64,000 nucleotides of DNA from Hyunsoonleella pacifica. GTDB taxonomy: Bacteria > Bacteroidota > Bacteroidia > Flavobacteriales > Flavobacteriaceae. The DNA is taken from contig NZ_SIRS01000007.1 of NCBI RefSeq assembly GCF_004310335.1, positions 62,001 through 126,000 of the forward strand. Direction: 5' to 3'. The position numbers and the translations under genes were made by a program. The first letter of the stretch is position 1. Each line of letters starts with the position of its first letter. Positions 1 to 64,000 of the stretch are shown here, one piece after another. The notes under the pieces are model-generated. The model was given only the letters and a program-made list of their open reading frames with translations. It was not told the origin of the DNA and ran no database searches.

Positions 1-630
1 AATTTTATTAAAGTTCCTTTTGGAAAAGGCGTTATTTTGCTGCATACAGAACCCAAAGCCTTCACAAATTACCATATACTAAAAGGTGACAGGTATCACT
101 ATGTAGAAAGTGTATTATCGTATTTACCTGATAATGATGTATATTTTGATTCTTATGCAAAAAGACAAACTCCTTATGGAGATGCCGAAGAGGAATCTAA
201 CTTAAGTTGGTTTTTAGACCAGTTATCATTTCGTTGGGCGTGGTATACAGCTATTATTTTTATGATTTTATTTATGATCTTTAATGCGAAACGTCGCCAG
301 CGGATTATTAAAATTATAAAACCACTACAAAATACCTCTTTGGCTTTTGTAAAAACAATTTCTAATTTATACATAGAAACCAAAGACTACAAAAATCTGA
401 TAGATAAAAAAATAACTTACTTTTTAGAAAAAGTAAGAACTGATTTTAACCTCGACACCTCTGTTTTAAATGATGAGTTTATTAAGAAATTAGCAGCTAA
501 AGCAGGAAGAAAAAAAGAAGATGTAAAACAACTAGTTAATTATATTAAGTGGTTGCAAACAAAAGACGAACTTTCTGAGCAAAGTCTCGTTAAATTAAAT
601 AGATTTATAGAAGATTTTTACGCACAATAA
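1..630 (+). CDS. DUF4350-like membrane protein, C-terminal part (cut by left edge)
   Basis: The reading frame is open from the first base, so the gene starts left of the window and only its last 209 codons are visible. The first ~70 residues are soluble. A single strong hydrophobic helix follows at about residues 80-95 of the visible part (WYTAIIFMILFMIF), then a basic, mostly helical tail. This layout and the place directly before a MoxR ATPase and a DUF58 protein fit the DUF4350 proteins found in flavobacterial MoxR operons. The stop lies 2 nt before the moxR start, so the two are surely cotranscribed. The biochemical role is unknown; a part in envelope protein assembly with MoxR is inferred from context only. 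Confidence 0.75.
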   Translation, partial: NFIKVPFGKGVILLHTEPKAFTNYHILKGDRYHYVESVLSYLPDNDVYFDSYAKRQTPYGDAEEESNLSWFLDQLSFRWAWYTAIIFMILFMIFNAKRRQRIIKIIKPLQNTSLAFVKTISNLYIETKDYKNLIDKKITYFLEKVRTDFNLDTSVLNDEFIKKLAAKAGRKKEDVKQLVNYIKWLQTKDELSEQSLVKLNRFIEDFYAQ

Positions 631-632
631 TT

Positions 633-1709
633 ATGGACGAAAACAAAGCACAAGAAAACCACGAAGATTTTTTACCAAAACCAGAGCAAAACATTGTCTC
701 GTCTATAGACGATAGTGCTTTAAAAGATGAATCTAAAGACTTAGAGTTTAAAAATCGATTGGATTTATCAGAACTACAACAGAGTGTAGCTAAAATAAAA
801 GCTGAAGTTGGAAAAGTAATTGTGGGCCAAAAAGATATGGTAGACATGCTAATAGCATCACTTTTAGCAAAAGGGCATTCTTTAATTGAAGGCGTTCCTG
901 GTGTAGCAAAAACTGTAACCGCAAAGTTATTGGCAAAATCTTTAAGTGTAGATTTTAGTAGAATTCAATTCACACCAGATTTGATGCCTAGTGATATTTT
1001 AGGAACTTCTGTTTTTAACTTAAAAGATTCTGAATTCGAATTTAAAAAAGGCCCTATTTTTTCTAATATGGTATTGATAGATGAAATTAATAGGGCACCT
1101 GCCAAAACTCAAGCTGCATTGTTTGAAGTTATGGAAGAGCAACAAATTACCATAGATGGCCATAAATATTTATTAGATATACCATTTATGGTGTTAGCAA
1201 CGCAAAACCCTGTAGAGCAAGAAGGTACATATCGTTTGCCAGAAGCGCAGTTAGATAGATTTTTATTTAAAATTGATGTTGATTATCCAAATCTTGAAGA
1301 AGAAATAGAAATTCTATCTCGTGAACATGAACTAAAAGAAAATACCAAAACAGAACAGATTACCTCCTTTTTAACAGCAAAACAAATAGCCACATATCAA
1401 AGTCTTGTAAGCAAAGTAATAGTTGAAAAACATTTATTGAAATATATTGCTGAACTCATCGTGGCTACAAGGAGTAATCGCTTTTTATATTTAGGTGCCT
1501 CACCTAGAGCATCCATTTCTGTGTTAAAGGCCAGTAAAGCTTTTGCTGCTATGGGCGGACGCGATTTTGTAACGCCAGAAGATATTAAACGTGCTGTAGT
1601 TCCAGTTTTGCACCACAGAGTTATTGTAACTCCAGAACGTGAAATGGAAGGTGTTACCAGTAAACAAATCATTCAACAAATTATTGAAACAGTTGAAATA
1701 CCTAGATAA
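633..1709 (+). CDS. MoxR family AAA+ ATPase
   Basis: A 358-residue AAA+ ATPase of the MoxR group. Walker A is GVPGVAKT (about residue 88), Walker B is LIDEINRAP (about residue 150), and the sensor-1 segment LATQNPVEQEGTYRLPEAQLDRF follows the family pattern. The first ~50 residues are acidic and poorly conserved. MoxR ATPases act as chaperones that help mature metal- or VWA-domain proteins, usually with a DUF58 partner. Here the DUF58 gene follows 42 nt downstream and a DUF4350 gene precedes by 2 nt. The ATG start is chosen for its tight coupling to the upstream stop. The client protein is not visible in this window. Confidence 0.93.
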   Translation: MDENKAQENHEDFLPKPEQNIVSSIDDSALKDESKDLEFKNRLDLSELQQSVAKIKAEVGKVIVGQKDMVDMLIASLLAKGHSLIEGVPGVAKTVTAKLLAKSLSVDFSRIQFTPDLMPSDILGTSVFNLKDSEFEFKKGPIFSNMVLIDEINRAPAKTQAALFEVMEEQQITIDGHKYLLDIPFMVLATQNPVEQEGTYRLPEAQLDRFLFKIDVDYPNLEEEIEILSREHELKENTKTEQITSFLTAKQIATYQSLVSKVIVEKHLLKYIAELIVATRSNRFLYLGASPRASISVLKASKAFAAMGGRDFVTPEDIKRAVVPVLHHRVIVTPEREMEGVTSKQIIQQIIETVEIPR

Positions 1710-1751
1710 GGTATTAGTAAGTAATCACAGTATTTACCAATAACCAATTTA

Positions 1752-3083
1752 TTGAAATTCTTTAAACCCTTTTACATACAACCTCGTTTTTTTTATGCTG
1801 GTATAGGCATTGTAGTACTTTTTGCTATGAGCTACTTTATTCCTGTACTTTTTAATATTGCACAACTATGCATTTTGGTATTATTGGGTTTATTTTTTCT
1901 TGATGTTTTAATTGTATTTATAGGACATCAAAAAATTGAAGCTGAAAGGGTCGTACCCGATAAATTTTCTAATGGAGATGCTAATGGTATTACTCTAAAT
2001 ATTAGAAATAATTATCCTTTTGTGGCACATCTAGAAATTATCGATGAAGTCCCAGAGCAATTTCAAATCCGAGATTTTAAACTCATTGACAAAGTAAGCC
2101 CAAAAAAAGCGCAAATCATAACGTATAACTTAACTCCAAAAGAACGCGGAGAATATCATTTTGGATATTTAAATATCTATGCAACTTCAGCAATCAAATT
2201 AGTAGCAAAGCGCTTTAAGTTTGATAATGATGTAATGGTACCTACCTATCCTAGTTTTAAGCAGTTAAAAAAGTTCGAATTACTTAATATTAATAAAAAC
2301 GCCATGGATTACGGTCTTAAAAAAGTACGTCGTTTAGGACATACTATGGAGTTTGAACAGATTAAAGATTATGTTTTAGGAGATGATCTTAGAACCATTA
2401 ATTGGAAAGCTACAGCAAAGAAAAACCAATTAATGGTTAATCAATTTCAAGATGAAAAATCACAACCTGTCTATTCCATTATAGATAAAGGGCGTATCAT
2501 GAAAATGCCTTTTGATGGATTAAGTTTATTAGACTATGCTATTAATGCAACTCTGGTAATTAGTAATATTGTTTTAAAGAAACATGATAAAGCTGGCATG
2601 CTGTCTTTTTCTAAAAAGATAGAAAACGTTGTGGTTTCAGAACGAAGAAGTGGACAAATGCAACTTATTTTAGAAGCACTTTACAATGTCAAAACTGATT
2701 ATTTTGAAAGTGATTTTGGGAGGTTATATGCTAATATTAAAAGACATATAACCCACAGGAGCTTACTGCTAATGTACACTAATTTTAATACACTATATGC
2801 ATTAAACAGACAACTACCTTATTTAAAAGCTATTGCAAAAAATCATTTATTAGTAGTTATCTTTTTTAAGAATACTGAAATTGATAAACTTATAAATAAT
2901 AAGGCTGAAACTATTCAACAGGTATATGATAAAGTAATTGCTGAAAAGTTTGATTTTGAAAAACGTTTGATTGTGAATGAGCTTAAAAAATTTGGTATCT
3001 ATTCTATTTTAACTACTCCTGAAAATTTAACAGTAGATACCATTAATAAGTATTTAGAAATAAAATCTAGAGGACTCCTTTAG
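1752..3083 (+). CDS. DUF58 domain protein, MoxR partner
   Basis: A 443-residue membrane protein. Two hydrophobic helices lie at about residues 10-55, followed by a beta-rich region and the DUF58 core, recognisable by the segment around residues 215-235 (RTINWKATAKKNQLMV). DUF58 proteins contain a VWA-like fold and are almost always encoded next to MoxR. The start used is TTG at 1752, because the family N-terminus (KFFKPFYIQPRFFYAG) begins there and the next ATG would remove part of the first membrane helix. The 42-nt gap from moxR has no terminator, so this is the third gene of one operon. Function is inferred from the partnership only. Confidence 0.88.
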   Translation: MKFFKPFYIQPRFFYAGIGIVVLFAMSYFIPVLFNIAQLCILVLLGLFFLDVLIVFIGHQKIEAERVVPDKFSNGDANGITLNIRNNYPFVAHLEIIDEVPEQFQIRDFKLIDKVSPKKAQIITYNLTPKERGEYHFGYLNIYATSAIKLVAKRFKFDNDVMVPTYPSFKQLKKFELLNINKNAMDYGLKKVRRLGHTMEFEQIKDYVLGDDLRTINWKATAKKNQLMVNQFQDEKSQPVYSIIDKGRIMKMPFDGLSLLDYAINATLVISNIVLKKHDKAGMLSFSKKIENVVVSERRSGQMQLILEALYNVKTDYFESDFGRLYANIKRHITHRSLLLMYTNFNTLYALNRQLPYLKAIAKNHLLVVIFFKNTEIDKLINNKAETIQQVYDKVIAEKFDFEKRLIVNELKKFGIYSILTTPENLTVDTINKYLEIKSRGLL

Positions 3084-3135
3084 ATATATCAAAGTACAAT
3101 CTCGGTAGCCAATAATACAGTTTATAGATATTTTA

Positions 3136-3209
<74 letters not shown>

Positions 3210-3326
3210 TAAGATCAACAATTCATCATTAAAAAAATACAGTTCGGTAGTTTAGTTTACCAAAAACTCAAGTTTCACTGCATCTTTGAAGTGTTCAATC
3301 AATAATAACACTTTAAATTATACAAC

Positions 3327-3749
3327 ATGAAAACACTATCAACATTATTTATCGCACTATTTTTAAGCATTAATCTTAGCAACGCGCAGGAAACAACTGG
3401 AAAAACTATTACGGTTACCATCAACAACATTACCAATAATAATGGTCATGTTTTATTATCACTTCATACTGAAAACACTTTTATGAAAGGGCCTGGGATT
3501 ATGAATGCAAAAAGTGAAATTATAGATGGAAAAATTACAGTCACTTTTAAAAATGTTATACCTGGAACTTATGCTATAATGACATTGCACGATGAAAATG
3601 ATAATAATGCTATGGATTTTGATGATAGTGGCATGCCTAAAGAGTCTTATGGAATGTCTAACAACCCCATGAGTTATGGACCTCCACAATATGCTTCAGC
3701 TAAGTTTAACATGACTAAGGATGACTTAGAAATGAAAATAAGGTTCTAA
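3327..3749 (+). CDS. Secreted DUF2141 protein
   Basis: A 140-residue protein with a clear Sec signal peptide (MKTLSTLFIALFLSINLSNAQ, cleavage after AQ near residue 21). The mature part is a small beta-sandwich of the DUF2141 family, with the typical segments VTFKNVIPGTYAIMTLHDENDN (about residues 72-93) and the PxxYG-containing segment near the C-terminus. DUF2141 proteins are common, uncharacterised periplasmic or outer proteins of Bacteroidota. It stands alone between the minisatellite and a rho-independent terminator at 3776. The DNDNNAMDFDDSG stretch is acidic and could bind a divalent metal, but that is a guess. Confidence 0.85.
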   Translation: MKTLSTLFIALFLSINLSNAQETTGKTITVTINNITNNNGHVLLSLHTENTFMKGPGIMNAKSEIIDGKITVTFKNVIPGTYAIMTLHDENDNNAMDFDDSGMPKESYGMSNNPMSYGPPQYASAKFNMTKDDLEMKIRF

Positions 3750-3775
3750 ATAGCCAAACATAAATATAACAAATC

Positions 3776-3804
3776 AAAAGACGACCATTTCTAGTCGTCT
3801 TTTT
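3776..3804 (+). terminator. Rho-independent terminator after the DUF2141 gene
   Basis: A perfect 10-bp stem (AAAAGACGAC at 3776-3785 with GTCGTCTTTT at 3794-3803) closes an 8-nt loop and ends in a T run, 27 nt after the DUF2141 stop codon. Confidence 0.9.
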
Positions 3805-3966
3805 GCTTTAACTAAACTAAACTTAAACAAAATCAAATTATTGTAATAACTTAAAATATGTTAGCCATTACACTTTAATTTGTAACACAAAAATAGTTTA
3901 TAATAAATCTATATTTCTATAAATTTAATTGATAGTTTTTATATTTTTATAGCTTAAACTTATAAA

Positions 3967-4905
3967 ATGACAATTACCCAGTTATACTACGTTCTTGCTG
4001 TTGCAGAACATCAAAACTTCACAAAAGCAGCAGAAAAATGTTTTGTTACTCAACCTACATTAAGCATGCAAATTCAAAAATTAGAAGATGAGCTTGATAT
4101 TTTAATTTTTGATCGCAGTAAAAAGCCTATTGAACTTACTGATGTAGGTAAAAAAATTGTAACACAAGCAAAAAATATAGTTAATGAATCTTATAGAATT
4201 CAGGATATTGTAGATCAACAAAAAGGATTTATTGGGGGAGAGTTTAAACTAGGTATTATACCTACTATAATGCCTACATTATTGCCTATGTTTTTAAACG
4301 CTTTCATAAAAAAATACCCAAAAATTAAACTTAAAATTGAAGAGCTAACCACAGAAGAAATTATTCATCGTATTAACGAAGGGCATTTAGATGCTGCCAT
4401 TGCTGCTACACCTCTACAAAGTGAAAATATAAAAGAGCGCGTATTATACTTTGAACCATTTGTTGCTTTTGTTCCGCCTGGACATAAATTACACACTCAG
4501 GATAAAATAAAAACTGACGATTTAGTAATTGAAGATATGCTACTTTTAGAAGATGGGCACTGTTTTAGAGATGGTGTAATTAATCTTTGTAAAGCCTTTA
4601 AAAATCATGAAGACGATAAGTTTCAACTAGAAAGTGGTAGTATTGAAACACTTATAAAACTCTCTAATGAAGGTCTAGGAATGACACTTCTACCTTATTT
4701 ACATACTTTAGATTTAAATGATAAAGATACTAGGAATTTGCATTATTTTGAAGAACCTTCTCCTGCTAGAGAGGTAAGTTTGATATATCATAAAAGTGAA
4801 TTAAAAATGCAGATTATAGAAGCCATGCAGGCTGTAATTTCTGGGATTATTAGAGGTGCTATAAAGTTTCAGGATGTAAAAATAATAAGCCCTTTACCTC
4901 AATAG
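3967..4905 (+). CDS. oxyR: OxyR-type LysR regulator of the peroxide response
   Basis: A 312-residue LysR-type regulator. The winged helix-turn-helix is at residues 1-60 (NFTKAAEKCFVTQPTLSMQIQKLE) and the effector domain fills residues 90-300. Two cysteines in LLEDGHCFRDGVINLC fall at residues 199 and 208, the same positions as the redox-active pair of Escherichia coli OxyR, and the flanking segments LEDGHC and GMTLLPYL also match. This identifies a peroxide-sensing regulator that is activated when the two cysteines form a disulfide. No catalase or alkyl hydroperoxide reductase gene is adjacent; the neighbours are unrelated, so the targets lie elsewhere. The long AT-rich upstream region (3810-3966) probably carries its promoter. 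A strong terminator follows. Confidence 0.92.
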   Translation: MTITQLYYVLAVAEHQNFTKAAEKCFVTQPTLSMQIQKLEDELDILIFDRSKKPIELTDVGKKIVTQAKNIVNESYRIQDIVDQQKGFIGGEFKLGIIPTIMPTLLPMFLNAFIKKYPKIKLKIEELTTEEIIHRINEGHLDAAIAATPLQSENIKERVLYFEPFVAFVPPGHKLHTQDKIKTDDLVIEDMLLLEDGHCFRDGVINLCKAFKNHEDDKFQLESGSIETLIKLSNEGLGMTLLPYLHTLDLNDKDTRNLHYFEEPSPAREVSLIYHKSELKMQIIEAMQAVISGIIRGAIKFQDVKIISPLPQ

Positions 4906-4929
4906 GGTTTAAGAAAATATTGTATATTA

Positions 4930-4957
4930 AAAAAGCGACCAAAAGGTCGCTTTTTTT
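4930..4957. terminator. Bidirectional terminator between convergent genes
   Basis: An 11-bp stem AAAAAGCGACC (4930-4940) / GGTCGCTTTTT (4945-4955) closes an AAAA loop, with T runs on both strands. It ends oxyR on the plus strand and the small gene at 4956-5153 on the minus strand. The stop codon of the small gene begins just inside the T run. Confidence 0.93.
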
Positions 4958-5153
4958 ATGCTTTTAAATAAATTAAACATTGATTTAATTCTGGATTTTG
5001 TTGTACTAGAGAATTGATATAAATTTTAAGCTCTTCAATCTCATAAGGTAACAATCGCTGCACTGCTTTTTGTACTTCTTTGCAAAACAATGTGGCGTCA
5101 AAGCTTACCTTTTCTAGCACAGTTTTAGTGTACTCTAGCATTGCTCTTGCCAT
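4956..5153 (-). CDS. Small conserved flavobacterial protein, 65 aa
   Basis: A 65-residue, wholly helical, cytoplasmic protein without signal peptide. The N-terminal MARAMLEYTKTVLEKVSFD and the LLPYEIEELKIYI segment recur, as I recall it, in small hypothetical proteins of many Flavobacteriaceae. Two cysteines are present (in LFCKE and NQCLIYL). It is followed at once by the shared terminator with oxyR, which supports that the frame is expressed. The function is unknown and the neighbours give no clue. Confidence 0.75.
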   Translation of the reverse strand: MARAMLEYTKTVLEKVSFDATLFCKEVQKAVQRLLPYEIEELKIYINSLVQQNPELNQCLIYLKA

Positions 5154-5282
5154 TTTTTAACGTTAGGTATTTCAGGTTTATAATTAAAGTAGATTTGATT
5201 ATAGGCTTTTGTTTAATGTTTCAATATCTAAATTTAATCAAAAAATACATTTAATCGTAATTTTAGTATGACTTTAACACTG

Positions 5283-6083
5283 TTAAAAATTGTTATCACC
5301 ATCTAATAAATCTCCTAAACCACCTAATATACTACCTTCTCCTTTATTTTTATCTCCTGCTCTTGGTGCAGAAGCTAAAACTCTACCTGCAAGACGACTA
5401 AATGGTAAAGATTGAACAAAAACGGTTCCTGGACCTTGTAATTTTGCAAAAAACAGTCCCTCTCCTCCAAATACTGTGTTTTTAATACCGCCTACAAATT
5501 CGATATCGTAATCTACAGTTTGATCAAAACCTATAATACATCCTGTATCTACTCTAAGTGTTTCTCCAGCAGCTAATTCTTTTTTAGCCATAGTACCTCC
5601 TGCATGTACAAATGCCATACCATCTCCTTCTAATTTTTGCATTATGAAACCTTCTCCTCCAAAAAGTCCGCGACCTAATTTCTTAGAAAACTCTATACCC
5701 ACACTTACGCCTTTTGCTGCACATAAAAATGCATCTTTTTGACAGATAAATTTCCCGCCAAACTCTGTTAAATCTATTGGAATAATTTTGCCAGGGTAGG
5801 GAGATGCAAATGATACATTACGTTTTCCTACCAAAGTATTATAAAAGGCAGTCATGAATAAGCTTTCTCCTGTAAGGATGCGTTTTCCTGCTCCTAATAT
5901 CTTACCCAAAAACCCAGTATCTTTTTGAGAGCCATCTCCAAAAATGGTTTCCATTTTAATACCATCGTCCATCATCATAAAACTACCTGCTTCGGCAATA
6001 ACAGCTTCGTTAGGGTCTAATTCTATTTCTACATATTGCATTTCTTCTCCGTAAATGCGATAGTCTATTTCGTGTGAAGTCAT
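5283..6083 (-). CDS. TIGR00266/AIM24 family protein
   Basis: A 266-residue soluble protein made of glycine-rich beta repeats typical of the TIGR00266 (AIM24-like) family. Recurring segments such as [22 protein letters not shown] (about residues 142-163) and [22 protein letters not shown] (about 206-227) come from the pseudo-symmetric beta-prism fold. The C-terminal tail is glycine- and acid-rich. The family is widespread in bacteria; its exact role is unknown, although the yeast mitochondrial relative supports inner-membrane organisation. It is monocistronic, with the DUF4442 gene 180 nt upstream on the same strand. Confidence 0.9.
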
Positions 6084-6264
6084 TTTAATTGATGTTTATT
6101 TAACTATTGATTCTTTTATATGTTGATTTGTTTTGGGTTTTGTTACAAAGTAATTCAAATACCAAAAAACAAACACTAAATTCCAAAATGGTAAAAAATA
6201 TTATATCAAAGACATTGAGTGACAAAAAAACCGAAAACAACTGTAAACTGTGACTGAATATTGT

Positions 6265-6720
6265 CTACTGTTTCACTTTAACACTCCACTCAAAATTAAA
6301 AGTAGATACTTCTACTCCTTCTTCATTAACACCAACGGACTTCATCCAAATGGTTTGCCCTGCTCCAGTTTCTATGGTCTTTTTTAGTGCTTCATCAATT
6401 AAATGACCATCATTGCATGTAAAAGTAATTTTGCCTGTTGCTTTTTTTGTAAACGTTGCGTTATTAGTTGTTACTAACATGGATACCTTTTTACCGGATT
6501 CCTGAATTTTACCAATCATTAATGCACCAGTAGATAATTCCGCAGCCATACCCTGTACTGCCCAAAACATAGATTTAAATGGGTTTTGATTGATCCATTT
6601 GTGCTTTACTTTTATAATACACTTCTCATCATCCAAATATTTTACTCGTACACCACACAGGTATGCAGAGGGAAGTTTAAACATACTAAAGGTGTTTAAT
6701 TTACTGGGCGTAAGCTTCAT
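6265..6720 (-). CDS. DUF4442 hotdog-fold protein
   Basis: A 151-residue protein resembling the DUF4442 group of hotdog-fold, thioesterase-like proteins. Supporting segments are KHKWINQNPFKSMFWAVQGMAAELSTGALM (about residues 40-69), which holds the long central hotdog helix, and the following five-stranded pattern. There is no signal peptide. The family has no proven substrate; an acyl-CoA thioesterase-like activity is possible from the fold alone. Neighbours do not refine this. Confidence 0.8.
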   Translation of the reverse strand: MKLTPSKLNTFSMFKLPSAYLCGVRVKYLDDEKCIIKVKHKWINQNPFKSMFWAVQGMAAELSTGALMIGKIQESGKKVSMLVTTNNATFTKKATGKITFTCNDGHLIDEALKKTIETGAGQTIWMKSVGVNEEGVEVSTFNFEWSVKVKQ

Positions 6721-6865
6721 ATACTCTATTTTAATTTGTACTAAGTTATGAAATTTAATGCTAGTTTAAAATGTTAAAAAAATGTTAATTATAGTACTAT
6801 GCGTAACAAAGTACCTGATTTTAGACATATATTTGCATAGGAAACTATTATATACTTTGGATACA

Positions 6866-7237
6866 ATGAATAAAAAAGTTCTAAAAATTATACTGTCATT
6901 TATAATAATCACAACTTTTAGTTGCTCTCAATTTAGAAAGGAACTTAGCCAAATGAAAGAATTGAAAGAGGAAATATCTAAAGAATATGATATAGAAAAT
7001 ATTAAAATCAACATTACCAATCAGGATAAAGAACAAGTTCTAAACATATTGATTGGGGATTCTAAGTTTAACAATTATAACACTAGAAACAAACAGAAAC
7101 TAGCATTTGAGATTGGAAAACTGGCATTTAAAGTATACAACCCATCAGATATTATTTTAGGAAAATTAACTTTTGAAAAAGAAAGCAATTACGGTTTAGT
7201 AAAAACATCTAGTTCAAATTCCTATAAAATGAAATAA
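6866..7237 (+). CDS. Small lipoprotein of unknown function
   Basis: I place the start at the ATG at 6866, which gives MNKKVLKIILSFIIITTFSC, a basic N-terminus, hydrophobic core and lipobox with the lipid-modified Cys at residue 20. An in-frame ATG at 6782 would add 28 residues in front and bury this signal. The mature part (about 104 residues) starts with a charged helix (KELSQMKELKEEISKEY), then an alpha/beta region. I do not recognise a family. The gene sits 10 nt before the DUF4870 gene and may be cotranscribed with it. Confidence 0.7.
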   Translation: MNKKVLKIILSFIIITTFSCSQFRKELSQMKELKEEISKEYDIENIKINITNQDKEQVLNILIGDSKFNNYNTRNKQKLAFEIGKLAFKVYNPSDIILGKLTFEKESNYGLVKTSSSNSYKMK

Positions 7238-7247
7238 TTAAAAAATC

Positions 7248-7694
7248 ATGTTAGACCAACACCAAAAAAACATTGCCACTTTTATTCATCTATCCTCCTT
7301 TAGTAGGTTTGTAATCCCACTGGGAAATTTTATTGGTCCGTTAATATTATGGACTATAAATAAGGATAAATCTGATTTTGTAGACCAACACGGAAAGCAG
7401 ATTTTGAATTTTCAGATTAGTATTTTTCTTTATGCTATTATTCTTGGTACACTAACTATTCCGTTTTTTATTTTTAAAATATTTAGCGGTATGGACTTTA
7501 TTGATTTTCATGGTTTACATGATTTTCATATTTCTTTAGGTAAACCTTCCCCCTTGCTTTATGTTGGTGGCGGATTAGGGGTTTTAGCTGTGATTGCTTT
7601 TATAGTAGAGTTAGCTTTAATTGTTATTGCTAGTTTAAAGGCTAGAGATGGCGAATTATATAAATATCCGTTTACTATTAAATTTTTAAAATAG
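7248..7694 (+). CDS. DUF4870 domain membrane protein
   Basis: A 148-residue integral membrane protein with three or four hydrophobic helices (about residues 20-36, 53-76, 100-128). The segments LGNFIGPLILWTINKD, FVDQHGKQILNFQIS and the C-terminal ARDGELYKYPFTIKFLK are characteristic of the DUF4870 (Tic20-like) family. The function is unknown. It lies 10 nt after the small lipoprotein gene. The downstream gap holds a GC-rich structured element. Confidence 0.88.
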   Translation: MLDQHQKNIATFIHLSSFSRFVIPLGNFIGPLILWTINKDKSDFVDQHGKQILNFQISIFLYAIILGTLTIPFFIFKIFSGMDFIDFHGLHDFHISLGKPSPLLYVGGGLGVLAVIAFIVELALIVIASLKARDGELYKYPFTIKFLK

Positions 7695-7730
7695 CTCTAT
7701 GTTTATAAAAGCCTATAGTTAGCAAACATG

Positions 7731-7822
7731 CTCGCGTTAGGGATTGTAGTGGATAGCCCACAGCCCGACGTAGGAGGTGCGAGGACTTGAAACGGAAAGC
7801 CCGACCCGACAGGGTAACGCCC
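7731..7822 (+). other. GC-rich intergenic structured element, possible ncRNA or repeat
   Basis: About 90 bp much richer in G and C than its surroundings. GCGTTA at 7734-7739 pairs with TAACGC at 7815-7820, closing the whole element. Inside are two related segments, GGATAGCCC (7751-7759) and GGAAAGCCC (7794-7802), and CCCGAC repeats. Similar elements are, from memory, scattered through flavobacterial intergenic regions. It might correspond to a known flavobacterial RNA motif, but I cannot confirm that. The strand is a guess. Confidence 0.55.
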
Positions 7823-7865
7823 AAATAAAAATGTTAAAAATTTCATCAATTATAATCATCAACCT

Positions 7866-7886
7866 GTGCTGAACTTGTTTCAGTAT
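7866..7886. repeat. Small palindromic repeat (CTGAA-CTTGT-TTCAG)
   Basis: CTGAA at 7869-7873 and TTCAG at 7879-7883 form a 5-bp stem around CTTGT. The sequence GTGCTGAACTTGTTTCAG resembles short palindromes often seen between genes in flavobacteria. It lies about 55 nt before the padR start and could be a leftover repeat or part of the padR leader. Confidence 0.4.
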
Positions 7887-7936
7887 CAAAATCAATCAAA
7901 AAATGAACAGTTTTACAACATTAAAGGAATGACACT

Positions 7937-8278
7937 ATGAAGATAGAAAACACAAAAGCACAAATGCGTAAAGGCGTTTTAGAATTCTGTATACTATCGG
8001 TCTTAAAAGATGACGATGCGTATGTTGCAGAAATTTTAGGAACGCTAAAAGACGCTAAGTTGCTGGTAGTTGAGGGTACCATTTATCCTTTATTAACGCG
8101 ACTTAAAAATGCAGGACTTTTAAATTACAGATGGGAAGAATCTACATCTGGACCTCCAAGAAAGTACTATGGCTTAACCGAAACTGGAAAGCTATTTTTA
8201 AAAGAATTAGATACTACTTGGAACGAATTGCGTAATGCTGTAAACATTGTAACAAGCCAAAAAACCACAAAAAAATGA
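7937..8278 (+). CDS. PadR family transcriptional regulator
   Basis: A 113-residue winged-helix regulator of the PadR group. Key segments are KGVLEFCILSVLKDDDAYVAEILGTL (about residues 12-37), the recognition region VEGTIYPLLTRLKNAGLLNYRWEESTSGPPRKYYGLTETG (about 52-90), with the conserved GPPRKYY wing. Its TGA stop overlaps the ATG of the PspC gene by 4 nt (ATGA at 8275-8278), so the two are translationally coupled. In flavobacteria this pair is a standing arrangement, and the regulator probably controls its own operon in response to envelope state. Confidence 0.93.
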   Translation: MKIENTKAQMRKGVLEFCILSVLKDDDAYVAEILGTLKDAKLLVVEGTIYPLLTRLKNAGLLNYRWEESTSGPPRKYYGLTETGKLFLKELDTTWNELRNAVNIVTSQKTTKK

Positions 8279-10080
8279 ATAAAACAGTCAACATAAATTT
8301 AGCAGGTATCTTTTTTCATATTGATGAAGACGCGTACCTAAAATTACAACGCTATCTTGAGGCTATAAAACGTTCATTTACTGATTCGCAAGGACGATCT
8401 GAAATTATTGCCGATATAGAAGCACGTATTGCTGAGCTTTTTAACGAGCGTGTGCAAAACGACAAACAAGTGATACGAATTACAGAGGTAGACGCCATTA
8501 TTACTATTATGGGGCAACCTGAGGATTACTTAGTAGACGATGAGATTTTTGAGGATGGCCCACAACAAACCTATACTTCTACTAAGGCCAGACCTTCAAA
8601 AAAACTATATAGAGATACAGATAACTCTTATGTTGGTGGTGTATCGGCTGGTTTAGGACACTATTTTGGTGTTGATGCTATTTGGATTCGCTTAGCATGG
8701 ATTCTTTTAGTTGCTGGTGCTGGTACAGGTATTTTACTTTATATATTACTCTGGATTTTAGTACCTGAGGCTAAAAGTACTGCTGAAAAAATAATGATGA
8801 CAGGGGAGCCTGTTAACATTAGTAATATTGAAAAAAAAATAAAGGATGGCTTTGATACGGTAACGGAAACTGTTGGAGATGTAGCTAAAAATGTATCAGA
8901 CTCTGTATCTAACGCAGCTAAAAAAGTAGATGTTAAAAAAGGGGCTAGTTCTATAAAATCGTCCTCCAGAACCTTCTTTGAAACTCTTGGAGATGTTATT
9001 ATATTCTTCTTTAAAATATTTGCCAAGTTTATTGGGGCCATATTACTATTAGTGGGTGCTATTACAGTAATTGCCTTAATAATATCTCTATTTACCATTG
9101 GTATTTCTAATGCTGTTAACATCCCTGGTTTTGATATTGTTGATGCTGCTAATGCTGCAAATACCTCTATATGGTTAGTATCTCTCTTGATATTTTTTGC
9201 TGTTGGTGTACCATTCTTTTTCTTAGCATATCTAGGATTAAAAATTTTGGTAAACAACTTAAAGTCTATAGGTAATATTGCTAAATTCTCATTACTAGGT
9301 TTATGGTTGATTGCCATTATAGGCCTAATCATATTAGGAGTAAAACAGGCTAGTGAGCATGCTTTTGATGCTAATGTTATACAGAAAGAACAATTAAACA
9401 TAACAGCTAATGATACTATTAAAGTAACCATGGTTGGTAATGATAATTATTACAAATCTCAATATGGACATTTATCTAGAAATAGAAACTCTTTTAGATT
9501 AGTTTATAATGAAAATGATGAAAAGATGATTTACTCATCAGATATTAGACTTATTGTAAAATCTACAAAAGATTCTCTAGCATCATTAAGTATTGAGAAA
9601 AAAGCTGAAGGTAGTGATTATCCTAGTGCAAAAAAGCGAGCTGAACAAATTAATTATGGTTATGCCTTAGTTGGAAATGAGTTACAATTAAACGCCTTTT
9701 TAATAACAGATTTTGAAAATAAATATAGAGATCAAGAAGTAGAGTTAATATTGTATTTACCTGAGGGTGCTACTTTATATGCCAATGATAACACTTATCC
9801 TTTTCACAGAAATTCTCCTAGTTACAATGATATTTTAGATAACGGACAAGAAGAACATTACTTGAAGATACTACAAAATGATACTAAATGCTTAGACTGC
9901 GATGAAGATACCTTTGAAGTAAATGTAGATACTGATGGTGTAAAAATAAATGAAGATGGTATTGAAATTGAAGATGGAGCAGACAAAGTAAAAATTAATA
10001 GTGAGGGAATAAAAGTAGAGTCTGACGATGTAAAAGTTAATATTGATAGTAATGGTATAGATATAACATCAGATAACTAA
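8275..10080 (+). CDS. PspC domain membrane protein with C-terminal beta repeats
   Basis: A 601-residue protein. The N-terminal ~95 residues are a conserved cytoplasmic segment of flavobacterial PspC proteins. The PspC domain (about 105-165: KKLYRDTDNSYVGGVSAGLGHYFG and a membrane helix) follows. Further membrane helices lie around 235-290 and 300-365, and the C-terminal third is extracytoplasmic, ending in a regular run of short repeats (DGVKINEDGIEIEDG and so on, about 545-600) that resembles the head-GIN type beta-helix. PspC proteins sense envelope stress. Translational overlap with padR and the two following DUF2807 genes suggest a single envelope-stress module. Confidence 0.9.
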   Translation: MNKTVNINLAGIFFHIDEDAYLKLQRYLEAIKRSFTDSQGRSEIIADIEARIAELFNERVQNDKQVIRITEVDAIITIMGQPEDYLVDDEIFEDGPQQTYTSTKARPSKKLYRDTDNSYVGGVSAGLGHYFGVDAIWIRLAWILLVAGAGTGILLYILLWILVPEAKSTAEKIMMTGEPVNISNIEKKIKDGFDTVTETVGDVAKNVSDSVSNAAKKVDVKKGASSIKSSSRTFFETLGDVIIFFFKIFAKFIGAILLLVGAITVIALIISLFTIGISNAVNIPGFDIVDAANAANTSIWLVSLLIFFAVGVPFFFLAYLGLKILVNNLKSIGNIAKFSLLGLWLIAIIGLIILGVKQASEHAFDANVIQKEQLNITANDTIKVTMVGNDNYYKSQYGHLSRNRNSFRLVYNENDEKMIYSSDIRLIVKSTKDSLASLSIEKKAEGSDYPSAKKRAEQINYGYALVGNELQLNAFLITDFENKYRDQEVELILYLPEGATLYANDNTYPFHRNSPSYNDILDNGQEEHYLKILQNDTKCLDCDEDTFEVNVDTDGVKINEDGIEIEDGADKVKINSEGIKVESDDVKVNIDSNGIDITSDN

Positions 10081-10195
10081 CAACTCATCCTTAAAATATA
10101 ACAATTCAGTAATACAAATTCAAAAATGTAGCTAATACAAAATATATTTGGGTAACAAATAAATACTAATCATCAATCACTTTAAAACAAAAATC

Positions 10196-10924
10196 ATGAC
10201 AACACTAATCAGAATTATTGTAACCTCAATTTTAAGTTTACTTATGTTTTCCTGTAATTTCAATATGAATTGGAGTACTGGAGTAAAGGGTAATGGTAAT
10301 GTGGTAATGGAAACCAGAGAGGTAACCGAATCTTTCTCTAAAATTAAAGCTACTGAAGGACTAAATGTTTACGTTACTCAAGGAAATAACGAGAGTATAG
10401 CAGTGGAAGCAGATGAAAACATACAAGAACTTATTTTAACTGAAATTAAAGATGGGGTTTTGAAGATACATTGCAAAGAACAAATTGGAAGAGCTTCTTC
10501 TAAAAAGATTAATGTAACTTTTAAATCTGTTTCTGCATTAACCTCTACTAGTGGAAGTAATTTATATGCTACAAATACAGTTTTGGCAGAAAACCTAATT
10601 TTAAAATCAAGTAGCGGTAGCAATATGAAGGTAAAGGTTAAAGCTAATGATTTAACTTGTGATTCGTCTAGTGGAAGTAACTTAAAGGTTTCTGGCAATA
10701 CGATAAGCTTAAGTGCAGAAGCCAGCAGTGGTAGTAATATCAAAGCAGGGGATCTAAAAGCTGAATCTTCTGAGGTATCAGCATCTAGTGGAGCTAACTT
10801 AACTGTTAACACTTCTAAGGCTTTGATAGCTAAAGCATCTAGTGGTGGTGGCGTTAAATATTATGGTAATCCAGAAATGTTAGATACTGATAAAAGTTCT
10901 GGTGGAAGTATAAATAAAAGATAA
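10196..10924 (+). CDS. Head-GIN (DUF2807) lipoprotein
   Basis: A 242-residue lipoprotein with lipobox SLLMFSC (Cys near residue 20). The mature part is a DUF2807 domain, a right-handed beta-helix whose turns are marked here by a repeated S-S-G-S-N motif about every 18-22 residues (at roughly 120, 140, 160, 180 and 200). The segment ESFSKIKATEGLNVYVTQGN is the standard N-terminal GIN motif. Such proteins follow PspC genes in many flavobacteria and are thought to sit at the outer membrane; no activity is proven. It lies 115 nt after the PspC gene and is followed by a terminator. Confidence 0.9.
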   Translation: MTTLIRIIVTSILSLLMFSCNFNMNWSTGVKGNGNVVMETREVTESFSKIKATEGLNVYVTQGNNESIAVEADENIQELILTEIKDGVLKIHCKEQIGRASSKKINVTFKSVSALTSTSGSNLYATNTVLAENLILKSSSGSNMKVKVKANDLTCDSSSGSNLKVSGNTISLSAEASSGSNIKAGDLKAESSEVSASSGANLTVNTSKALIAKASSGGGVKYYGNPEMLDTDKSSGGSINKR

Positions 10925-10947
10925 CCCGTTAAACTTTGTGAATTTTT

Positions 10948-10990
10948 GCCATCTTAAATCTTTATTGATTTAAGGTGGCTTTTATTTTTG
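10948..10990 (+). terminator. Rho-independent terminator after the DUF2807 lipoprotein
   Basis: A 13-bp stem (10948-10960 with 10967-10979; GCCATCTTAAATC against GATTTAAGGTGGC, one G-T pair) with a TTTATT loop, followed by a T-rich stretch to 10990. Confidence 0.88.
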
Positions 10991-11086
10991 CTTATATTTC
11001 TCAAAAAGTGACTTCCTTCTGCTTAAGTGTGTCTAAATTAGTAAAATAACGTATAGTAATTACGTTACACTTTTAACCCTCATAAA

Positions 11087-11923
11087 ATGAAACGATATTT
11101 TTTAGCTATAATCCTAGTTAGCGTTGCTTTTACAAAAACGTATACTCAAAATATAGAAAAGATAAAAGGCAATCGCATAGTCACTATAATTAATACTGAA
11201 ATTGATGGCTTTCATACCATTGCTTTAGACGAAGATTTTGAAATTGACTTGATTTATAATAAAGTACCTTCCGTAGAAATTGAAACAGACGAAAATCTCC
11301 ATGAAGTAATTGATTTTATGGTAAGAGACAGTGTACTTTACTTTAACAAGCTAAAACGTATAACCTCAAAAAAGCGATTACGTATTAAGGTAAGTTATGA
11401 CGATCTTTTACAACATATTGAAGTTACTGATGATGCTGAAATACATGGATTAACGCCTTTACATTTATATAACGCAACATTAAAAACTAGCGGTTATTCT
11501 AAAGTTGGCTTAACGATAAAAACTGATAATTTTAATTTTGAAAGTATTGATAAGGCTAAAGTAAAGTTGAATGTTACAGCAGATACCTGTTTGATTAATA
11601 TGAGAGGTTCTGGAAAATTAGAGGCTTTAATAAATGCCCCAAAAGTTAATGCTTCTATATATGAAAGAACAAATGCTATTATTGAAGGTAATTGCGACAA
11701 TGCTGATCTAGAACTCGATAACAATGCTCAATTTAACGGAAAAAACTTTACTATTAATACCTGTAGAATAGTTTGCAACATATCTAGCAGTGCCTATTTA
11801 GAAGTTATGAAGGATATTAGTATTGATGCAACTGGTACGAGTTCTATTTACCTTTATCAAAATCCCAAAATTGTCATTAATAGTATGACTGATACTACTA
11901 AACTTCAAAAAAAAGTTAAATAG
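11087..11923 (+). CDS. Second DUF2807 (GIN domain) protein
   Basis: A 278-residue protein with a Sec signal peptide (MKRYFLAIILVSVAFTKTYTQN). The opening EIDGFHTIALDEDFEIDLIYNK matches the start of DUF2807 domains, and the rest shows the regular short strands of a beta-helix (for example ATLKTSGYSKVGLTI, KLNVTADTCLINMRGSG). It is more diverged than the lipoprotein at 10196 and has its own transcription unit after the terminator at 10948. The C-terminus ends with a basic stretch (KLQKKVK). It converges on the GH2 gene with only 28 nt between stops and no clear terminator. Function unknown. Confidence 0.82.
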   Translation: MKRYFLAIILVSVAFTKTYTQNIEKIKGNRIVTIINTEIDGFHTIALDEDFEIDLIYNKVPSVEIETDENLHEVIDFMVRDSVLYFNKLKRITSKKRLRIKVSYDDLLQHIEVTDDAEIHGLTPLHLYNATLKTSGYSKVGLTIKTDNFNFESIDKAKVKLNVTADTCLINMRGSGKLEALINAPKVNASIYERTNAIIEGNCDNADLELDNNAQFNGKNFTINTCRIVCNISSSAYLEVMKDISIDATGTSSIYLYQNPKIVINSMTDTTKLQKKVK

Positions 11924-11951
11924 AACTATTTTTCTGTGATTACTCTTAAGG

Positions 11952-14378
11952 CTACTCAATATCTAAATACGTTCCTTTAAAGCTTTGATTAAGTACCATA
12001 ACTTGTAATTGCTCATCATCAGAAAACCTTTTTACTTCTATTGAAGCTTCTCCATTAGCCATTTCTATAACTTCACTACCTGTGGGTGTACCTTGACTTA
12101 TAATAGCTTCTCCCCCATTTAAACATTGAAAATAAACACGTTCTTCGTAATCTAAACATCTTAACCCCTTATCATCTATAGCGGTAGCTGTGACTAGATA
12201 ATTACCGTTCTCTAACTTTTTATGTTTAAGTTTTAGGCTTCTTGCCTTACCATTTTTATCAAACCTGTAATTTAGCTTTAATTCATCACTTACTTTGTTG
12301 CCGTCTTTTGTTATAGCTATAGCTGTTAATGTATTTTCTCCTTCTTTAAAATTCACATCCCAATTTAAACCAGCAGCTGGAAAATCTTTAGTATTTCGTT
12401 TTTTGGTTCCTAGACTTTTACCATTCAAAAATAATTCTACGCTAGAGCAGTTACTATATACACTTATAGCTCTTGGTTTTCCTTTTGGCCCTTGGCGTTC
12501 TGTCCACGTGTGCGACTCAATATAAGTAAATGGTTCTTCACTCCAATAACTTTTAAATACATAAAATGCGTCTTTAGGCTTTCCTGTTCTATCTACCAAT
12601 CCTTTTTGATTCATATAAGGAATTGCATTTTCAGGACGCAGTGGCGTACCAAAATCTTTAAATGCCCATTGTACATTACCAACAAAAGTAGAATCGTTTT
12701 CTGAAATTCTTAAATGCCAATCGAATAAATCTACAATGTAGTTCTCACTCCAATCTCCTATTTGAGCTATGTTAGCCACATCTGTCTGCACAATAGCTTC
12801 TTCCCAACCATCTGATTGAATTTTACCTTCTCCCGTTATAGGGTTTTCAGTATGGCGCCCCAAATGGCTTGAGCCTCCGTATTCTGCATGTAAAAAATGA
12901 GGATATTCTGCTTTGTATTGGTCTATTGCTTTTTGATAGCTTTTATAGCTTCCCGAATACCAACCAGACCATATTGAAGGCGAAAATACATCTACAATAT
13001 GTGCGCCTTCATAGTATTTTCTAATTGCTGTTTTTCTTGAAGGATCTAGCTTATGTGCTAAATCATTTAGTTCTGTTAAAAATGTATTTATCTCCTGCCT
13101 ATTATCTCCATTTTCAAAATCTGGCAACCAATAAATCTCATTACCTAAAGACCATAAAATAACACTTGGATGGTTAAAATTTTGAGTAATTATCTCTTCG
13201 AGCATGGTTTTAGTATTTACTTTCCATGTATCATTACCTACCCCTCCTCGACACCAAGGCAATTCATCCCACACCAAAAGCCCCAATTCATCACATGCTT
13301 TATAAACTTCAGGATCTTGAGGGTAGTGTGCCAAACGCACAAAATTAGCCCCCATATCCTTAATAAGTTCCATATCGGCTCTATGCTGTTCATTAGACAT
13401 TGCTGCCCCAACACCAGCATGCTCTTCATGTCTGTGTGTCCCTCTTAATAAAAGGCGTTCTCCATTTAAATAAAATGCACCATGGTCTTTAAATTCAAAC
13501 CATCTAAAACCAATGGGCTCAGAAACTTCATCTTTTATAACTTCATCTTCAATAAGCTCTAGTTTAAGTGTGTAAAGATTAGGCGAGTCTGTATGCCATA
13601 ATTTGGGGTTTTCAATATTATTAAACTCAATTTCAACTTGATGTTCTAATATTTCAAATTGAGAAGATGTTACTACCTGTTCATTACTGTCAATTAAAGA
13701 TGCTTTAATTTTTAAGTTAGAAATTTCCGAACCATTAATTGTTGCTGTTGCTATTATTTCAGCTCTATCCTTAGTAACTTTAGGGGTGGTTATTTTTAAA
13801 TTAGACAAATAAACAGAAGGTAACGTTTCCAACCAAACATCTCTTGTAATTCCTCCAAAAATGAAAAAATCACTTTTTTGTGATGGTATTACTTCTGGAT
13901 TATAGCTATTATCTACTCTAACTAATACTTCGTTTTTTCCTGATACTATAGTATTAGTGATATCTACAGAAAATCCTATATAGCCTCCAGTATGTCCTCC
14001 TACTTTAGTTCCGTTAACATAAACTTCACTTTCAATATTAACACCTTCAAAATGTAGATAATAGGATTGATTATCCATAACCTTAGATATATCTAAATCC
14101 TTTTTATACCAACTCGCACTTCTCCTGTAACCAGGAGCTACATCTGTAGCATCTAATGCATTCCAACTATGCGGTAAATTTACTTCTTGCCAATTATTCT
14201 GCTTAAGAGCTTCATTTAAATATTGAGTGTTATTTTCTAGATAAAGCCAGTTTAAGTTTATATTAGTTCTATTCCTTGTATTCACATTACCATTTTTATC
14301 TACTGAGTGGCATGAAAACTGGTAAAAACAAACTAAAAGAACTACTAATATTCTTAAAAAAGAGGATTTTAATTTCAT
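11952..14378 (-). CDS. GH2 glycosidase lipoprotein, probable exo-beta-uronidase
   Basis: An 808-residue GH2 enzyme with a lipobox signal (CFYQFSC, Cys near residue 23). A sugar-binding jelly roll (about 35-205), an Ig-like domain (210-310), the TIM barrel (310-610) and C-terminal beta domains follow. The acid/base Glu is in LWSLGNE (about residue 414) and the nucleophile in HAEYGG (about 499). N-Q-K in YMNQKGLV (about 588-590) matches the N-x-K motif by which GH2 beta-glucuronidases and beta-galacturonidases bind the uronic acid carboxylate. It is the last gene of the SusC-SusD-GH88-GH2 group, 189 nt after GH88. The exact substrate is unproven; plain beta-galactosidase is less likely given N-x-K. 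Confidence 0.88.
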   Translation of the reverse strand: MKLKSSFLRILVVLLVCFYQFSCHSVDKNGNVNTRNRTNINLNWLYLENNTQYLNEALKQNNWQEVNLPHSWNALDATDVAPGYRRSASWYKKDLDISKVMDNQSYYLHFEGVNIESEVYVNGTKVGGHTGGYIGFSVDITNTIVSGKNEVLVRVDNSYNPEVIPSQKSDFFIFGGITRDVWLETLPSVYLSNLKITTPKVTKDRAEIIATATINGSEISNLKIKASLIDSNEQVVTSSQFEILEHQVEIEFNNIENPKLWHTDSPNLYTLKLELIEDEVIKDEVSEPIGFRWFEFKDHGAFYLNGERLLLRGTHRHEEHAGVGAAMSNEQHRADMELIKDMGANFVRLAHYPQDPEVYKACDELGLLVWDELPWCRGGVGNDTWKVNTKTMLEEIITQNFNHPSVILWSLGNEIYWLPDFENGDNRQEINTFLTELNDLAHKLDPSRKTAIRKYYEGAHIVDVFSPSIWSGWYSGSYKSYQKAIDQYKAEYPHFLHAEYGGSSHLGRHTENPITGEGKIQSDGWEEAIVQTDVANIAQIGDWSENYIVDLFDWHLRISENDSTFVGNVQWAFKDFGTPLRPENAIPYMNQKGLVDRTGKPKDAFYVFKSYWSEEPFTYIESHTWTERQGPKGKPRAISVYSNCSSVELFLNGKSLGTKKRNTKDFPAAGLNWDVNFKEGENTLTAIAITKDGNKVSDELKLNYRFDKNGKARSLKLKHKKLENGNYLVTATAIDDKGLRCLDYEERVYFQCLNGGEAIISQGTPTGSEVIEMANGEASIEVKRFSDDEQLQVMVLNQSFKGTYLDIE

Positions 14379-14567
14379 CTGTTAAAACTTGGATAATGTA
14401 AAAAACAATGTAAGCAACAATATAGGTGCTTAATAAATATCAATAAACTAATTGTAAATAAAGCTATTGGTAGAAATGTATGTAACCAACATCTATAAAT
14501 GAATCTTCACACTCAGGTAAAAACAGGACATTTATTTACGTATCTAAATAATCTAGAATTATAATTT

Positions 14568-15755
14568 CTATTTCTGAAGCGCTTTGAGTCTAAGAAGGGT
14601 TTGTAAAAAATAATAATCTCCGTAGGCAATTGGCTCGTCCATTTCTTTCTTGAGCGACCAATCTCCAAAGCTATGATCTAATATAAAAGGTATATCAATA
14701 TCTTCGGGAAGTATGTATTTTCTTGACTTTAAGCTTTCACAAACTTTTTTACTATAATTCAAAAAATCTTCATTTTTGGTATACTGATATAACTCTATTA
14801 GCGCTGACGCTACTATTGCAGCAGCAGACACATCTCGAGAGATATTTGGTATATCTGGATGATCAAAATCCCAATAAGGCACTCCATCTTCTGGCATATT
14901 CTTATGATTAATAAAGAAGTTAGCAGTAGCTATAGCCTGATTTAAATATTTATCATCTTTGGTATATCTATAAACAGTTGTAAAACCATTAATTGCCCAA
15001 CCTTGACCACGAGCCCATGCAGAATCATCACTAATTCCTTGATGTGTAACACGCCCTCTAACTTGACCAGATATTGTATCATAATCCAATACGTGCCATG
15101 TACTTGCATCTTCTCTAAAATGATTTTTTAAAGTAGTATTAGCATGTTTAACTGCTATTTTATGAAACGTACTATCGCCTGATATTTTGGTAGCTTCGAA
15201 CAAAAGTTCTAGATTCATCATATTATCAATAATAACAGGAAACTGCCAAATATCTTCATTAAAATCCCAAGAACGTATACTACCCACAGTATCATCAAAC
15301 CTAGTAGATAAAGTTTTAGCACTCTTTACTATGATATCCTTGTAATTTTGATTGTCTTTAACTTTTAAGCCATTACCAAAACTACAAAATACCTTAAAAC
15401 CCATATCATGGGTTCTATCATTGTACTTTTCCTTCTCTATGTAAGCAGTCCATTCTTCAGCTCTATTTTTGAAATCTTCATTACGAGTGAGCATATAAAT
15501 TTGCCAAAAATTGCCAGCAAAAAAGCCACTGGTCCAATTTCCAGAAGGTACTTTTGTTATTGTAGCTGTTTTTGGATTATAGCTTCGTGCAAAAGCTGTG
15601 GAATCTACTTTATAATTTAGAAACTTACTGTACCTTGCTTGTAACAAAGCTTCAATAGTTTCTTTACCGTCTACTACTTTATTTTTATCCTCAGATTTAC
15701 ATGATACACATGTAAATCCAAGGATAATAAATAAAAAACTAACTCTAAACATCAA
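14568..15755 (-). CDS. GH88 unsaturated glucuronyl hydrolase lipoprotein
   Basis: A 395-residue lipoprotein (FTCVSC lipobox, Cys near residue 19). The (alpha/alpha)6-barrel of GH88 is recognisable by SGFFAG (76-81), THDMGF with Asp117, VIIDNMMN with Asp177, and HQGISDDSAWARGQGW (about 238-253). The two Asp residues match, in order and spacing, the catalytic pair of Bacillus unsaturated glucuronyl hydrolase (Asp88 and Asp149). GH88 enzymes hydrate and remove the 4,5-unsaturated uronic acid left by lyases acting on glycosaminoglycan-, ulvan- or glucuronan-like chains. The gene starts 13 nt after the SusD stop, so it is cotranscribed. A lyase making its substrate must come from elsewhere; candidates are at 42148 and 54878. 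Confidence 0.92.
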   Translation of the reverse strand: MMFRVSFLFIILGFTCVSCKSEDKNKVVDGKETIEALLQARYSKFLNYKVDSTAFARSYNPKTATITKVPSGNWTSGFFAGNFWQIYMLTRNEDFKNRAEEWTAYIEKEKYNDRTHDMGFKVFCSFGNGLKVKDNQNYKDIIVKSAKTLSTRFDDTVGSIRSWDFNEDIWQFPVIIDNMMNLELLFEATKISGDSTFHKIAVKHANTTLKNHFREDASTWHVLDYDTISGQVRGRVTHQGISDDSAWARGQGWAINGFTTVYRYTKDDKYLNQAIATANFFINHKNMPEDGVPYWDFDHPDIPNISRDVSAAAIVASALIELYQYTKNEDFLNYSKKVCESLKSRKYILPEDIDIPFILDHSFGDWSLKKEMDEPIAYGDYYFLQTLLRLKALQK

Positions 15756-15768
15756 ACAAAACTTTGAT

Positions 15769-17280
15769 TTAGTATCCAGGGTTCTGAGGTTCTAGATTCG
15801 GATTTCTAGCTAACTCATCTGCTGGTAATGGAAATAAATAATCTTGGTTAGGGTCAAAATTTGGCTTTTCGCCTTCTAAACCAGAAGCGCTAAACACTTC
15901 ACTTCCTAGTCTTCTTCTTGCAATATCGTACCATCTTTTAAATTCAAACGCTAATTCTAATCTACGCTCTTCTAAAACCATGTCTCTAAAGTCATCTTGT
16001 GATAATCCAGAAACATCTGCGGGGAAAGTCCCTCCGTTTCTTGCTCTATCTCTTACTCTATTTACATAACCTTCTGCTTCAGAAGAATTAGGAGACACTT
16101 CATTTAATGCTTCTGCAGCAATTAATAAAACTTCTGCATAACGCATCATAGAATAATTATGCTGAGAGCCTCTACCATTATTGTTAGCAGTTATACCTGT
16201 GTTACGAGTATATTTTGCTATATGAGGACGGTTTACTGCTCTACTATTAAAATCTCTATAATTAGTAAAAGGCTCTACATTACCATCAAAAATTCCTGTA
16301 GCATCAAAACTAACCGACTTCCTGTAATCTTGATCATCCCATGTATTGTATACCTCTAAAGAAGGCACAGCTACAGACCATCCGCCTCCAATACCATATT
16401 GCTCATCACTTCGGATTCCTGTTAAAGCTGGTTGATAATCTTGACCAGCATCACCATCTCTAAATCCATTAAAATCTAGCGAAAATATTGGTTCCTTAGA
16501 ACCATCAATTGTAGTAGCATCAAACAAATCTTGGAAATCTGCTTCTAAAGCCAAATCATACGGCCCTTCATTATCAATTACACCCTTAGCTTCTTTATAA
16601 GCTTCTTGGTAATTACCCATGGTTAAATGTACTAATGCCAAATAAGAATGTGCTGCAGATTTAGCAGGTATAGACCTTGCTGGTTGTGTATTTGGTAACC
16701 ATTGCTTAGCAAACTCTAAATCCGAGATTATATTAGCATACACCTCTGCTGCTGATGTTTTACTTATGGAACCTGATGCTTCAACATCAGTTATAGGCGT
16801 ATCTATGTATGGAATATCACCAAACTGCCTTACTAAATGAAAATATATAAATGCTCTAACAAAATAAGCTTGTGCTGTTATTGGATTTTTTTGCTCTTCT
16901 GAAGCTCCTACTAGTTCTGCACCAGCAATAGCCTGATTTGCAGCTGCTACAATTTGATAGGATCTTCGCCAATTATCAGGAATCATACCATTATCTGCTG
17001 GTACATTAAACTCATTATGCTCAATTCTACGTGCTGATGTAGTTGGATCTCCAATATCTACCATATCACTACGTAATAGAATAGTAAGCGACATTTTCCT
17101 ACCCCAAAAATCTTCGTGGGTCATGTGTCCATAAACACCATTTACAGCAGTTTGTATATCTCTTGGGGATTGAAAAAATCCTTCAGGAGCCAGTAGCCCT
17201 ACTGGTGCCTCCTCTAAGTCTGAACATCCTATTATTGATAAGCCTATCAATAAGAAGAAAAATTTGTACGTTGTTTTCAT
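15769..17280 (-). CDS. SusD-like glycan-binding lipoprotein (PUL 1)
   Basis: A 503-residue RagB/SusD protein with lipobox LSIIGC (Cys about residue 19). It has the tetratricopeptide-like N-terminal half (AYFVRAFIYFHLVRQFGDIPYID at about 143-165) and the typical C-terminal segments RYAEVLLIAAEALNE and RRLELAFEFKRWYDIARR, ending in NPGY. SusD proteins lie on the cell surface as the lid of the SusC transporter. The gene is 13 nt after SusC. It probably binds an oligosaccharide containing uronic acids, judging from the GH88 and GH2 genes that follow. Confidence 0.96.
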   Translation of the reverse strand: MKTTYKFFFLLIGLSIIGCSDLEEAPVGLLAPEGFFQSPRDIQTAVNGVYGHMTHEDFWGRKMSLTILLRSDMVDIGDPTTSARRIEHNEFNVPADNGMIPDNWRRSYQIVAAANQAIAGAELVGASEEQKNPITAQAYFVRAFIYFHLVRQFGDIPYIDTPITDVEASGSISKTSAAEVYANIISDLEFAKQWLPNTQPARSIPAKSAAHSYLALVHLTMGNYQEAYKEAKGVIDNEGPYDLALEADFQDLFDATTIDGSKEPIFSLDFNGFRDGDAGQDYQPALTGIRSDEQYGIGGGWSVAVPSLEVYNTWDDQDYRKSVSFDATGIFDGNVEPFTNYRDFNSRAVNRPHIAKYTRNTGITANNNGRGSQHNYSMMRYAEVLLIAAEALNEVSPNSSEAEGYVNRVRDRARNGGTFPADVSGLSQDDFRDMVLEERRLELAFEFKRWYDIARRRLGSEVFSASGLEGEKPNFDPNQDYLFPLPADELARNPNLEPQNPGY

Positions 17281-17293
17281 ATTTGTTTTTTTT

Positions 17294-20200
17294 TTAGAAT
17301 CTTAAGTTTAAGCTGAAATTAACCGATTTTAAAGTAGGGTAATTTCCAAAATCAAATCCGTTTGTTGTATTACTGTCTGAGTTACTTCCTCCTCCAGATC
17401 CAAAATAGCTTACTTCAGGATCTAAACCAGAATAATCGGTAAAGGTTAATAAATTTTGTGCACTAATAGATAGTCTAATATTTTGCATACCTAGCTTTTC
17501 AACCACATCACTAGGTAATGTGTAACCCAAAGCTATATTTTTAAGTCTGATATAGCTTCCATCTTCTACAAATCGAGAAGAAATCTCTTTTCCTCTAAGT
17601 TTAGCTCGAGGGATATTAGTATTTGTATTTGATGGCGTCCAAGAATTAAGAATCTCTGTAGTAGCGTTTGAATCTCCGTTAAACAACTGTATTGCCGTTA
17701 AATTCATGATATCGCCACCTTGAACACCTTGAAAGAAAATATTCAAATCAAAATTCTTATAAGTGAAATTATTAGTAATACCAAACGTAAAATCTGGTGT
17801 TGGATCTCCAATAATTTGTTGATCTGAAGGAGAAATATCACCACTACCATCAACATCAGTAAATAACTGATCTCCTGCCTCTCCACCAGGTAATAAAGCT
17901 GTACCAGCTGGCAAGTCTCCACCTTGATAAACCCCTTGGTAATCATAACCCCAAAATGCACCTAATACTTCACCTTCTCTTAACAAATGCGTACGAGGTA
18001 AATTGAAATAACCCGGTGAGGCATCTAAAAATAAATCTATATTGTCTCCATCTGATAAGGCAACTACTTCGTTTTGATTTGTTGAGAAATTAAAATCTGT
18101 AGTCCAAGAAAAGTTTTCATTACTTATGTTTCTAGTATTCAAATTAATCTCAAACCCCTTATTATTTACCTCACCAATATTTCTTAAACTAGCAGGTGTT
18201 AAAAAACCTAAGAATTGAGGTTGTGAATTATCTCCAATAATTAAATCTTTAGTATCAATATTATAATAGTCTAAAGAAAGAGATACTTTGTTGTTAAAAA
18301 GCCCTAAATCTAAACCTACATTAGTTTGAAAAGACGATTCCCATTTTAAATTTGGATTAGCAGGTTGGTCTGGTGTTACTGCATTTACAGTTTGTCCATT
18401 ATTAACCGCATAAATATTATCGAAACGCGCCAAAGATTCAAATGGAGATATTGCTTGATTACCTGTTACACCATAACTAACTCTAAGTTTTAAATTTGAA
18501 ATTTTATCACTGTCTTTTAAGAAGTTTTCATTAGAAACTTTCCAACCAAGAGCTGCTGAAGGGAAAATTGCATATTTCTCGTTTGCAGCAAAGTTTGATG
18601 CACCGTCACGTCTAATAGTTGCAGTGATTAGATATTTATCATCATAATCGAAATTAATTCTGCCAAATTGAGATTGAATTTCTGATTCTACTAATGATGA
18701 TGTTGGTATTAACTGTACTGCTCCTCCCGATAAGTTACGGAATGAAAAGGAATCAGACGTAAACCCTTGAGCTCCTGCAGCAAAATTATCTCTAGATCTT
18801 TTTTGATAAGAATAACCAGCTAATAATGTTAATTTCCCTTTGGCTATTTCTTTTGTATACGTTAAATAATTCTCACTAATTAAACTAGTTCTTTTAAAAT
18901 TATCAATAATTGCTCTTCCTCCTACATTTCCACCAGCTGTAGTAATTAAAGTTGATGGTCTAAAAAGCCCAAATGTTTCATTAGTAGTACTAAAACCAAA
19001 TGTTGTTTTAAATGTTAGGTTTTCTAAAATATCATAATTAGCATATAAGTTTGCTCTATATACATCTGTCTTGGTTTCATTTATACCTTCAGTTGCTACT
19101 GCGAAAGGATTATCTATATCATCACCTACTCCGTTCACTGTATTTAGTCCATTAGCATCTAGCACTCCTAAATCTGGTGCAAATCTAAAAGAACCACTAA
19201 CTACGTCATCACCTCCACCATTAGCTGTTTCTCCAGTGGATTGTGTTGGTACTCCATTTTCAGTTCCTCTACTTCCAAATACATTAATTCCTAACTTAAG
19301 TTTATCTGTAACCTGAGCATCAATATTCGAAAGAAACGTAAACCTTTCAAATTCAGAGTTTATAAGAACTCCATCTTGTTTAAAGTAATTTGCAGACGCA
19401 TAGAAGTTTACTTTATCAGTTCCTCCAGAAAATGAAGCTTGATGATTTTGTGTACTACCAGTTCTATATAACAAATCTTGCCAGTCTGTATTAGCAGGCC
19501 CTTGTACATAACTAGGGTTTATAGCTTGTTGATAGGTTGCAAACTGATTAGCATCTAATAAATCTAATTCATTCGCAGTGTTTTGTACTGAATAGTTAGA
19601 ATTAAGTTCGATAGTTAAAGCGCCACTTCTTCCTTTTTTAGTTGTAACCATAACAACACCATTAGATCCTTGGGAACCATAAATAGCTGTTGCTGATGCA
19701 TCTTTTAAAACTTCAATTGATGCAATATCGTTTGGCTGAGGAAAAGTTGCTCCTACAAAACCATCTACTACAATTAAAGGAGAACTACTTGCATTTATAG
19801 ATGTGTTACCTCTAATCTGTATGTTAATTGGTGCACCTGGCTCACCACCATTATTAGATTGTACCACAACACCTGCTGCACGACCCTGCAACGCTTGTGC
19901 TGCATCTAAAACAGGAAATGCATTAAGTTCTTCTGATTTTACTGAAGATACAGCCCCAGTTAAATCACTCTTTTTCCGTGCACCATAACCTACTACAACT
20001 ACTTCATCTAAAGCAGCTAAATCCTCTTCTAATTTTACATCTAGCGTACTTGAGTTACCAACTTTAACTTCTAGTGTAGCATACCCTATATAGCTAAAAA
20101 CAAGAACAGCGTCAGCTTCACTAACTTTTATGGAATAATTACCATCAAAATCTGTTGAAGCACCTGAACTAGTTCCTTTAACAACTACATTTACTCCAGG

Positions 20201-20329
20201 TAATACTGATCCATCTGATTGGGATGTTACAGTTCCTTGTACTGTTTTTTCTTGAGCACTAGCGGTAAGTGCAAAACACAAACTCAATAGTAACAAGAAT
20301 ACTTTTTTCAATTGTTTAGTTTTCTTCAT
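17294..20329 (-). CDS. SusC-like TonB-dependent transporter (PUL 1)
   Basis: A 1011-residue SusC family outer membrane transporter. It has a signal peptide ending in ASAQ (about residue 25), a carboxypeptidase-regulatory-like domain (VQGTVTSQSDGSVLPGVNVVVKG), the TonB-interacting segment LDEVVVVGYG (about 107-116), a plug domain to about 235 and a beta-barrel ending in the outer membrane signature phenylalanine (SLNLRF). It is the first gene of SusC-SusD-GH88-GH2. Its promoter region at 20439-20481 carries three tandem GntR-type palindromes, and an HTCS gene lies just upstream on the same strand, so two regulatory inputs are likely. It probably imports uronic-acid-containing oligosaccharides. 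Confidence 0.96.
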   Translation of the reverse strand: MKKTKQLKKVFLLLLSLCFALTASAQEKTVQGTVTSQSDGSVLPGVNVVVKGTSSGASTDFDGNYSIKVSEADAVLVFSYIGYATLEVKVGNSSTLDVKLEEDLAALDEVVVVGYGARKKSDLTGAVSSVKSEELNAFPVLDAAQALQGRAAGVVVQSNNGGEPGAPINIQIRGNTSINASSSPLIVVDGFVGATFPQPNDIASIEVLKDASATAIYGSQGSNGVVMVTTKKGRSGALTIELNSNYSVQNTANELDLLDANQFATYQQAINPSYVQGPANTDWQDLLYRTGSTQNHQASFSGGTDKVNFYASANYFKQDGVLINSEFERFTFLSNIDAQVTDKLKLGINVFGSRGTENGVPTQSTGETANGGGDDVVSGSFRFAPDLGVLDANGLNTVNGVGDDIDNPFAVATEGINETKTDVYRANLYANYDILENLTFKTTFGFSTTNETFGLFRPSTLITTAGGNVGGRAIIDNFKRTSLISENYLTYTKEIAKGKLTLLAGYSYQKRSRDNFAAGAQGFTSDSFSFRNLSGGAVQLIPTSSLVESEIQSQFGRINFDYDDKYLITATIRRDGASNFAANEKYAIFPSAALGWKVSNENFLKDSDKISNLKLRVSYGVTGNQAISPFESLARFDNIYAVNNGQTVNAVTPDQPANPNLKWESSFQTNVGLDLGLFNNKVSLSLDYYNIDTKDLIIGDNSQPQFLGFLTPASLRNIGEVNNKGFEINLNTRNISNENFSWTTDFNFSTNQNEVVALSDGDNIDLFLDASPGYFNLPRTHLLREGEVLGAFWGYDYQGVYQGGDLPAGTALLPGGEAGDQLFTDVDGSGDISPSDQQIIGDPTPDFTFGITNNFTYKNFDLNIFFQGVQGGDIMNLTAIQLFNGDSNATTEILNSWTPSNTNTNIPRAKLRGKEISSRFVEDGSYIRLKNIALGYTLPSDVVEKLGMQNIRLSISAQNLLTFTDYSGLDPEVSYFGSGGGSNSDSNTTNGFDFGNYPTLKSVNFSLNLRF

Positions 20330-20438
20330 TAGTTTAATTTTAAGTTAATTTAATTAGCTATAAATCATAAAGACTTCAGTGTAAACATCTAGGAAGTAAT
20401 TAGATCTATATTTTAAGTTTATTGTTCAATTGTAATTT

Positions 20439-20481
20439 TTGGTAAACCAAATTGGTAAACCAGTTTGGATTACCAAATATA
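20439..20481 (-). promoter_or_regulatory. Triple GntR-type operator and -7 box of PUL 1 susC
   Basis: Three 12-bp palindromes lie at exact 13-bp spacing: TTGGTAAACCAA (20439-20450), TTGGTAAACCAG (20452-20463) and TTGGATTACCAA (20465-20476). On the minus strand TATATTTG (20481-20474) fits the Bacteroidota -7 box and overlaps the outer operator, so the start of transcription would fall inside the array, about 140 nt before the susC start codon. I find no clear -33 TTG at the usual distance. Confidence 0.8.
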
Positions 20482-20803
20482 CACAAATTTTTGAAATGTT
20501 ATAATTAATGTGTATTTCTTTGTTATTCATATCTGTTTTTAATCCAATTATTATAAAAACATTGAGTCAAAACTTATTTAGTTTCTCATGAAATTATACA
20601 GTGTAGGTTTTAAGTGAAATAAATTATCACTAAACTAAACACTACAATGATTAGCATGAGTATAATTTCTAGATACTTAAATTTTGATTTCGTTTTTTTC
20701 ATCATCATAAAACTAGAATAATTAGAAGTTGTAGAAGTACAAAACAAGGAGTAAAATAGTACAATCAACTGTTTTTCAAATAATTATATGTGATAAAAAA
20801 ATT
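20482..20803. other. AT-rich intergenic region between HTCS 1 and the PUL 1 promoter
   Basis: About 320 bases without a credible gene on either strand. I see no strong terminator after the HTCS stop at 20804 and no second copy of the TTGGTWWWCCAA palindrome. The segment just upstream of the -7 box is where an HTCS AraC-type domain would be expected to bind, but no direct repeat stands out by eye. Confidence 0.5.
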
Positions 20804-23800
20804 CTATTCTGAAAATTTAGCGGCGTATTTAGAAGGTGTTTCGCCAAATTTCTTTTGAAAAGATTTACTAAAATATTTAGGATCTTTATATCCTACCCTA
20901 TAACTTACTTGGGAAATATTAATTTTTCCTTGTTCTAATAGTTGAGCTGCACGTTTCATTCTAAAGTGCTGGATAAACTCATTAGGTGTAAAATTAGACC
21001 AAGCTTTTATTTTTGTAAATAGCATCGTTCTGCTTACCCCAAGTTCTGAACAGAAATAAGCTATATCAAAATCTTCATTACCTAAGTTATCGTTAACTAT
21101 TTGTAATGCTTTCTTATATAACTTTTCATCATAAGATGATACTAAAATATCTTCGGGTTTTAAACCATCGCTAGAAATAAATTTTTCTCTTAGCTTTTCT
21201 CTGGTCTGTAATAGGTTCTTTATTTTTAACTTAAATTCATTTATATTAAATGGCTTACTAATATAATCATCAGCACCACGTTCTAATCCATCAATCTTGT
21301 AGATTAAAGAAGACCTAGATGTTAATAGTATAATAGGAATATGACTTGTTTTTAATTCTCCTTTAACTGCTGAACAAAGTTCTGTACCTGTCATTTCAGG
21401 CATTATAACATCACTAACAATTAAATCTGGAGATTCTTTTTTTGCCTTACTTAAAGCTACTTTTCCATTTTCAGCTTCTAATACATTATAATCTTCTTTA
21501 AGAAGATCTTTTATAAATTTTCTAAGTTGCTTATTATCTTCTACTAATAAAATTGAATACTTTTTAGTTTTATTAGCTATTTGAAGGTCATCATCTAATA
21601 TAGGTTCCTCCTCTTCTAATTGTTTTACATATTGAGAAAGGTCATCACTAAATTTAAAGTCCTTTAAAATTTCCGAATCATCTAAATGCGTATTTCCTAA
21701 TAATAATGTTACTGAAAAAATAGAACCTTGATTATTTACGTTATCATTTACTTCAATACTCCCTTTGTGTAATTCAACTATATTTTTTGCTATAGATAAA
21801 CCGATGCCTGTTCCTTTATTATAATCTTTATCTGGTTTATTATTAACTGCTACTTCAAAAAAGCGATCGAATATTTTGGTTTGATACTCCTTAGCAATAC
21901 CAACACCAGAATCTTCAACATGTATTTTTATACTATCTTGATAGCTTACAATTCTAACTACAATACGTCCCCCATTAGGAGTATAGCGGAATGCATTAGA
22001 GATTAGATTGTAAAAAACACGCTCTAACTTATTACGATCATAATACAATAAAATTTCTTCCTCTTCTGATACAAATTCAAATTTATAGTCTCCATTTTTA
22101 GCATATTCTGTAAATGACAGAAAAATTTCTCTTAAGAATTTAACAATATTTCCTTCAGCTGCTTTTAACTTATATAGGTTACTTTCAAATTTTCTAAAGT
22201 CCATCAACCTGTTTATCAAATGCAATAAGTGATTAGCATTATTTTCAATAACCATCAACTTTTTATACATCTTACTACTACCTCTGTAAGAGTCCAAGAT
22301 TTGATTTAATGGCCCCAATATTAAAGCCAATGGTGTTCTAAATTCGTGCGATATATTAGTAAAAAACTCTAATTTATTTTTATTAGTTTGCTTTGTTCTC
22401 TCAGTTTCCAAATATTCTAATTGCAAGTCGTGTCTTAATTTTGTTCTAGATTTTAAGATGTCTAGAAGAAAAAATAATGCAATTAAAATTAATAGCCCGT
22501 ACAACGCAAAAGCCCACCATGTTCGCCATGGTGCTGGTGCTACATTTATTGATAATTGTGTTGCACTAGTATTCCAAATATTATCGTTGTTAGCGCCTTT
22601 TACTTCAAAAATATAATTACCAGGATTTTGGATGGTATAAGATGCTGAATTATTGGATGTTAAGTTCCAGTCTTTTTCTAACCCTTTTAATCTATATTGA
22701 TATTTGTTATTACTAGAGTTTATAAAGTTTGGAATAGAAAATGTGATACTAAAATTTCCTTGTTTATGCGATAAATTGATAGACTCTGTATATGCTAATT
22801 GTTCCTTCAAACTATTTGTAGGACTATCAAATTTGATGTCATTTTCTCTAATAATAAAATCAGTTAAGATAACTTGAGGTGCATAATTATTTGTTGTTAT
22901 TTTCTTTGGATTGAAATAGGATACACCTTGGGGGCTCCCAAAGTAAAACTGCCCATCTTCTGTCTTATAACTCGCATTATTAGTAAACTCGTTACTTATC
23001 AATCCATCTGTTTGATTGTATAGTTTTGACTCCTGCGTTTTGATGTTATATTTAACAATACCTTGATTAGTACCTATCCAAAGCTGTTGCTGATTATCTT
23101 CTTGAATACTTCTAACTGCAGATATTTTTGTTTCTTCCAAATTCAACAAAACAGCATCGAATCCTTTCCCATTATATTTAAATAGACCTTTTGACTTTGT
23201 TCCTACCCAAATATCATCATTACCATCTTGATATACCGATAAGATATCATCTCCATATTGTAAGCTTTTATCACAAAAGAAATTTGTTATTTGTCCTGAT
23301 TCGGTAATTTTATTTAATCCGTTTTCAGTTCCTACCCAAATGTTATTATTAGTATCTATAAAAATTGTTCTTATCAAGTTATTAGATAACTCGTTTAAAC
23401 CTTCATTTGAAGATTTATAATGGTTGAATTTTCTTGAAACTGGATTGTATTTTATTAAACCTTTACCAAAGGTTCCAATCCATATATTCTCGTTTCTATC
23501 TTTTTTTATAGCGTATACTCCTGCATTTTTTAATACCACCTCTAACTCTTTAGGTAGTTTTATCGTTTCAAACGTTTTTCTTTCAGTGTTATATACTTGC
23601 AAACCTGTCTTGAAAGTACCAATCCAGAGCTTATTAGAATCTAGTATTTCTAACGCCTTAATATTGTTATCTATTAAGTAAGAATTGTTTTCTGTGAGAT
23701 ATTCATAAGAATTATTATTCTTATTCCAAATATTTAGTCCTCCTCCTTCAGTTCCAAAAAACATATAATTACCATAAGACTCTATAGAGCTTACTACCGT

Positions 23801-24874
23801 GTAATTTAAACCCTTGCCCTTTTGATTTTGAGTGATATTTTGAAAGTTAACATTAGAGGCATCCCAGATACTAACACCACCGTAATAGGTTCCTATCCAT
23901 ACTGACCCTTTCTTATCTTTAAATAAGGATTTAATCGAGTTTTTGCTTAAACTCGATTTATTATCTAAATCAGCTTGTAATAATTCTATTGTTCCAGTAG
24001 ATTCTACTAAGATCAACCCTTCATAAGTACCAATCCAAAGCACTCCTTTTTTATCAAAAAGTAGCTTTCTAACACTTTTTATAGCTTCAAACTGAGTTCC
24101 TTTTTCAAAAAAAGGATTATAAACTTTACTATTTAAATTATAGTTTACGAGGCCATTATCTTTAGTTGCTATTAGTAAATTAGCATCTTTATCCTCTGCT
24201 AAGTCTTGTACATAAAAGCCCTCACTTCCCGAAATAAGATTTAATTTTAACGTATTGTCTTCAGCATATTTTGCCTCAAAAATACCAGCTCCAGTGCCTA
24301 TAAAAATTTGACCTAACTTGGTTTCTAAAATGGTCATTACTTTCATCTTAGCTGATGACTTAAGATGATTATTCAGGTAATTCGAGAAACTATTAGTTGT
24401 TTCATTGTAAACAGACACTCCTCTCCATGTACCTGCCCAAATATCTCCGTTTGATAGTTTTTTTATGGACCATACCGTGTTATTTGATAACGAATAAAAA
24501 TGCTCCTCATGAAAATAACTTTCAAACTTGTCGGTCTTAGGGTCATACTTATTTAAGCCATTATATGTCCCAACCCACAAATTACCATTATCATCTTCTT
24601 GTATTGATAAAATATCATTATTACTAATAGAGTTTGGGTCATTTTCATCATTCCTGTAAATTGTAAACTTAGTTCCATCATACTTATTGAGACCATCTCT
24701 GGTACCAATCCATATTTGCCCTAATTTATCTTGATGTATTGCTATTACTGCACTTTGAGATAGTCCATCTAGCGTAGTTAAATTAGAAAAATTATATGAT
24801 GGTATTTGCCCAAAACAAACAAAACTTAGCGTAAAAAAAAACAAAAAAGTAAGATACCTAAACATTAAAAACAA
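20804..24874 (-). CDS. Hybrid two-component sensor-regulator (HTCS 1)
   Basis: A complete 1356-residue HTCS. After a signal peptide come two blocks of two-component-regulator propeller repeats (about residues 30-690; recurring IWIGT and NGLNKY motifs), a Y_Y_Y domain (about 700-770), a membrane helix (about 785-810), a HisKA/HATPase kinase (FFTNISHEFRTPL, phospho-His near residue 841), a receiver domain (LIVSDVIMPEMTG, phospho-Asp near 1154) and an AraC helix-turn-helix (about 1255-1350). HTCS proteins sense oligosaccharides in the periplasm and switch on the adjacent PUL, here susC at 17294 downstream on the same strand. It is a close paralogue of the HTCS at 61261. All phosphotransfer residues are present. 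Confidence 0.95.
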   Translation of the reverse strand: MFLMFRYLTFLFFFTLSFVCFGQIPSYNFSNLTTLDGLSQSAVIAIHQDKLGQIWIGTRDGLNKYDGTKFTIYRNDENDPNSISNNDILSIQEDDNGNLWVGTYNGLNKYDPKTDKFESYFHEEHFYSLSNNTVWSIKKLSNGDIWAGTWRGVSVYNETTNSFSNYLNNHLKSSAKMKVMTILETKLGQIFIGTGAGIFEAKYAEDNTLKLNLISGSEGFYVQDLAEDKDANLLIATKDNGLVNYNLNSKVYNPFFEKGTQFEAIKSVRKLLFDKKGVLWIGTYEGLILVESTGTIELLQADLDNKSSLSKNSIKSLFKDKKGSVWIGTYYGGVSIWDASNVNFQNITQNQKGKGLNYTVVSSIESYGNYMFFGTEGGGLNIWNKNNNSYEYLTENNSYLIDNNIKALEILDSNKLWIGTFKTGLQVYNTERKTFETIKLPKELEVVLKNAGVYAIKKDRNENIWIGTFGKGLIKYNPVSRKFNHYKSSNEGLNELSNNLIRTIFIDTNNNIWVGTENGLNKITESGQITNFFCDKSLQYGDDILSVYQDGNDDIWVGTKSKGLFKYNGKGFDAVLLNLEETKISAVRSIQEDNQQQLWIGTNQGIVKYNIKTQESKLYNQTDGLISNEFTNNASYKTEDGQFYFGSPQGVSYFNPKKITTNNYAPQVILTDFIIRENDIKFDSPTNSLKEQLAYTESINLSHKQGNFSITFSIPNFINSSNNKYQYRLKGLEKDWNLTSNNSASYTIQNPGNYIFEVKGANNDNIWNTSATQLSINVAPAPWRTWWAFALYGLLILIALFFLLDILKSRTKLRHDLQLEYLETERTKQTNKNKLEFFTNISHEFRTPLALILGPLNQILDSYRGSSKMYKKLMVIENNANHLLHLINRLMDFRKFESNLYKLKAAEGNIVKFLREIFLSFTEYAKNGDYKFEFVSEEEEILLYYDRNKLERVFYNLISNAFRYTPNGGRIVVRIVSYQDSIKIHVEDSGVGIAKEYQTKIFDRFFEVAVNNKPDKDYNKGTGIGLSIAKNIVELHKGSIEVNDNVNNQGSIFSVTLLLGNTHLDDSEILKDFKFSDDLSQYVKQLEEEEPILDDDLQIANKTKKYSILLVEDNKQLRKFIKDLLKEDYNVLEAENGKVALSKAKKESPDLIVSDVIMPEMTGTELCSAVKGELKTSHIPIILLTSRSSLIYKIDGLERGADDYISKPFNINEFKLKIKNLLQTREKLREKFISSDGLKPEDILVSSYDEKLYKKALQIVNDNLGNEDFDIAYFCSELGVSRTMLFTKIKAWSNFTPNEFIQHFRMKRAAQLLEQGKINISQVSYRVGYKDPKYFSKSFQKKFGETPSKYAAKFSE

Positions 24875-25115
24875 TCAGTTGAGTATATCGTAAATATAAA
24901 TAAGATTAAACAGAAAACTGAAAAATCAATTACTATATTTTTCTCCTACATATTAGACAAATACCGTTATAAACTAGTTTTCCTTTAGATCCATTAAGTA
25001 TTTAACATATATAATGTTAATATAAAAGTTCTAAAATTTTAGTGTAGACAGATAGACCGCGTAAGACTTTGATTTGTTTGCAGAACAAAATTCAAATGTA
25101 TGGCTGACTGTTTTT

Positions 25116-26117
25116 TTACCTTTTAATATCTCCTAAACCATTACCCTCTACTAATCTGGTAACTTCTTCATTAGAAACCATATTTGCATCACCTTCAACG
25201 GTATGCTTCAAGGCACATGAAGCGGCTGCAAATTTTAAAGCTACTTCATCTTTTTTATGGTTGACCAATCCATATATCAATCCAGCTGCATAGGCATCAC
25301 CAGTTCCTACTCGATCTATAACATGCGTAACGTCATAGAAAGGTGTTGTAAGAAGTTTGCTGCCATTCCACATTTTTCCTTTTATTCGGTTATGTGAAGC
25401 ACTTAATACTTCCCTATCCTTATCCACCACTTTCTGTATTAGCGGAAATTTTTCTTGTAGGGTTTTTGCACTTGTTTCAAAATTTGATTCTGATTTTCCA
25501 ATTCCAAAAATATCATACATGTCATAAGTACTAGCAATTACCACATTGGAACCAGAAACTAAATCGGGAATTATATCTTGCTTTGACAAGCCATATTTCC
25601 ATAAACTTTTTCGCGAATGAATATCTCCAGAAACCATAATCCCCATAGAATTTGATACTTGGATAGCCTTTAAACAAGCCTTAGCGGCACCACGAGAAAT
25701 TGCAGGTGTGATTCCTGTCCAATGAAAACAATCTGCTCCCTCTAAAATTTCTTCCCATTGAATCATTTCTGCTTCGATTTTTGAAAAAGCAGAATCTTCT
25801 CTTTCATACACTATCTCACTTGAACGATGTACAGCTCCTTTTTCTAAAAAATACAGCCCCATTCTAGTATCTCCATACAAGATGTGATCGGTATCTATCC
25901 AATGCTGCCTTAGGTATTGCGTCGCTGATTTACCAATAATATTGTCTGGAAGACGTGTTACGTGGCACGCTTTCATTCCCATGTAAGCTAATGCGATAGC
26001 TACATTCGCTTCGCCTCCACCGTAATCAATATCCAAAGATGTAGCTTGAGAAAATTTGGCATAACCTGGGGGCGACAGCCTCATCATAACTTCTCCAAAT
26101 GTGACAATTTTCTTCAT
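25116..26117 (-). CDS. kdgK: 2-keto-3-deoxygluconate kinase (PfkB family)
   Basis: A 333-residue ribokinase/PfkB sugar kinase. It opens with KIVTFGEVMMRLSPPGY, has the GGGEANVAIALAYMG substrate segment (about residues 33-47) and the C-terminal signature DRVGTGDAYAAGLIYGL with the catalytic Asp. 2-keto-3-deoxygluconate (KDG) kinases share this N-terminal sequence, and the context (alginate lyases, DEH reductase-like SDR, hexuronate transporter) fits. The reaction is KDG + ATP to 2-keto-3-deoxy-6-phosphogluconate in the cytoplasm. It is the last gene of gntR-MFS-SDR-kdgK, 98 nt after the SDR. The aldolase for the next step is not in the window. Confidence 0.88.
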   Translation of the reverse strand: MKKIVTFGEVMMRLSPPGYAKFSQATSLDIDYGGGEANVAIALAYMGMKACHVTRLPDNIIGKSATQYLRQHWIDTDHILYGDTRMGLYFLEKGAVHRSSEIVYEREDSAFSKIEAEMIQWEEILEGADCFHWTGITPAISRGAAKACLKAIQVSNSMGIMVSGDIHSRKSLWKYGLSKQDIIPDLVSGSNVVIASTYDMYDIFGIGKSESNFETSAKTLQEKFPLIQKVVDKDREVLSASHNRIKGKMWNGSKLLTTPFYDVTHVIDRVGTGDAYAAGLIYGLVNHKKDEVALKFAAASCALKHTVEGDANMVSNEEVTRLVEGNGLGDIKR

Positions 26118-26215
26118 TTTCCTTTACATTTTGACGAATTTCTGTTAAAACTTTCATTCTAAGAAAAACTGTTCAACAACATTTGATTTAAAAAACAATG
26201 TACTATTAAATAATT

Positions 26216-26968
26216 TTAAATCCCTAAACCTTGACCACCACCTACTTGTATAGTTTCTGCTGTTAAAAATGCTGCATCTTTGCTAACCAAAAACGAAATA
26301 ACAGATGCTACTTCTTCAGGTTGCCCTAGCCTTCCTAACAAGATGTTATTTTTCCATGAAGCGAATACTTCTGGCTTTGTAGATTTAATTTGAGCATGAA
26401 AAGGCGTATCAATCGTACCAGGTGATACTGCATTAACTCGAATACCGTATTCAGCAAGGTCTTTTGCCAAAGCTCGAGTAATAGCATGCACCGCTGCTTT
26501 AGATGTGCCGTATACACCAGCTCCAGGACCTCCTGCATTCCAGCCTGCTATGGACGTATAGTTTATTATTGATGCATCATCACTTTTCTTAAGGAAAGGT
26601 ATAGCGGCTCTTGATGCAAAAAACGTTGAATCTAAATTTAATGCCATAACAAACCTGTAAAATTCGGTAGTCATATCTTCAAACCTAGAACGCCCTCCTA
26701 AACCACCAGCATTATTTATAAGCACATCTATTTTTCCATATTTTTCGCCTATTTTATTGATATTTAAATTTACTTCATCTTCATTAGTAACATCAAACCC
26801 ATAATACTCTGCTGTTATTCCAGCTTCAGTTAGTTTTTTAACTCGATCTGCTCCTGCATCATCATCAATACCATTTAAAACTACTGTATATCCGTCTTCT
26901 CCCAATCTTTTTGCTACTTGAAAACCAATTCCTCCTGTAGCTCCTGTGATTATTGCTATTTTACTCAT
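26216..26968 (-). CDS. Short-chain dehydrogenase, probable DEH (uronate) reductase
   Basis: A 250-residue classical SDR. The cofactor motif TGATGGIGF is at residues 8-16, the NNAG motif at about 86-89, the catalytic Ser in NYTSIAG, and the Y-x3-K pair in VYGTSKAAV (about 154-162), with VNAVSPG after it. In alginate loci an SDR of this type reduces 4-deoxy-L-erythro-5-hexoseulose uronate (DEH) to KDG with NAD(P)H. The position between the MFS transporter (49 nt) and KDG kinase (98 nt) supports this. A KduD-like role on the diketo product from GH88 action is an alternative that the sequence cannot exclude. Confidence 0.85.
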   Translation of the reverse strand: MSKIAIITGATGGIGFQVAKRLGEDGYTVVLNGIDDDAGADRVKKLTEAGITAEYYGFDVTNEDEVNLNINKIGEKYGKIDVLINNAGGLGGRSRFEDMTTEFYRFVMALNLDSTFFASRAAIPFLKKSDDASIINYTSIAGWNAGGPGAGVYGTSKAAVHAITRALAKDLAEYGIRVNAVSPGTIDTPFHAQIKSTKPEVFASWKNNILLGRLGQPEEVASVISFLVSKDAAFLTAETIQVGGGQGLGI

Positions 26969-27017
26969 AATTATCTATTTATATTTATTTTTTTAATGTT
27001 TTATATTGTGTATACTT

Positions 27018-28316
27018 CTACTTTCCCTTTAGAGGCTGAATTTTAGGGCATAATAACCAAATAGCAAGCAATGCTATTAGCGCTAATGCAGCTCCAATTA
27101 TAAATGCTGGTGTATAGTTACCGCCAGTAGTTACGAATGTAACTAATATTGTAAGTCCTGCAGCACCAAGTTTAGCAGCCATTCCTGCAAATCCAGAAAG
27201 CGTACCTACAATTTTTCCACTAAAAAGATCACTTGGAATGGTTTGAATATTTCCGATAGCAACTTGAAATCCAAAAAGTAAAACTGCCATAATAATTACT
27301 GCATTTACAGCAGAACTAGGTGCTTTTAATAAGAAGAAACAAGGTAGCATGATTGCACAACCTAAAGTAATCGTCATCTTTCGTGTCTTGTCAATAGACC
27401 AACCTGCAGAAATTCTATTTTTTGCTAGTAAACCACCTATTATAGCTCCAACCATTGCCCCAACATAGGGCACCCAAGCAGAAAATGCTATTTCTTTAAC
27501 ATCCATTCCAAAAACTTCTGACAAATAAATAGGAATCCAAACAATAAAAAGCCACCAGATTGGATCAATTGCAGCTGAGGCTATTATCACTCCCCAACTC
27601 TCTTTGTGCCTTAATAGTTTACCTGTACTAGGAGTATACCCATCATCATAATCCCCATCCTGATCGATGTCTTGATTTTTTTGCCCAGAAAGAATATATT
27701 TTTTTTCATCATCTGTTAGCCAAGGGTGATATTTTGGTGTGCCTTTTACAATGTATAACCATGGTAGTAACCATAAAAATCCAAGTAATGCTACCACTAT
27801 GAATATAGCCTTCCAATCAAAATAGATAGACAATAAACCAATAACTGGATAGGCAACAATACCACCAATAGCTGCCCCTGAATTAAAAATGCCTTGAGCA
27901 AGTGCTCTCTCTTTAGTTGGAAACCATTCTGCATTAGCTTTAGCAGCACCTGGCCAGTTTCCTGCTTCTGCAATCCCTAATATTGATCTAAAAACTGAAA
28001 AACTTAACATTCCTTGAGCAAATGCATGTAACATGGTAGCAATTGACCATACACCAATTGAAAGTGCAAAGCCCAACCTAGTCCCTATCCAATCGAAAAT
28101 TTTACCAAAAAGCGCTTGCCCTCCGGCATATGACAATATGAAAACCGTTGAAATGGTTCCATAGATAGCTTTATGCCCATCCTTATCCATTTCAGGAAAT
28201 AATTCGTCAGCAATATCTGGCCAAAGTGCACCAAAAGCTTGCCTATCAATATAATTTATTACCGCAGCTAATGCCACTAGTCCTACTACCCACCATCTTA
28301 AACCTTTTAATTTCAT
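27018..28316 (-). CDS. MFS hexuronate-type transporter
   Basis: A 432-residue major facilitator protein with 12 predicted membrane helices. The opening INYIDRQAFGALWPDIADEL and the segment GIAEAGNWPGAAKANAEWFP (about residues 114-133) are typical of the anion:cation symporter family that includes ExuT and other hexuronate carriers. Context suggests it carries unsaturated uronate monomer or DEH from the periplasm over the inner membrane. It lies 164 nt after gntR and 49 nt before the SDR. A cytoplasmic loop rich in Asp (NQDIDQDGDYDDGYT, about residues 215-229) is unusually acidic. Confidence 0.9.
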   Translation of the reverse strand: MKLKGLRWWVVGLVALAAVINYIDRQAFGALWPDIADELFPEMDKDGHKAIYGTISTVFILSYAGGQALFGKIFDWIGTRLGFALSIGVWSIATMLHAFAQGMLSFSVFRSILGIAEAGNWPGAAKANAEWFPTKERALAQGIFNSGAAIGGIVAYPVIGLLSIYFDWKAIFIVVALLGFLWLLPWLYIVKGTPKYHPWLTDDEKKYILSGQKNQDIDQDGDYDDGYTPSTGKLLRHKESWGVIIASAAIDPIWWLFIVWIPIYLSEVFGMDVKEIAFSAWVPYVGAMVGAIIGGLLAKNRISAGWSIDKTRKMTITLGCAIMLPCFFLLKAPSSAVNAVIIMAVLLFGFQVAIGNIQTIPSDLFSGKIVGTLSGFAGMAAKLGAAGLTILVTFVTTGGNYTPAFIIGAALALIALLAIWLLCPKIQPLKGK

Positions 28317-28480
28317 AATTTTAGTTTTTACTCAGTAGTATCCTACCACAACCAAAAATGATTGCGTAAAAGAATTCTGAATGTATAATTTTTATGAAGA
28401 AATAACTTAATTGAAGAATTTCTTCCCTCCTATATTCTAAAATGAAAAATAAATACGTGAATCCTATTTTTCATTTGCTC

Positions 28481-29191
28481 TTAAGCCGATTTAATGTTGT
28501 AACAATATTGATAGAGCGCACTAAAATGCTCTTTCATTTTTTGTTTTGCTAAATCTGGATTTTGTGCTTTAATTGCCTTATAAATTTGCTTATGCTCTTC
28601 TATTCCCAAAACAGCTTGATTTTTATCACAAACATGGTACTTTTCAAAATCTATAATGATTTGCGGTGTAATGGTTAGCATAAAGGTATTCATGGTACTG
28701 TTTCCACTTGCCTTGGCAATTGCCAAATGAAATAGTAAATCTTCCTGCACGGCATCCTCACCAGACAATACTTTTTCTTCGTAGGCATCAAACGTTTCTT
28801 TTATATGCCTTAAATCCTCTTCTGATCGTCTTAAAGAAGCCAACTTTACTGTTTTCAGCTCCAATAGAATTCTAGTTTCTACCAACGATTTAAAATCAGG
28901 AGATTCCAGTCTTAAAATATCGTCAATCATTCCATTCATGGCTACTACGCCAATATTAGCAACAAAAGTACCACTCTGCGGAATAGATTTTAATAATCCA
29001 TAGAACTCCAGTTTTTGAATAGCTTCTCTAACATTCCCTCTACTTACTCCAAACTTATCAGATAGCATTCTTTCTGAAGGCAACTTATCCCCTGGCTCCA
29101 GGTTTTTATAATTTATCAACTCTTTAATCTTTCCGATTATTTCGTTCTGTACTTTTTGACTATCACTAATTACTATTGATTCTAATTTCAT
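28481..29191 (-). CDS. GntR/FadR-family repressor, AusR-like
   Basis: A 236-residue regulator with an N-terminal GntR winged helix (KLPSERMLSDKFGVSRGNVREAIQKLEFYGLL, about residues 40-71) and a C-terminal all-helical FCD ligand domain (about 90-230). Its place in the alginate locus matches that of AusR, the GntR repressor of alginate use described in Zobellia galactanivorans (recalled, not checked). FadR-type repressors of hexuronate use bind palindromes like TTGGTATACCAA; the same type of palindrome (CTGGTTAACCAA) lies at 29209-29220, 18 nt before this start, so autoregulation is likely. The ligand is probably KDG or a related intermediate. This protein is the best candidate reader of all TTGGTWWWCCAA arrays in the window. 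Confidence 0.9.
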   Translation of the reverse strand: MKLESIVISDSQKVQNEIIGKIKELINYKNLEPGDKLPSERMLSDKFGVSRGNVREAIQKLEFYGLLKSIPQSGTFVANIGVVAMNGMIDDILRLESPDFKSLVETRILLELKTVKLASLRRSEEDLRHIKETFDAYEEKVLSGEDAVQEDLLFHLAIAKASGNSTMNTFMLTITPQIIIDFEKYHVCDKNQAVLGIEEHKQIYKAIKAQNPDLAKQKMKEHFSALYQYCYNIKSA

Positions 29192-29208
29192 GTGTAAACT
29201 TCCTTAAA

Positions 29209-29220
29209 CTGGTTAACCAA
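29209..29220 (-). promoter_or_regulatory. Single GntR-type operator before gntR
   Basis: CTGGTTAACCAA, a 12-bp near-perfect palindrome of the same type as the arrays before both susC genes, here as one copy 18 nt upstream of the gntR start codon. No second copy is found 13 bp to either side. It suggests negative autoregulation. Confidence 0.72.
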
Positions 29221-29315
29221 ATTTCGTCGATAAATTTAAACAAAAACGACTAAACTTTTGTGCTTTTACGTTTATTTACAATAATAGCCGACCTTGCATC
29301 AGTTATTAATAAAAA

Positions 29316-30233
29316 TTAATGCCTTACTTCTAATTCATAAAAACGTACCTTGGAGTAAGCACCTTCATCTCTAGATTGAAAATAATTTCCAGCTTTAAAA
29401 TAATTTTCAAAAACTCCCCATTTTCGCATATATATATTTTCATATACTTTATACTCATTCCCATTAAGTACTACAACCATTTTCCCTTCAGAAACTTTTA
29501 CTTCTAAAACAAATTTTCTAAAGCCTACTTCCTGCTCAAAATTAAACCCTTCATCATCACCCCAAGCGTCTTCGCGAAGTATCTCTTCACTGGTAGCATT
29601 CAAATTTTTTAATACCTTGGTTTTAACTCTTACCTTACCATTATCCCAATATATTTTTAATATTGGTGGAGCATTATTATCATCTTCACCTATCAAGTCT
29701 CGCTGCTCATTTGTTAACCTACCGTGTATTTGCATAATAATGGTGCGGTGATACTTGCCATCTGCCCCCTTAGTCGATTCAGCCATAGATATTTTACCTT
29801 TCATGTAAGCTCCATCAGCAAAAGTCCAGTTTTTATGATTACTTCCTGGCTCCATTTGCTCTCTAAGTTCAGACCTAGTATATTTTGTATTCTTAGTTTT
29901 AGATGCTGTTGGCATCGCATGAAATACAATAGCTCCTTTAGTGGAATCTATGAACATATATGGTCTTGCAATTTCATTGTTTGCAAAATCGAAAATCTCT
30001 GGTGGCTCAATTTCGTAAGGTTTGCCTTTTTCATTCGTAACTGGTAAAGTTACTTTCCAATGACTTAAATCTATATCAGGTAGCCTTGCTTTCTTTTTTT
30101 TCTTCTTTTTTTTCTTTTTTTCAACTTTAGTTTTGGAATCTGTAGTGCTAGTCTCCTTTTTTTGAGAGATTACATTACCAGACACAAAGACTAAAAGAAC
30201 AACTATTAATATTTCTTTTCGGATGTATTTCAT
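29316..30233 (-). CDS. PL7 alginate lyase
   Basis: A 305-residue secreted jelly-roll lyase with signal peptide (about residues 1-24). All three PL7 motifs are present: YTRSELREQ (about 115-123), QIH (about 165-167) and YFKAGNYFQS (about 277-286). The family cleaves alginate by beta-elimination with His and Tyr as the catalytic pair. The QIH form has been linked to polyG or mixed preference rather than strict polyM. Between signal and catalytic domain is a run of ten consecutive lysines, which is unusual. The gene starts 31 nt after the PKD protein and ends the susC-led alginate operon. A free secreted or periplasmic form is likely, since there is no lipobox. Confidence 0.95.
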   Translation of the reverse strand: MKYIRKEILIVVLLVFVSGNVISQKKETSTTDSKTKVEKKKKKKKKKKARLPDIDLSHWKVTLPVTNEKGKPYEIEPPEIFDFANNEIARPYMFIDSTKGAIVFHAMPTASKTKNTKYTRSELREQMEPGSNHKNWTFADGAYMKGKISMAESTKGADGKYHRTIIMQIHGRLTNEQRDLIGEDDNNAPPILKIYWDNGKVRVKTKVLKNLNATSEEILREDAWGDDEGFNFEQEVGFRKFVLEVKVSEGKMVVVLNGNEYKVYENIYMRKWGVFENYFKAGNYFQSRDEGAYSKVRFYELEVRH

Positions 30234-30264
30234 TTTTAATTTAATTTATTGCTCTTGGATAATT

Positions 30265-31764
30265 TTAATCAAATCCAGGAGTAATAATATCTATATTATC
30301 AATAAACACCTCATTACTGCTATCTATTGCATTTAATGCTCTAACATAAATTACTGCAATGTTAGCCGAAGCTTCAAACGTAAGTGTTGTAGTTGTAAAT
30401 GTATCATTAGTACTAGACGATTTACTGCTGTTAAAATCATTATCAATCAAAGCATAACCGTCAGTATTAATTGCAAGTGCTGCTGGTGTATTTATAGCTT
30501 CTTCCGTGGTAATTTCATTATTCAAAATAAATACTTCAGTATTAATTCCTGCTGCTTCAGAACGTGTATCGATAGTAAACGTATATTCTACACCTGGTTC
30601 AACTGCTACTAATTGATACAATCTACGGCAATTGTTACTTAGCTTTACACCTCTTCCTCCTCCAGCATCAGGTCCAAATTTATTACCATCACTTGTAGAT
30701 CCTGGCTGTTCATTAGTACAGAATGTAGCATCTATATAAGCATTCAATTCATCATTACGCCATAGAGCTCTGTATGGACTATCTATTGTTCCTAAGTTAT
30801 CATCAACTACAGTACTATTTGGTGTCATATCCCATGCATCTGCATTATCACCAGTATTAGATGTATGAACATTACAATCGGAATTTTGTACTATGACCTT
30901 AAAAGTTGGTTCTATTCCTCCTACTGGAACTGGCTTTGTGATACTTCTAGAAACACCTGCTGCATTGGTAGTAGTTAAAGTAACATCATATGTGCCAGCA
31001 GTAGCATAAGTATGTAATGGGCTTGCATCAGTTGATGTATTACCATCACCAAAATCCCAGCTATGTGAGACTGCTAAAATTGATGTATCCGTAAATTGTA
31101 CTTCTAATGAAGATACATCAAATGTAAAATCTGGAACGGTAGACAATACTAAACCTTCAATATTTTTAGTTATTGAAACTTGAACTCCTAAATAGTTTGT
31201 TGCAGTTAGGGTTGCTTGAAAAGTTTCGGCTGTTTTGTATGAATACACTGGACTAAAATCAGGATCCGCTTCACTATCTTCAATACTCCATTCAACACTT
31301 TCACCATCTCCAAAATCCCAAACTAAACTTTCTGCTCCTGTAGTTAGATTTTCAAAAGTTACTTCAGAATCTATAGCACTAAAATTAAAATCTACAAAAA
31401 TAGGAGATACATTGGCTGAAGCATTAGCTTCTAAACCATCAGAACTTACTGTATTTAATGTTACAGCATATAAACCGCCCGTAGCATAGGTATAATTTGG
31501 ATTTGCCTCAGTTGATGTATTTCCATCACCAAAGTCCCATAAATATGAAACAGCATCCGTGGAATAACTTCTAAATACAATTCGCAAATTATCATCAGCA
31601 CTTGTAGTAGTGGTAAAAAGGGTATTAGGCTGTATATTATTAACATTTCCAGTTGGTGGAACAAACTCTTCATAACCAGTATCGTAACATGATATTAGGG
31701 CTAGAAACATAGATAGTAACAAGATAACACCTATGTTGTATTTTTTAATTATTTTAAAAATCAT
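30265..31764 (-). CDS. PKD-domain surface lipoprotein, alginate-binding candidate
   Basis: A 499-residue lipoprotein (lipobox FLALISC, Cys near 26). Three PKD-like domains are marked by WDFGDG at about residues 76, 149 and 236, each followed by an HTYATAGTYDVTLT-like strand. The C-terminal ~200 residues form a separate beta domain with a pattern like carbohydrate-binding modules (VEPGVEYTFTIDTRS, EVFIDNIDI), which also occurs at the end of the SusE-like protein just upstream. Proteins of this kind serve as surface glycan-binding proteins beside SusD in alginate loci. It lies 23 nt after the SusE-like gene and 31 nt before PL7. Binding to alginate is inferred from context. Confidence 0.85.
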   Translation of the reverse strand: MIFKIIKKYNIGVILLLSMFLALISCYDTGYEEFVPPTGNVNNIQPNTLFTTTTSADDNLRIVFRSYSTDAVSYLWDFGDGNTSTEANPNYTYATGGLYAVTLNTVSSDGLEANASANVSPIFVDFNFSAIDSEVTFENLTTGAESLVWDFGDGESVEWSIEDSEADPDFSPVYSYKTAETFQATLTATNYLGVQVSITKNIEGLVLSTVPDFTFDVSSLEVQFTDTSILAVSHSWDFGDGNTSTDASPLHTYATAGTYDVTLTTTNAAGVSRSITKPVPVGGIEPTFKVIVQNSDCNVHTSNTGDNADAWDMTPNSTVVDDNLGTIDSPYRALWRNDELNAYIDATFCTNEQPGSTSDGNKFGPDAGGGRGVKLSNNCRRLYQLVAVEPGVEYTFTIDTRSEAAGINTEVFILNNEITTEEAINTPAALAINTDGYALIDNDFNSSKSSSTNDTFTTTTLTFEASANIAVIYVRALNAIDSSNEVFIDNIDIITPGFD

Positions 31765-31787
31765 GATATTGTGTTTTAAAATCTTAT

Positions 31788-33026
31788 TTATTGTTTAACT
31801 AAAATCTCAAAGAAATCCAATCTACTTTCATCTCCTGAATTAGTAACATAAATGATTACAGACTCGTTCTCACCGGCTTCAAAAGTAAGCGCGTGTTGTC
31901 TCCATATATTATCTACCCTATCTATGTTATTATCCGTTCTAGAGGCGATGATGTTATCTTCTAATAAAGACTCGGTATAGCTAGATGTTGATGGCTTCAA
32001 AATTGAAACTTTAAGCTCCGCAAATTGGGTAACTTCAAAAGCTGAATGGTAGGTTAAAACATATTCTGCTCCAGGTGTCACTTCAATTTCTTGGTAAGCT
32101 ACTCTAGCTCCACCCGCAGGGAACTTAGCTGCTTGTCTTCCATCTGGTAAATTAGGTGGATCTACAGGATTAGTATCTGTGTTAATTTGTATTACGGTAG
32201 TACCACCTCCTAATGGACTCCATGCAGAATTACTTGGTACTCTCCAAGAATCTCTTCCATCTCCAGTTCCATCGGGTAAACTATTATCCTCAAAACTTGG
32301 TTCTGCAATTTCAGGAACTGGAATAGTTGGCACCGCTTCAACTATTGTTAAATTATCATCTATATCATTGCTCCAACCATTATTATCAGTTACGGTTAAT
32401 GCAATTTTATATGTACCTGGGCCGGGGAAAGCAGCTATTACATTTTGGTCGTTAATGGTACCTGCGGGTAAATTAGAAATTTGATTTTCTAAATCTGCTA
32501 TACTTTCCAGAGTATCACCTGTTAAAGCATCTTTTGCAGCTAGTAAAGCAACTTCTAAAGCACTAATTTCGGCTAAAATTGCATCTCTTTTTACTTGATC
32601 TGTTTCACATGGCAACTTTAATTCAAGCTCTTCGATATCCTCCTCTATAGCGATAACATCGGCATTTAAAGCTTCTAAAGACGCCATCAGTCGCGTTCTT
32701 TGGCTATTGATATAATCTACTGTAACCGGTACTTCTTCTTCTTGTACGGTATTTGGATTAATCACTTCTGTAATTACCCATTCGTATTGCGTTCCGTTTA
32801 CAGATAAGTTCGAACCTGCTTCTAAGTAAATTTCATAGTTAGCAAATATTAAAACTTCATCACAAGTAAACTGCGAGGTAGTGATTTCATTAAAATTAAA
32901 TGATGGAGTAGGACCTGTAAGATCAACCAAGTCTCCTACATCTGGCAAATCATCATTTAAACATGAACTTAAGAGCACAAGCGTGCTTAAGAACATAGCT
33001 TTAAAATTAAACAAATATCTTTTCAT
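31788..33026 (-). CDS. SusE-position lipoprotein with coiled coil and C-terminal binding domain
   Basis: A 412-residue lipoprotein (lipobox LVLLSSC). An N-terminal Ig/PKD-like domain starts at about residue 40 (PSFNFNEITTSQFTCDEVLIF) and appears interrupted by a strongly helical, charged region of about 80 residues (about 107-195, rich in Glu, Leu and Ala heptads, with CETDQ in the middle) before the domain closes with FPGPGTYKIALTVTDNNG. A C-terminal beta domain (about 245-412) resembles that of the following PKD protein. It holds the SusE position, 19 nt after SusD, so it is probably a surface glycan-binding partner. The inserted coiled coil is unusual for this class. Confidence 0.8.
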   Translation of the reverse strand: MKRYLFNFKAMFLSTLVLLSSCLNDDLPDVGDLVDLTGPTPSFNFNEITTSQFTCDEVLIFANYEIYLEAGSNLSVNGTQYEWVITEVINPNTVQEEEVPVTVDYINSQRTRLMASLEALNADVIAIEEDIEELELKLPCETDQVKRDAILAEISALEVALLAAKDALTGDTLESIADLENQISNLPAGTINDQNVIAAFPGPGTYKIALTVTDNNGWSNDIDDNLTIVEAVPTIPVPEIAEPSFEDNSLPDGTGDGRDSWRVPSNSAWSPLGGGTTVIQINTDTNPVDPPNLPDGRQAAKFPAGGARVAYQEIEVTPGAEYVLTYHSAFEVTQFAELKVSILKPSTSSYTESLLEDNIIASRTDNNIDRVDNIWRQHALTFEAGENESVIIYVTNSGDESRLDFFEILVKQ

Positions 33027-33044
33027 TAGTATACAATTTTTAAT

Positions 33045-34646
33045 TTAGTATCCGTTATTCTGGCTATAAACACCAGGTAAATTATCTAGTTCTCTTTGTG
33101 GAATAGGGAGATAAATTTTATCACTTGTGTATAAAAACCCATTTCTATTTGAGTGCGTTCCCAACACATTATCTGCCTCATTAAATCTTATCAAATCATA
33201 CAAGCGTTGATTTTCAAATACAAACTCCACTCTGCGTTCCTCCAATAATTGTTGTTTTGTTAAGTTAACAACTTCTTCTAAACCAGCTCTTAATCTTACT
33301 TGGTTAAATGCTTCAATTGCTCTAATATCGGTAGTAGAATCCCCACCAGCCAAAATAGCTTCAGCATATAATAATAGTACATCTGCATATCTTAATATAA
33401 TCCAATCATTTCCATTCGCTTCTCCAGAAGATGGGTACTTAGAGTTAAACGTATCATTTAAAAGATCATCTGCAATAACCGTAATACTTCTAAAGGTACC
33501 ATCAAATCTAACGGGTTGTAATTCTGGCGTCATAACCGAAAGTAAATCTAGTGTAGCTACATTTACACCATTTGATGGTCCGCTTGCTGTCATAGCATTA
33601 CTAAACCCTTCTGCGTCAGTTTCAACTTGATCGTCTAAACCACTCTGACTACTCACTACGTTATCCGTATTAATGGCTTCATATGAAATAGAAAAAATAA
33701 TCTCTTCATGAAGCTCCAACCCTTCATTGTTTGTAAAAGATCCATCTAATCGTAAATTATCAGATGAAAACTCTCCAACAAACTCATTACCAAAAACCTT
33801 TGCAAAGTTAATAGCTTGGTTTGCCTGATATTCTTGGGTAGTTAAAATATTTACTGTAGGATCATTGGGATCGGCATCAAATAAGAAATTTTCTGACTCA
33901 TCTCTATCTATCGTCAATAAATTATATCCAAATGACGTGTTGTTTTCTATTATAGAAGCTAATAATAACTCAGCCTCAGCATAATTAGGATTGGGCTGAC
34001 TTAAAAACGTTTTAGCTAGTAAACAAATAGCTGCACCTTCAGAAGGTCGATATCTATTTTGAGGAGCTCCGTTTAAAAAAGCGATTGAGGTTCTAAAATC
34101 TTCAACTATTTTCGCATAAACCTCTGATGGCGGTAATTGTGGGTAGTTTTCAGCTTCATCTGAATTAATATCTAACACTTTATCCAAATATGGTACATTC
34201 TGATAAGCTCTTACCAAATTAAAGTGACACAAAGCTCTAAAGAAATATGCTTCTCCAATGGTATATTGAAATTCTTCTGGCGCTAAAAACTTATTTTCTA
34301 TAATTGTATTTGCTCTAAAAATGGTAGCATAATTATTAGACCAATAGGTAGCTGCGTCACCATTGTTGGCATCCATATTATAAGAATCAATATCTGGATA
34401 CACACCGTTTTGCGCATTGGCCCTACTGTTATCTGATCTTAGTTCAATCAATAAAAATTCATTTGCCGGTATTTTTTGATAACTGTCTATAACTCCAACA
34501 GCCAGTAGCTCAAAACCATCAGCGGTTTGCAATAATTCTTCTAGAGAAAACGCATTTGGATTATTCAAATCCAACTCTTCTTGACAGCTAGAAAGAAAAG
34601 CTATCATAACGAGGCATACTTTTATATATTTAAATGTCTTTTTCAT
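33045..34646 (-). CDS. SusD-like glycan-binding lipoprotein (alginate PUL)
   Basis: A 533-residue SusD family lipoprotein (lipobox AFLSSC, Cys about residue 21). The helix AYFFRALCHFNLVRAYQNVPYLD (about 133-155), RYADVLLLYAEAIL and RRVEFVFENQRLYDLIRF are standard SusD landmarks, and it ends QNNGY. It forms the lid of the SusC encoded 5 nt upstream. With PL7, a PKD protein and the DEH pathway in the same locus, its ligand is most likely an alginate oligosaccharide. Confidence 0.96.
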   Translation of the reverse strand: MKKTFKYIKVCLVMIAFLSSCQEELDLNNPNAFSLEELLQTADGFELLAVGVIDSYQKIPANEFLLIELRSDNSRANAQNGVYPDIDSYNMDANNGDAATYWSNNYATIFRANTIIENKFLAPEEFQYTIGEAYFFRALCHFNLVRAYQNVPYLDKVLDINSDEAENYPQLPPSEVYAKIVEDFRTSIAFLNGAPQNRYRPSEGAAICLLAKTFLSQPNPNYAEAELLLASIIENNTSFGYNLLTIDRDESENFLFDADPNDPTVNILTTQEYQANQAINFAKVFGNEFVGEFSSDNLRLDGSFTNNEGLELHEEIIFSISYEAINTDNVVSSQSGLDDQVETDAEGFSNAMTASGPSNGVNVATLDLLSVMTPELQPVRFDGTFRSITVIADDLLNDTFNSKYPSSGEANGNDWIILRYADVLLLYAEAILAGGDSTTDIRAIEAFNQVRLRAGLEEVVNLTKQQLLEERRVEFVFENQRLYDLIRFNEADNVLGTHSNRNGFLYTSDKIYLPIPQRELDNLPGVYSQNNGY

Positions 34647-34651
34647 AATTA

Positions 34652-37600
34652 TTAAAATTGAAAGTTAATACCAGCTGATATAGTTCTCACCACAGGTCCG
34701 TCACCTCTTTGATAACCTGCCGTTAAAGGTGTATTTGCATTACTTGATGTTTGTCCTGCAGCTTCTGGATTAAACCCTTGATATTCTTGTGCTGTCCAAT
34801 ACAGCAAATTATTTCCTGTGACATATAGTCGTAATCTATCAAAATTTAGTTTGTTAGATAAGTATTCTGGCAATGTGTACCCTATTGTAATATTTCTTAA
34901 AGTCACAAAAGAAGCATCTTGTATATGCGCACTGGTAAATCTTCGTGGTATAACTTTATCGCGTTCTACTTCTGGTAATGCTGTAGCTTGAACAGCTCCT
35001 TCACTTGCAAAAAGTAGCTGATCTAAATCTGCCACTCTTACCTCTCCTCCATGTGATCCTTGAAACTGAAAAGTAAAATCTAAGTTTTTATAGGAGATAT
35101 CTGAATTGAAGCCCCATGTAAAATCTGGATAAGGACTCCCAATTTCAGTTCTATCATCTGCATCAATAATCCCATCTCCATTTAAATCTTTCACATACAC
35201 CTCTGCAAAATCATTATTAAATCTATTGAATGGGTTTTCAATGAAATCTATATCAATTTCTCTATCGAATACATAACCGTAGAAAGAGGTAATAGGAAGT
35301 CCAATTCTAGCAATAAATTCTGTTGGCCTACTTTCTTGATCTATTCTAGATATTATCTGTTCATTTCCACCTAAATCTAACACTTCGTTTCTATTTAGAC
35401 CAAATTGACCAGAAAGTCTCCAACTAAAATTCTCATTAGTCCAAATCCTAGAATTTATAGCAAGTTCAACACCTTGATTTCTAACTTTTCCTATATTCTG
35501 TAAGAAGGTATCAACACCATAAGCCGCAGATACTGGAGCAGAAAGTATTAAGTCCTCACTTGTTCTTGTATAATAATCTGCTGTTAAACTAAATAGATTT
35601 CTTCCGAAAGTGATATCTAATCCAGGATTAAACTCTACTAGCTTTTCCCAACCTAAATCTGCATTTGCTAAAGCAGTATTTTTAACCCCTGATTCTCCAT
35701 TAGCACTAACAATAGCGAATGTTTCTTCAAACCTATATAAAGAGTCATATATATTATTTGAAATTTGATTAGAGCCTGAAATACCGTAACTAGCTCTTAG
35801 TTTTAAAAAAGTAATGACGTCACTATTGGAAAGGAAATCTTCACTCGACACATTCCAACCAACAGATGCAGCAGGGAAAAACCCGTATCTGGTATTTGAG
35901 CCAAATCTCGTACTTCCATCAGTACGTGCAGAAATTTGCACCAAATACTTTTCATCATAGTTGTAATCTAGCCTTCCAAAATATGATACTAATTTATCTG
36001 ATCCATTTTGAGTAAAAGTTGTACCACCATCTGCTAATGCAATATTTTCATTAAAATCATTAGAATATACACCAAAAGCTTCAGAATCTTGACTTGAGAA
36101 ATCTCTATTAGTGAATTCAAAACCTAGAATAGTATTAAAGTTGTGTTTTCCAAAGCCTCTCTTGTATCTTAAAACAGATTCTATGACATATTGATTAACC
36201 TCATCCCTACTCTCAAAACGAAACCCTTCGTCCCCGAAGTTTACGATATTTTCATTTCCAGCAACAAAATCTGTATTATTATTTTTAGTGTGTCTGAAAA
36301 TACCCGAAATAGTTTGCTTAAAATTAAGACCCTTAGCTAATTTAAAATCTACATAAGCTGCGGCATTTAAACTAAATCTTCTTTTTATCCTAGATCTTTC
36401 AAGGTAAGGTACTAATGGATGAACATTTCTGGTTAAACCCAATGTTAGCTGCCCTGGTAAGCCTTGTTGCGTGTTAATAACTGGCAGCCCTGTATTAGGA
36501 TCTCTTAAAATAGTTCTTGGATTATTTTGATCCTGAAAAAAGACTCTATCAAAAAGTCTAGAAAAACCATAACTACCAACACCTAAGTTTTCATACTGGG
36601 TACCTGCAGTACTCAGCGATCCACCAGCATCCCTATACGCGTTAAAAATATCTAAATGATCTTGATTTAGATATAATGGTATAGCTCCGTATTGTCTTAG
36701 CGCATCAGTAAATCTGGCAGGCAATCTATCTTGATCGTTGTAACTCGCACGAAGATTAACTCCCGCTTTTATCTTTTCGTTTTGAGACTTGGTATCAATC
36801 TTTAAATTTGCATTGTATTTTTTAAAATTATCCGCTAAAGCAATACCTTCATCTTCAAGATAAGCTACGGATGCAGAATATTTGGTAAGCTTAGAACCAC
36901 CTCTGGCACCAAATGAATGGCTCGTTATAGTACCTCCAGGCAAAATCTCCTTCTGTAAATCTAATTCACCTCCACTCAATTCTGACAAATAATCCCATGC
37001 TGCTAGTTCTGCATACGCTTGGTTGTACCTAAGGTTAACTCTAGCAAAATTCACAGGATCTGCTATCTCATCAACAGCACTCTGTAACCCATCTAAACGA
37101 GTGCGCTCTTCAGCTACTGAAAATGTAAAATTCTCATTATCGGTAGCATATTTATAACCTGTAAACGAGTTAAATGTAAACCTTGTTTTACCTTCAATAC
37201 CTTGTTTTAGCGTTACCAAAATTACACCATTTGCTCCTCGAGAACCATATATTGCAACCGAAGAAGCGTCCTTTAGCACACTTATAGATTCAATGTTATT
37301 ATTATCAATAGATGATAGTATATCTGCATCTGTCCCCAATACAACTCCGTCAACAACAATGAGTGGCGAAGAAGAGCCTGTAATTGAACCAGGACCTCTA
37401 AGTGTTATTTTTGGGTCACCCCCAGCTTCTGATGCTACGGTTTGTATTCTTAAACCTGCAACTCTACCTTGAAGGGCGTCTTCCACACGTGCCACGGCAA
37501 TATCTTGAATTTCTTTAGAATCTATTTTTGTTAAAGCACTAGTTACATTCTTTTGTTTTTGCTCACCATAGGCCACTACGACCACTTCATCTAATTTACT

Positions 37601-37894
37601 AATATCTTCCTTTAGAGCTATATTAATAGTAGTATTATCGCCTATTATTTTTGTTTGGGAGGCATAACCCACATAAGTAAATTGTAGTACATCTCCTTTT
37701 TTAGCATTTATAGTATAAGCGCCATCAAAATCAGTAGTTGTCCCAGTTGATGTGCCTACAATAATTACATTAACACCTGGAATAGGCATATTATTAAGGT
37801 CGGTTACCACACCATTTATTGGGATATTTTGTGCATTTAGCATATAGCCAAAAACCAAAGTGAGTACTAATAACAGTTTAGTTTTTATATTCAT
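34652..37894 (-). CDS. SusC-like TonB-dependent transporter (alginate PUL)
   Basis: A 1080-residue SusC transporter. It has a signal peptide ending in LNAQ (about residue 22), a carboxypeptidase-like domain (NGVVTDLNNMPIPGVNVIIVG), the TonB-interacting segment LDEVVVVAYG (about 102-111), plug and a C-terminal barrel ending SAGINFQF. It is the first gene of the alginate operon susC-susD-susE-like-PKD-PL7. Transcription probably starts near 38180, giving a leader of about 285 nt with two hairpins, and is controlled by a triple GntR-type operator. It is predicted to import alginate oligosaccharides. Confidence 0.96.
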   Translation of the reverse strand: MNIKTKLLLVLTLVFGYMLNAQNIPINGVVTDLNNMPIPGVNVIIVGTSTGTTTDFDGAYTINAKKGDVLQFTYVGYASQTKIIGDNTTINIALKEDISKLDEVVVVAYGEQKQKNVTSALTKIDSKEIQDIAVARVEDALQGRVAGLRIQTVASEAGGDPKITLRGPGSITGSSSPLIVVDGVVLGTDADILSSIDNNNIESISVLKDASSVAIYGSRGANGVILVTLKQGIEGKTRFTFNSFTGYKYATDNENFTFSVAEERTRLDGLQSAVDEIADPVNFARVNLRYNQAYAELAAWDYLSELSGGELDLQKEILPGGTITSHSFGARGGSKLTKYSASVAYLEDEGIALADNFKKYNANLKIDTKSQNEKIKAGVNLRASYNDQDRLPARFTDALRQYGAIPLYLNQDHLDIFNAYRDAGGSLSTAGTQYENLGVGSYGFSRLFDRVFFQDQNNPRTILRDPNTGLPVINTQQGLPGQLTLGLTRNVHPLVPYLERSRIKRRFSLNAAAYVDFKLAKGLNFKQTISGIFRHTKNNNTDFVAGNENIVNFGDEGFRFESRDEVNQYVIESVLRYKRGFGKHNFNTILGFEFTNRDFSSQDSEAFGVYSNDFNENIALADGGTTFTQNGSDKLVSYFGRLDYNYDEKYLVQISARTDGSTRFGSNTRYGFFPAASVGWNVSSEDFLSNSDVITFLKLRASYGISGSNQISNNIYDSLYRFEETFAIVSANGESGVKNTALANADLGWEKLVEFNPGLDITFGRNLFSLTADYYTRTSEDLILSAPVSAAYGVDTFLQNIGKVRNQGVELAINSRIWTNENFSWRLSGQFGLNRNEVLDLGGNEQIISRIDQESRPTEFIARIGLPITSFYGYVFDREIDIDFIENPFNRFNNDFAEVYVKDLNGDGIIDADDRTEIGSPYPDFTWGFNSDISYKNLDFTFQFQGSHGGEVRVADLDQLLFASEGAVQATALPEVERDKVIPRRFTSAHIQDASFVTLRNITIGYTLPEYLSNKLNFDRLRLYVTGNNLLYWTAQEYQGFNPEAAGQTSSNANTPLTAGYQRGDGPVVRTISAGINFQF

Positions 37895-38151
37895 AATTAG
37901 TTTTTTATTATTAAATAATCTCTAGTTGCATTTAATATTATTCTTGCTAACACTCATAGAAATAATATATTTAAATCATTTTATGTAAATTAGTACAAGA
38001 CGATGATTATCGTTGTGATAACATGTTTATTTTACTTCCCTCCTAAAAGAAGTAAATAAGTTTTAAAAGGATAGGTATATGCCTGTCCTTTTTTTATTTT
38101 ATATGATCGTTGATTATCCTTGTTGAAGTATTAGACATTAGTTTAGTTTTA
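37895..38151 (-). promoter_or_regulatory. Long structured 5' leader of the alginate susC
   Basis: The region between the predicted start site and the susC start codon holds no credible small gene. It has one hairpin at 38065-38092 (see separate entry) and a smaller one around 37995-38016 (ACGAT with ATCGT plus outer pairs). The minus strand near 38035-38045 also reads AGGAGGG, a rare Shine-Dalgarno-like run far from any start codon. A post-transcriptional role is possible but unproven. Confidence 0.45.
38065..38095. terminator. Hairpin with T run; plus-strand terminator or leader hairpin
   Basis: AAAAGGATAGG (38065-38075) pairs with CCTGTCCTTTT (38082-38092) with one G-T pair and a 6-nt loop. 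On the plus strand it ends in seven T residues and looks like an intrinsic terminator, yet no plus-strand gene lies upstream. On the minus strand the same hairpin would sit in the susC leader, followed by only a short T run (CCTTTTAAAAC). Confidence 0.6.
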
Positions 38152-38216
38152 TTGGTTTTCCAAATTGGTTTACCAGTTTGGTTTTCCAAATATATACTAA
38201 TTTTCTGTTAAATCAA
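38152..38216 (-). promoter_or_regulatory. Promoter and triple GntR-type operator of the alginate susC
   Basis: Three palindromes at 13-bp spacing: TTGGTTTTCCAA (38152-38163), TTGGTTTACCAG (38165-38176) and TTGGTTTTCCAA (38178-38189). On the minus strand the -7 box TATATTTG is at 38194-38187 and a -33 TTG at 38216-38214, separated by 19 nt, which fits the Bacteroidota consensus. The -7 box shares bases with the outer operator, so bound repressor would block the start site. Confidence 0.85.
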
Positions 38217-38377
38217 ATTAATTTTCGACTTTATGATGTTAAATGACGATTAAACTATTTTCAAGATGAACAAACAAACAGTATTATACTTTAGTGGAAC
38301 AATAACTTCCTTTAAATAGCCCTGTTTTCAAGGTGTGCTTCATCAAATGAAATGCACAATTATTGCAGTAAAACGAA

Positions 38378-39238
38378 TTATTCATCATTATCGGAAGATG
38401 CGGGTTTATGTGTTTTTAACCATTGTTGACCTTCTTTTGTGAGGAAAAAATCCATCCACATATAGTTCATTTTTTTTCCTTGATCCACTCTAACCCCATG
38501 ACTAGATCCAATAGGAATGTGTAACAATTCATATTGATTTAATTTAACAGAAGTATTATCAGCATGAACAACTATATCATTATCAGAAAGCCCTAAAAAA
38601 AGCTGGTCAAGCATAGGATGTTTATGAGCACCTACTTTATCTGGCCCCATAGCTTCAACAGTTCCAAGTGAAACTCGAGGAACAATATCGGCTGGTAATA
38701 CAGTTCTACTGGTTGTGTTTGGGCTTTTAATTTTCTCAGTATAAGGTTGACAATCTACAAAACGCTTAAAATAAAGCTTGTATTTGTTTTTTTCAGGGAA
38801 CGCCTTAATATCCTCAACATCCTGCAAAGAGAGCTTTTTTGTAAATTTTAAGAAATGGAGTTCTCCAGACTTAGGAACTTTAATTTGCAAGCTATTAATT
38901 CCGTTCATAGGAATTGTGATAGACTCCGGAGTAACTGTTTGGGTAATAGAATCTGCAGTCAGGGTTGCTTCACCTTTTAAAAATAATAACATAGTTACAT
39001 GCATTTCGGGTAAAACAATATCATATTCATTTCCTCCCCTAATACCTATGTGTTCAATTTTGGTATCTGCAATCTCATTTATGATTAATTCTTCATTGAA
39101 AACCTGCCCATGAGAAGGCATCTCCATTGTTAGATTTTCTACAACAATATCTGGCGAATTAGAGCACGAGAAAGCTATAACTATTAAGGCATAATAAATC
39201 CAGAATGTTTTGTTTTTAAATTCAAGTAATACCCTCAT
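38378..39238 (-). CDS. Exported two-domain cupin lipoprotein
   Basis: A 286-residue lipoprotein (lipobox IVIAFSC, Cys near residue 25) with two cupin-like halves. The second half has a plausible metal site, HKH followed by Gln in GAHKHPMLDQLFLGL (about residues 203-217) and His in IPIGSSHGV. The first half lacks obvious metal ligands. It follows kdgF by 83 nt in the PL17-kdgF operon, so a role in processing or sensing unsaturated uronates at the periplasmic face is possible. I do not know a characterised homologue. The alternative is an isomerase-like protein for the sugar ring. Confidence 0.72.
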   Translation of the reverse strand: MRVLLEFKNKTFWIYYALIVIAFSCSNSPDIVVENLTMEMPSHGQVFNEELIINEIADTKIEHIGIRGGNEYDIVLPEMHVTMLLFLKGEATLTADSITQTVTPESITIPMNGINSLQIKVPKSGELHFLKFTKKLSLQDVEDIKAFPEKNKYKLYFKRFVDCQPYTEKIKSPNTTSRTVLPADIVPRVSLGTVEAMGPDKVGAHKHPMLDQLFLGLSDNDIVVHADNTSVKLNQYELLHIPIGSSHGVRVDQGKKMNYMWMDFFLTKEGQQWLKTHKPASSDNDE

Positions 39239-39321
39239 AGTTTTTTTATTCCTTTTTAAGTTTTAAATTAGAATGATTAATACCCATAAACCATTAAATG
39301 ATAATGAAAAGTCAGTTTTTT

Positions 39322-39699
39322 TTATGACTCGGCATCCCCAAAATAAGACACCCCTCCTCCACTCAAAAAATCTTCTCTTACAGGACTAAACGTATCAATT
39401 AACATCCCTTCTTCCAAACAAACTGCACTATGCAACAAGTTAGGTTCAATATAAACACCATCTCCAGCTTCTACAATTTGTTTAACGCCATCAATTTCAA
39501 ATTCAAATTTACCTGAAATACAATAGGTAGCTTGCGTATGGAAATGTTGATGCGGAGACCCTAATGCCCCTTTTTCAAATTTTACTTTTACCATCATGAT
39601 TTGGTTATCGTAACCCAAAAATTTTCTAGATACACCTCCACCAAGTTCTTCCCATTCCATGTCTTTTGTGATGATGTACTTTTCGCTGAATCGTTTCAT
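39322..39699 (-). CDS. kdgF: KdgF, cupin that linearises unsaturated uronates
   Basis: A 125-residue single-domain cupin. Metal ligands are visible in PHQHFHTQ (His50, His52, Gln56) and LLHSAV (His90). The segment IDTFSPVRED gives Asp102, Phe104 and Arg108, which match the active-site residues reported for KdgF of Yersinia (recalled). KdgF converts 4,5-unsaturated galacturonate or mannuronate/guluronate to the linear keto form (DKI or DEH). The gene starts 2 nt after the PL17 stop, so product of the exolytic lyase would feed directly to it. There is no signal peptide. Confidence 0.93.
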   Translation of the reverse strand: MKRFSEKYIITKDMEWEELGGGVSRKFLGYDNQIMMVKVKFEKGALGSPHQHFHTQATYCISGKFEFEIDGVKQIVEAGDGVYIEPNLLHSAVCLEEGMLIDTFSPVREDFLSGGGVSYFGDAES

Positions 39700-39701
39700 A
39701 A

Positions 39702-41972
39702 CTATATGTTTTCTATTAATATATAAGGCCCTTTCCAGGCATGTTTTTTTTTGTTTACCGTTAATTCATGTTCTGTATTCTTATCATTATTTTGATTGGA
39801 AATAATGAACAGCTTTTTTGTTTCGTCTTCCATTTCTATTTGAACAGCAGTGTAATCTTCTGAATTATACACCACAGAAACAGATTTAATATTACTGTAT
39901 GCGTTAATTGCAGATTCAGAAACTGGATTATAAGTACCATGCGATTCTATAGTTGCAACAAACACAGCATCTTTGGTATTCCTTTTTCTAATAATTAAAG
40001 TTGGCTCATTTCTTAAATTATACTCAGGATCATTTGCGCCTATACGTGCAAGTATTACCTCATCATTTGGAGATGTTACGGCAGAATATGTATAAAACTT
40101 GTTGTTTAGCAACCAATTTAATTGAATGTTGCCTCCATCCGAAGTTGCTACGGCTTCTTTATATAAGTGTTGGTAACCATTTTTATTCCCTAAAATCTCT
40201 GGAACGGGTAATTTTGAGTATTCAAAACTAGTCTGCATTATATGTCCTAAGTAATAAAATGGCAAATCGTATTGATTTTGACTCTCTGATGTAACTCTCA
40301 TAATATCCAACACATAAGGATTTTCATAGGCTGAATTTTTAATAGTAGCCATGGTACGATGTAATTCAGTTCCTGGATAAGCATTACTTTCTTTGGCACT
40401 TACTACTTGAAGGTTTTCATTATCAGAACTAAAAATATAGCGCTGTGAATGATACATACTCCCTATATCGTACTTCCCTTTGAAGTGAGAGGTTTCGTTT
40501 TGAACCAAGGTATTATGAGATATCGTTTGTTTTGCCCAAGTTTTATTTTCCTTTAAGTAATTACCACCTCCTTTTTGTTCAATGTTTACAAATCTAGCTA
40601 GTCCATAATCCTGCACCACCTCATCGCCTTCGTCAAATAGCGAATAAGAGAGTTTATCATAATGTCCATGACTTAAACCATGTGCTGTGTATTTGCAGAC
40701 CAACTCCAAATCACCACTGCGTAGTATTCCAACAGCACCTTGATTGCCCTCAGGACCATCGGATAGCTCTATAGATTTTTTTACAAATGGTTCTGCCTTG
40801 CCGTCTTTAATGCCTAGTGCCACAGCCAAACCTGCATCATCTAATGTTACCACACCTTGCTTTTGGGCCACACTTAACAATTCTGGATTGTTACCTCCAA
40901 AATGGTAAGCGATATCCACCGCCGCAACCAGTGCACTGGAATAATAAGACATGCCTTTCTGCGCATCGTTCAACAAAAAGAAATCACCATCAGCGTCCGA
41001 AAGATTAATTAAGGCCGTAACACTTTTTAAAAGCACACCGTCTTTATATTGCAACACTTTTAATTCAGGTTTTTTATTTTCTAGTGCTTGAGCAAAAATT
41101 AAAAAAGGATAAGAAGCGTAACGCTGATAATAAGGACCTTCGGTAAAATAACCATCCGGTGAGAATGGTTCATCAAGATTAGCAAAAAAACCTATTTTCC
41201 CATCTTTATTTATAAAACCACCATCGTTGTCCTTCATGTTTGCATCCATCTTTACATCTTTTAAACCGTAAAGTGCACGTTGTAGTAAACTATCATCATC
41301 CATTGCTAAAGCCATCATGCCCACAGCTACATTACCCCAAGTACTATGATTGTGCACACGATTAAAAAACTGCGGATTTCCTTTTGAAATAAAATCTGCA
41401 AATGGCCTAAACAACTCTGTCTCAAGCTTATTTCTTTCCTCACTAGACAAATAATCGTGAATACAATCGTAAGCTTGACTCGTGTAAACCAGCCAGTTAG
41501 AATCGTTTAAACATTGCCAGAATAATTTTCCTCTCGCGTAAGACCGCGGTTTAGGATGAACTGGTAATGTGGGATACATTTTAGCATATTGCATTAGCAT
41601 ATCCTTTACAAACTTGGCATATTTCTCATCATCCAAGATTTGATATAAAGCGCCCGCTTTTTGCATCACGAAAAAGTTTTTTTTATGGCGCTCATGTGTG
41701 TAGCCTCCAGAATAATCTTTAGGAATTGGTACTTCTATACCATTTTCTATTTCGGCATCTACCTCGGCCTTTGTTTTCTCTAAGGCCTTATCAAAAAGCG
41801 GAATATTTCCTAAATACTCCCTAATGTCAGCAACACCCTTTTGTGTTAAAATTAAGCTTGGGTGAACAGATTGAGATACTGCACTATTGGCATCACTTGT
41901 TTTTTCTTCACACGAAAACACAAGTGATAGCGCTAAAAATAATACTATATGCGATTTTATATACTTTAGCAT
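39702..41972 (-). CDS. PL17 oligoalginate lyase lipoprotein
   Basis: A 756-residue lipoprotein (lipobox SLVFSC, Cys near 21) with an alginate-lyase (alpha/alpha) toroid (about residues 60-380) and a heparinase II/III-like beta-sandwich (about 400-640). HNHSTWG (about 206-212) and EGPYYQRYA (about 277-285) carry the Asn/His and Tyr expected in PL17 exolyases such as Alg17c. TAHGLSHGHYDKLSYSLFD (about 433-451) is the conserved His-rich motif of the second domain. The enzyme takes unsaturated monomer from oligoalginate, probably in the periplasm. It opens the PL17-kdgF-cupin group; there is no clear promoter in the 175-nt gap before it, so readthrough from the jelly-roll lyase gene is possible. 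Confidence 0.94.
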   Translation of the reverse strand: MLKYIKSHIVLFLALSLVFSCEEKTSDANSAVSQSVHPSLILTQKGVADIREYLGNIPLFDKALEKTKAEVDAEIENGIEVPIPKDYSGGYTHERHKKNFFVMQKAGALYQILDDEKYAKFVKDMLMQYAKMYPTLPVHPKPRSYARGKLFWQCLNDSNWLVYTSQAYDCIHDYLSSEERNKLETELFRPFADFISKGNPQFFNRVHNHSTWGNVAVGMMALAMDDDSLLQRALYGLKDVKMDANMKDNDGGFINKDGKIGFFANLDEPFSPDGYFTEGPYYQRYASYPFLIFAQALENKKPELKVLQYKDGVLLKSVTALINLSDADGDFFLLNDAQKGMSYYSSALVAAVDIAYHFGGNNPELLSVAQKQGVVTLDDAGLAVALGIKDGKAEPFVKKSIELSDGPEGNQGAVGILRSGDLELVCKYTAHGLSHGHYDKLSYSLFDEGDEVVQDYGLARFVNIEQKGGGNYLKENKTWAKQTISHNTLVQNETSHFKGKYDIGSMYHSQRYIFSSDNENLQVVSAKESNAYPGTELHRTMATIKNSAYENPYVLDIMRVTSESQNQYDLPFYYLGHIMQTSFEYSKLPVPEILGNKNGYQHLYKEAVATSDGGNIQLNWLLNNKFYTYSAVTSPNDEVILARIGANDPEYNLRNEPTLIIRKRNTKDAVFVATIESHGTYNPVSESAINAYSNIKSVSVVYNSEDYTAVQIEMEDETKKLFIISNQNNDKNTEHELTVNKKKHAWKGPYILIENI

Positions 41973-42147
41973 TGCTTTTGTTTTATTTTAAAATCATCCA
42001 AATTTTAAAAGTGTGTTTGTTTAGTTTTGAGAATAAAAGTATCATCAATATAACAAAACCGCACAAGTTTGTAGGTTTCTGTGATAGGTTTTAGTTAACT
42101 TAAAACTTTTACTGTTTATTTAATCATTTTGAAAATCTTTTGTTTGA

Positions 42148-43212
42148 TTACTTAACTATTAACCTTTCAACACCTACAGTAAATGCGCCTTTATTGAAAA
42201 CAATAAAATACATCCCAGGGTTAAAATCAGAAATATCCATTGTTTTAGAAATAGGTTTTATTTCTTTTATAAACTGCCCCAAACTATTATAAACATAAAT
42301 TTCACTAAAACTGTTAGCTACAGCCTCATTAATGAGAATTTGAGACTTCGCTGGATTGGGTAAAACTTTAATTACTTTTTTTTTAAAATTAAAATCATCC
42401 ACTGACAAAGCACCTGTTTCTTCGATGCTAAAGCCCGAAAACAACACTTGTTCATCTCTTAAATCAGCAGCATTTATCAAACTTCTGTAAATACCCCATT
42501 TTGGTCGCACAAATTCTGCACCTGGTCGCCAATTGATAATGGAGCTATTTGAATAACTAAAAAGCTCAACCCCATCGCTAACCCTTTTAATTTCAATTGA
42601 ATAAATACCATCCGTTGCGTAATTTATTGTCTCAGTTACTTCAAGCCAAACACCTTTAAAGGGTGCTAAATCCATCTTTTTTAGAGTAATTTGTCTATCA
42701 GTTTCTGCATAGCGCAATTCCAACTGATCCGGATTGCCTTTTCTAGTGGTTAAGGTATACATAGGCATGCTTTCCAAACTACCACCAACCGATTTTAATT
42801 GATGAATATGCGTAAAGTTTGGTGAGGATTGAAAGCCAGCATCTAGTTTAAACTTCCATTTGTAAATAACATTTTCTCCTTCAATACCTTTAAGGTTATC
42901 AGGAGACTTATCGTAAGCCTTTATTTCGTTGCGTTGCCTGTCAAAATTTTTACAACGATCGTTATCTGGTGTTACGTGGATATTAAAGCGGAATACGTTT
43001 GAATTAAGGTCCGAATCAAAAACCTCATCAATATGCCGGCCAAAAGCGGCATGGTTACAATCTGGAACTTCAATAACATCAAACCCCGGTGCTAACACAG
43101 AATTGATTAACTCATAGGTGTTTCCTGGTCCATCAGCATCCAATACTACCTGAGAATTTATAGTTTGAAATTGAAATAAAAGAACAGCACTAAATGAAAG
43201 TAAATATCGCAT
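42148..43212 (-). CDS. Jelly-roll polysaccharide lyase candidate with T9SS domain
   Basis: A 354-residue secreted protein. After the signal peptide (ends NSQ, about residue 20) comes a concanavalin-A-like domain of about 240 residues resembling the heparin-lyase-I type (Polysacc_lyase) families: DRQRNEIKAY (about 88-97), KWKFKL and NFTHIHQLKS (about 116-140), each carrying charged or His residues typical of jelly-roll lyases. The last ~80 residues are a T9SS type A sorting domain (LPNPAKSQILIN and so on). The family number cannot be fixed; alginate, glucuronan or ulvan could be the target. It has its own promoter and double GntR-type operator, so it belongs to the predicted alginate regulon. 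Confidence 0.7.
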   Translation of the reverse strand: MRYLLSFSAVLLFQFQTINSQVVLDADGPGNTYELINSVLAPGFDVIEVPDCNHAAFGRHIDEVFDSDLNSNVFRFNIHVTPDNDRCKNFDRQRNEIKAYDKSPDNLKGIEGENVIYKWKFKLDAGFQSSPNFTHIHQLKSVGGSLESMPMYTLTTRKGNPDQLELRYAETDRQITLKKMDLAPFKGVWLEVTETINYATDGIYSIEIKRVSDGVELFSYSNSSIINWRPGAEFVRPKWGIYRSLINAADLRDEQVLFSGFSIEETGALSVDDFNFKKKVIKVLPNPAKSQILINEAVANSFSEIYVYNSLGQFIKEIKPISKTMDISDFNPGMYFIVFNKGAFTVGVERLIVK

Positions 43213-43220
43213 CTGTATAA

Positions 43221-43272
43221 TTGGTTAACCAGTTTGGTTTACCAAATATAACTATATTATTATGTTCTACAA
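43221..43272 (-). promoter_or_regulatory. Promoter and double GntR-type operator of the jelly-roll lyase gene
   Basis: Two palindromes at 13-bp spacing, TTGGTTAACCAG (43221-43232) and TTGGTTTACCAA (43234-43245). On the minus strand -7 TATATTTG is at 43250-43243 and -33 TTG at 43272-43270, 19 nt apart. The predicted start site near 43237 leaves a leader of only about 25 nt, and the inner operator ends 9 nt before the start codon. Confidence 0.85.
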
Positions 43273-43390
43273 AGAATTATCTGTTATTTTCTGATTTTGA
43301 ACTATTAGCAAACAAACAACCTTTTTGTAAATTGAAATACTTTACTATACCTAAAAACATAGCATATTTTAGATGTTAGTTATTTTAAGA

Positions 43391-45700
43391 TTAATACATT
43401 AATTTTAATTTCAAATTTTGCTCAGTTTTTATTTGTCCTGAGTTAGTCAATGTATTGTTAGATTCCACATTATTTTTAGCGCCCCACAATATGGAAACGT
43501 ACTGTACGGGGTTATTCTTAAATATATTGTTAGTAAGATTTACATTTACAATACCCCTGTGGTTTAGCAGGATTTTATTTTTTTCTTTATCCCCACAATT
43601 TATAAATGTACTATTAGATACCAACAGATTACCCCCAATAGTAGACTCGTCATATCCACCCCTGTAATAATCAATCACATTTGCTTTTACTTTATTAAAA
43701 TTACAGTTTCGAATGGTTAAATATTCTGTGTTGTAATCACCTTTATCGTTCGTTTCCTCAGATAATTCTATCCCATTGTTACAATTAGATATTAAGGTGT
43801 TTTCAAAAGTAATACGCTCAGCAAACGATTCTTTATAAACCTTTAAAACGAAATTAAAGTTATCGATTTCAGAATTTAAAACTGTTAACCCAAAGTGATT
43901 TAACATGTTTTCCTTTAAACTTGCAAATGCATAGTTTGAATTGTTTCCTTTTAATTTTAAGTTTTTAACTATAAGTTTTCCCTTGGACTCTAATGAAAAT
44001 AACGGTGTATTTTCTACACCCGAAAACACCAATTGTGATTTTCCGTCAGATTGAATAGTCAAAGTTTTATTAATTACTAAAGATTTATTTATACTGAAAA
44101 CACCTTCTGATAAAGCAATAACATCTCCATTTCCTGCCTCATCAATTTTAGCTTGCAGTTCCTCTACCTTATTAACACTATACGTTATTGGTTCTTTTGC
44201 CTTAACCTCATTAGAAAACCAAGTTGCTCCGTATTTAGATTTATCTAAAATATTAGGGTTTGAAACCTCTTTACCCATAATTGCACCAATACTTTTATCA
44301 TCTTTTCTAGAAACACCTAATAAATCCGTTTCAATGGTATCAAAATTAAAACCATTATACGCTTCAAAACCATTAGGTATTCCAACAGGAATATAAATGT
44401 TATCAGATAATTTTCTAAGTTCTAAAGAGGCTTCCACAATACCTCCATTAAAGTCTTTATAGGCAACTCCTTGATTATTTATAACGTTGTTCTTAAATAA
44501 AACCCCGTCTGCTTTATCATTTTCAACTACAATATTTTTAAGCCCCTTTTCATTAAAAACAATATTATTTGCAACGGTTGTTCTTATTGCTCTAGCCGAA
44601 CGGATTTCCGATTTCGGCAAAACATCAGCTTGCGCTAAATTTTGCCCAACTCCAAATTGCCAAGGCGCGCTACAATTTACATACGTATTATATGCCACCA
44701 CAACATCTGTTACTTGGTTATAACGATTTAATGGTGATTTTGGAATACCGTTCATTACTGCCAATGGGCTTCTAAAACTCTTTCCTTTTAAGTTAAAAAA
44801 GTAATTATTGATTACCCAATGTCCTGTATTTATGATCCTGATTCCTCCATAATTTTCATTAACGCCATTACCGATAAAATAATTACCATCTATAGTACAG
44901 TAATTACCATGTCGCGTAACTAGAGAACCTTCACTTTTGTAGAATACATTGTTTTTAAATACATTGAAATTTGTTTTACTGGAAATTACCTCAACTTCAC
45001 CATTACATTCCTCAAACAAATTATTGGCTACCATTGTATGGCTTGGTGACATAGATGTATAACTATTACCCAATTGAATGGTTTCTCCGCTTGGACCTCC
45101 TTTTACGGGTCTAGGTCCAAAGTGGTTATTAACTATTTGATGGTAGTTATTAATACTCTCGATACCTTCAATACTTACTCTTACCGTAGGGCCTCTATTT
45201 GTTTTACCTGCGATATAGCAATTGCTCAATTCATTATGTCGTCCCCAAAATTGTACCCACAAATCATCTTTATCTCGTTTAGGTTTATTAAAATCTTCAA
45301 TCACACAATTAGTCACTTTACAATTATTTGCAATTTCTTCGTCATTAATTTTAAAACCAATCACTGCATTTGATGGTGAGTATCCGTTTCTAAAATGCAA
45401 ACCCTCTACTTCTAGGTATTCTCCACCAAACTTTAAATATGATTTACCTTCAACAGTAACTTCCCCTGGAGTCTCTGCCCTTAAAGTTATTGGTTTTTCT
45501 TTAGTTCCTTTTCCTCTAAACTTAATTTCAACATCTTTCCAAACTCCATTGGACATAATGATATAGTCACCCGGTTTTGCATTTTTTATTGAGGTTTCTA
45601 ATTCAGCAATAGTAGTAACCAAAACACCTAAATCATTTGATGCTTTATTACATGAAACAACTATACAACAAAGAAAAACAAGAAGGAATAACCTTTTCAT
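43391..45700 (-). CDS. PL6 alginate lyase with two beta-helix domains
   Basis: A 769-residue lipoprotein (lipobox CCIVVSC). The N-terminal parallel beta-helix (about 30-440) is a PL6 (chondroitinase-B-like) domain: NRGPTVRVSIEG, YHQIVNNHFGPRPVKGG, and EVEVISSKTN with Lys242 followed 21 residues later by Arg263 in VTRHGN, matching the Lys/Arg catalytic pair and spacing of AlyGC (Lys220/Arg241, recalled). A second beta-helix (about 500-769) resembles the accessory helix of two-domain PL6 enzymes. It is probably surface-bound and degrades alginate, often polyG or mixed blocks. A terminator-like hairpin sits 30 nt before its start codon, after the lamin-tail gene, so its expression may depend on readthrough. 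Confidence 0.93.
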   Translation of the reverse strand: MKRLFLLVFLCCIVVSCNKASNDLGVLVTTIAELETSIKNAKPGDYIIMSNGVWKDVEIKFRGKGTKEKPITLRAETPGEVTVEGKSYLKFGGEYLEVEGLHFRNGYSPSNAVIGFKINDEEIANNCKVTNCVIEDFNKPKRDKDDLWVQFWGRHNELSNCYIAGKTNRGPTVRVSIEGIESINNYHQIVNNHFGPRPVKGGPSGETIQLGNSYTSMSPSHTMVANNLFEECNGEVEVISSKTNFNVFKNNVFYKSEGSLVTRHGNYCTIDGNYFIGNGVNENYGGIRIINTGHWVINNYFFNLKGKSFRSPLAVMNGIPKSPLNRYNQVTDVVVAYNTYVNCSAPWQFGVGQNLAQADVLPKSEIRSARAIRTTVANNIVFNEKGLKNIVVENDKADGVLFKNNVINNQGVAYKDFNGGIVEASLELRKLSDNIYIPVGIPNGFEAYNGFNFDTIETDLLGVSRKDDKSIGAIMGKEVSNPNILDKSKYGATWFSNEVKAKEPITYSVNKVEELQAKIDEAGNGDVIALSEGVFSINKSLVINKTLTIQSDGKSQLVFSGVENTPLFSLESKGKLIVKNLKLKGNNSNYAFASLKENMLNHFGLTVLNSEIDNFNFVLKVYKESFAERITFENTLISNCNNGIELSEETNDKGDYNTEYLTIRNCNFNKVKANVIDYYRGGYDESTIGGNLLVSNSTFINCGDKEKNKILLNHRGIVNVNLTNNIFKNNPVQYVSILWGAKNNVESNNTLTNSGQIKTEQNLKLKLMY

Positions 45701-45729
45701 AAGAGACTATTTAAATGGTTAATATAAAA

Positions 45730-45762
45730 AGAAAGTCTTCATGCGAGAGATAAAGACTTTCT
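45730..45762 (-). terminator. Intrinsic terminator between the lamin-tail gene and PL6
   Basis: A perfect 10-bp stem (AGAAAGTCTT at 45730-45739 with AAGACTTTCT at 45753-45762) with a 13-nt loop; on the minus strand it is followed by TTTTTATATT. It lies 20 nt after the lamin-tail stop and 30 nt before the PL6 start, so it could reduce, rather than abolish, PL6 expression. Confidence 0.8.
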
Positions 45763-45781
45763 AATTCAACTAAATTTAATA

Positions 45782-47146
45782 TTATTTGATAACTATTTTT
45801 TTTGTTAAAGTTCTGTCCTCAGCATTTATTTTCATTAAATACATGCCAGCTGCTACATTAGATATGTTTAACCTATTATCCTTCAATCTATTTTCAGACA
45901 AAATTCTTTTTCCCAAGATATTATATAGCGATACCGAACTAATTTGCAAATTATTTGATTCGATAGTTATAAAATTATTGGCTGGGTTAGGGTATATTCT
46001 AAAATTAGAAACAACGTTCTCATCAACAGAAAGAGGAGCAAAATTAACATTAACCTCTCCATAGGTAAGACCGCTAAAATCGCTAAAATTATTATTTGTT
46101 AATTCTGCACTAGGTACGTTTCTAGTTCCTGTACCACTAAATCTCCAATCTGGATATGATACTGAATTCACTCGTCCAGCCATCCAATCATCATTATTAA
46201 CAGCATCAGTAGTACAATCAAAACCACTAGAAGTACCTTGTCTAGCCACGTAATTAGGATACTGATTAAGAGTAACTATTGTAGGAGATAAAGAACTATC
46301 AAAACGAAGTAAAGGATCTGTAGATAGTAGTTGTTCAACAAAAATTATTTTACCATATCCAAATTCACCTACTTCACCATTGCCGGTAGTAATATCGTCA
46401 TCGTCTAAAATACTAACTGAATCATATATTGTCCAGGTTAAGGCATCTCCATCGAGAACTCCATCCTCATTTGAATCTACTATCGCATCCTTAGGATTTG
46501 TAGCTGATTGTACAATCATATATGTAGAACTTTGGTCATTAAAGGTTCCATCGTATCCTATATCTGGGGTAATTGACGAAACATTATAATTATTTAAAGT
46601 CTCATTAGTGCCATCAGAAGGACTTTCATCCGTCCATTCTATAGTGTCAGCCACTAATTGTATTGTTACTACATTAGCGTCTGAAGCAGCTAAATCAGTC
46701 GCATAAGGATTTATGAATTTAGTACCGCTTATATCGGCACCAAGTAAATCAACTGCACCTGTACCAGTATTCATAGTTATATCAACAACAATAACTAAAA
46801 TTCCATTGCTGCCAAATTGCAGTCCACTTAAGTCAACCGCTTCTCTAACTTTCCCAATGTTAGTACCAACATCACTATCATCTCCATCTCCATCTATTGC
46901 AATAAAATAGGTGTTAGCTGGAATAGTACCATTCGCTGGCCCCCTAAATTCAAAATATTCAATACCTGCATCTGTATCTGTTTGATAAGGCTCCATAGCT
47001 GCATTATCAGAATCATTGAAAAAAGCAGTGCTACTATTAGGCGGACTAGGAATTATTTCACTAATAAAATAAGTGGTGTGGTCGTAAGTTTGTGAATATC
47101 CCAAAAAAGAGACACATAGTAATAATAAAAGTAGTTTTGTTTTCAT
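45782..47146 (-). CDS. Secreted lamin-tail-like protein with T9SS domain
   Basis: A 454-residue protein with signal peptide (ends GYSQ, about residue 19) and a T9SS type A sorting domain (IYPNPANNFITIESN to the end, about 385-454). The middle part has a lamin-tail-domain-like segment (IEYFEFRGPANGTIPANTYFIAIDGDGDDSDVG, about 62-94) with acidic, probably calcium-binding loops. No catalytic motif is visible. Its promoter has the triple GntR-type operator and a good -7/-33 pair, so it is predicted to be strongly regulated with alginate genes. It may be a surface adhesin or alginate-binding protein; the function is not known. Confidence 0.75.
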   Translation of the reverse strand: MKTKLLLLLLCVSFLGYSQTYDHTTYFISEIIPSPPNSSTAFFNDSDNAAMEPYQTDTDAGIEYFEFRGPANGTIPANTYFIAIDGDGDDSDVGTNIGKVREAVDLSGLQFGSNGILVIVVDITMNTGTGAVDLLGADISGTKFINPYATDLAASDANVVTIQLVADTIEWTDESPSDGTNETLNNYNVSSITPDIGYDGTFNDQSSTYMIVQSATNPKDAIVDSNEDGVLDGDALTWTIYDSVSILDDDDITTGNGEVGEFGYGKIIFVEQLLSTDPLLRFDSSLSPTIVTLNQYPNYVARQGTSSGFDCTTDAVNNDDWMAGRVNSVSYPDWRFSGTGTRNVPSAELTNNNFSDFSGLTYGEVNVNFAPLSVDENVVSNFRIYPNPANNFITIESNNLQISSVSLYNILGKRILSENRLKDNRLNISNVAAGMYLMKINAEDRTLTKKIVIK

Positions 47147-47198
47147 AAATATTAGTTTAGAAAGTTAATAGAATTGTAAATTCAACAGTGTAGGTTGT

Positions 47199-47264
47199 CT
47201 GGTTTTCCAATCTGGTTAACCAATTTGGTTTTCCAAATATAAACATAATAAATAGGTTTAACAA
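47199..47264 (-). promoter_or_regulatory. Promoter and triple GntR-type operator of the lamin-tail gene
   Basis: CTGGTTTTCCAA (47199-47210), CTGGTTAACCAA (47212-47223) and TTGGTTTTCCAA (47225-47236) lie at exact 13-bp spacing. On the minus strand -7 TATATTTG is at 47241-47234 and -33 TTG at 47264-47262, 20 nt apart. The array ends 53 nt before the start codon. Confidence 0.85.
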
Positions 47265-47302
47265 AATATTAGCTAACAAATTCAATCTTTTAACACAGTA
47301 AC

Positions 47303-47856
47303 TCAATGAAGGACTGTGTTTGGCGTTGTTCCGTCGGTAACTAATGCGTTTTTAAACCAGAACTCTGTATAGCTTCCGTTTTTCATGTTATTTGGCAATG
47401 TTCACATCGTAGGTATCAGACTTAGTAGATTGTCCATTGGCGGTTATATGTGCCTTGTTTGAAATAACATTTTTCGCTAGCGTAAGCGGTTTCCTTTCTG
47501 GACTTATGTCTCATCTTGAAGAATAGAGGTCAATAACATGTTTAGGAATATCAGCTTTTGTTGATAAATCAGAATTTATAAAACTTTTTATAAACGTTAT
47601 AGTTTCGTAACCCTTACTTTTAAATGTTAATTTAGATAGTACCTTTTTAGACGTTAATTTTATAACTAAATTCTTCGCCTAAAGCAATGCCATCTATTCC
47701 TTCTTCAAAATAGGTTGTTTCATCTACTTCTACCATGGAAAAATCAGATCCCCAAACAGTAGTTGAAAAATCAAACCTTCCAGAATTGTTTCCTTTAGTG
47801 TTGATTTAGTAGTTCCAAAACATAGAGCCTTTGTACACTTGAAAATTTTTTATATT
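47303..47856 (-). pseudogene. Decayed alginate-lyase-like gene fragment
   Basis: The minus strand carries coding-like fragments broken by stops and frameshifts. In order they read FQVYKGSMFWNY, a TAA where CAA (Gln) would fit, INTKGNNSGRFDFSTTVWG, and IDGIALGEEFSYKINV; then, after a frameshift, LTFKSKGYETITF and ADIPKHVIDLYSS. These segments resemble the middle of PL7/PL18-type alginate lyases (Alginate_lyase2), from memory. The last parts (AHITANGQSTKSDTYDVNI, NGSYTEFWFKNALV, stop at 47303) I cannot assign. The fragment runs on in frame from the PL6 remnant, so a deletion has fused two dead genes. Confidence 0.65.
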
Positions 47857-48244
47857 TACTATTTGATGGTAGTTGACTATCTGTTCATTTTCTTTTAAAT
47901 AGATACTAACTATTGGTCCTCGGTTTGTTTTTCCGGCTATGTAATAGTTTTAAGTGTATTGTGCCTCCTCCAAATTTTATACTGGATGTAACACTAATTA
48001 CTACTTTACCATTAGTTTCTACATTAAGAATTATTGGGTTATTTTCATCTCCAAAAGCATGAAACACAATATTAATATCATTATATGTCCCATTTTTTAG
48101 AACTAATTTATTACCTGGCTTAGCTTCAGAAATAGCTTTAACTAATTGCTGTGCATTAGAAACTAAAGCTTTAGATTGCTCTTGCTTTTTACAAGAAAAG
48201 ACTATTAATATTAAAAGAAAAACATTCAAAAATTTCATTTTCAA
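47857..48244 (-). pseudogene. Truncated PL6 alginate lyase pseudogene
   Basis: The start (48244) gives a lipoprotein signal (LIVFSC) and about 95 residues matching the N-terminus of the intact PL6 at 43391: AKPGNKLVLKNGTYNDI against AKPGDYIIMSNGVWKDV, and SSIKFGG against SYLKFGG. Then about 70 codons are missing. The sequence resumes in another frame as HNTL-K-NYYIAGKTNRGP (intact copy: HNELSNCYIAGKTNRGP), with one A lost in an A run, and continues to VNYHQIVN before ending in the neighbouring fragment. The catalytic region is gone. Translated as it stands, the frame would stop at 47906 after 112 residues. Confidence 0.85.
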
Positions 48245-48245
48245 A

Positions 48246-48257
48246 TTGGCTAACCAG
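48246..48257 (-). promoter_or_regulatory. Remnant GntR-type operator before the PL6 pseudogene
   Basis: TTGGCTAACCAG, one base off the palindrome of the other sites, directly abuts the pseudogene start codon. The position where a second copy would stand 13 bp further (48259-48270) is degenerate (TTATAGCTTTTA). It suggests that the dead gene once belonged to the same regulon. Confidence 0.6.
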
Positions 48258-48495
48258 TTTATAGCTTTTATTTTTCTTACACAAATAAAAATGAATTTTA
48301 TTGAATTAAGAGATAAATGCTGATTTCGAAGGCTTTATATAAATGAAGATTCGCTATTGTGAAACTTTATATACTTAACTATAGGCTAACTGAAAACAGA
48401 AATTCTCTAGATTTTATAAATATATTATTGTTTAACAACTTCTACCTTAGAGTAGAAGTTAAGATGAATAACACAAGAAATATTAAAGAAATTAA

Positions 48496-51096
48496 CTAAT
48501 TCACTTTTCTAAGTTTAATTCCGCTTAGCCTAGTTTGTCCTTTTTTAGCTTTAAAAGCTACAGTGAGACCTTTATCATTTGCAACAGTAATTAAAAAACG
48601 TTTGGCTACACCACGGTTATTTCCATAAGCTTCTTTCAAATTTAAGTTATTCCAAATTGGTTTTCCGTTCACTAAAATATCCATGATATTGTCATCCCTT
48701 GTTTTCAATTCAGCTAATAATAAAGACAATTCATAAGTACCATTAGGTACATCAAACTTATATCCTTCTATACCTATGCGTTGTGTCTGGTATATGGGAT
48801 CATTTTCAGTGCCTTTTACACTTACATCCACACCAATATTATTACGTCGTTTACTTTTGAATCGTAAAAAATCTCCACCTACATAACCAAAACTTCCTTT
48901 TTCATAAGGCTTATCAGGCATCCATAAATAATTAATGTTATCAGATTCTATAAAATAACAGTAAGAGCCTACATTAATCGCTATCTCTTCAAATTTATTT
49001 GTATTACTTTTAAGGTATCTAGGTTGCAGTTTAAATTCTATAAATACAACATCTTTTAATGTTTTTCCCTCCTTTTCAGACACTGCCTCAATTAAATTTT
49101 GTCCATCTATGAAAGGTACATTAAAAGTTGCTGTTGAAAATTCGAAATCTTTTTTACCCAATGATGTACCATTTATAAATAATTCAACTTCTTTACCATT
49201 ACCTACAATAGTTATGGGTTGAGTTGCAAAAGTTCCTCCTTCGCTATCTGCTATACCTGATCTGTTTTTCCAAGATTTAGATGCTATAGCTAAAAACGGT
49301 GTTTTTTTCAATAAGGCTTGATACAAATAATAGGCATCTTTTTTCTCTCTTGTCGCAGATACTAAACCTTTACTATTTATATGTGGTACAGCATCTTTAC
49401 GGTGTTCTACCTGAAAGTCTGCATAGTTCCAAACGTTTGCTCCAACAATTTCTGGCATATTAAGAATGGTTTTCATATAATACTTGTGCAATAAAAACTG
49501 ATAATCTATACTAAAATCAAATCGCTTAGGGTTATATGAACGCAATCTTGGATCAGCTCCTCCTCCATATTCGCTTAAAATGAATGGCTTATCAGGATCT
49601 AACTCTAGAGAACGTTTTACCAAACTTCTTAAGTTACTATCTATATCTTCTAACTCTTCAATATACCATCCATAGTATTTATTATAACCAACCAATTCAG
49701 TCAATCTAATACCAAGTTTATCTTGATATGCTGGTTCTCTAAAAAACACAGAATATGAGTAGCGTGTTTCATCTTCTTCCTTTATGGTTTTAGCTAAAGC
49801 TTCATGGGTACTTACAAAATGTTTTGTGTAATCTTCCCCCAATTTACTAGGTGCTTTCATGGTGGTTTCGTTCCCTAAATTCCATGCCACAATAGCTGGA
49901 TTATTATAATTAAAACGAATAGCTTCTCTAAGCATGTTTATGCTATTTTGCTTTCCTGCTTCGTTTGCAGCAGCTTTATCTACAAAAGGTATCTCTAGTG
50001 TAGCCACAAAACCAAGTTTATTACACATTTCTAAAATTGCTGGATCTTGCGGATAGTGAGCAATTCTCAAGAAATTACTCCCCATATCTTTAAGCAATTT
50101 CATGTCGTTGCGATGAATCTCATCACTCACAGCATTAGCTTTTCCGTAAAAATCTTGATGTCTACAAGTACCTATTAATTTGGTTGGTTTGCCGTTGATA
50201 GAGAATCCTTTTTTAACATCAAAACTAAACCATCTAAAACCAACTGGATTTTCAATTCTATCATATATATTACCTTTTCTATCCACTATTTCAGAAACCA
50301 ATTTATACAAATAAGGGCTTTCTGGAGACCATAAATTTGGATTATCAATTGAAAAGTCACTAAAAATATCTTTCCCAAAAGTTATTTTTGACTTGATGGT
50401 TTTAACTAAATTATTCTTATTATCAAATAAAGATTGTTTAATATAAAACGTTCCTTTTTTAGGTCTAATTATTTTGGATTGCACTGAGATTTTGGCTGAA
50501 GTTTCAGAAACCTCTGGTGTTCTGATAAAAATGGGGTTTGCACCCAAATTAGCTACTTCAAAATGTACTGATTTTGTAATGATTAATTGAATATCTCTGT
50601 AAATACCTCCATAAAATGAAAAGTCTGCTGCCTGCGGTACAATTTCATCATTATGGGCATTATCTACTTTTACAGCAATTTCATTTTTTCCAGTTTTTAG
50701 TGCCGAAGTAATATCTCTTGCAAATGTGGTGTAGCCTCCTATATGGTCTTCTCCTATGGCTTTTCCATTGATATAAAGTGATGTCACTTGATTTGCAGCT
50801 TCAAATAATAAAAACACTTGTTGATTATCATAAATCTGTGGAATTGTCATGGTTTTTTTATACCACCCTTCTCCTCTGTAGTAACCATCTTCATCATCTA
50901 AAATATCTTCTGTATTCCAAGAATGCGGAATGGTTACTTTTTCCCAAGTAATTTCTGAATTATCATTTGAAAATGGATGCTCTACATTTCCTTTATGGAA
51001 ATGCCATGAATCATTTATAGTTTCAATATGACGAACTTGTTGAGCGTAGTTTATAAAACAGCTTAAACAAAGCAGTAGTTTAACTAATTTTTGCAT
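48496..51096 (-). CDS. GH2 glycosidase with C-terminal malectin-like domain, probable uronidase
   Basis: An 866-residue exported GH2 enzyme (signal peptide ends NYAQQ, about residue 20; no lipobox). Sugar-binding, Ig-like and TIM-barrel domains occupy residues 20-600. The acid/base Glu is in WNLGNE (about 409) and the nucleophile in LSEYGGGA (about 509). HINSKGLV (about 572) supplies the N-x-K motif of enzymes that accept uronic acids. A C-terminal malectin-like carbohydrate-binding domain follows (about 715-866; GSFGYVGGDFLRF, GTYELSLLLAE). The gene lies 18 nt after the sulfatase gene, so both act on the same glycan, probably removing terminal beta-linked glucuronate or galactose-type residues after desulfation. 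Confidence 0.87.
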   Translation of the reverse strand: MQKLVKLLLCLSCFINYAQQVRHIETINDSWHFHKGNVEHPFSNDNSEITWEKVTIPHSWNTEDILDDEDGYYRGEGWYKKTMTIPQIYDNQQVFLLFEAANQVTSLYINGKAIGEDHIGGYTTFARDITSALKTGKNEIAVKVDNAHNDEIVPQAADFSFYGGIYRDIQLIITKSVHFEVANLGANPIFIRTPEVSETSAKISVQSKIIRPKKGTFYIKQSLFDNKNNLVKTIKSKITFGKDIFSDFSIDNPNLWSPESPYLYKLVSEIVDRKGNIYDRIENPVGFRWFSFDVKKGFSINGKPTKLIGTCRHQDFYGKANAVSDEIHRNDMKLLKDMGSNFLRIAHYPQDPAILEMCNKLGFVATLEIPFVDKAAANEAGKQNSINMLREAIRFNYNNPAIVAWNLGNETTMKAPSKLGEDYTKHFVSTHEALAKTIKEEDETRYSYSVFFREPAYQDKLGIRLTELVGYNKYYGWYIEELEDIDSNLRSLVKRSLELDPDKPFILSEYGGGADPRLRSYNPKRFDFSIDYQFLLHKYYMKTILNMPEIVGANVWNYADFQVEHRKDAVPHINSKGLVSATREKKDAYYLYQALLKKTPFLAIASKSWKNRSGIADSEGGTFATQPITIVGNGKEVELFINGTSLGKKDFEFSTATFNVPFIDGQNLIEAVSEKEGKTLKDVVFIEFKLQPRYLKSNTNKFEEIAINVGSYCYFIESDNINYLWMPDKPYEKGSFGYVGGDFLRFKSKRRNNIGVDVSVKGTENDPIYQTQRIGIEGYKFDVPNGTYELSLLLAELKTRDDNIMDILVNGKPIWNNLNLKEAYGNNRGVAKRFLITVANDKGLTVAFKAKKGQTRLSGIKLRKVN

Positions 51097-51114
51097 TTAT
51101 TTATATAATATTTT

Positions 51115-52854
51115 TTATTGAATTTGGATAGTCTCACTAGCTAAAAAGCCAATACGATGAGATTTTGCTTGTAATGTAGCACCTTCAGGTAAGGTTATAG
51201 CGTTTTGATAAATCTCCCAAGATTTTGAGACTTTCTCTCCGCTTTTAATTATTTTAAAACCTATTGAAGCTCCTTCAGTATCACAACTTATTGATATTTT
51301 TCCATTTTCATTAGTAATGATTGGAACTGTTGTTTTAGGTTGAACATCTCCGTTCCATAACTTTTTGATAAGTTCTCCTTCTGGCAAGTCTGGATTATCT
51401 TCAATGGCGTTAAGCCACTTATCCATTTCATTACTTAACTTATTGAGTTCATCTTGATATTTGGCATCTCCTGCAACATTATTTAATTCAAACGGATCAA
51501 CAGAACAATCAAATAATTCTTCTTTAGGTTTATTTTCTCTAAACCATTGTAATTGTATAGCATTAAGCTTGCCTTCATCTTTTAGCCGTAACAACTCTTT
51601 CATACTTGGTATTTTTTCGCGGTATGTTACGGGCAAATAATAGCCTTGCTCTGGTTTATAATTTCGAATATATTTAAAGCGTTGACTTCTTACCGCTCTG
51701 ATAACATCAGTAAAAGCATCAAATCTATCAGCAGCGGCGTGAATGTAGTTTCGTTCTTCTGCTTTGTAGTCTCCTAAAAAAGCTTGCCCTTGCATATATG
51801 ATTTAGGCGCTTCTCCAATTAACGATAATAAGGTTGGTGCAAAATCTACAAAACTAATTAATTGGTTATCTTTTGTTCCTGCTTGTAATTTTTTTGGAAA
51901 ACGAATAATCATAGGAGTATTTAAGCCAGAATCATAAATTAAACGTTTTTCCCTAGGTAATGGTCCGCCATGGTCGCCGTAAAAAAATATAATAGTATTA
52001 TCTAACAAACCATCATCTTCTAATTGTTTTAAAACAGCACCAACCTGCTTGTCCATTTCTGCTATATTGTTATAAAGCTTCCACATATCACGTTGTGTTA
52101 CTTCATTATCTACCAAGTAAGGTGGCACGTTAAATTTTGTGCTTTTTGACAAATGTATTGGTGTATCAGTTTCATCCATTCTATTTTTAGCATGAGAACC
52201 ACCAAAATTTTTCCATTTGTAATCTCTATCTCCTGCTTGATATAATCTGGTTTCAATTTCTCTGAATCCATAAGGTTCAAATAAGCCTGATTCGTGGGTT
52301 TCGGTAAAATTAATTACTGAAAAAAACGGTTGATTTTTTCCTCTATTTCTCCAATGCGCATAAGGACTACTTTCATCCCAAGCTGTCACAGGTGCTTTAA
52401 ATTGATAATCGGTTTTATAGTTATTAGTACAGTAATATCCTGCACTACGCAACCACTCGCTGATCATTTTTACGTCTGCTGAAGGTACTGCTTCATAGGC
52501 TGGTAACCCCCTCTCTTTTGTATAAGAGTTGGTACGCATGTGATTTGCGCCTATACTTGAAGGATACATTCCTGTAGCTATGGCTGCTCTACTTGGCGCA
52601 CAAACGCCTGATGTAGAATACAAATTTGGATAAATAACACCTTCTTGAGCTAGCTTACTTAAATTTGGTGTTGCTACCGTATTATCTCCAAAAGGTGGTA
52701 TATAAGCCCCCATATCTTCAGTTACTAACCAAAGGATATTTGGACGTTCTGGTAACTTTAAATTATTTGTATTTAATTTTTGCTGATTTACTTTTTTATC
52801 CTTGCAGGCCAGAAGACTCAAGCATAATAAAACTGTTATTTTAAGTAGTCTCAT
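51115..52854 (-). CDS. Type I sulfatase lipoprotein
   Basis: A 579-residue sulfatase with lipobox SLLAC (Cys about 17). The maturation signature GVCAPSRAAIATG places the formylglycine-forming Cys near residue 85 (C-x-P-S-R), so it needs a formylglycine-generating enzyme or anSME from elsewhere. RPNILWLVTEDMGAYIP (about 37-53) and FFYGDHGGPLPREK (about 287-300) supply metal-binding Asp, His and Lys residues of the S1 family. The overall layout recalls the heparan N-sulfatase-like subgroup, but the substrate cannot be read from sequence. It leads a two-gene unit with the 866-residue GH2 and has a terminator just upstream of it. Confidence 0.92.
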   Translation of the reverse strand: MRLLKITVLLCLSLLACKDKKVNQQKLNTNNLKLPERPNILWLVTEDMGAYIPPFGDNTVATPNLSKLAQEGVIYPNLYSTSGVCAPSRAAIATGMYPSSIGANHMRTNSYTKERGLPAYEAVPSADVKMISEWLRSAGYYCTNNYKTDYQFKAPVTAWDESSPYAHWRNRGKNQPFFSVINFTETHESGLFEPYGFREIETRLYQAGDRDYKWKNFGGSHAKNRMDETDTPIHLSKSTKFNVPPYLVDNEVTQRDMWKLYNNIAEMDKQVGAVLKQLEDDGLLDNTIIFFYGDHGGPLPREKRLIYDSGLNTPMIIRFPKKLQAGTKDNQLISFVDFAPTLLSLIGEAPKSYMQGQAFLGDYKAEERNYIHAAADRFDAFTDVIRAVRSQRFKYIRNYKPEQGYYLPVTYREKIPSMKELLRLKDEGKLNAIQLQWFRENKPKEELFDCSVDPFELNNVAGDAKYQDELNKLSNEMDKWLNAIEDNPDLPEGELIKKLWNGDVQPKTTVPIITNENGKISISCDTEGASIGFKIIKSGEKVSKSWEIYQNAITLPEGATLQAKSHRIGFLASETIQIQ

Positions 52855-52924
52855 AAAATTATTTATAATTCATAAAATTAGATCTTTTATAAAAGACCCC
52901 TGTCCTGCTTTATCCTGATTTACT

Positions 52925-52968
52925 TAAACAAAAACTCACTTCTTCTAAATCTACGAAGAAGTGAGTTT
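52925..52968 (-). terminator. Strong intrinsic terminator between the 606-aa GH2 and the sulfatase
   Basis: A perfect 14-bp stem (AAACTCACTTCTTC at 52932-52945 with GAAGAAGTGAGTTT at 52955-52968), a 9-nt loop and, on the minus strand, TTTTTGTTT after it. It lies 62 nt after the GH2 stop and splits the locus into two transcription units. Confidence 0.9.
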
Positions 52969-53030
52969 GTATAAATTTTGGTATAGGTAATTAAGAGTAC
53001 TATTTTATCATTACATTAAAGTTATTGGTT

Positions 53031-54851
53031 TTAATTGATGTCTTTATAAAACTTTTGAAGTGTGTAAAACGCTTTCTTTTTATTTCCAGTTTCTGAAATT
53101 AAACCTTTTCTATTCCATCCATCTTGGTAAGGAATTAAAGTTCTTCTTGGAGATCTAAAATCTACTAAAGTCCAAGGAGTAATACCACTTATTCCAGAAA
53201 TTTTAACTAAAGTTGGTAAGGTTTCTTCGTATAACAACTCTTGAAACTCTTCACTCCAACGTGTCATTTTATCTGCATAGTAACCTTGCAATGCTCCTGC
53301 TCCAAATTCTGAAATAATCACAGGTTTATCAATATCAATATTCCAACGAATATTTTTGATGTTATCAATTTTACCACCATACCAACCATAATATTGGTTA
53401 AAGCTTAATACATCTACCACTTTTGCAAATTCGTCTTCTACAATCATGATGTTTTTATTCTCTTTTTTACCATGATCTTCTAATGCTGCACTGATCAAGC
53501 GAGTGTCGTCTAATTTTCTTGCGGTAGTCGCTAAGTTTGTTAAAAACGTTAAACGCTCTTTAGAAGTTGGTGTTTCGTTTGCCATAGACCAAATGATAGA
53601 GCAAGCTCTATTTTTATCGCGACTGATTAATTCTGTAAGTTGTGTTTCTGCCTTCTTATATGTTTCTGAGTTTGTCCATTGTATGGTCCAGTACACAGGT
53701 ATTTCTTCCCAAACTAAAATCCCCATTTGCTCTGCAACACGAATCATATTTTCATTATGTGGGTAATGCGCTAAACGTACATAGTTACAACCCAATTCTT
53801 TTGCCCAACCTAACAAAACTTTTGCATCTTCTATAGACCAAGCTCTACCACCTCTCATTACATTTTCTTCGTGAATAGAAATTCCTTTTAAAAATATTTT
53901 CTCTCCATTTAATAAAATGGCTTTGCCTTTTGTCTCTATGGTTCTGAGACCAATTTTATCGGTTACTTTATCTTTTGCAATAGCAATGTTTACTTCGTAT
54001 AATTTTGGATTGGTATCACTCCAATACTTTACTCGTTTTACAGGAAACTTCACTTGAACAAATCCGTTTACATCTGTTGTAAAGGTTTTATTTATTTTCA
54101 ATTCTGGAATGGTAAGGTTTACTTTTTGAGCTCCTTTATTTTTACCATTCAATTGAATGTATCCTGAAACTTCTTTGTTATTATTTTTTGTCAATTGAAT
54201 TTTATAATCCTCAATAAACATTTGATCTAATTCGTAAACAGTTACATCTCTAGTAATTCCACCGTAATTCCACCAATCTGTACTTAATGTTGGCACCTCA
54301 TCTGCAGCGCGTTTGTTATCTACTTTAATAATTAAAAAATTACCTTTTTCTTTTAAAAGATGGGTCATTTCAAAGTTAAATGGCGTAAACCCTCCAACAT
54401 GAACTCCTAATTTTTTACCATTTAAATACACATCTGCTCTATAATTAACTGCACCAAAATGAACGTAATAACGTTTATTAGCATCGTAATTTTCTACATT
54501 AAACGATTTTTTATACCACACTGTACCTTCATAATAAAATAATTTTTCTTTTTGAGAATTCCAGTCTCCTGGCACAACCATAGTTGGAGTAGCATCAAAA
54601 TCGTACTCCACTCTATCCATTTTATTTTTTGGTTTTTTATTTAAGAAATAAGCACTAGAACCTGGGTTTTCTGTACCATCATGTGGCTCCATTCTATAAT
54701 TATAGTATCCTGTTTCATAAACATCCACAATATAATGCCACCTTCCATTTAAACTTTGTCCGTTTCTTAAATAACTATTTTGTAATAAAGGTTCATTTGC
54801 ATAAGTATATATTGTAATTAAAAATAAAAGTGAATTTATAATTTGTTTCAT
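53031..54851 (-). CDS. GH2 beta-glucuronidase
   Basis: A 606-residue exported GH2 enzyme (signal peptide about residues 1-18), close in size to UidA. It has a jelly roll (about 25-205), Ig-like domain (210-300) and TIM barrel (300-606). The acid/base Glu is in SMANET (about 426), the nucleophile in ISEFGAGAL (about 515), and YYGWYGG contributes the active-site Tyr. GWNRKGLIS (about 577-585) carries N-x-K, equivalent to Asn566/Lys568 of E. coli beta-glucuronidase that hold the carboxylate. It is the most UidA-like of the three GH2 enzymes here. It follows the Tat-exported protein by 26 nt and is closed by the terminator at 52925. Confidence 0.9.
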   Translation of the reverse strand: MKQIINSLLFLITIYTYANEPLLQNSYLRNGQSLNGRWHYIVDVYETGYYNYRMEPHDGTENPGSSAYFLNKKPKNKMDRVEYDFDATPTMVVPGDWNSQKEKLFYYEGTVWYKKSFNVENYDANKRYYVHFGAVNYRADVYLNGKKLGVHVGGFTPFNFEMTHLLKEKGNFLIIKVDNKRAADEVPTLSTDWWNYGGITRDVTVYELDQMFIEDYKIQLTKNNNKEVSGYIQLNGKNKGAQKVNLTIPELKINKTFTTDVNGFVQVKFPVKRVKYWSDTNPKLYEVNIAIAKDKVTDKIGLRTIETKGKAILLNGEKIFLKGISIHEENVMRGGRAWSIEDAKVLLGWAKELGCNYVRLAHYPHNENMIRVAEQMGILVWEEIPVYWTIQWTNSETYKKAETQLTELISRDKNRACSIIWSMANETPTSKERLTFLTNLATTARKLDDTRLISAALEDHGKKENKNIMIVEDEFAKVVDVLSFNQYYGWYGGKIDNIKNIRWNIDIDKPVIISEFGAGALQGYYADKMTRWSEEFQELLYEETLPTLVKISGISGITPWTLVDFRSPRRTLIPYQDGWNRKGLISETGNKKKAFYTLQKFYKDIN

Positions 54852-54877
54852 TGTTTATAATACAGTTTTGTTTGGCA

Positions 54878-56800
54878 TTATACTATTTCAATAGCAATAT
54901 TAATTTGTTTATTTTCCTCTTCAAATGCTGCAATAATAGGAACAGCTTCTACTCCTGGCACCATATTAAAGGTTCTACTTTTTGGCATGTCTTTTATTTT
55001 AAGTGGTACACTAGCACTAATTTTTACAATCCCTTTTGGTTTTTCTATGACAATTTCATTTTCTGATACTTGTGTTACTTTTTCTCCTGTTGGAGAAACA
55101 ATGGGTAATACAAAAGCTGTTGCTATTTTAATAGCTTGATTTGTAGTTGTAATAATTTCTAACGCTTCTTCAGTACATTTATAATTCAATGTAAAATCTG
55201 ATGCTGTGCCTGAAACCAACTCTTTTGCTTTATTTTTTAACTGAACATTAGCTCTATATGCAATGGTACTAGCATCTTCTTCAGAAGCAAATGTTGCCTC
55301 TAAATCAAACAAATTACTGTACCAAACGCCATCTTTATGAGTTTCTATTCTTGGTGTAAGCGCAAAATCTTCTCCTGGTTGTGGTTGCTGATTATAGGCT
55401 TCTAACATTTTATAAATTGCTACGCTAGCCGTACATAGTAAACCTACTTTATTGTGATATAAAACACCAAGCGAAACCCCAGAAGCCTGCCTAACATCAT
55501 TTCTTTGACTGTAGACAGAATCATAAGCAGAAACAGTTCCCCTCCAATCGCCTTTACCAAATAATGACACATCTAACTCTTTAAAATAGGTTTCGCCATT
55601 AGCTGTAGTTCTTGGCAATGGTGTAGATTTATCTATTTTAGGTAAATTTTCCCAATGGTCTAAAAGAGTAGCCAATGGTTTTGCATGTGCAAATGTATGA
55701 TGTACACAGGGTTGAATATCATGAGACACATAATGCAGACCTCCATGCAATAATCCATTATGAGTGCATTGTTTTAAAAGCTCAGTATTTTTAAAAGCTG
55801 CTGTACCCAAAGCAGGATTATGATTAGCCATAAAACTGAATGCTGGTTGCATACCGTCACTTGTTCTACTACCCCAATAGGTCCATTTAAACATGCGGTT
55901 TCCAAAGCTATTATCTATACCTCCATCTGGTAAAATAAATTCTAGATGTGCATCTAAAGACTTCTTTAAGATTTGTAATAATGCTTCATCTTTAACATCA
56001 AGAGCGTACATCACTAGGTTATTTAGCGATTCTTCTATATTATAGCCCAAATCTATTCCATATAAAGCTTTAGGACTTTTAGCTTTTTTATTTTTTCCTT
56101 GAATCTCACCAAACAACAACGCGTTTGGTTCTGTAAAATGATTTTTAATTTGCTTAGCTAGCTCTTTACTTCTCGCTAAGTAATTTTCATTGTTTAACAA
56201 TTTTCCAATTAAATGCAATGCATAAATTGTTGTAGCACTGTAGTTAATATTAGCATTACCAACTACAGAAAATCTGTTGTACACAAATTCAGTTGCTTTT
56301 TCTAAACGTGCGGTCCATCTTGTTCGAGTTTCATCGTCTAATAAATCGCCATGATACTTTAAGGTTTCTGCTAAGGCAATGGATCCAAAAACCGTAGTCC
56401 CATCCCAAGATTTTGGATCTAAATCATTGGTCCAAGCACCATCTTCTCTTGTCACATTTTTACCCCATTCAAAAGATGCAATACCAGCTTCTAGATACTT
56501 ACTTTCTCCAGTAGCTTTAGCCATGTAAAAAAATGGATACACAGCATCCATTACTCTTGCATGTACAGTATCGCAAGCTGGACAATCGAACAGTCCATGA
56601 ACTTTAGGAGCTGATGGATTTATGATTTGCGTTTTTATCATACCATCACACCAATCTTTTAAAAGATCAAAAACTAGTTTTTTATATTCTTGAGAGTGTT
56701 CAATTGGAGCACTTTTACAGGAATCTAAAATTCCTGAAGCCGATAATGATAAACCTAAACTTGTTAAAGTAGACAATTGAATAAAGTCTCTTCTTTTCAT
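54878..56800 (-). CDS. Tat-exported helical-toroid protein, candidate polysaccharide lyase
   Basis: A 640-residue protein starting MKRRDFIQLSTLTSLGLSL, a twin-arginine signal, with a possible lipobox (GILDSC, Cys about 28). Residues 40-390 are mostly helices with aromatic and His-rich loops (HGLFDCPACDTVHARVMDA, about 68-86; HGGLHYVSHDIQPCVHHTFAHAK, about 354-376), like the (alpha/alpha) toroid of several lyase families, and the C-terminal ~230 residues are a beta-sandwich. This two-part layout suggests a PL8/PL17/PL37-like lyase, but I cannot assign a family. CPxC and His residues could bind a metal. It sits between the FN3 lipoprotein (40 nt) and the beta-glucuronidase (26 nt). Confidence 0.65.
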   Translation of the reverse strand: MKRRDFIQLSTLTSLGLSLSASGILDSCKSAPIEHSQEYKKLVFDLLKDWCDGMIKTQIINPSAPKVHGLFDCPACDTVHARVMDAVYPFFYMAKATGESKYLEAGIASFEWGKNVTREDGAWTNDLDPKSWDGTTVFGSIALAETLKYHGDLLDDETRTRWTARLEKATEFVYNRFSVVGNANINYSATTIYALHLIGKLLNNENYLARSKELAKQIKNHFTEPNALLFGEIQGKNKKAKSPKALYGIDLGYNIEESLNNLVMYALDVKDEALLQILKKSLDAHLEFILPDGGIDNSFGNRMFKWTYWGSRTSDGMQPAFSFMANHNPALGTAAFKNTELLKQCTHNGLLHGGLHYVSHDIQPCVHHTFAHAKPLATLLDHWENLPKIDKSTPLPRTTANGETYFKELDVSLFGKGDWRGTVSAYDSVYSQRNDVRQASGVSLGVLYHNKVGLLCTASVAIYKMLEAYNQQPQPGEDFALTPRIETHKDGVWYSNLFDLEATFASEEDASTIAYRANVQLKNKAKELVSGTASDFTLNYKCTEEALEIITTTNQAIKIATAFVLPIVSPTGEKVTQVSENEIVIEKPKGIVKISASVPLKIKDMPKSRTFNMVPGVEAVPIIAAFEEENKQINIAIEIV

Positions 56801-56839
56801 CTAAATATTTTCAAATTGTATATTTCTTTTTACAACGCT

Positions 56840-57541
56840 TTATTTTGTTGTAAAACTCCAAACTTGCCCTACACTAACACCTCCTTTATCATCTTTTACT
56901 ACTACTTTAAAATAATACTTAGTTGATACAATTAAAGACGAAGCATTGTAACTAGTTCCTGATTGGTTCTCAGATACTTTTGTAATTGGGTTTGCGTTAG
57001 TGTCTAAATATACATCAAATATTAAAGAGTCTCCATCTATATCAGATGCTGACCAATTTAACGTTGTACTTGTTCCATCTATTTCAGAATCCAATGCAGG
57101 AGATATTAAACTTGGTGCAAATGGTAAATGATTTGAAATACCATCTCCCTCAGTAAGGAATTGACTAACGGTAGAATATGCACTTTCCTCTCCTTTACTA
57201 TCTCTGGATTTTAGCCGCCAATAATACGATTTTCCTTTCTCTAAGCTAATAACTCTAGACGTTGACGAGCTTGAAACATCATATGCTAGCGAGGAGAAGT
57301 CACTTTGTTCGGATACTTCAACTCTATAAGTTATCGTATTTCCTTCGTTATCTGTAGAAGCATTCCATTCAAAAATTACGTTATTATCAATACACAACGT
57401 ATTGCTTAATGGATATATTTGCTCAGGAATAGTGGGAGCAGTGTTAACAAGATTTGATTCATTATCATCATCTGCCCCTCCACTATTACATGACAAACAA
57501 ACACTAGTAAGAAATACTAAATATAAATATGACTTTTTCAT
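56840..57541 (-). CDS. Lipoprotein with two FN3-like domains
   Basis: A 233-residue lipoprotein (lipobox SVCLSC, Cys about 18) with an Asp/Asn-rich linker and two fibronectin type III domains (about 35-130 and 140-233). Both have the PxxPxLIxPxxxxxI start and a central W(N/S)AS.D..G segment, then YYWRLKSRD or YYFKVVVKD. Such proteins often act as surface glycan-binding partners in PULs. Its ATG begins one base after the TAG stop of the DUF4955-like gene, so the two are translationally linked. The ligand is unknown. Confidence 0.82.
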   Translation of the reverse strand: MKKSYLYLVFLTSVCLSCNSGGADDDNESNLVNTAPTIPEQIYPLSNTLCIDNNVIFEWNASTDNEGNTITYRVEVSEQSDFSSLAYDVSSSSTSRVISLEKGKSYYWRLKSRDSKGEESAYSTVSQFLTEGDGISNHLPFAPSLISPALDSEIDGTSTTLNWSASDIDGDSLIFDVYLDTNANPITKVSENQSGTSYNASSLIVSTKYYFKVVVKDDKGGVSVGQVWSFTTK

Positions 57542-57542
57542 G

Positions 57543-60191
57543 CTATTTTTTTATTAATTTTATAAATACCGGTTTTTCTAAGTTCATTTTGGCAAAATAA
57601 ATTCCATTGGGTTTATTTTCAATATTTAATTGCAACTTTCCAGCATTTAAGGTATACATTTTAACATCTATTAATTGAGAATGTATGTTATAAATAAAAA
57701 TCTCTACTGTTTTTAAGTTATTTGGCATGTAAATCTCAAATAATCCGTTTGAAGGATTGGGATATGCCTTAATATTCTCAAGTAGATTTATTGTTTTTAA
57801 AATTTCTCCCTGACAAGCGTCCTTACTTTTTATTTGTAGTTCATCTCCATGGGTTACATCAATTGAAAATTTAGATTGATATGTTTCCATTATTTGTTTT
57901 CCATTTTTATAGATCGAGTAAGGCACTGCGCCAGATTCAACCGAAACTTGAGCAGATTTTTTAACAACTGCAATCTTAGCTGCTAAAGAAACACCAATTT
58001 CTATAGTAACTTGATAACACTGCTGGAACTCTTCCCCTTCTACAGTAATACATAAATCATAAACTCCAGGAGCCAAATCAGTAATCGTATAAGTATCAGT
58101 GAAATTATAATTAGTACCATTAATTGAAGCAATGTAATTGTAAGTTGCATTTGCATTTATAATAATAGAACCATTGCTCTTTCCTGTACAGGTCTCACCA
58201 ATAGTTTCAATAGTAAAATTGTCAGCCGGTAGTTCTAAAGGTCCTGGTATAATTTCAAAAGCGGTAATAGATGCCGAAGCAGATTCCTGTCCAGCCAACA
58301 TGTTAACCACATTAAGTCGGATTTTACGCGTAACAATAATGTCAAAATTAACAGTCTTTTCAGTGCCTATTTCGGAATCCGAAACAAGCTCTACCCACTG
58401 GTCATTATCCCAATATTCTAATGTCCAGTCTTTAATTCCTGAAGAAACTTCTTTTATGGTAATTCCTTTGACCGTTCTATTAATACCTAAATCTAACATT
58501 AACCATTCTCCGGTTCCTGCTCCATCGGATTCCCAAAATGTAGTATCGTCATCGTCATTTGCCAATTTAGCTTCAGTGTTTGTTTTAGAGGAGGACGCCG
58601 ACATATATGTACCAAATAAACGTAACTGTAATTGTGCATCAAGTAATGAATTCGGATATACTTGCTGTCCATGCAACTCATCTAAACCTTCATTTTGAAA
58701 TCTTATATTATTCTCTCCTGGACCAGGCTGAAAACCAACAAATAATGGATTGGGAAACGTATGGGTTCTTCGCTCAGTTGTATTAGATATAAACCAGAAA
58801 TCGTAGAGCCTACTGGTAAAATTAGCATCATGCTTAAAATTCCAAAATGTTAAATAAGGACCACTATTTGGATAAGATAGCTCTGCACCACCATTACCTA
58901 GAAGCTTTCCACCCTGAATATTATCCAACAAATTGGCGTAAGGATGAGAGCCATGACAATCTATGGATTGATCAGGTTGCATGGGACAATTTATAAAAAC
59001 TGAACTTGTGGTGCTCCAACGCATTCCTGGCCCATGATGCATTCCTTTTTTATTTGCATCAACCAAACCTTCATCTGCATTATCAAAACAATTTTCGAAA
59101 AGTACACCATAACTATATCTTGAGTAATAGCTAGTATGACCTCTTTTACCAGAAATATCAATATTTTTAACTGTTACTGCCATACTTCTATCAACAAAAA
59201 TATCTTCATTCCAATCTTTAAAATGACAATTTCTAATCCATCCGTTTACAACATTTGTAAAAAACAAAGCTTGCCAAGCATAGTCTACAATATCATTAGC
59301 ATGGTGTACAAAGTTTTCAGGATAATCTTTCCAACCACTTGTAAATAATATATCTTCTACTCCAACCTCTTCTATGGTTTGAAAAGTTTTTAGTACTGTA
59401 GTAGAAGAAACTGGCATATTTAGTTGAACAGGGTTCTTAAACGTAACTGTATTACCAGATATTTTAGTAATTATATGTTTTTCAAAAGGACGAATACCAT
59501 CTCTGTTGATAGCAGTCCATCTTGTATTAGGTGTTAACCCGGGCATATTTGCCTCTAAATTATCTGTTGTTTTTTGAAACAAATCTACATATTGACCAAC
59601 TGATAGATTAGCAGTACTTGCAACCTGAACTTCAAAATCTCCCTTTTTTATCTCTGCAGTTACCTGCGTGATGTCATTTGAATCTGTATTGGATGGTTTA
59701 AACATAAATCGGTAATGTGTAGAACCACTTCCAAACTTATTTTCATTAAATTTATCTGCATATATCTCTGTACCTCCAACGCCTGTACCTGCTCCTTTCA
59801 ATACAATATTACTTCCACTAATAACTATGGGTTGCGTTTTTGTAGTTTCACTAGAAACGATATACTTTCCTGCTGGAAAAAACACAACTGTTGGTTGATT
59901 ACTAGCCTCTGCCGCATCAATAGCAGATTGAATTCCTAAATCATCATAACCTGTATCATCTGGAATGGCTCCATAATCTGTTACACTTATCGTATTCCAA
60001 CCAGATACATCTGGCAATTCTTTTTCAGAAAAGTGATAACCCGTATATGAAAAGTCGTTTAATGTTGCTTCTGCTAAATTTCCTGTTAGTTTTTTTTCTG
60101 CAAAGTCAACCCAAGAGGGTGCTTCTACATTTTGTGCATTTATGTAACCCGCAATTAGAGTTGCGAGATAAAATATTATTCTTTTGTTCAT
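57543..60191 (-). CDS. DUF4955-like beta-helix protein with discoidin and T9SS domains
   Basis: An 882-residue secreted protein (signal peptide ends NAQ, about residue 20). VTDYGAIPDDTGYDD (about 71-85) opens a pectate-lyase-3-like right-handed beta-helix, which continues through FTNVVNGWIRNCHFKDWNED and a His-rich segment (KKGMHHGPGMRW, CHGSHPYANLLD, about 384-425) of the DUF4955 type. A discoidin (F5/8 type C) domain lies at about 535-650 (TTFWESDGAGTGEWLMLDLG), followed by a low-complexity beta region and a T9SS sorting domain (AYPNPSNGLFEIYMPNN, about 805-882). Beta-helix enzymes of this kind usually act on acidic polysaccharides; the activity is unproven. Confidence 0.8.
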   Translation of the reverse strand: MNKRIIFYLATLIAGYINAQNVEAPSWVDFAEKKLTGNLAEATLNDFSYTGYHFSEKELPDVSGWNTISVTDYGAIPDDTGYDDLGIQSAIDAAEASNQPTVVFFPAGKYIVSSETTKTQPIVISGSNIVLKGAGTGVGGTEIYADKFNENKFGSGSTHYRFMFKPSNTDSNDITQVTAEIKKGDFEVQVASTANLSVGQYVDLFQKTTDNLEANMPGLTPNTRWTAINRDGIRPFEKHIITKISGNTVTFKNPVQLNMPVSSTTVLKTFQTIEEVGVEDILFTSGWKDYPENFVHHANDIVDYAWQALFFTNVVNGWIRNCHFKDWNEDIFVDRSMAVTVKNIDISGKRGHTSYYSRYSYGVLFENCFDNADEGLVDANKKGMHHGPGMRWSTTSSVFINCPMQPDQSIDCHGSHPYANLLDNIQGGKLLGNGGAELSYPNSGPYLTFWNFKHDANFTSRLYDFWFISNTTERRTHTFPNPLFVGFQPGPGENNIRFQNEGLDELHGQQVYPNSLLDAQLQLRLFGTYMSASSSKTNTEAKLANDDDDTTFWESDGAGTGEWLMLDLGINRTVKGITIKEVSSGIKDWTLEYWDNDQWVELVSDSEIGTEKTVNFDIIVTRKIRLNVVNMLAGQESASASITAFEIIPGPLELPADNFTIETIGETCTGKSNGSIIINANATYNYIASINGTNYNFTDTYTITDLAPGVYDLCITVEGEEFQQCYQVTIEIGVSLAAKIAVVKKSAQVSVESGAVPYSIYKNGKQIMETYQSKFSIDVTHGDELQIKSKDACQGEILKTINLLENIKAYPNPSNGLFEIYMPNNLKTVEIFIYNIHSQLIDVKMYTLNAGKLQLNIENKPNGIYFAKMNLEKPVFIKLIKK

Positions 60192-60274
60192 AGCGTTTCA
60201 TTTTTTCTTTGACTTTTTTTAACAGATTGTTGCGTCTCTTGTATATAAATTTAAAACAAAATACTCTTTAAACA

Positions 60275-60311
60275 TGAAACAGCCTGATACTCATAGCATC
60301 AAACCGTTTCA
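60275..60311. terminator. Possible weak hairpin terminator after the beta-trefoil-like gene
   Basis: TGAAAC (60275-60280) pairs with GTTTCA (60306-60311) and TGAT (60285-60288) with ATCA (60298-60301). On the minus strand a weak T-rich tail follows. The stem is interrupted, so termination is uncertain. Confidence 0.4.
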
Positions 60312-60338
60312 ATAATTAAAAAAAAATTACTTTATGTT

Positions 60339-61091
60339 TTATCTTTTTATAATTTTTTTTGTGAAAGCAAATGCTTCTCCATAGAACTTAACGAGATATA
60401 ATCCACTTGATAGTGAGTTTGTTTCTACATTTATTGATAATGAGTCTATAGTACTTTTGCTTATCATTAACTCTCCTAACACATTAAAAACTTCAATTTG
60501 GTTAACTTTCCCTTCTAACCCTTTGATTGTCATCTTATCTTGTATTGGGTTAGAGATAAAAACAGAACTTTTTTCTAAATCATTTGTACTCAATGGTGGA
60601 GATAACCTCTCTAAAATCCACTGTGTTCTTGTAAAATTACCACCTGAATAACCTATGGCATCAGTACTGTTGTTATAAACCAAATATCTAGTTGTACTGG
60701 TCAATGGGGTAAGTATATTGTATGCAGTTTCTCCGCCTGATCCAGTCGATCCTGAATCAACAACAGACCAAACATTAGGATTAGACGTGGAAGGTGATCC
60801 AGAATAAGCAACTACAGGAATTTCTGAGGTACTATTGGCTCTCAAAATACCATCATTGGTATGTATTACAATATTGTATTGGTCTGCTACCCCTGTGGAA
60901 ACTAATGTAAATTTTGTAGCATCAGAAGCAGTCGAAGTTGCCCTTATAGCTTTAGAACCATCATGTGACAAATAAACAGTACCATTAGTAGTAAAATTGT
61001 TTCTTAGTCTGTACTCGCCAGCTCCAATAAATTGTGCATAAGTGCTAGTTGCTATACACAGAGTGATAACAAAAAATGTAATTTTTTTCAT
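60339..61091 (-). CDS. Secreted beta-trefoil-like protein with T9SS domain
   Basis: A 250-residue protein with signal peptide (MKKITFFVITLCIATSTYAQ). Residues 22-165 show repeated short strands (GEYRLRNNFTTNGTVYLSHDG, ATKFTLVSTGVADQYNIVIH, TQWILERL) in the order seen in ricin-type or fascin-like beta-trefoils. The last ~75 residues are a T9SS type A sorting domain (FISNPIQDKMTIKGLEGK to the end). It may be a secreted carbohydrate-binding protein. It lies between the HTCS gene (169 nt) and the DUF4955-like gene (147 nt), and so is probably the first gene activated by that HTCS. No catalytic residues are recognised. Confidence 0.72.
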   Translation of the reverse strand: MKKITFFVITLCIATSTYAQFIGAGEYRLRNNFTTNGTVYLSHDGSKAIRATSTASDATKFTLVSTGVADQYNIVIHTNDGILRANSTSEIPVVAYSGSPSTSNPNVWSVVDSGSTGSGGETAYNILTPLTSTTRYLVYNNSTDAIGYSGGNFTRTQWILERLSPPLSTNDLEKSSVFISNPIQDKMTIKGLEGKVNQIEVFNVLGELMISKSTIDSLSINVETNSLSSGLYLVKFYGEAFAFTKKIIKR

Positions 61092-61260
61092 AAAATGTTA
61101 GATTTAGTTTATAAATGATTTGACTGTAAAGCTAAAGGAGAATCAGAGTAAAAATTTCCTGAAAATGTGTAAAAATTTCCTTTTTTAAAATTGCACACAC
61201 AAATACAATGATTTGATTATCATTATTTTGTAATAAAAAAATAACTAAATAAAAAAAGAT

Positions 61261-64000
61261 CTAAAATTCTGTAAAAGATTGAGCATAATCGCTTGGAGTT
61301 TTTCCAAACTTATTTTTAAAGATCTTTGCAAAGTATTTCTGATTTTTAAAACCAGCCTTACGGCTAACTTCATTTATATTCATTTTACCTTGCTCAAGAA
61401 GTTGAGCTGCATATTTTAGTCTTAAATGAACTATAAATTGTTTAGGTGTAAAATCTGTCCAAGCTTTTACCTTGATATATAAAACGGATTTACTAACACC
61501 TAACTCTTCACAAAAATAAGGAATATCAAAAGTATCGTTACCTAAGTTTTTCTCAACAATATTTAATGCCTTCTTATACAATTCCTCATCCATAGAGGAC
61601 ATTACCATATCTTCTGGTTTTAAGATCTCATTAGCATTTATTTTATCCTTTAGTCGTTGATTTGATGCCAGTATATTAGATATTCTTAATTTAAATTCTT
61701 TAAGATTAAAAGGTTTGCTTATATAGTCGTCAGCACCTGTTTCCAAGCCTTCTAGTTTATAAACCAAAGCAGAACGGGTGGTTAATAAAATTACTGGAAT
61801 ATGACTTGTTCTTATATCTTCTTTAATCATAGCACATAATTCAGTACCACTAGTTATAGGCATGACTACATCACTAATTATAAGATCTACCTGATGTTTT
61901 ATGGCCATTTTATACCCTTCTTTTCCATTTCCAGCCTCAAAAACATTGTAATATGAGCTTAAAAGGTTGCGTATAAAAGTTCTCAGCTCCTTATTATCTT
62001 CTACAACAAGAATTGAAGCTTTATGTTGTGATGGGATCTCATTAAAGAAGTTTTCATCCAAATGAGATATATTTATAGCTTTAAGTTGACTTTGATAATA
62101 AGAAACATCCTCTCCTTGCTTAAAATCTTCAACAATTTCACTACTTTTTAAGTGGGTTTTGCCTTTTGGAAGTTCCAGAGTAAAGACAGTACCTGTGGTT
62201 TTAGTTTGTTCTGAAATATAAATTGTTCCTTTATGTAAATCTATTATGCTTTTTACTATCGAAAGCCCTATTCCAGTACCCTGATTATGCTCATTATTTA
62301 ATTTATGCTTTGAAATTTCAAAAAAACGATCAAAAACTTTACTTCTAAATTGCGCAGGTATACCTATTCCAGTATCCTTTATTAAAATTAGTACAAGTTT
62401 CTCATGGTCTTCTATTTCAACACTTATTTCCCCTCCGTTGGGGGTATATTTAAATGCGTTTGAGATAAGGTTGTAAAATACGCGCTCTAACTTGGCATTA
62501 TCAAAATATAAATCTATAACCTTTGCTGACGTAGAGAAATTATAAGTATGTTTTTTTTCTTTAGCATATTCTGAAAATGACAAATAAATCTCTTCCACAA
62601 AATTAACAATATCTCCTTTCGCAACTTCAAGTTTCATTACTCTATTTTCATACTTCCTGAAATCCATCAATCTATTAATAAGCTTTAACAATTGATTAGA
62701 GCTACTTTCTACTACTTTAAGTTTCTTAAACATTTTACTACTCCCTTGATAATCATCTAAAACTTGTTGTAAAGACCCTAAAATTAAAGTTAAAGGAGTT
62801 CTAAACTCATGAGATATATTGGTAAAAAACTCTAGTTTAGATTTATTTATCTCTTCAATCTGCTCTGTCTTAACATGCTCTAATTCTAGTTGATGTTTAA
62901 GTTTTGTTTTCGATTTTAAAGTATTATATAAATAGTATAATGTCCCAATAATTAAAAGACCATACAAACTATATGCCCACCATGTAGCCCATGGTGCCGG
63001 TTTTACTACGATGTTTAAAGTGGTTGGGATTTCATTTATTACTCCATCGCTATTTACACCCTTTACCTCAAATTTATAATTGCCCGATTTTTGTATGGTA
63101 TATGACGCTACATTAGTAGAAGTTTCTACCCAATCATTTTCTAAGCCTTGCAACCTATACAAATAACTATTACTTGAAGAATTAATAAAGTTTGGCATTG
63201 CAAACATTAGGCTAAAATTACCTTGATTATATACCAATTCAATATCTCGTGTATAACTTAAAGCTGTCTCCAAGATATTTTGATCTTCATTAACATCAAT
63301 GGAATTGTTTTTAATTTTAAAATCAGTAATGATAACCTGTGGTGCATAATTATTTTTTATTAAGTTTTTTTCATTAAAAAATGTTACACCAGATGGTCCT
63401 CCAAAATAGTAGGAGGTTCCGATTTTTAAATACGCATCCCGATTAAACTGATTACTAGGAAGCCCATCTTTTTTAGTATAGTGAGACACTATTTTCTTTT
63501 GAGTAAGATTAAATTTTATTAAGCCTTGTGTATAGGTACTTATCCAAACATGACCTAACTCAGCCTCAACTATACCTCGAATTGCATTTATTTCTTCATT
63601 ATTTACTTTTAAATGAATAGGCTCAAATTGATTGTTTGCAAATTTAAAAAGTCCATCTTCCGCTGTACCAATCCATAATACATCATTTTGACTTTCATAA
63701 ATTGATGTGATTTCAAATTTTATTTTTTGGTCCTTAGAATAAATATAATTGGTAACTATTCCGTCTGCTGAAATACAATTTAAACCTCGTAACGTTCCTA
63801 CTAAAATATCTCCTTTCTTGCTAACATGAATAGTTTTTATATTTCCATTCGTAAGCGCAGAAGTCTTTGAATAACTACTAAAAACCCTATACGTATTTTG
63901 TCTTATATTATATTTTATTAAGCCTGAAACATTTGTTCCTATTAGCATATAATTACTATCATACTGTGATAAACTTAATACTCCAACATCTTTTAAAAGC
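61261..64000 (-). CDS. Hybrid two-component sensor-regulator (HTCS 2), 5' end cut by right edge
   Basis: The frame stays open to the right edge (the last visible codons read LLKDVGVLSLSQ), so about 912 C-terminal residues are present and the start is outside. Visible parts, in order: propeller repeats, a Y_Y_Y domain (NFSLMFAMPNFINSSSNSYLY), a membrane helix, a kinase with FFTNISHEFRTPLTL, a receiver with LIISDVVMPITSG, and an AraC helix-turn-helix ending at the C-terminus. All phosphotransfer residues are intact. It is closely related to HTCS 1 at 20804 throughout the kinase, receiver and DNA-binding parts. It most likely controls the genes from 61091 down to 48496 on the same strand. Confidence 0.94.
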   Translation of the reverse strand, partial: LLKDVGVLSLSQYDSNYMLIGTNVSGLIKYNIRQNTYRVFSSYSKTSALTNGNIKTIHVSKKGDILVGTLRGLNCISADGIVTNYIYSKDQKIKFEITSIYESQNDVLWIGTAEDGLFKFANNQFEPIHLKVNNEEINAIRGIVEAELGHVWISTYTQGLIKFNLTQKKIVSHYTKKDGLPSNQFNRDAYLKIGTSYYFGGPSGVTFFNEKNLIKNNYAPQVIITDFKIKNNSIDVNEDQNILETALSYTRDIELVYNQGNFSLMFAMPNFINSSSNSYLYRLQGLENDWVETSTNVASYTIQKSGNYKFEVKGVNSDGVINEIPTTLNIVVKPAPWATWWAYSLYGLLIIGTLYYLYNTLKSKTKLKHQLELEHVKTEQIEEINKSKLEFFTNISHEFRTPLTLILGSLQQVLDDYQGSSKMFKKLKVVESSSNQLLKLINRLMDFRKYENRVMKLEVAKGDIVNFVEEIYLSFSEYAKEKKHTYNFSTSAKVIDLYFDNAKLERVFYNLISNAFKYTPNGGEISVEIEDHEKLVLILIKDTGIGIPAQFRSKVFDRFFEISKHKLNNEHNQGTGIGLSIVKSIIDLHKGTIYISEQTKTTGTVFTLELPKGKTHLKSSEIVEDFKQGEDVSYYQSQLKAINISHLDENFFNEIPSQHKASILVVEDNKELRTFIRNLLSSYYNVFEAGNGKEGYKMAIKHQVDLIISDVVMPITSGTELCAMIKEDIRTSHIPVILLTTRSALVYKLEGLETGADDYISKPFNLKEFKLRISNILASNQRLKDKINANEILKPEDMVMSSMDEELYKKALNIVEKNLGNDTFDIPYFCEELGVSKSVLYIKVKAWTDFTPKQFIVHLRLKYAAQLLEQGKMNINEVSRKAGFKNQKYFAKIFKNKFGKTPSDYAQSFTEF

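Follow-up and report, generated by a model that had tools for sequence, protein, structure and literature searches.

Predicted AusR-type operators anchored on the -7 box of alginate promoters in Hyunsoonleella pacifica and its relatives

The AusR regulon of Zobellia galactanivorans was reportedly described by Dudek et al. 2020 (10.1093/nar/gkaa533). According to the publications compared here, alginate promoters carry between one and three operator copies for Zobellia AusR, which acts as a repressor that is released by alginate intermediates (PMC7874173, PMC8286568, PMC8073546). In the case of E. coli NanR, several GntR dimers (three) pack closely on (GGTATA)3 (PMC8012715). The DonS RNAs of Bacteroides, 78-128 nt in length, are antisense to susC homologues of polysaccharide loci (PMC7366714). 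For F. psychrophilum, the sigma-A box TAnnTTTG was reported to span the positions -12 to -5 (PMC9723704).

The stretch of DNA analyzed here, in the following called the window, comprises 64,000 nt of the H. pacifica genome (4.13 Mb), which, judged by the repressor sequence, is closest to Hyunsoonleella and Algibacter of the Flavobacteriaceae. The minus strand of the window carries an alginate utilisation locus with susC/D and genes for a PKD protein, a PL7-type lyase, an oligoalginate lyase, a PL6-type lyase, an SDR, a KDG kinase, an MFS transporter and a GntR/FCD regulator. In total, four operator arrays were found in the window, consisting of three, three, two and three copies of TTGGTnnACCAA with a 13-bp period that is exact throughout. 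The arrays, their promoters and the associated genes are located as follows:

20439-20476, minus strand: array of three copies, precedes the second susC (17294-20329); -7 box at 20474-20481, predicted start at 20469
28481-29191, minus strand: gene of the GntR/FCD repressor, AusR-like, 236 aa (Pfam GntR 2.1e-18, FCD 3.6e-24)
29209-29220, minus strand: single operator of the repressor gene; the TAAATTTA box (29231-29238) lies upstream of it, in register at a distance of exactly 13 bp
34652-37894, minus strand: alginate susC, TonB-linked transporter (TIGR04056 2.4e-223), first gene of the main operon
38152-38189, minus strand: array of three copies upstream of the alginate susC, AusR-type, kept in relatives
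38178-38189, 38165-38176 and 38152-38163, minus strand: single copies of the alginate susC array, 13-bp period
38187-38194, minus strand: -7 box TATATTTG of the alginate susC, TTG in common with operator 1, predicted start at 38182
38214-38216, minus strand: -33 TTG of the alginate susC, 19 nt 5' of the -7 box
43221-43245, minus strand: array of two copies, precedes the polysaccharide lyase gene (42148-43212)
43243-43250, minus strand: -7 box of the polysaccharide lyase gene, with the -33 TTG at 43270-43272 (19 nt) and the predicted start at 43238
47199-47236, minus strand: array of three copies, precedes the gene of a T9SS-secreted protein (45782-47146)
47234-47241, minus strand: -7 box of the gene of the T9SS-secreted protein, with the -33 TTG at 47262-47264 (20 nt) and the predicted start at 47229

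By pattern search, true arrays in the own genome are confined to the alginate locus; of the tandem-operator matches elsewhere in the genome, the best (C29) differs at two positions, lacks a -7 box and was rejected as a chance hit. The second susC/D unit (11952-24874), which includes GH88 and GH2 genes and lies beside a hybrid two-component regulator gene, also begins at a three-copy repressor array, and alginate may in this way also control a further polysaccharide locus. At 47906-48257, a 112-aa PL6-type N-terminal fragment is located with the degenerate single operator TTGGCTAACCAG directly upstream; fragment and operator look like what is left of a lyase gene together with its promoter.

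Like Zobellia AusR, the protein encoded at 28481-29191 is a GntR-family repressor with an FCD domain, and its gene is located inside the alginate locus. All three copy numbers occur here as well, with a single operator at the repressor gene and two to three at the catabolic genes. Going by the published description of Zobellia AusR, it is very probable that the GntR/FCD alginate repressor AusR regulates the arrays, and the window arrays almost certainly represent the AusR regulon in another genus. The residues D151, H155, H200 and H222 of the repressor are invariant across 30 orthologues, and its AlphaFold model (pLDDT 79.8) is consistent with a GntR/FCD fold and uninformative on operator spacing. 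The closest solved chain is 9jpj, annotated as pyruvate dehydrogenase complex repressor, with an entry title that names DhdR bound to DNA. Both domains are shared with the PdhR/LldR/FadR branch. Classical sites of this branch have three bases between the half-sites, unlike the operator described here, in which two bases separate TGGT and ACCA. NanR, too, is a GntR/FCD repressor with a tandem operator and is found among the solved relatives of the window repressor (9e-15; 20% identity in the structure match), but it binds direct repeats asymmetrically, whereas the operators here are full palindromes with a 13-bp period.

On the coding strand, the final TTG of TATATTTG forms the initial three bases of the operator in all four window arrays, and the gene-distal copy of each array (high coordinate) reads ...CCAAATATA. 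An earlier note on this DNA had stated that the outermost palindrome of all four arrays runs into CAAATATA, the -7 box of the minus strand, and that a -33 TTG lies 19, 19 and 20 nt upstream at three promoters; both could be confirmed, the latter for the promoters at 38.2, 43.2 and 47.2 kb. By the criteria for Bacteroidota sigma-A, the -7 box TAnnTTTG is present at four of four window promoters and a -33 TTG at 18-20 nt at three of four, the 20.5-kb promoter of the second susC having no -33 TTG at 18-20 nt from its -7 box. By itself, CAAATATA shows no enrichment in the window, with 7 occurrences against an expectation of 8.7, but 4 of these 7 fall exactly on array edges. The window has 632 TTGG words, of which 24 (3.8%, the four arrays counted in) follow a TAnnT; this results in a chance of about 2e-6 for its presence at four of four arrays.

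For comparison, 80 repressor-gene loci were fetched from other species, giving 81 loci together with the window. Here, the arrays are located near orthologues of the window repressor. Sites with at most one mismatch are spaced by 13 bp in 113 cases, by 26 bp in 28 cases and by 39 bp and 33 bp once each. The 80 loci and the window yielded 105 arrays outside coding sequence, each with two to four copies. As the loci share descent, the counts are not independent. TAnnTTTG is fused to the gene-distal edge of 96 of the 105 arrays and to the opposite edge of about 2; before one orientation was corrected by hand and the unoriented arrays were added, the count was 94 of 103 oriented arrays. Counted by locus, the gene-distal fusion is present in 73 of 75, and it extends over 23 named genera or strains. 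Among the 51 single sites in the 81 loci, a fused TAnnTTTG is absent throughout. Of the 94 fused arrays, 65 have a TTG at a distance of 18-20 nt to the box, with a background of 1-6 per distance, and 51 have it at exactly 19 nt.

The exact TAnnTTTG fusion is missing in about 9 of the 105 arrays, and four of these exceptions in Flavobacteriaceae have a box that is shorter by one base, TAnnTTGG. Such a short -7 box (TATATTGG) was observed fused upstream of the oligoalginate lyase gene in three loci (L042 1205, L072 340 and L086 368); it resembles the motif SM5 of F. psychrophilum, TAnnTTGY.

Furthermore, 392 evenly drawn Bacteroidota genomes were surveyed with the pattern TATATTTGGnnnACCARnYTGGTnnACCAR. 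The fused pattern occurs in 11 of them, all among the 12 genomes with a repressor orthologue of at least 66% identity (hypergeometric 1.6e-20), and the backward pattern used as a control gave no match in the 392 genomes. The twelfth orthologue-bearing genome has a fused array with a TATTTTTG box instead. Because of this co-occurrence with the repressor gene, the arrays are regarded as operators of the GntR/FCD regulator, the binding itself being predicted.

The start sites are predictions by the -12 to -5 rule of F. psychrophilum. At 20469, 38182, 43238 and 47229 they lie within operator 1, 1-2 nt from the values of the earlier note. Relative to these starts, operator 1 would cover -7 to +5, operator 2 about +7 to +18 and operator 3 about +20 to +31. 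With operator 1 on -7 to +5, an occlusion of the core promoter is well supported. It is highly likely that the AusR-type operators are anchored on the -7 box and repress by core-promoter occlusion until alginate is available. The tandem operators would be bound by the AusR-type repressor encoded at 28481-29191 in the same locus, with the half-site of the first operator doubling as the terminal TTG of the -7 box for sigma-A. As long as alginate is absent, a dimer on operator 1 would compete with sigma and with promoter opening and prevent either the binding of the polymerase or the opening itself, and dimers on operators 2 and 3 may strengthen or lengthen the block over the first ~30 transcribed bases. 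At a 13-bp period, adjacent dimers would be turned by about a quarter turn past a full turn (10.5 bp per turn); for such a tight arrangement of three GntR dimers, NanR offers a precedent (PMC8012715). Uronate products of alginate breakdown would then free the repressor, leading to a joint induction of all units.

The repressor gene appears to be wired differently. In 20 of 31 single-operator repressor promoters, a TAnnTTT box is located 13-14 bp upstream of the operator and in register, and the single operator of the repressor gene would span about +7 to +19. Six more repressor genes have two operator copies, of which the first is fused to a -7-like box. As read from these promoters, regulator and targets differ by one operator position, at the core promoter or one step downstream. 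A single operator that usually lies 13-14 bp downstream of the -7 box would result in a weaker self-repression, and we infer the same for the displaced operator of the window repressor gene. The exact-register fusion and the displaced operator may or may not be contained already in Dudek et al. 2020.

TTGGTnnACCAA is likewise found next to the regulator gene in the case of distant homologues of the repressor, which share ~40-50% identity and come from other families of the class. Their operators are mostly arranged with a 15-bp period (15-16 bp in several), and several are fused to TAnnTTTG. Loci with the 15-bp period, some of them with the TAnnTTTG fusion, include L121, L165, L166, L175 and others. 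The operator form with a three-base spacer gave two isolated matches in seven distant-homologue loci and did not recur. Across these variants, the conserved feature is the shared TTG, and the period varies.

The fusion could be read differently if the TATAT flank were part of the recognition sequence of the repressor and no promoter box. The flank is indeed contiguous with the operator and nearly constant, with the strict TATATTTG box in 78 of the 105 arrays, but a symmetric operator would carry it at both ends, and it is found at the gene-distal end of 96 arrays and the gene-proximal end of about 2. Together with its absence from all 51 single sites and the -33 TTG located 18-20 nt away, this makes a mere recognition flank extremely doubtful. 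Unlikely, too, is an elongation roadblock by the downstream copies as the main mode of repression, with the overlap of the -7 box being secondary. Copies 2 and 3 do fall within the transcribed region, as does the lone operator of the repressor gene; nearly every catabolic promoter, however, has a copy that overlaps the -7 box, whereas the number of copies downstream varies from one to three. Core-promoter occlusion, which the earlier note had proposed together with a downstream extension of the block by the extra copies, is supported by the gene-distal -7 box in most arrays and by the fused motif tracking the repressor gene across Bacteroidota.

A further proposal of the earlier note, that promoter and operator spread from gene to gene as one copied cassette, did not find such support. 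That four promoters in a single locus share an identical fused core would fit copying. Yet in the 35 nt that precede the -7 box, the identity between different promoters from the same locus is 40%, compared with 43% for unrelated genes of different species and 55% for orthologous susC promoters, so the flanks show no excess similarity and no trace of recent copying. Copy numbers and the presence of the -33 element also differ among the sister promoters, and the fusion is kept with variant boxes and, in several loci of distant homologues, at a period of 15-16 bp. Spreading as a cassette is therefore very improbable, although a very old copying event is possible; selection for the overlap accounts for the fusion more simply and suffices.

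Between the array and the alginate susC, a candidate antisense RNA was detected in the leader:

37998-38095, plus strand: candidate antisense RNA located in the leader of susC, 98 nt long by prediction (model R1, 77.8 bits)
38033-38054, plus strand: hairpin of the candidate RNA with the C-rich loop CCTCCTAAAA
38069-38088, plus strand: terminator hairpin of the candidate RNA, plus T7
37986-37993, plus strand: weak -7 box TAAATTAG of the candidate RNA

Two conserved hairpins directly follow the array in most alginate susC leaders of the relatives (among L013-L092). The covariance model matches this leader element in 60 of the 81 loci, the best match always lying opposite to the susC strand, and of the 12 genomes in the phylum sample that carry the repressor gene, 8 have the element. 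A weak model match in G384 is located between unrelated genes and was discarded as an ordinary terminator. The leader has a length of at least 172 nt in 58 of 59 cases with the element and of at most 153 nt in 12 of 14 cases without it. An Rfam scan of the window gave no match, so the leader element does not belong to any family catalogued there. As the element is nearly invariant, covariation analysis found no compensatory pairs in it.

Both strands of the element fold well, and the folding energy does not settle the strand; a sense-strand attenuator, with which this folding agrees, is a possible reading. The assignment to the antisense strand is based on a base pair of the terminator-like stem, the length of the T-run and the promoter box. 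A conserved C.A mismatch on the sense strand corresponds to G.U on the antisense strand, and the stem is complete in 43 of 49 cases on the antisense strand versus 9 of 49 on the sense strand. The T-run has a mean of 7.2 on the antisense and 4.3 on the sense strand. On the antisense strand, 52 of 60 elements are preceded by TAnnTT[TA]G at a distance of 20-65 nt versus 5.6 in shuffles, with 2 in the sense-strand control and 2 in the reversed control. No -33 element was found upstream of these -7 boxes.

Like DonS, the candidate is short (~98 nt), lies opposite to a susC homologue and has its own promoter box and terminator. Unlike DonS, it belongs to another family and another substrate, and its sequence is strongly conserved wherever relatives have retained it; the two are likened by description. 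The susC leader probably encodes a conserved antisense RNA of ~100 nt with two hairpins, a terminator and its own -7 box, as a flavobacterial counterpart of DonS that is kept in many Flavobacteriaceae genera and absent where leaders are short. The susC unit would then be silenced at two levels, with the repressor acting on the core promoter and the antisense RNA on the leader. For Flavobacteriaceae, no report of RNAs of this kind at polysaccharide loci was found, and the candidate is apparently undescribed so far.

The additions made here, as predicted from the genomes compared, are the exact -7 registration throughout the family, the displaced operator of the repressor gene, the variant with a 15-bp period and the leader element on the antisense strand. 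For the host, a seaweed-eating marine bacterium, the overlap of operator and -7 box should keep the genes for alginate digestion off until alginate appears. The arrangement provides a testable grammar for the switching of polysaccharide loci in marine Flavobacteriaceae, covering the working operator copy, the start site and the wiring of the repressor gene. The pattern is specific enough that alginate regulons could be predicted straight from genome sequence. If transcribed, the leader element would represent a second, RNA-based layer of alginate control.

Follow-up and report, generated by a model that had tools for sequence, protein, structure and literature searches.

Comparison with described polysaccharide lyases

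In marine Bacteroidota, alginate loci are commonly interpreted as combinations of PL6, PL7 and PL17 enzymes. Novel alginate lyases have been suspected in such loci before, but these were of the PL12 type in the accessible part of that report (PMC6298971). Among jelly-roll enzymes, the accessible text of PMC7601620 gives the catalytic residues of the PL20 glucuronan lyase TrGL as Arg51, His53, Glu55, Gln91, Tyr200 and Asp206, and the title of a work in the reference list of PMC8618178 assigns the roles of both base and acid to a lysine in Aly36B, a PL36 alginate lyase. We analyzed a 64,000-nucleotide stretch of the Hyunsoonleella pacifica genome (hereafter, the window), which encodes a jelly-roll protein (42148..43212, minus strand) that is predicted, and likely, to be an active exported uronan lyase of an alginate regulon. 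Its subfamily is assigned to no characterized PL family by the libraries and literature searched, and the open-licence PMC literature yielded no paper on it, nor any joining "alginate lyase" and "PF14099". A recurrent, co-regulated and exported lyase outside the PL families characterized in these libraries would mean that part of the alginate toolkit is unmeasured.

The predicted lyase resembles TrGL in its jelly-roll fold and in four residues (R51, E55, Q91 and Y200, kept as R92, E96, Q138 and Y242), but has Arg94 at the position of H53, is 17% identical, and is a bacterial protein with predicted T9SS export from within an alginate regulon. With the PL13 heparin lyase I (3ikw, 3ina) it shares the PF14099-type fold and a K-x-G-I-Y strand; it differs in being about 110 residues shorter, in its identity of 15%, in having no heparin context and in the histidine of the Q-W-H motif (H151), which is most likely Lys140 here. 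The PL7 alginate lyases, one of which is encoded in the same PUL (29316..30233, minus strand), have a similar jelly-roll and a similar layout of R-x-E, Q-x-(H) and K-x-G-x-Y motifs, whereas the window lyase has no PL7 profile match and no Q-I-H. Aly36B (6kcw) is a comparable jelly-roll (Z score, 16.8–17.0) at only 9%–10% identity and offers, by analogy, a precedent for a catalytic lysine (its Lys143) in an alginate lyase of jelly-roll fold. PF14099 proteins of EPS loci (L070 and L087) resemble the window lyase in their R-A-E-I-[KR] and K-x-G-I-Y motifs, but have Q-x-H where it has Q-x-K, lie near glycosyltransferase-like genes (assigned by eye), and are set apart by a branch of approximately five changes per column in a quick tree. 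As the root of this phylogeny relied on four highly distant rows and 18 of 62 inner branches stayed open, we built no evolutionary scenario on it.

Protein architecture and fold

The gene is an intact open reading frame for 354 residues with an ATG start, and its product is classed as a PF14099-type polysaccharide lyase, predicted to be secreted, based on the reading frame, Pfam, a structural model and fold matches. A signal peptide, judged by eye from the sequence, spans residues 1–20 (43153..43212, minus strand). It is followed by the jelly-roll catalytic domain, delimited by the model and alignments (residues 21–268; 42409..43152, minus strand), which carries the key residues R92, R94, E96, Q138, K140, K238 and Y242 and the cysteine pair C52/C87. 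A T9SS type A sorting tail (residues 284–352; 42157..42363, minus strand) exceeded both curated cut-offs (PF18962, 39.3 versus 27 bits; TIGR04183, 36.7 versus 23 bits). The two cysteines are missing together in one homologous sequence, a joint loss that fits a putative disulfide. The genome holds one copy of the gene, which is its sole PF14099 match, and six further matches cover the tail region only. The original prediction of a T9SS-exported jelly-roll protein with the motifs RQRNEIKAY (residues 92–100) and FTHIHQLK (residues 133–140) was thus borne out by the tail scores, the modeled beta-sandwich and the motifs themselves.

Assignment to PF14099 (Polysacc_lyase, heparin-lyase-I-like) is marginal by profile: the full-length protein scored 29.2 bits over residues 79–258, below the curated cut-off of 29.9, and the trimmed domain scored 30.3 bits, just above it. 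Matches to PF14099 (E ≤0.1) were obtained for 34 of 38 aligned subfamily members. An AlphaFold2 model built from the 38-row alignment was a confident beta-sandwich (mean pLDDT 90.3, pTM 0.88), whose top Foldseek match was the T. reesei glucuronan lyase 2zzj (PL20; E = 4e-10). With VIA-align, heparin lyase I (3ina, PL13; Z 19.5, 3.3 Å over 222 residues) and 2zzj (Z 18.9, 2.9 Å over 205 residues) were counted as tied, followed by GH131 (Z 18.3), PL36 Aly36B (17.0), PL14 (16.9) and PL7 (about 15–16). Fold likeness alone is no proof of function; GH131 is a hydrolase family. We looked for a clear match outside the lyases and found none, the GH131 score lying slightly below that of heparin lyase I. 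The profile and fold matches together support the earlier view of a jelly-roll lyase that is heparin-lyase-I-like or belongs to a new family sharing the fold. Searches of the PDB by phmmer and profile found no relative beyond a T9SS tail. The protein had also been described as lacking the PL7 triad of motifs, which holds at the profile level (no match to PF08787, and an hhalign probability of only 0.15% against a PL7 alignment) but has to be softened at the motif level, where diverged counterparts (R-x-R-x-E, Q-x-K and K-x-G-x-Y) are present.

A tandem operator shared with alginate and glucuronide genes

The double operator proposed for this gene is real: the palindromes TTGGTTAACCAG (43221..43232) and TTGGTTTACCAA (43234..43245) stand 13 bp apart, 9–33 nt upstream of the ATG. 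Sites resembling TTGGTNNACCAA (at most one mismatch) occur 17 times in the window versus 2.86 expected, a six-fold excess that was reached in none of 100 shuffles. The 4.13-Mb genome has strict tandems (13-bp spacing, at most one mismatch) at only four promoters, every one of them inside the window. These precede the lyase gene, the alginate SusC (38152..38189), the T9SS/PL6 gene pair (47200..47236), and the SusC of a second locus with GH88 and GH2 genes, PUL 1 (20439..20476). The reversed pattern gave no tandem, and a fifth genomic site appeared only at two mismatches. The tandem operator common to the alginate SusC and the PL6 pair places the lyase gene in the alginate regulon, as first proposed, and these two plainly alginate promoters count in favor of alginate as the substrate.

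All four tandem promoters carry TATATTTGG at the operator start, a composite pattern found nowhere else in the window. This pattern resembles a Bacteroidota -7 box, of the TAnnTTTG type, fused to the operator, an arrangement that suggests repression. At the lyase gene the box is TATATTTG (43243..43250, minus strand), which overlaps into operator 2, and it is identical at all four tandem promoters. A sigma-70 scan found nothing above shuffled controls. A GntR-FCD regulator encoded at 28481..29191 (minus strand), with a single operator at 29209–29220, is the natural candidate for the protein that recognizes these sites.

The neighboring genes are all on the minus strand. Next downstream, at 175 nt, lies a PL17 oligoalginate lyase gene (39702..41972), for which no operator of its own was found, and the alginate SusC/SusD pair follows at 33045..37894. 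On the other side are a PL6 lyase (PF14592 by Pfam; 43391..45700) and a T9SS protein of 454 residues (45782..47146), the first gene after a tandem operator. The latter protein has no Pfam domain besides its tail and has an 81% identical relative at locus L091. PUL 1 (11952..20329) encodes SusC, SusD, a GH88 unsaturated glucuronyl hydrolase and a GH2 beta-glucuronidase-like enzyme.

Several other features of these loci were observed. The interval 47318–48244, immediately upstream of the 47200–47236 tandem operator, holds the remains of a decayed PL6 gene (48244–47780, minus strand; first ~190 residues) and, after it, of a decayed PL7 gene (47919–47318, minus strand), the best stretch of which has nine stops. 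Beside homologues of the lyase gene, a divergent PL6 with a T9SS-like tail (858–891 residues, ~30%–34% identical to the window PL6) recurs (L091 6738–9356, L093 6811–9387, L095 10780–13422, L098 12250–14859 and L066 9252–11927). A small T9SS protein at 60339–61091 (minus strand) has a sub-threshold match to an ulvan-lyase beta-trefoil (24.2 versus 27 bits).

The operator also accompanies homologues in other genomes. Excluding L001, L054, L067, L068 and copies with <150 nt of upstream sequence, and including the window copy (L008), 18 of 58 homologues have an operator within 250 nt upstream; among the remaining ORFs at these loci the count is 27 of 440 (P = 2e-7). This comparison is conservative, as several of those 27 are themselves SusC, PL or GntR genes. 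All 18 have a copy between -46 and -16. The operator is present even at copies without an alginate lyase within 8 kb (L023, L024, L025, L027, L035 and L045), and genome G130 has just three tandem sites, two beside PL7 genes and one before an isolated homologue ~200 kb away. No operator was found within 250 nt of the remaining 40 of 58 homologues, some of which may sit inside operons.

Co-occurrence with alginate lyases and candidate substrates

The lyase gene was found in 14 of 149 genomes of the family and PL7 in 38. PL7 was encoded by 13 of the 14 carriers but by only 25 of 135 non-carriers (P = 4e-8), the sole carrier without it being G048, an 82%-complete draft. Carriers also commonly encoded PF05426 (12/14, P = 1.5e-6), GH88 of any kind (11/14, P = 0.005) and the general marker GH16 (14/14, P = 0.007); as the genomes are related and shared ancestry was ignored, all P values given here are too small. 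In a neighborhood census of 44 of 46 GTDB loci (the fragments L067 and L068 were dropped), PL6/PL7/PL17-type genes lay within 8 kb at 22, and 20 of the 22 genomes with the other loci encode PL7 elsewhere.

Read together, the export signals, modeled fold, retained lyase residues, common operator and co-occurrence with alginate lyases point, on balance, to an extracellular, T9SS-exported lyase of the PF14099 fold that is co-induced with the alginate genes and probably cuts alginate outside the cell by beta-elimination. Counted against alginate are the two nearest folds, which act on glucuronic- or iduronic-acid polymers, the marginal PF14099 score, the 40 homologues without an operator within 250 nt, the possible presence of non-alginate enzymes in the PL6 cluster, and the tendency of the gene to track PUL 1 among PL7-positive genomes.

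A serious alternative, which we consider less likely, is that the lyase cuts a glucuronic acid polymer (beta-1,4-glucuronan or a GlcA-containing brown-algal polymer) and feeds PUL 1, where GH88 would remove the unsaturated end and GH2 the beta-glucuronic acid; the co-regulation with alginate genes would then reflect the origin of the two polymers in a single cell wall. In keeping with this, the best Foldseek match is a glucuronan lyase, and PUL 1 itself has no lyase in the window and its SusC is preceded by a tandem operator, of which the genome has only four. The PUL 1 GH88 is of the unsaturated-glucuronyl-hydrolase type (3wiw, E = 1.7e-85) and the GH2 is closest to beta-glucuronidases, and hence PUL 1 would expect lyase products bearing glucuronic acid. 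Homologues of the lyase gene adjoin PUL-1-like genes at L058, L059 and L101. Orthologues of the PUL 1 GH88 (≥55% identity; 8 of 149 genomes, leaving out a broken copy in G132) occur in 6 of 14 carriers versus 2 of 135 other genomes (P = 6e-6). Among PL7-positive genomes, the lyase gene is present in 6 of 6 with PUL 1 versus 7 of 32 without (P = 6e-4), or in 6 of 7 versus 7 of 31 if the G132 copy is counted (P = 0.004).

Against it, the GH88 orthologue is missing from 8 of the 14 carriers, genomes G010 and G143 have PUL 1 without the lyase gene or PL7, and the gene adjoins PL17, PL7 or PL6 genes far more often than PUL 1. The link to PL7 also stays when genomes with PUL 1 are removed (7/8 versus 25/133, P = 1e-4). 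We regard alginate as a likelier substrate than a glucuronic acid polymer, both links being supported by the genomes. Membership of the gene in PUL 1 alone was rejected, given the 8 of 14 carriers without PUL 1. The link that the operator makes to the glucuronide PUL hints that these bacteria may respond to alginate and a GlcA polymer as a single signal. Other genomes conserve PUL 1, which includes a hybrid two-component regulator, mostly without a recognizable lyase. In G132, of the same genus, there is no lyase homologue and the PUL 1 GH88 is broken by a stop codon (G132:C3:259164-260341).

Predicted active-site residues

The active-site register was taken from sequence alignment rather than from a residue map of the model. 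TrGL R51, H53, E55, Q91 and Y200 align with R92, R94, E96, Q138 and Y242 (domain numbers 72, 74, 76, 118 and 222) in all three MAFFT modes, H53 being replaced by Arg94 each time; four of the six listed TrGL residues are thus kept, and the alignment is uncertain past Y242, where D206 falls. Two positions after Q138 is K140, where heparin lyase I and other PF14099 proteins have His. The hhalign alignment sets Lys140 opposite H151 of heparin lyase I; in MAFFT, K140 aligns with the PF14099 His in one of three modes and faces mostly gaps in another, and the third shifts the strand. Lys140 probably occupies the His position of Q-x-H, an equivalence counted as inferred owing to this disagreement. An alternative register, with H135/H137 as the Q/H pair, was disfavored since L076 has F at position 137 yet keeps Q138 and K140, and since every one of the three MAFFT modes pairs TrGL Q91 with Q138 and hhalign places Q on Q; one of the three modes does shift other PF14099 rows.

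Across 61 subfamily sequences (excluding L001, L008, L018, L054, L067 and L068), E96 and Q138 are invariant, and R92, R94, K140 and Y242 are each present in 60. The single K140 exception is a gap in L064, and R92, R94 and Y242 are jointly lost only in L021, from genome G119. This G119 homologue (L021/L080/L103; 37% identity) is probably a catalytically dead binding protein, to judge from its residues. That the window protein itself only binds carbohydrate at the cell surface, having a lyase fold but no catalytic activity, is improbable: the G119 losses, the non-His residues at its putative catalytic His positions and the lack of clear lyase activity in some jelly-roll relatives such as Cip1 (in the accessible part of PMC3764139) would suit such a role, but a pure binder would not need the Arg, Gln and Tyr that 60 of 61 sequences all retain, nor the Lys140 likewise present in 60.

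For the favored reading, an alginate lyase, the gene would be switched on together with the alginate genes, with GntR-FCD 28481 as the putative operator-binding protein. The exported enzyme would cut alginate chains extracellularly, presumably by endo-action, and the cleavage would supply unsaturated oligo-alginate to the SusC/D importer and the adjacent PL17 enzyme. R94 and Q138 may neutralize the carboxylate, and Y242 may act as an acid/base residue, partnered by K140 or by an invariant His, for example H79. A more far-reaching proposal, which we advance only tentatively, is that the protein founds a new PL family that keeps the heparin-lyase-I/glucuronan-lyase fold but has Lys in place of the catalytic His of Q-x-H. 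In this family, where Q-x-K is nearly invariant across the 61 sequences, elimination would proceed via Lys/Tyr and Arg, and the lyase would head a regulon that joins alginate breakdown to a distinct GH88/GH2 glucuronide PUL.

Some homologues (L029, L031, L034, L065 and L015; L041 and L043) lack the T9SS tail and have an extra N-terminal domain instead, which either follows a lipoprotein-like signal or consists of InlB B-repeat-like repeats, as judged by eye.
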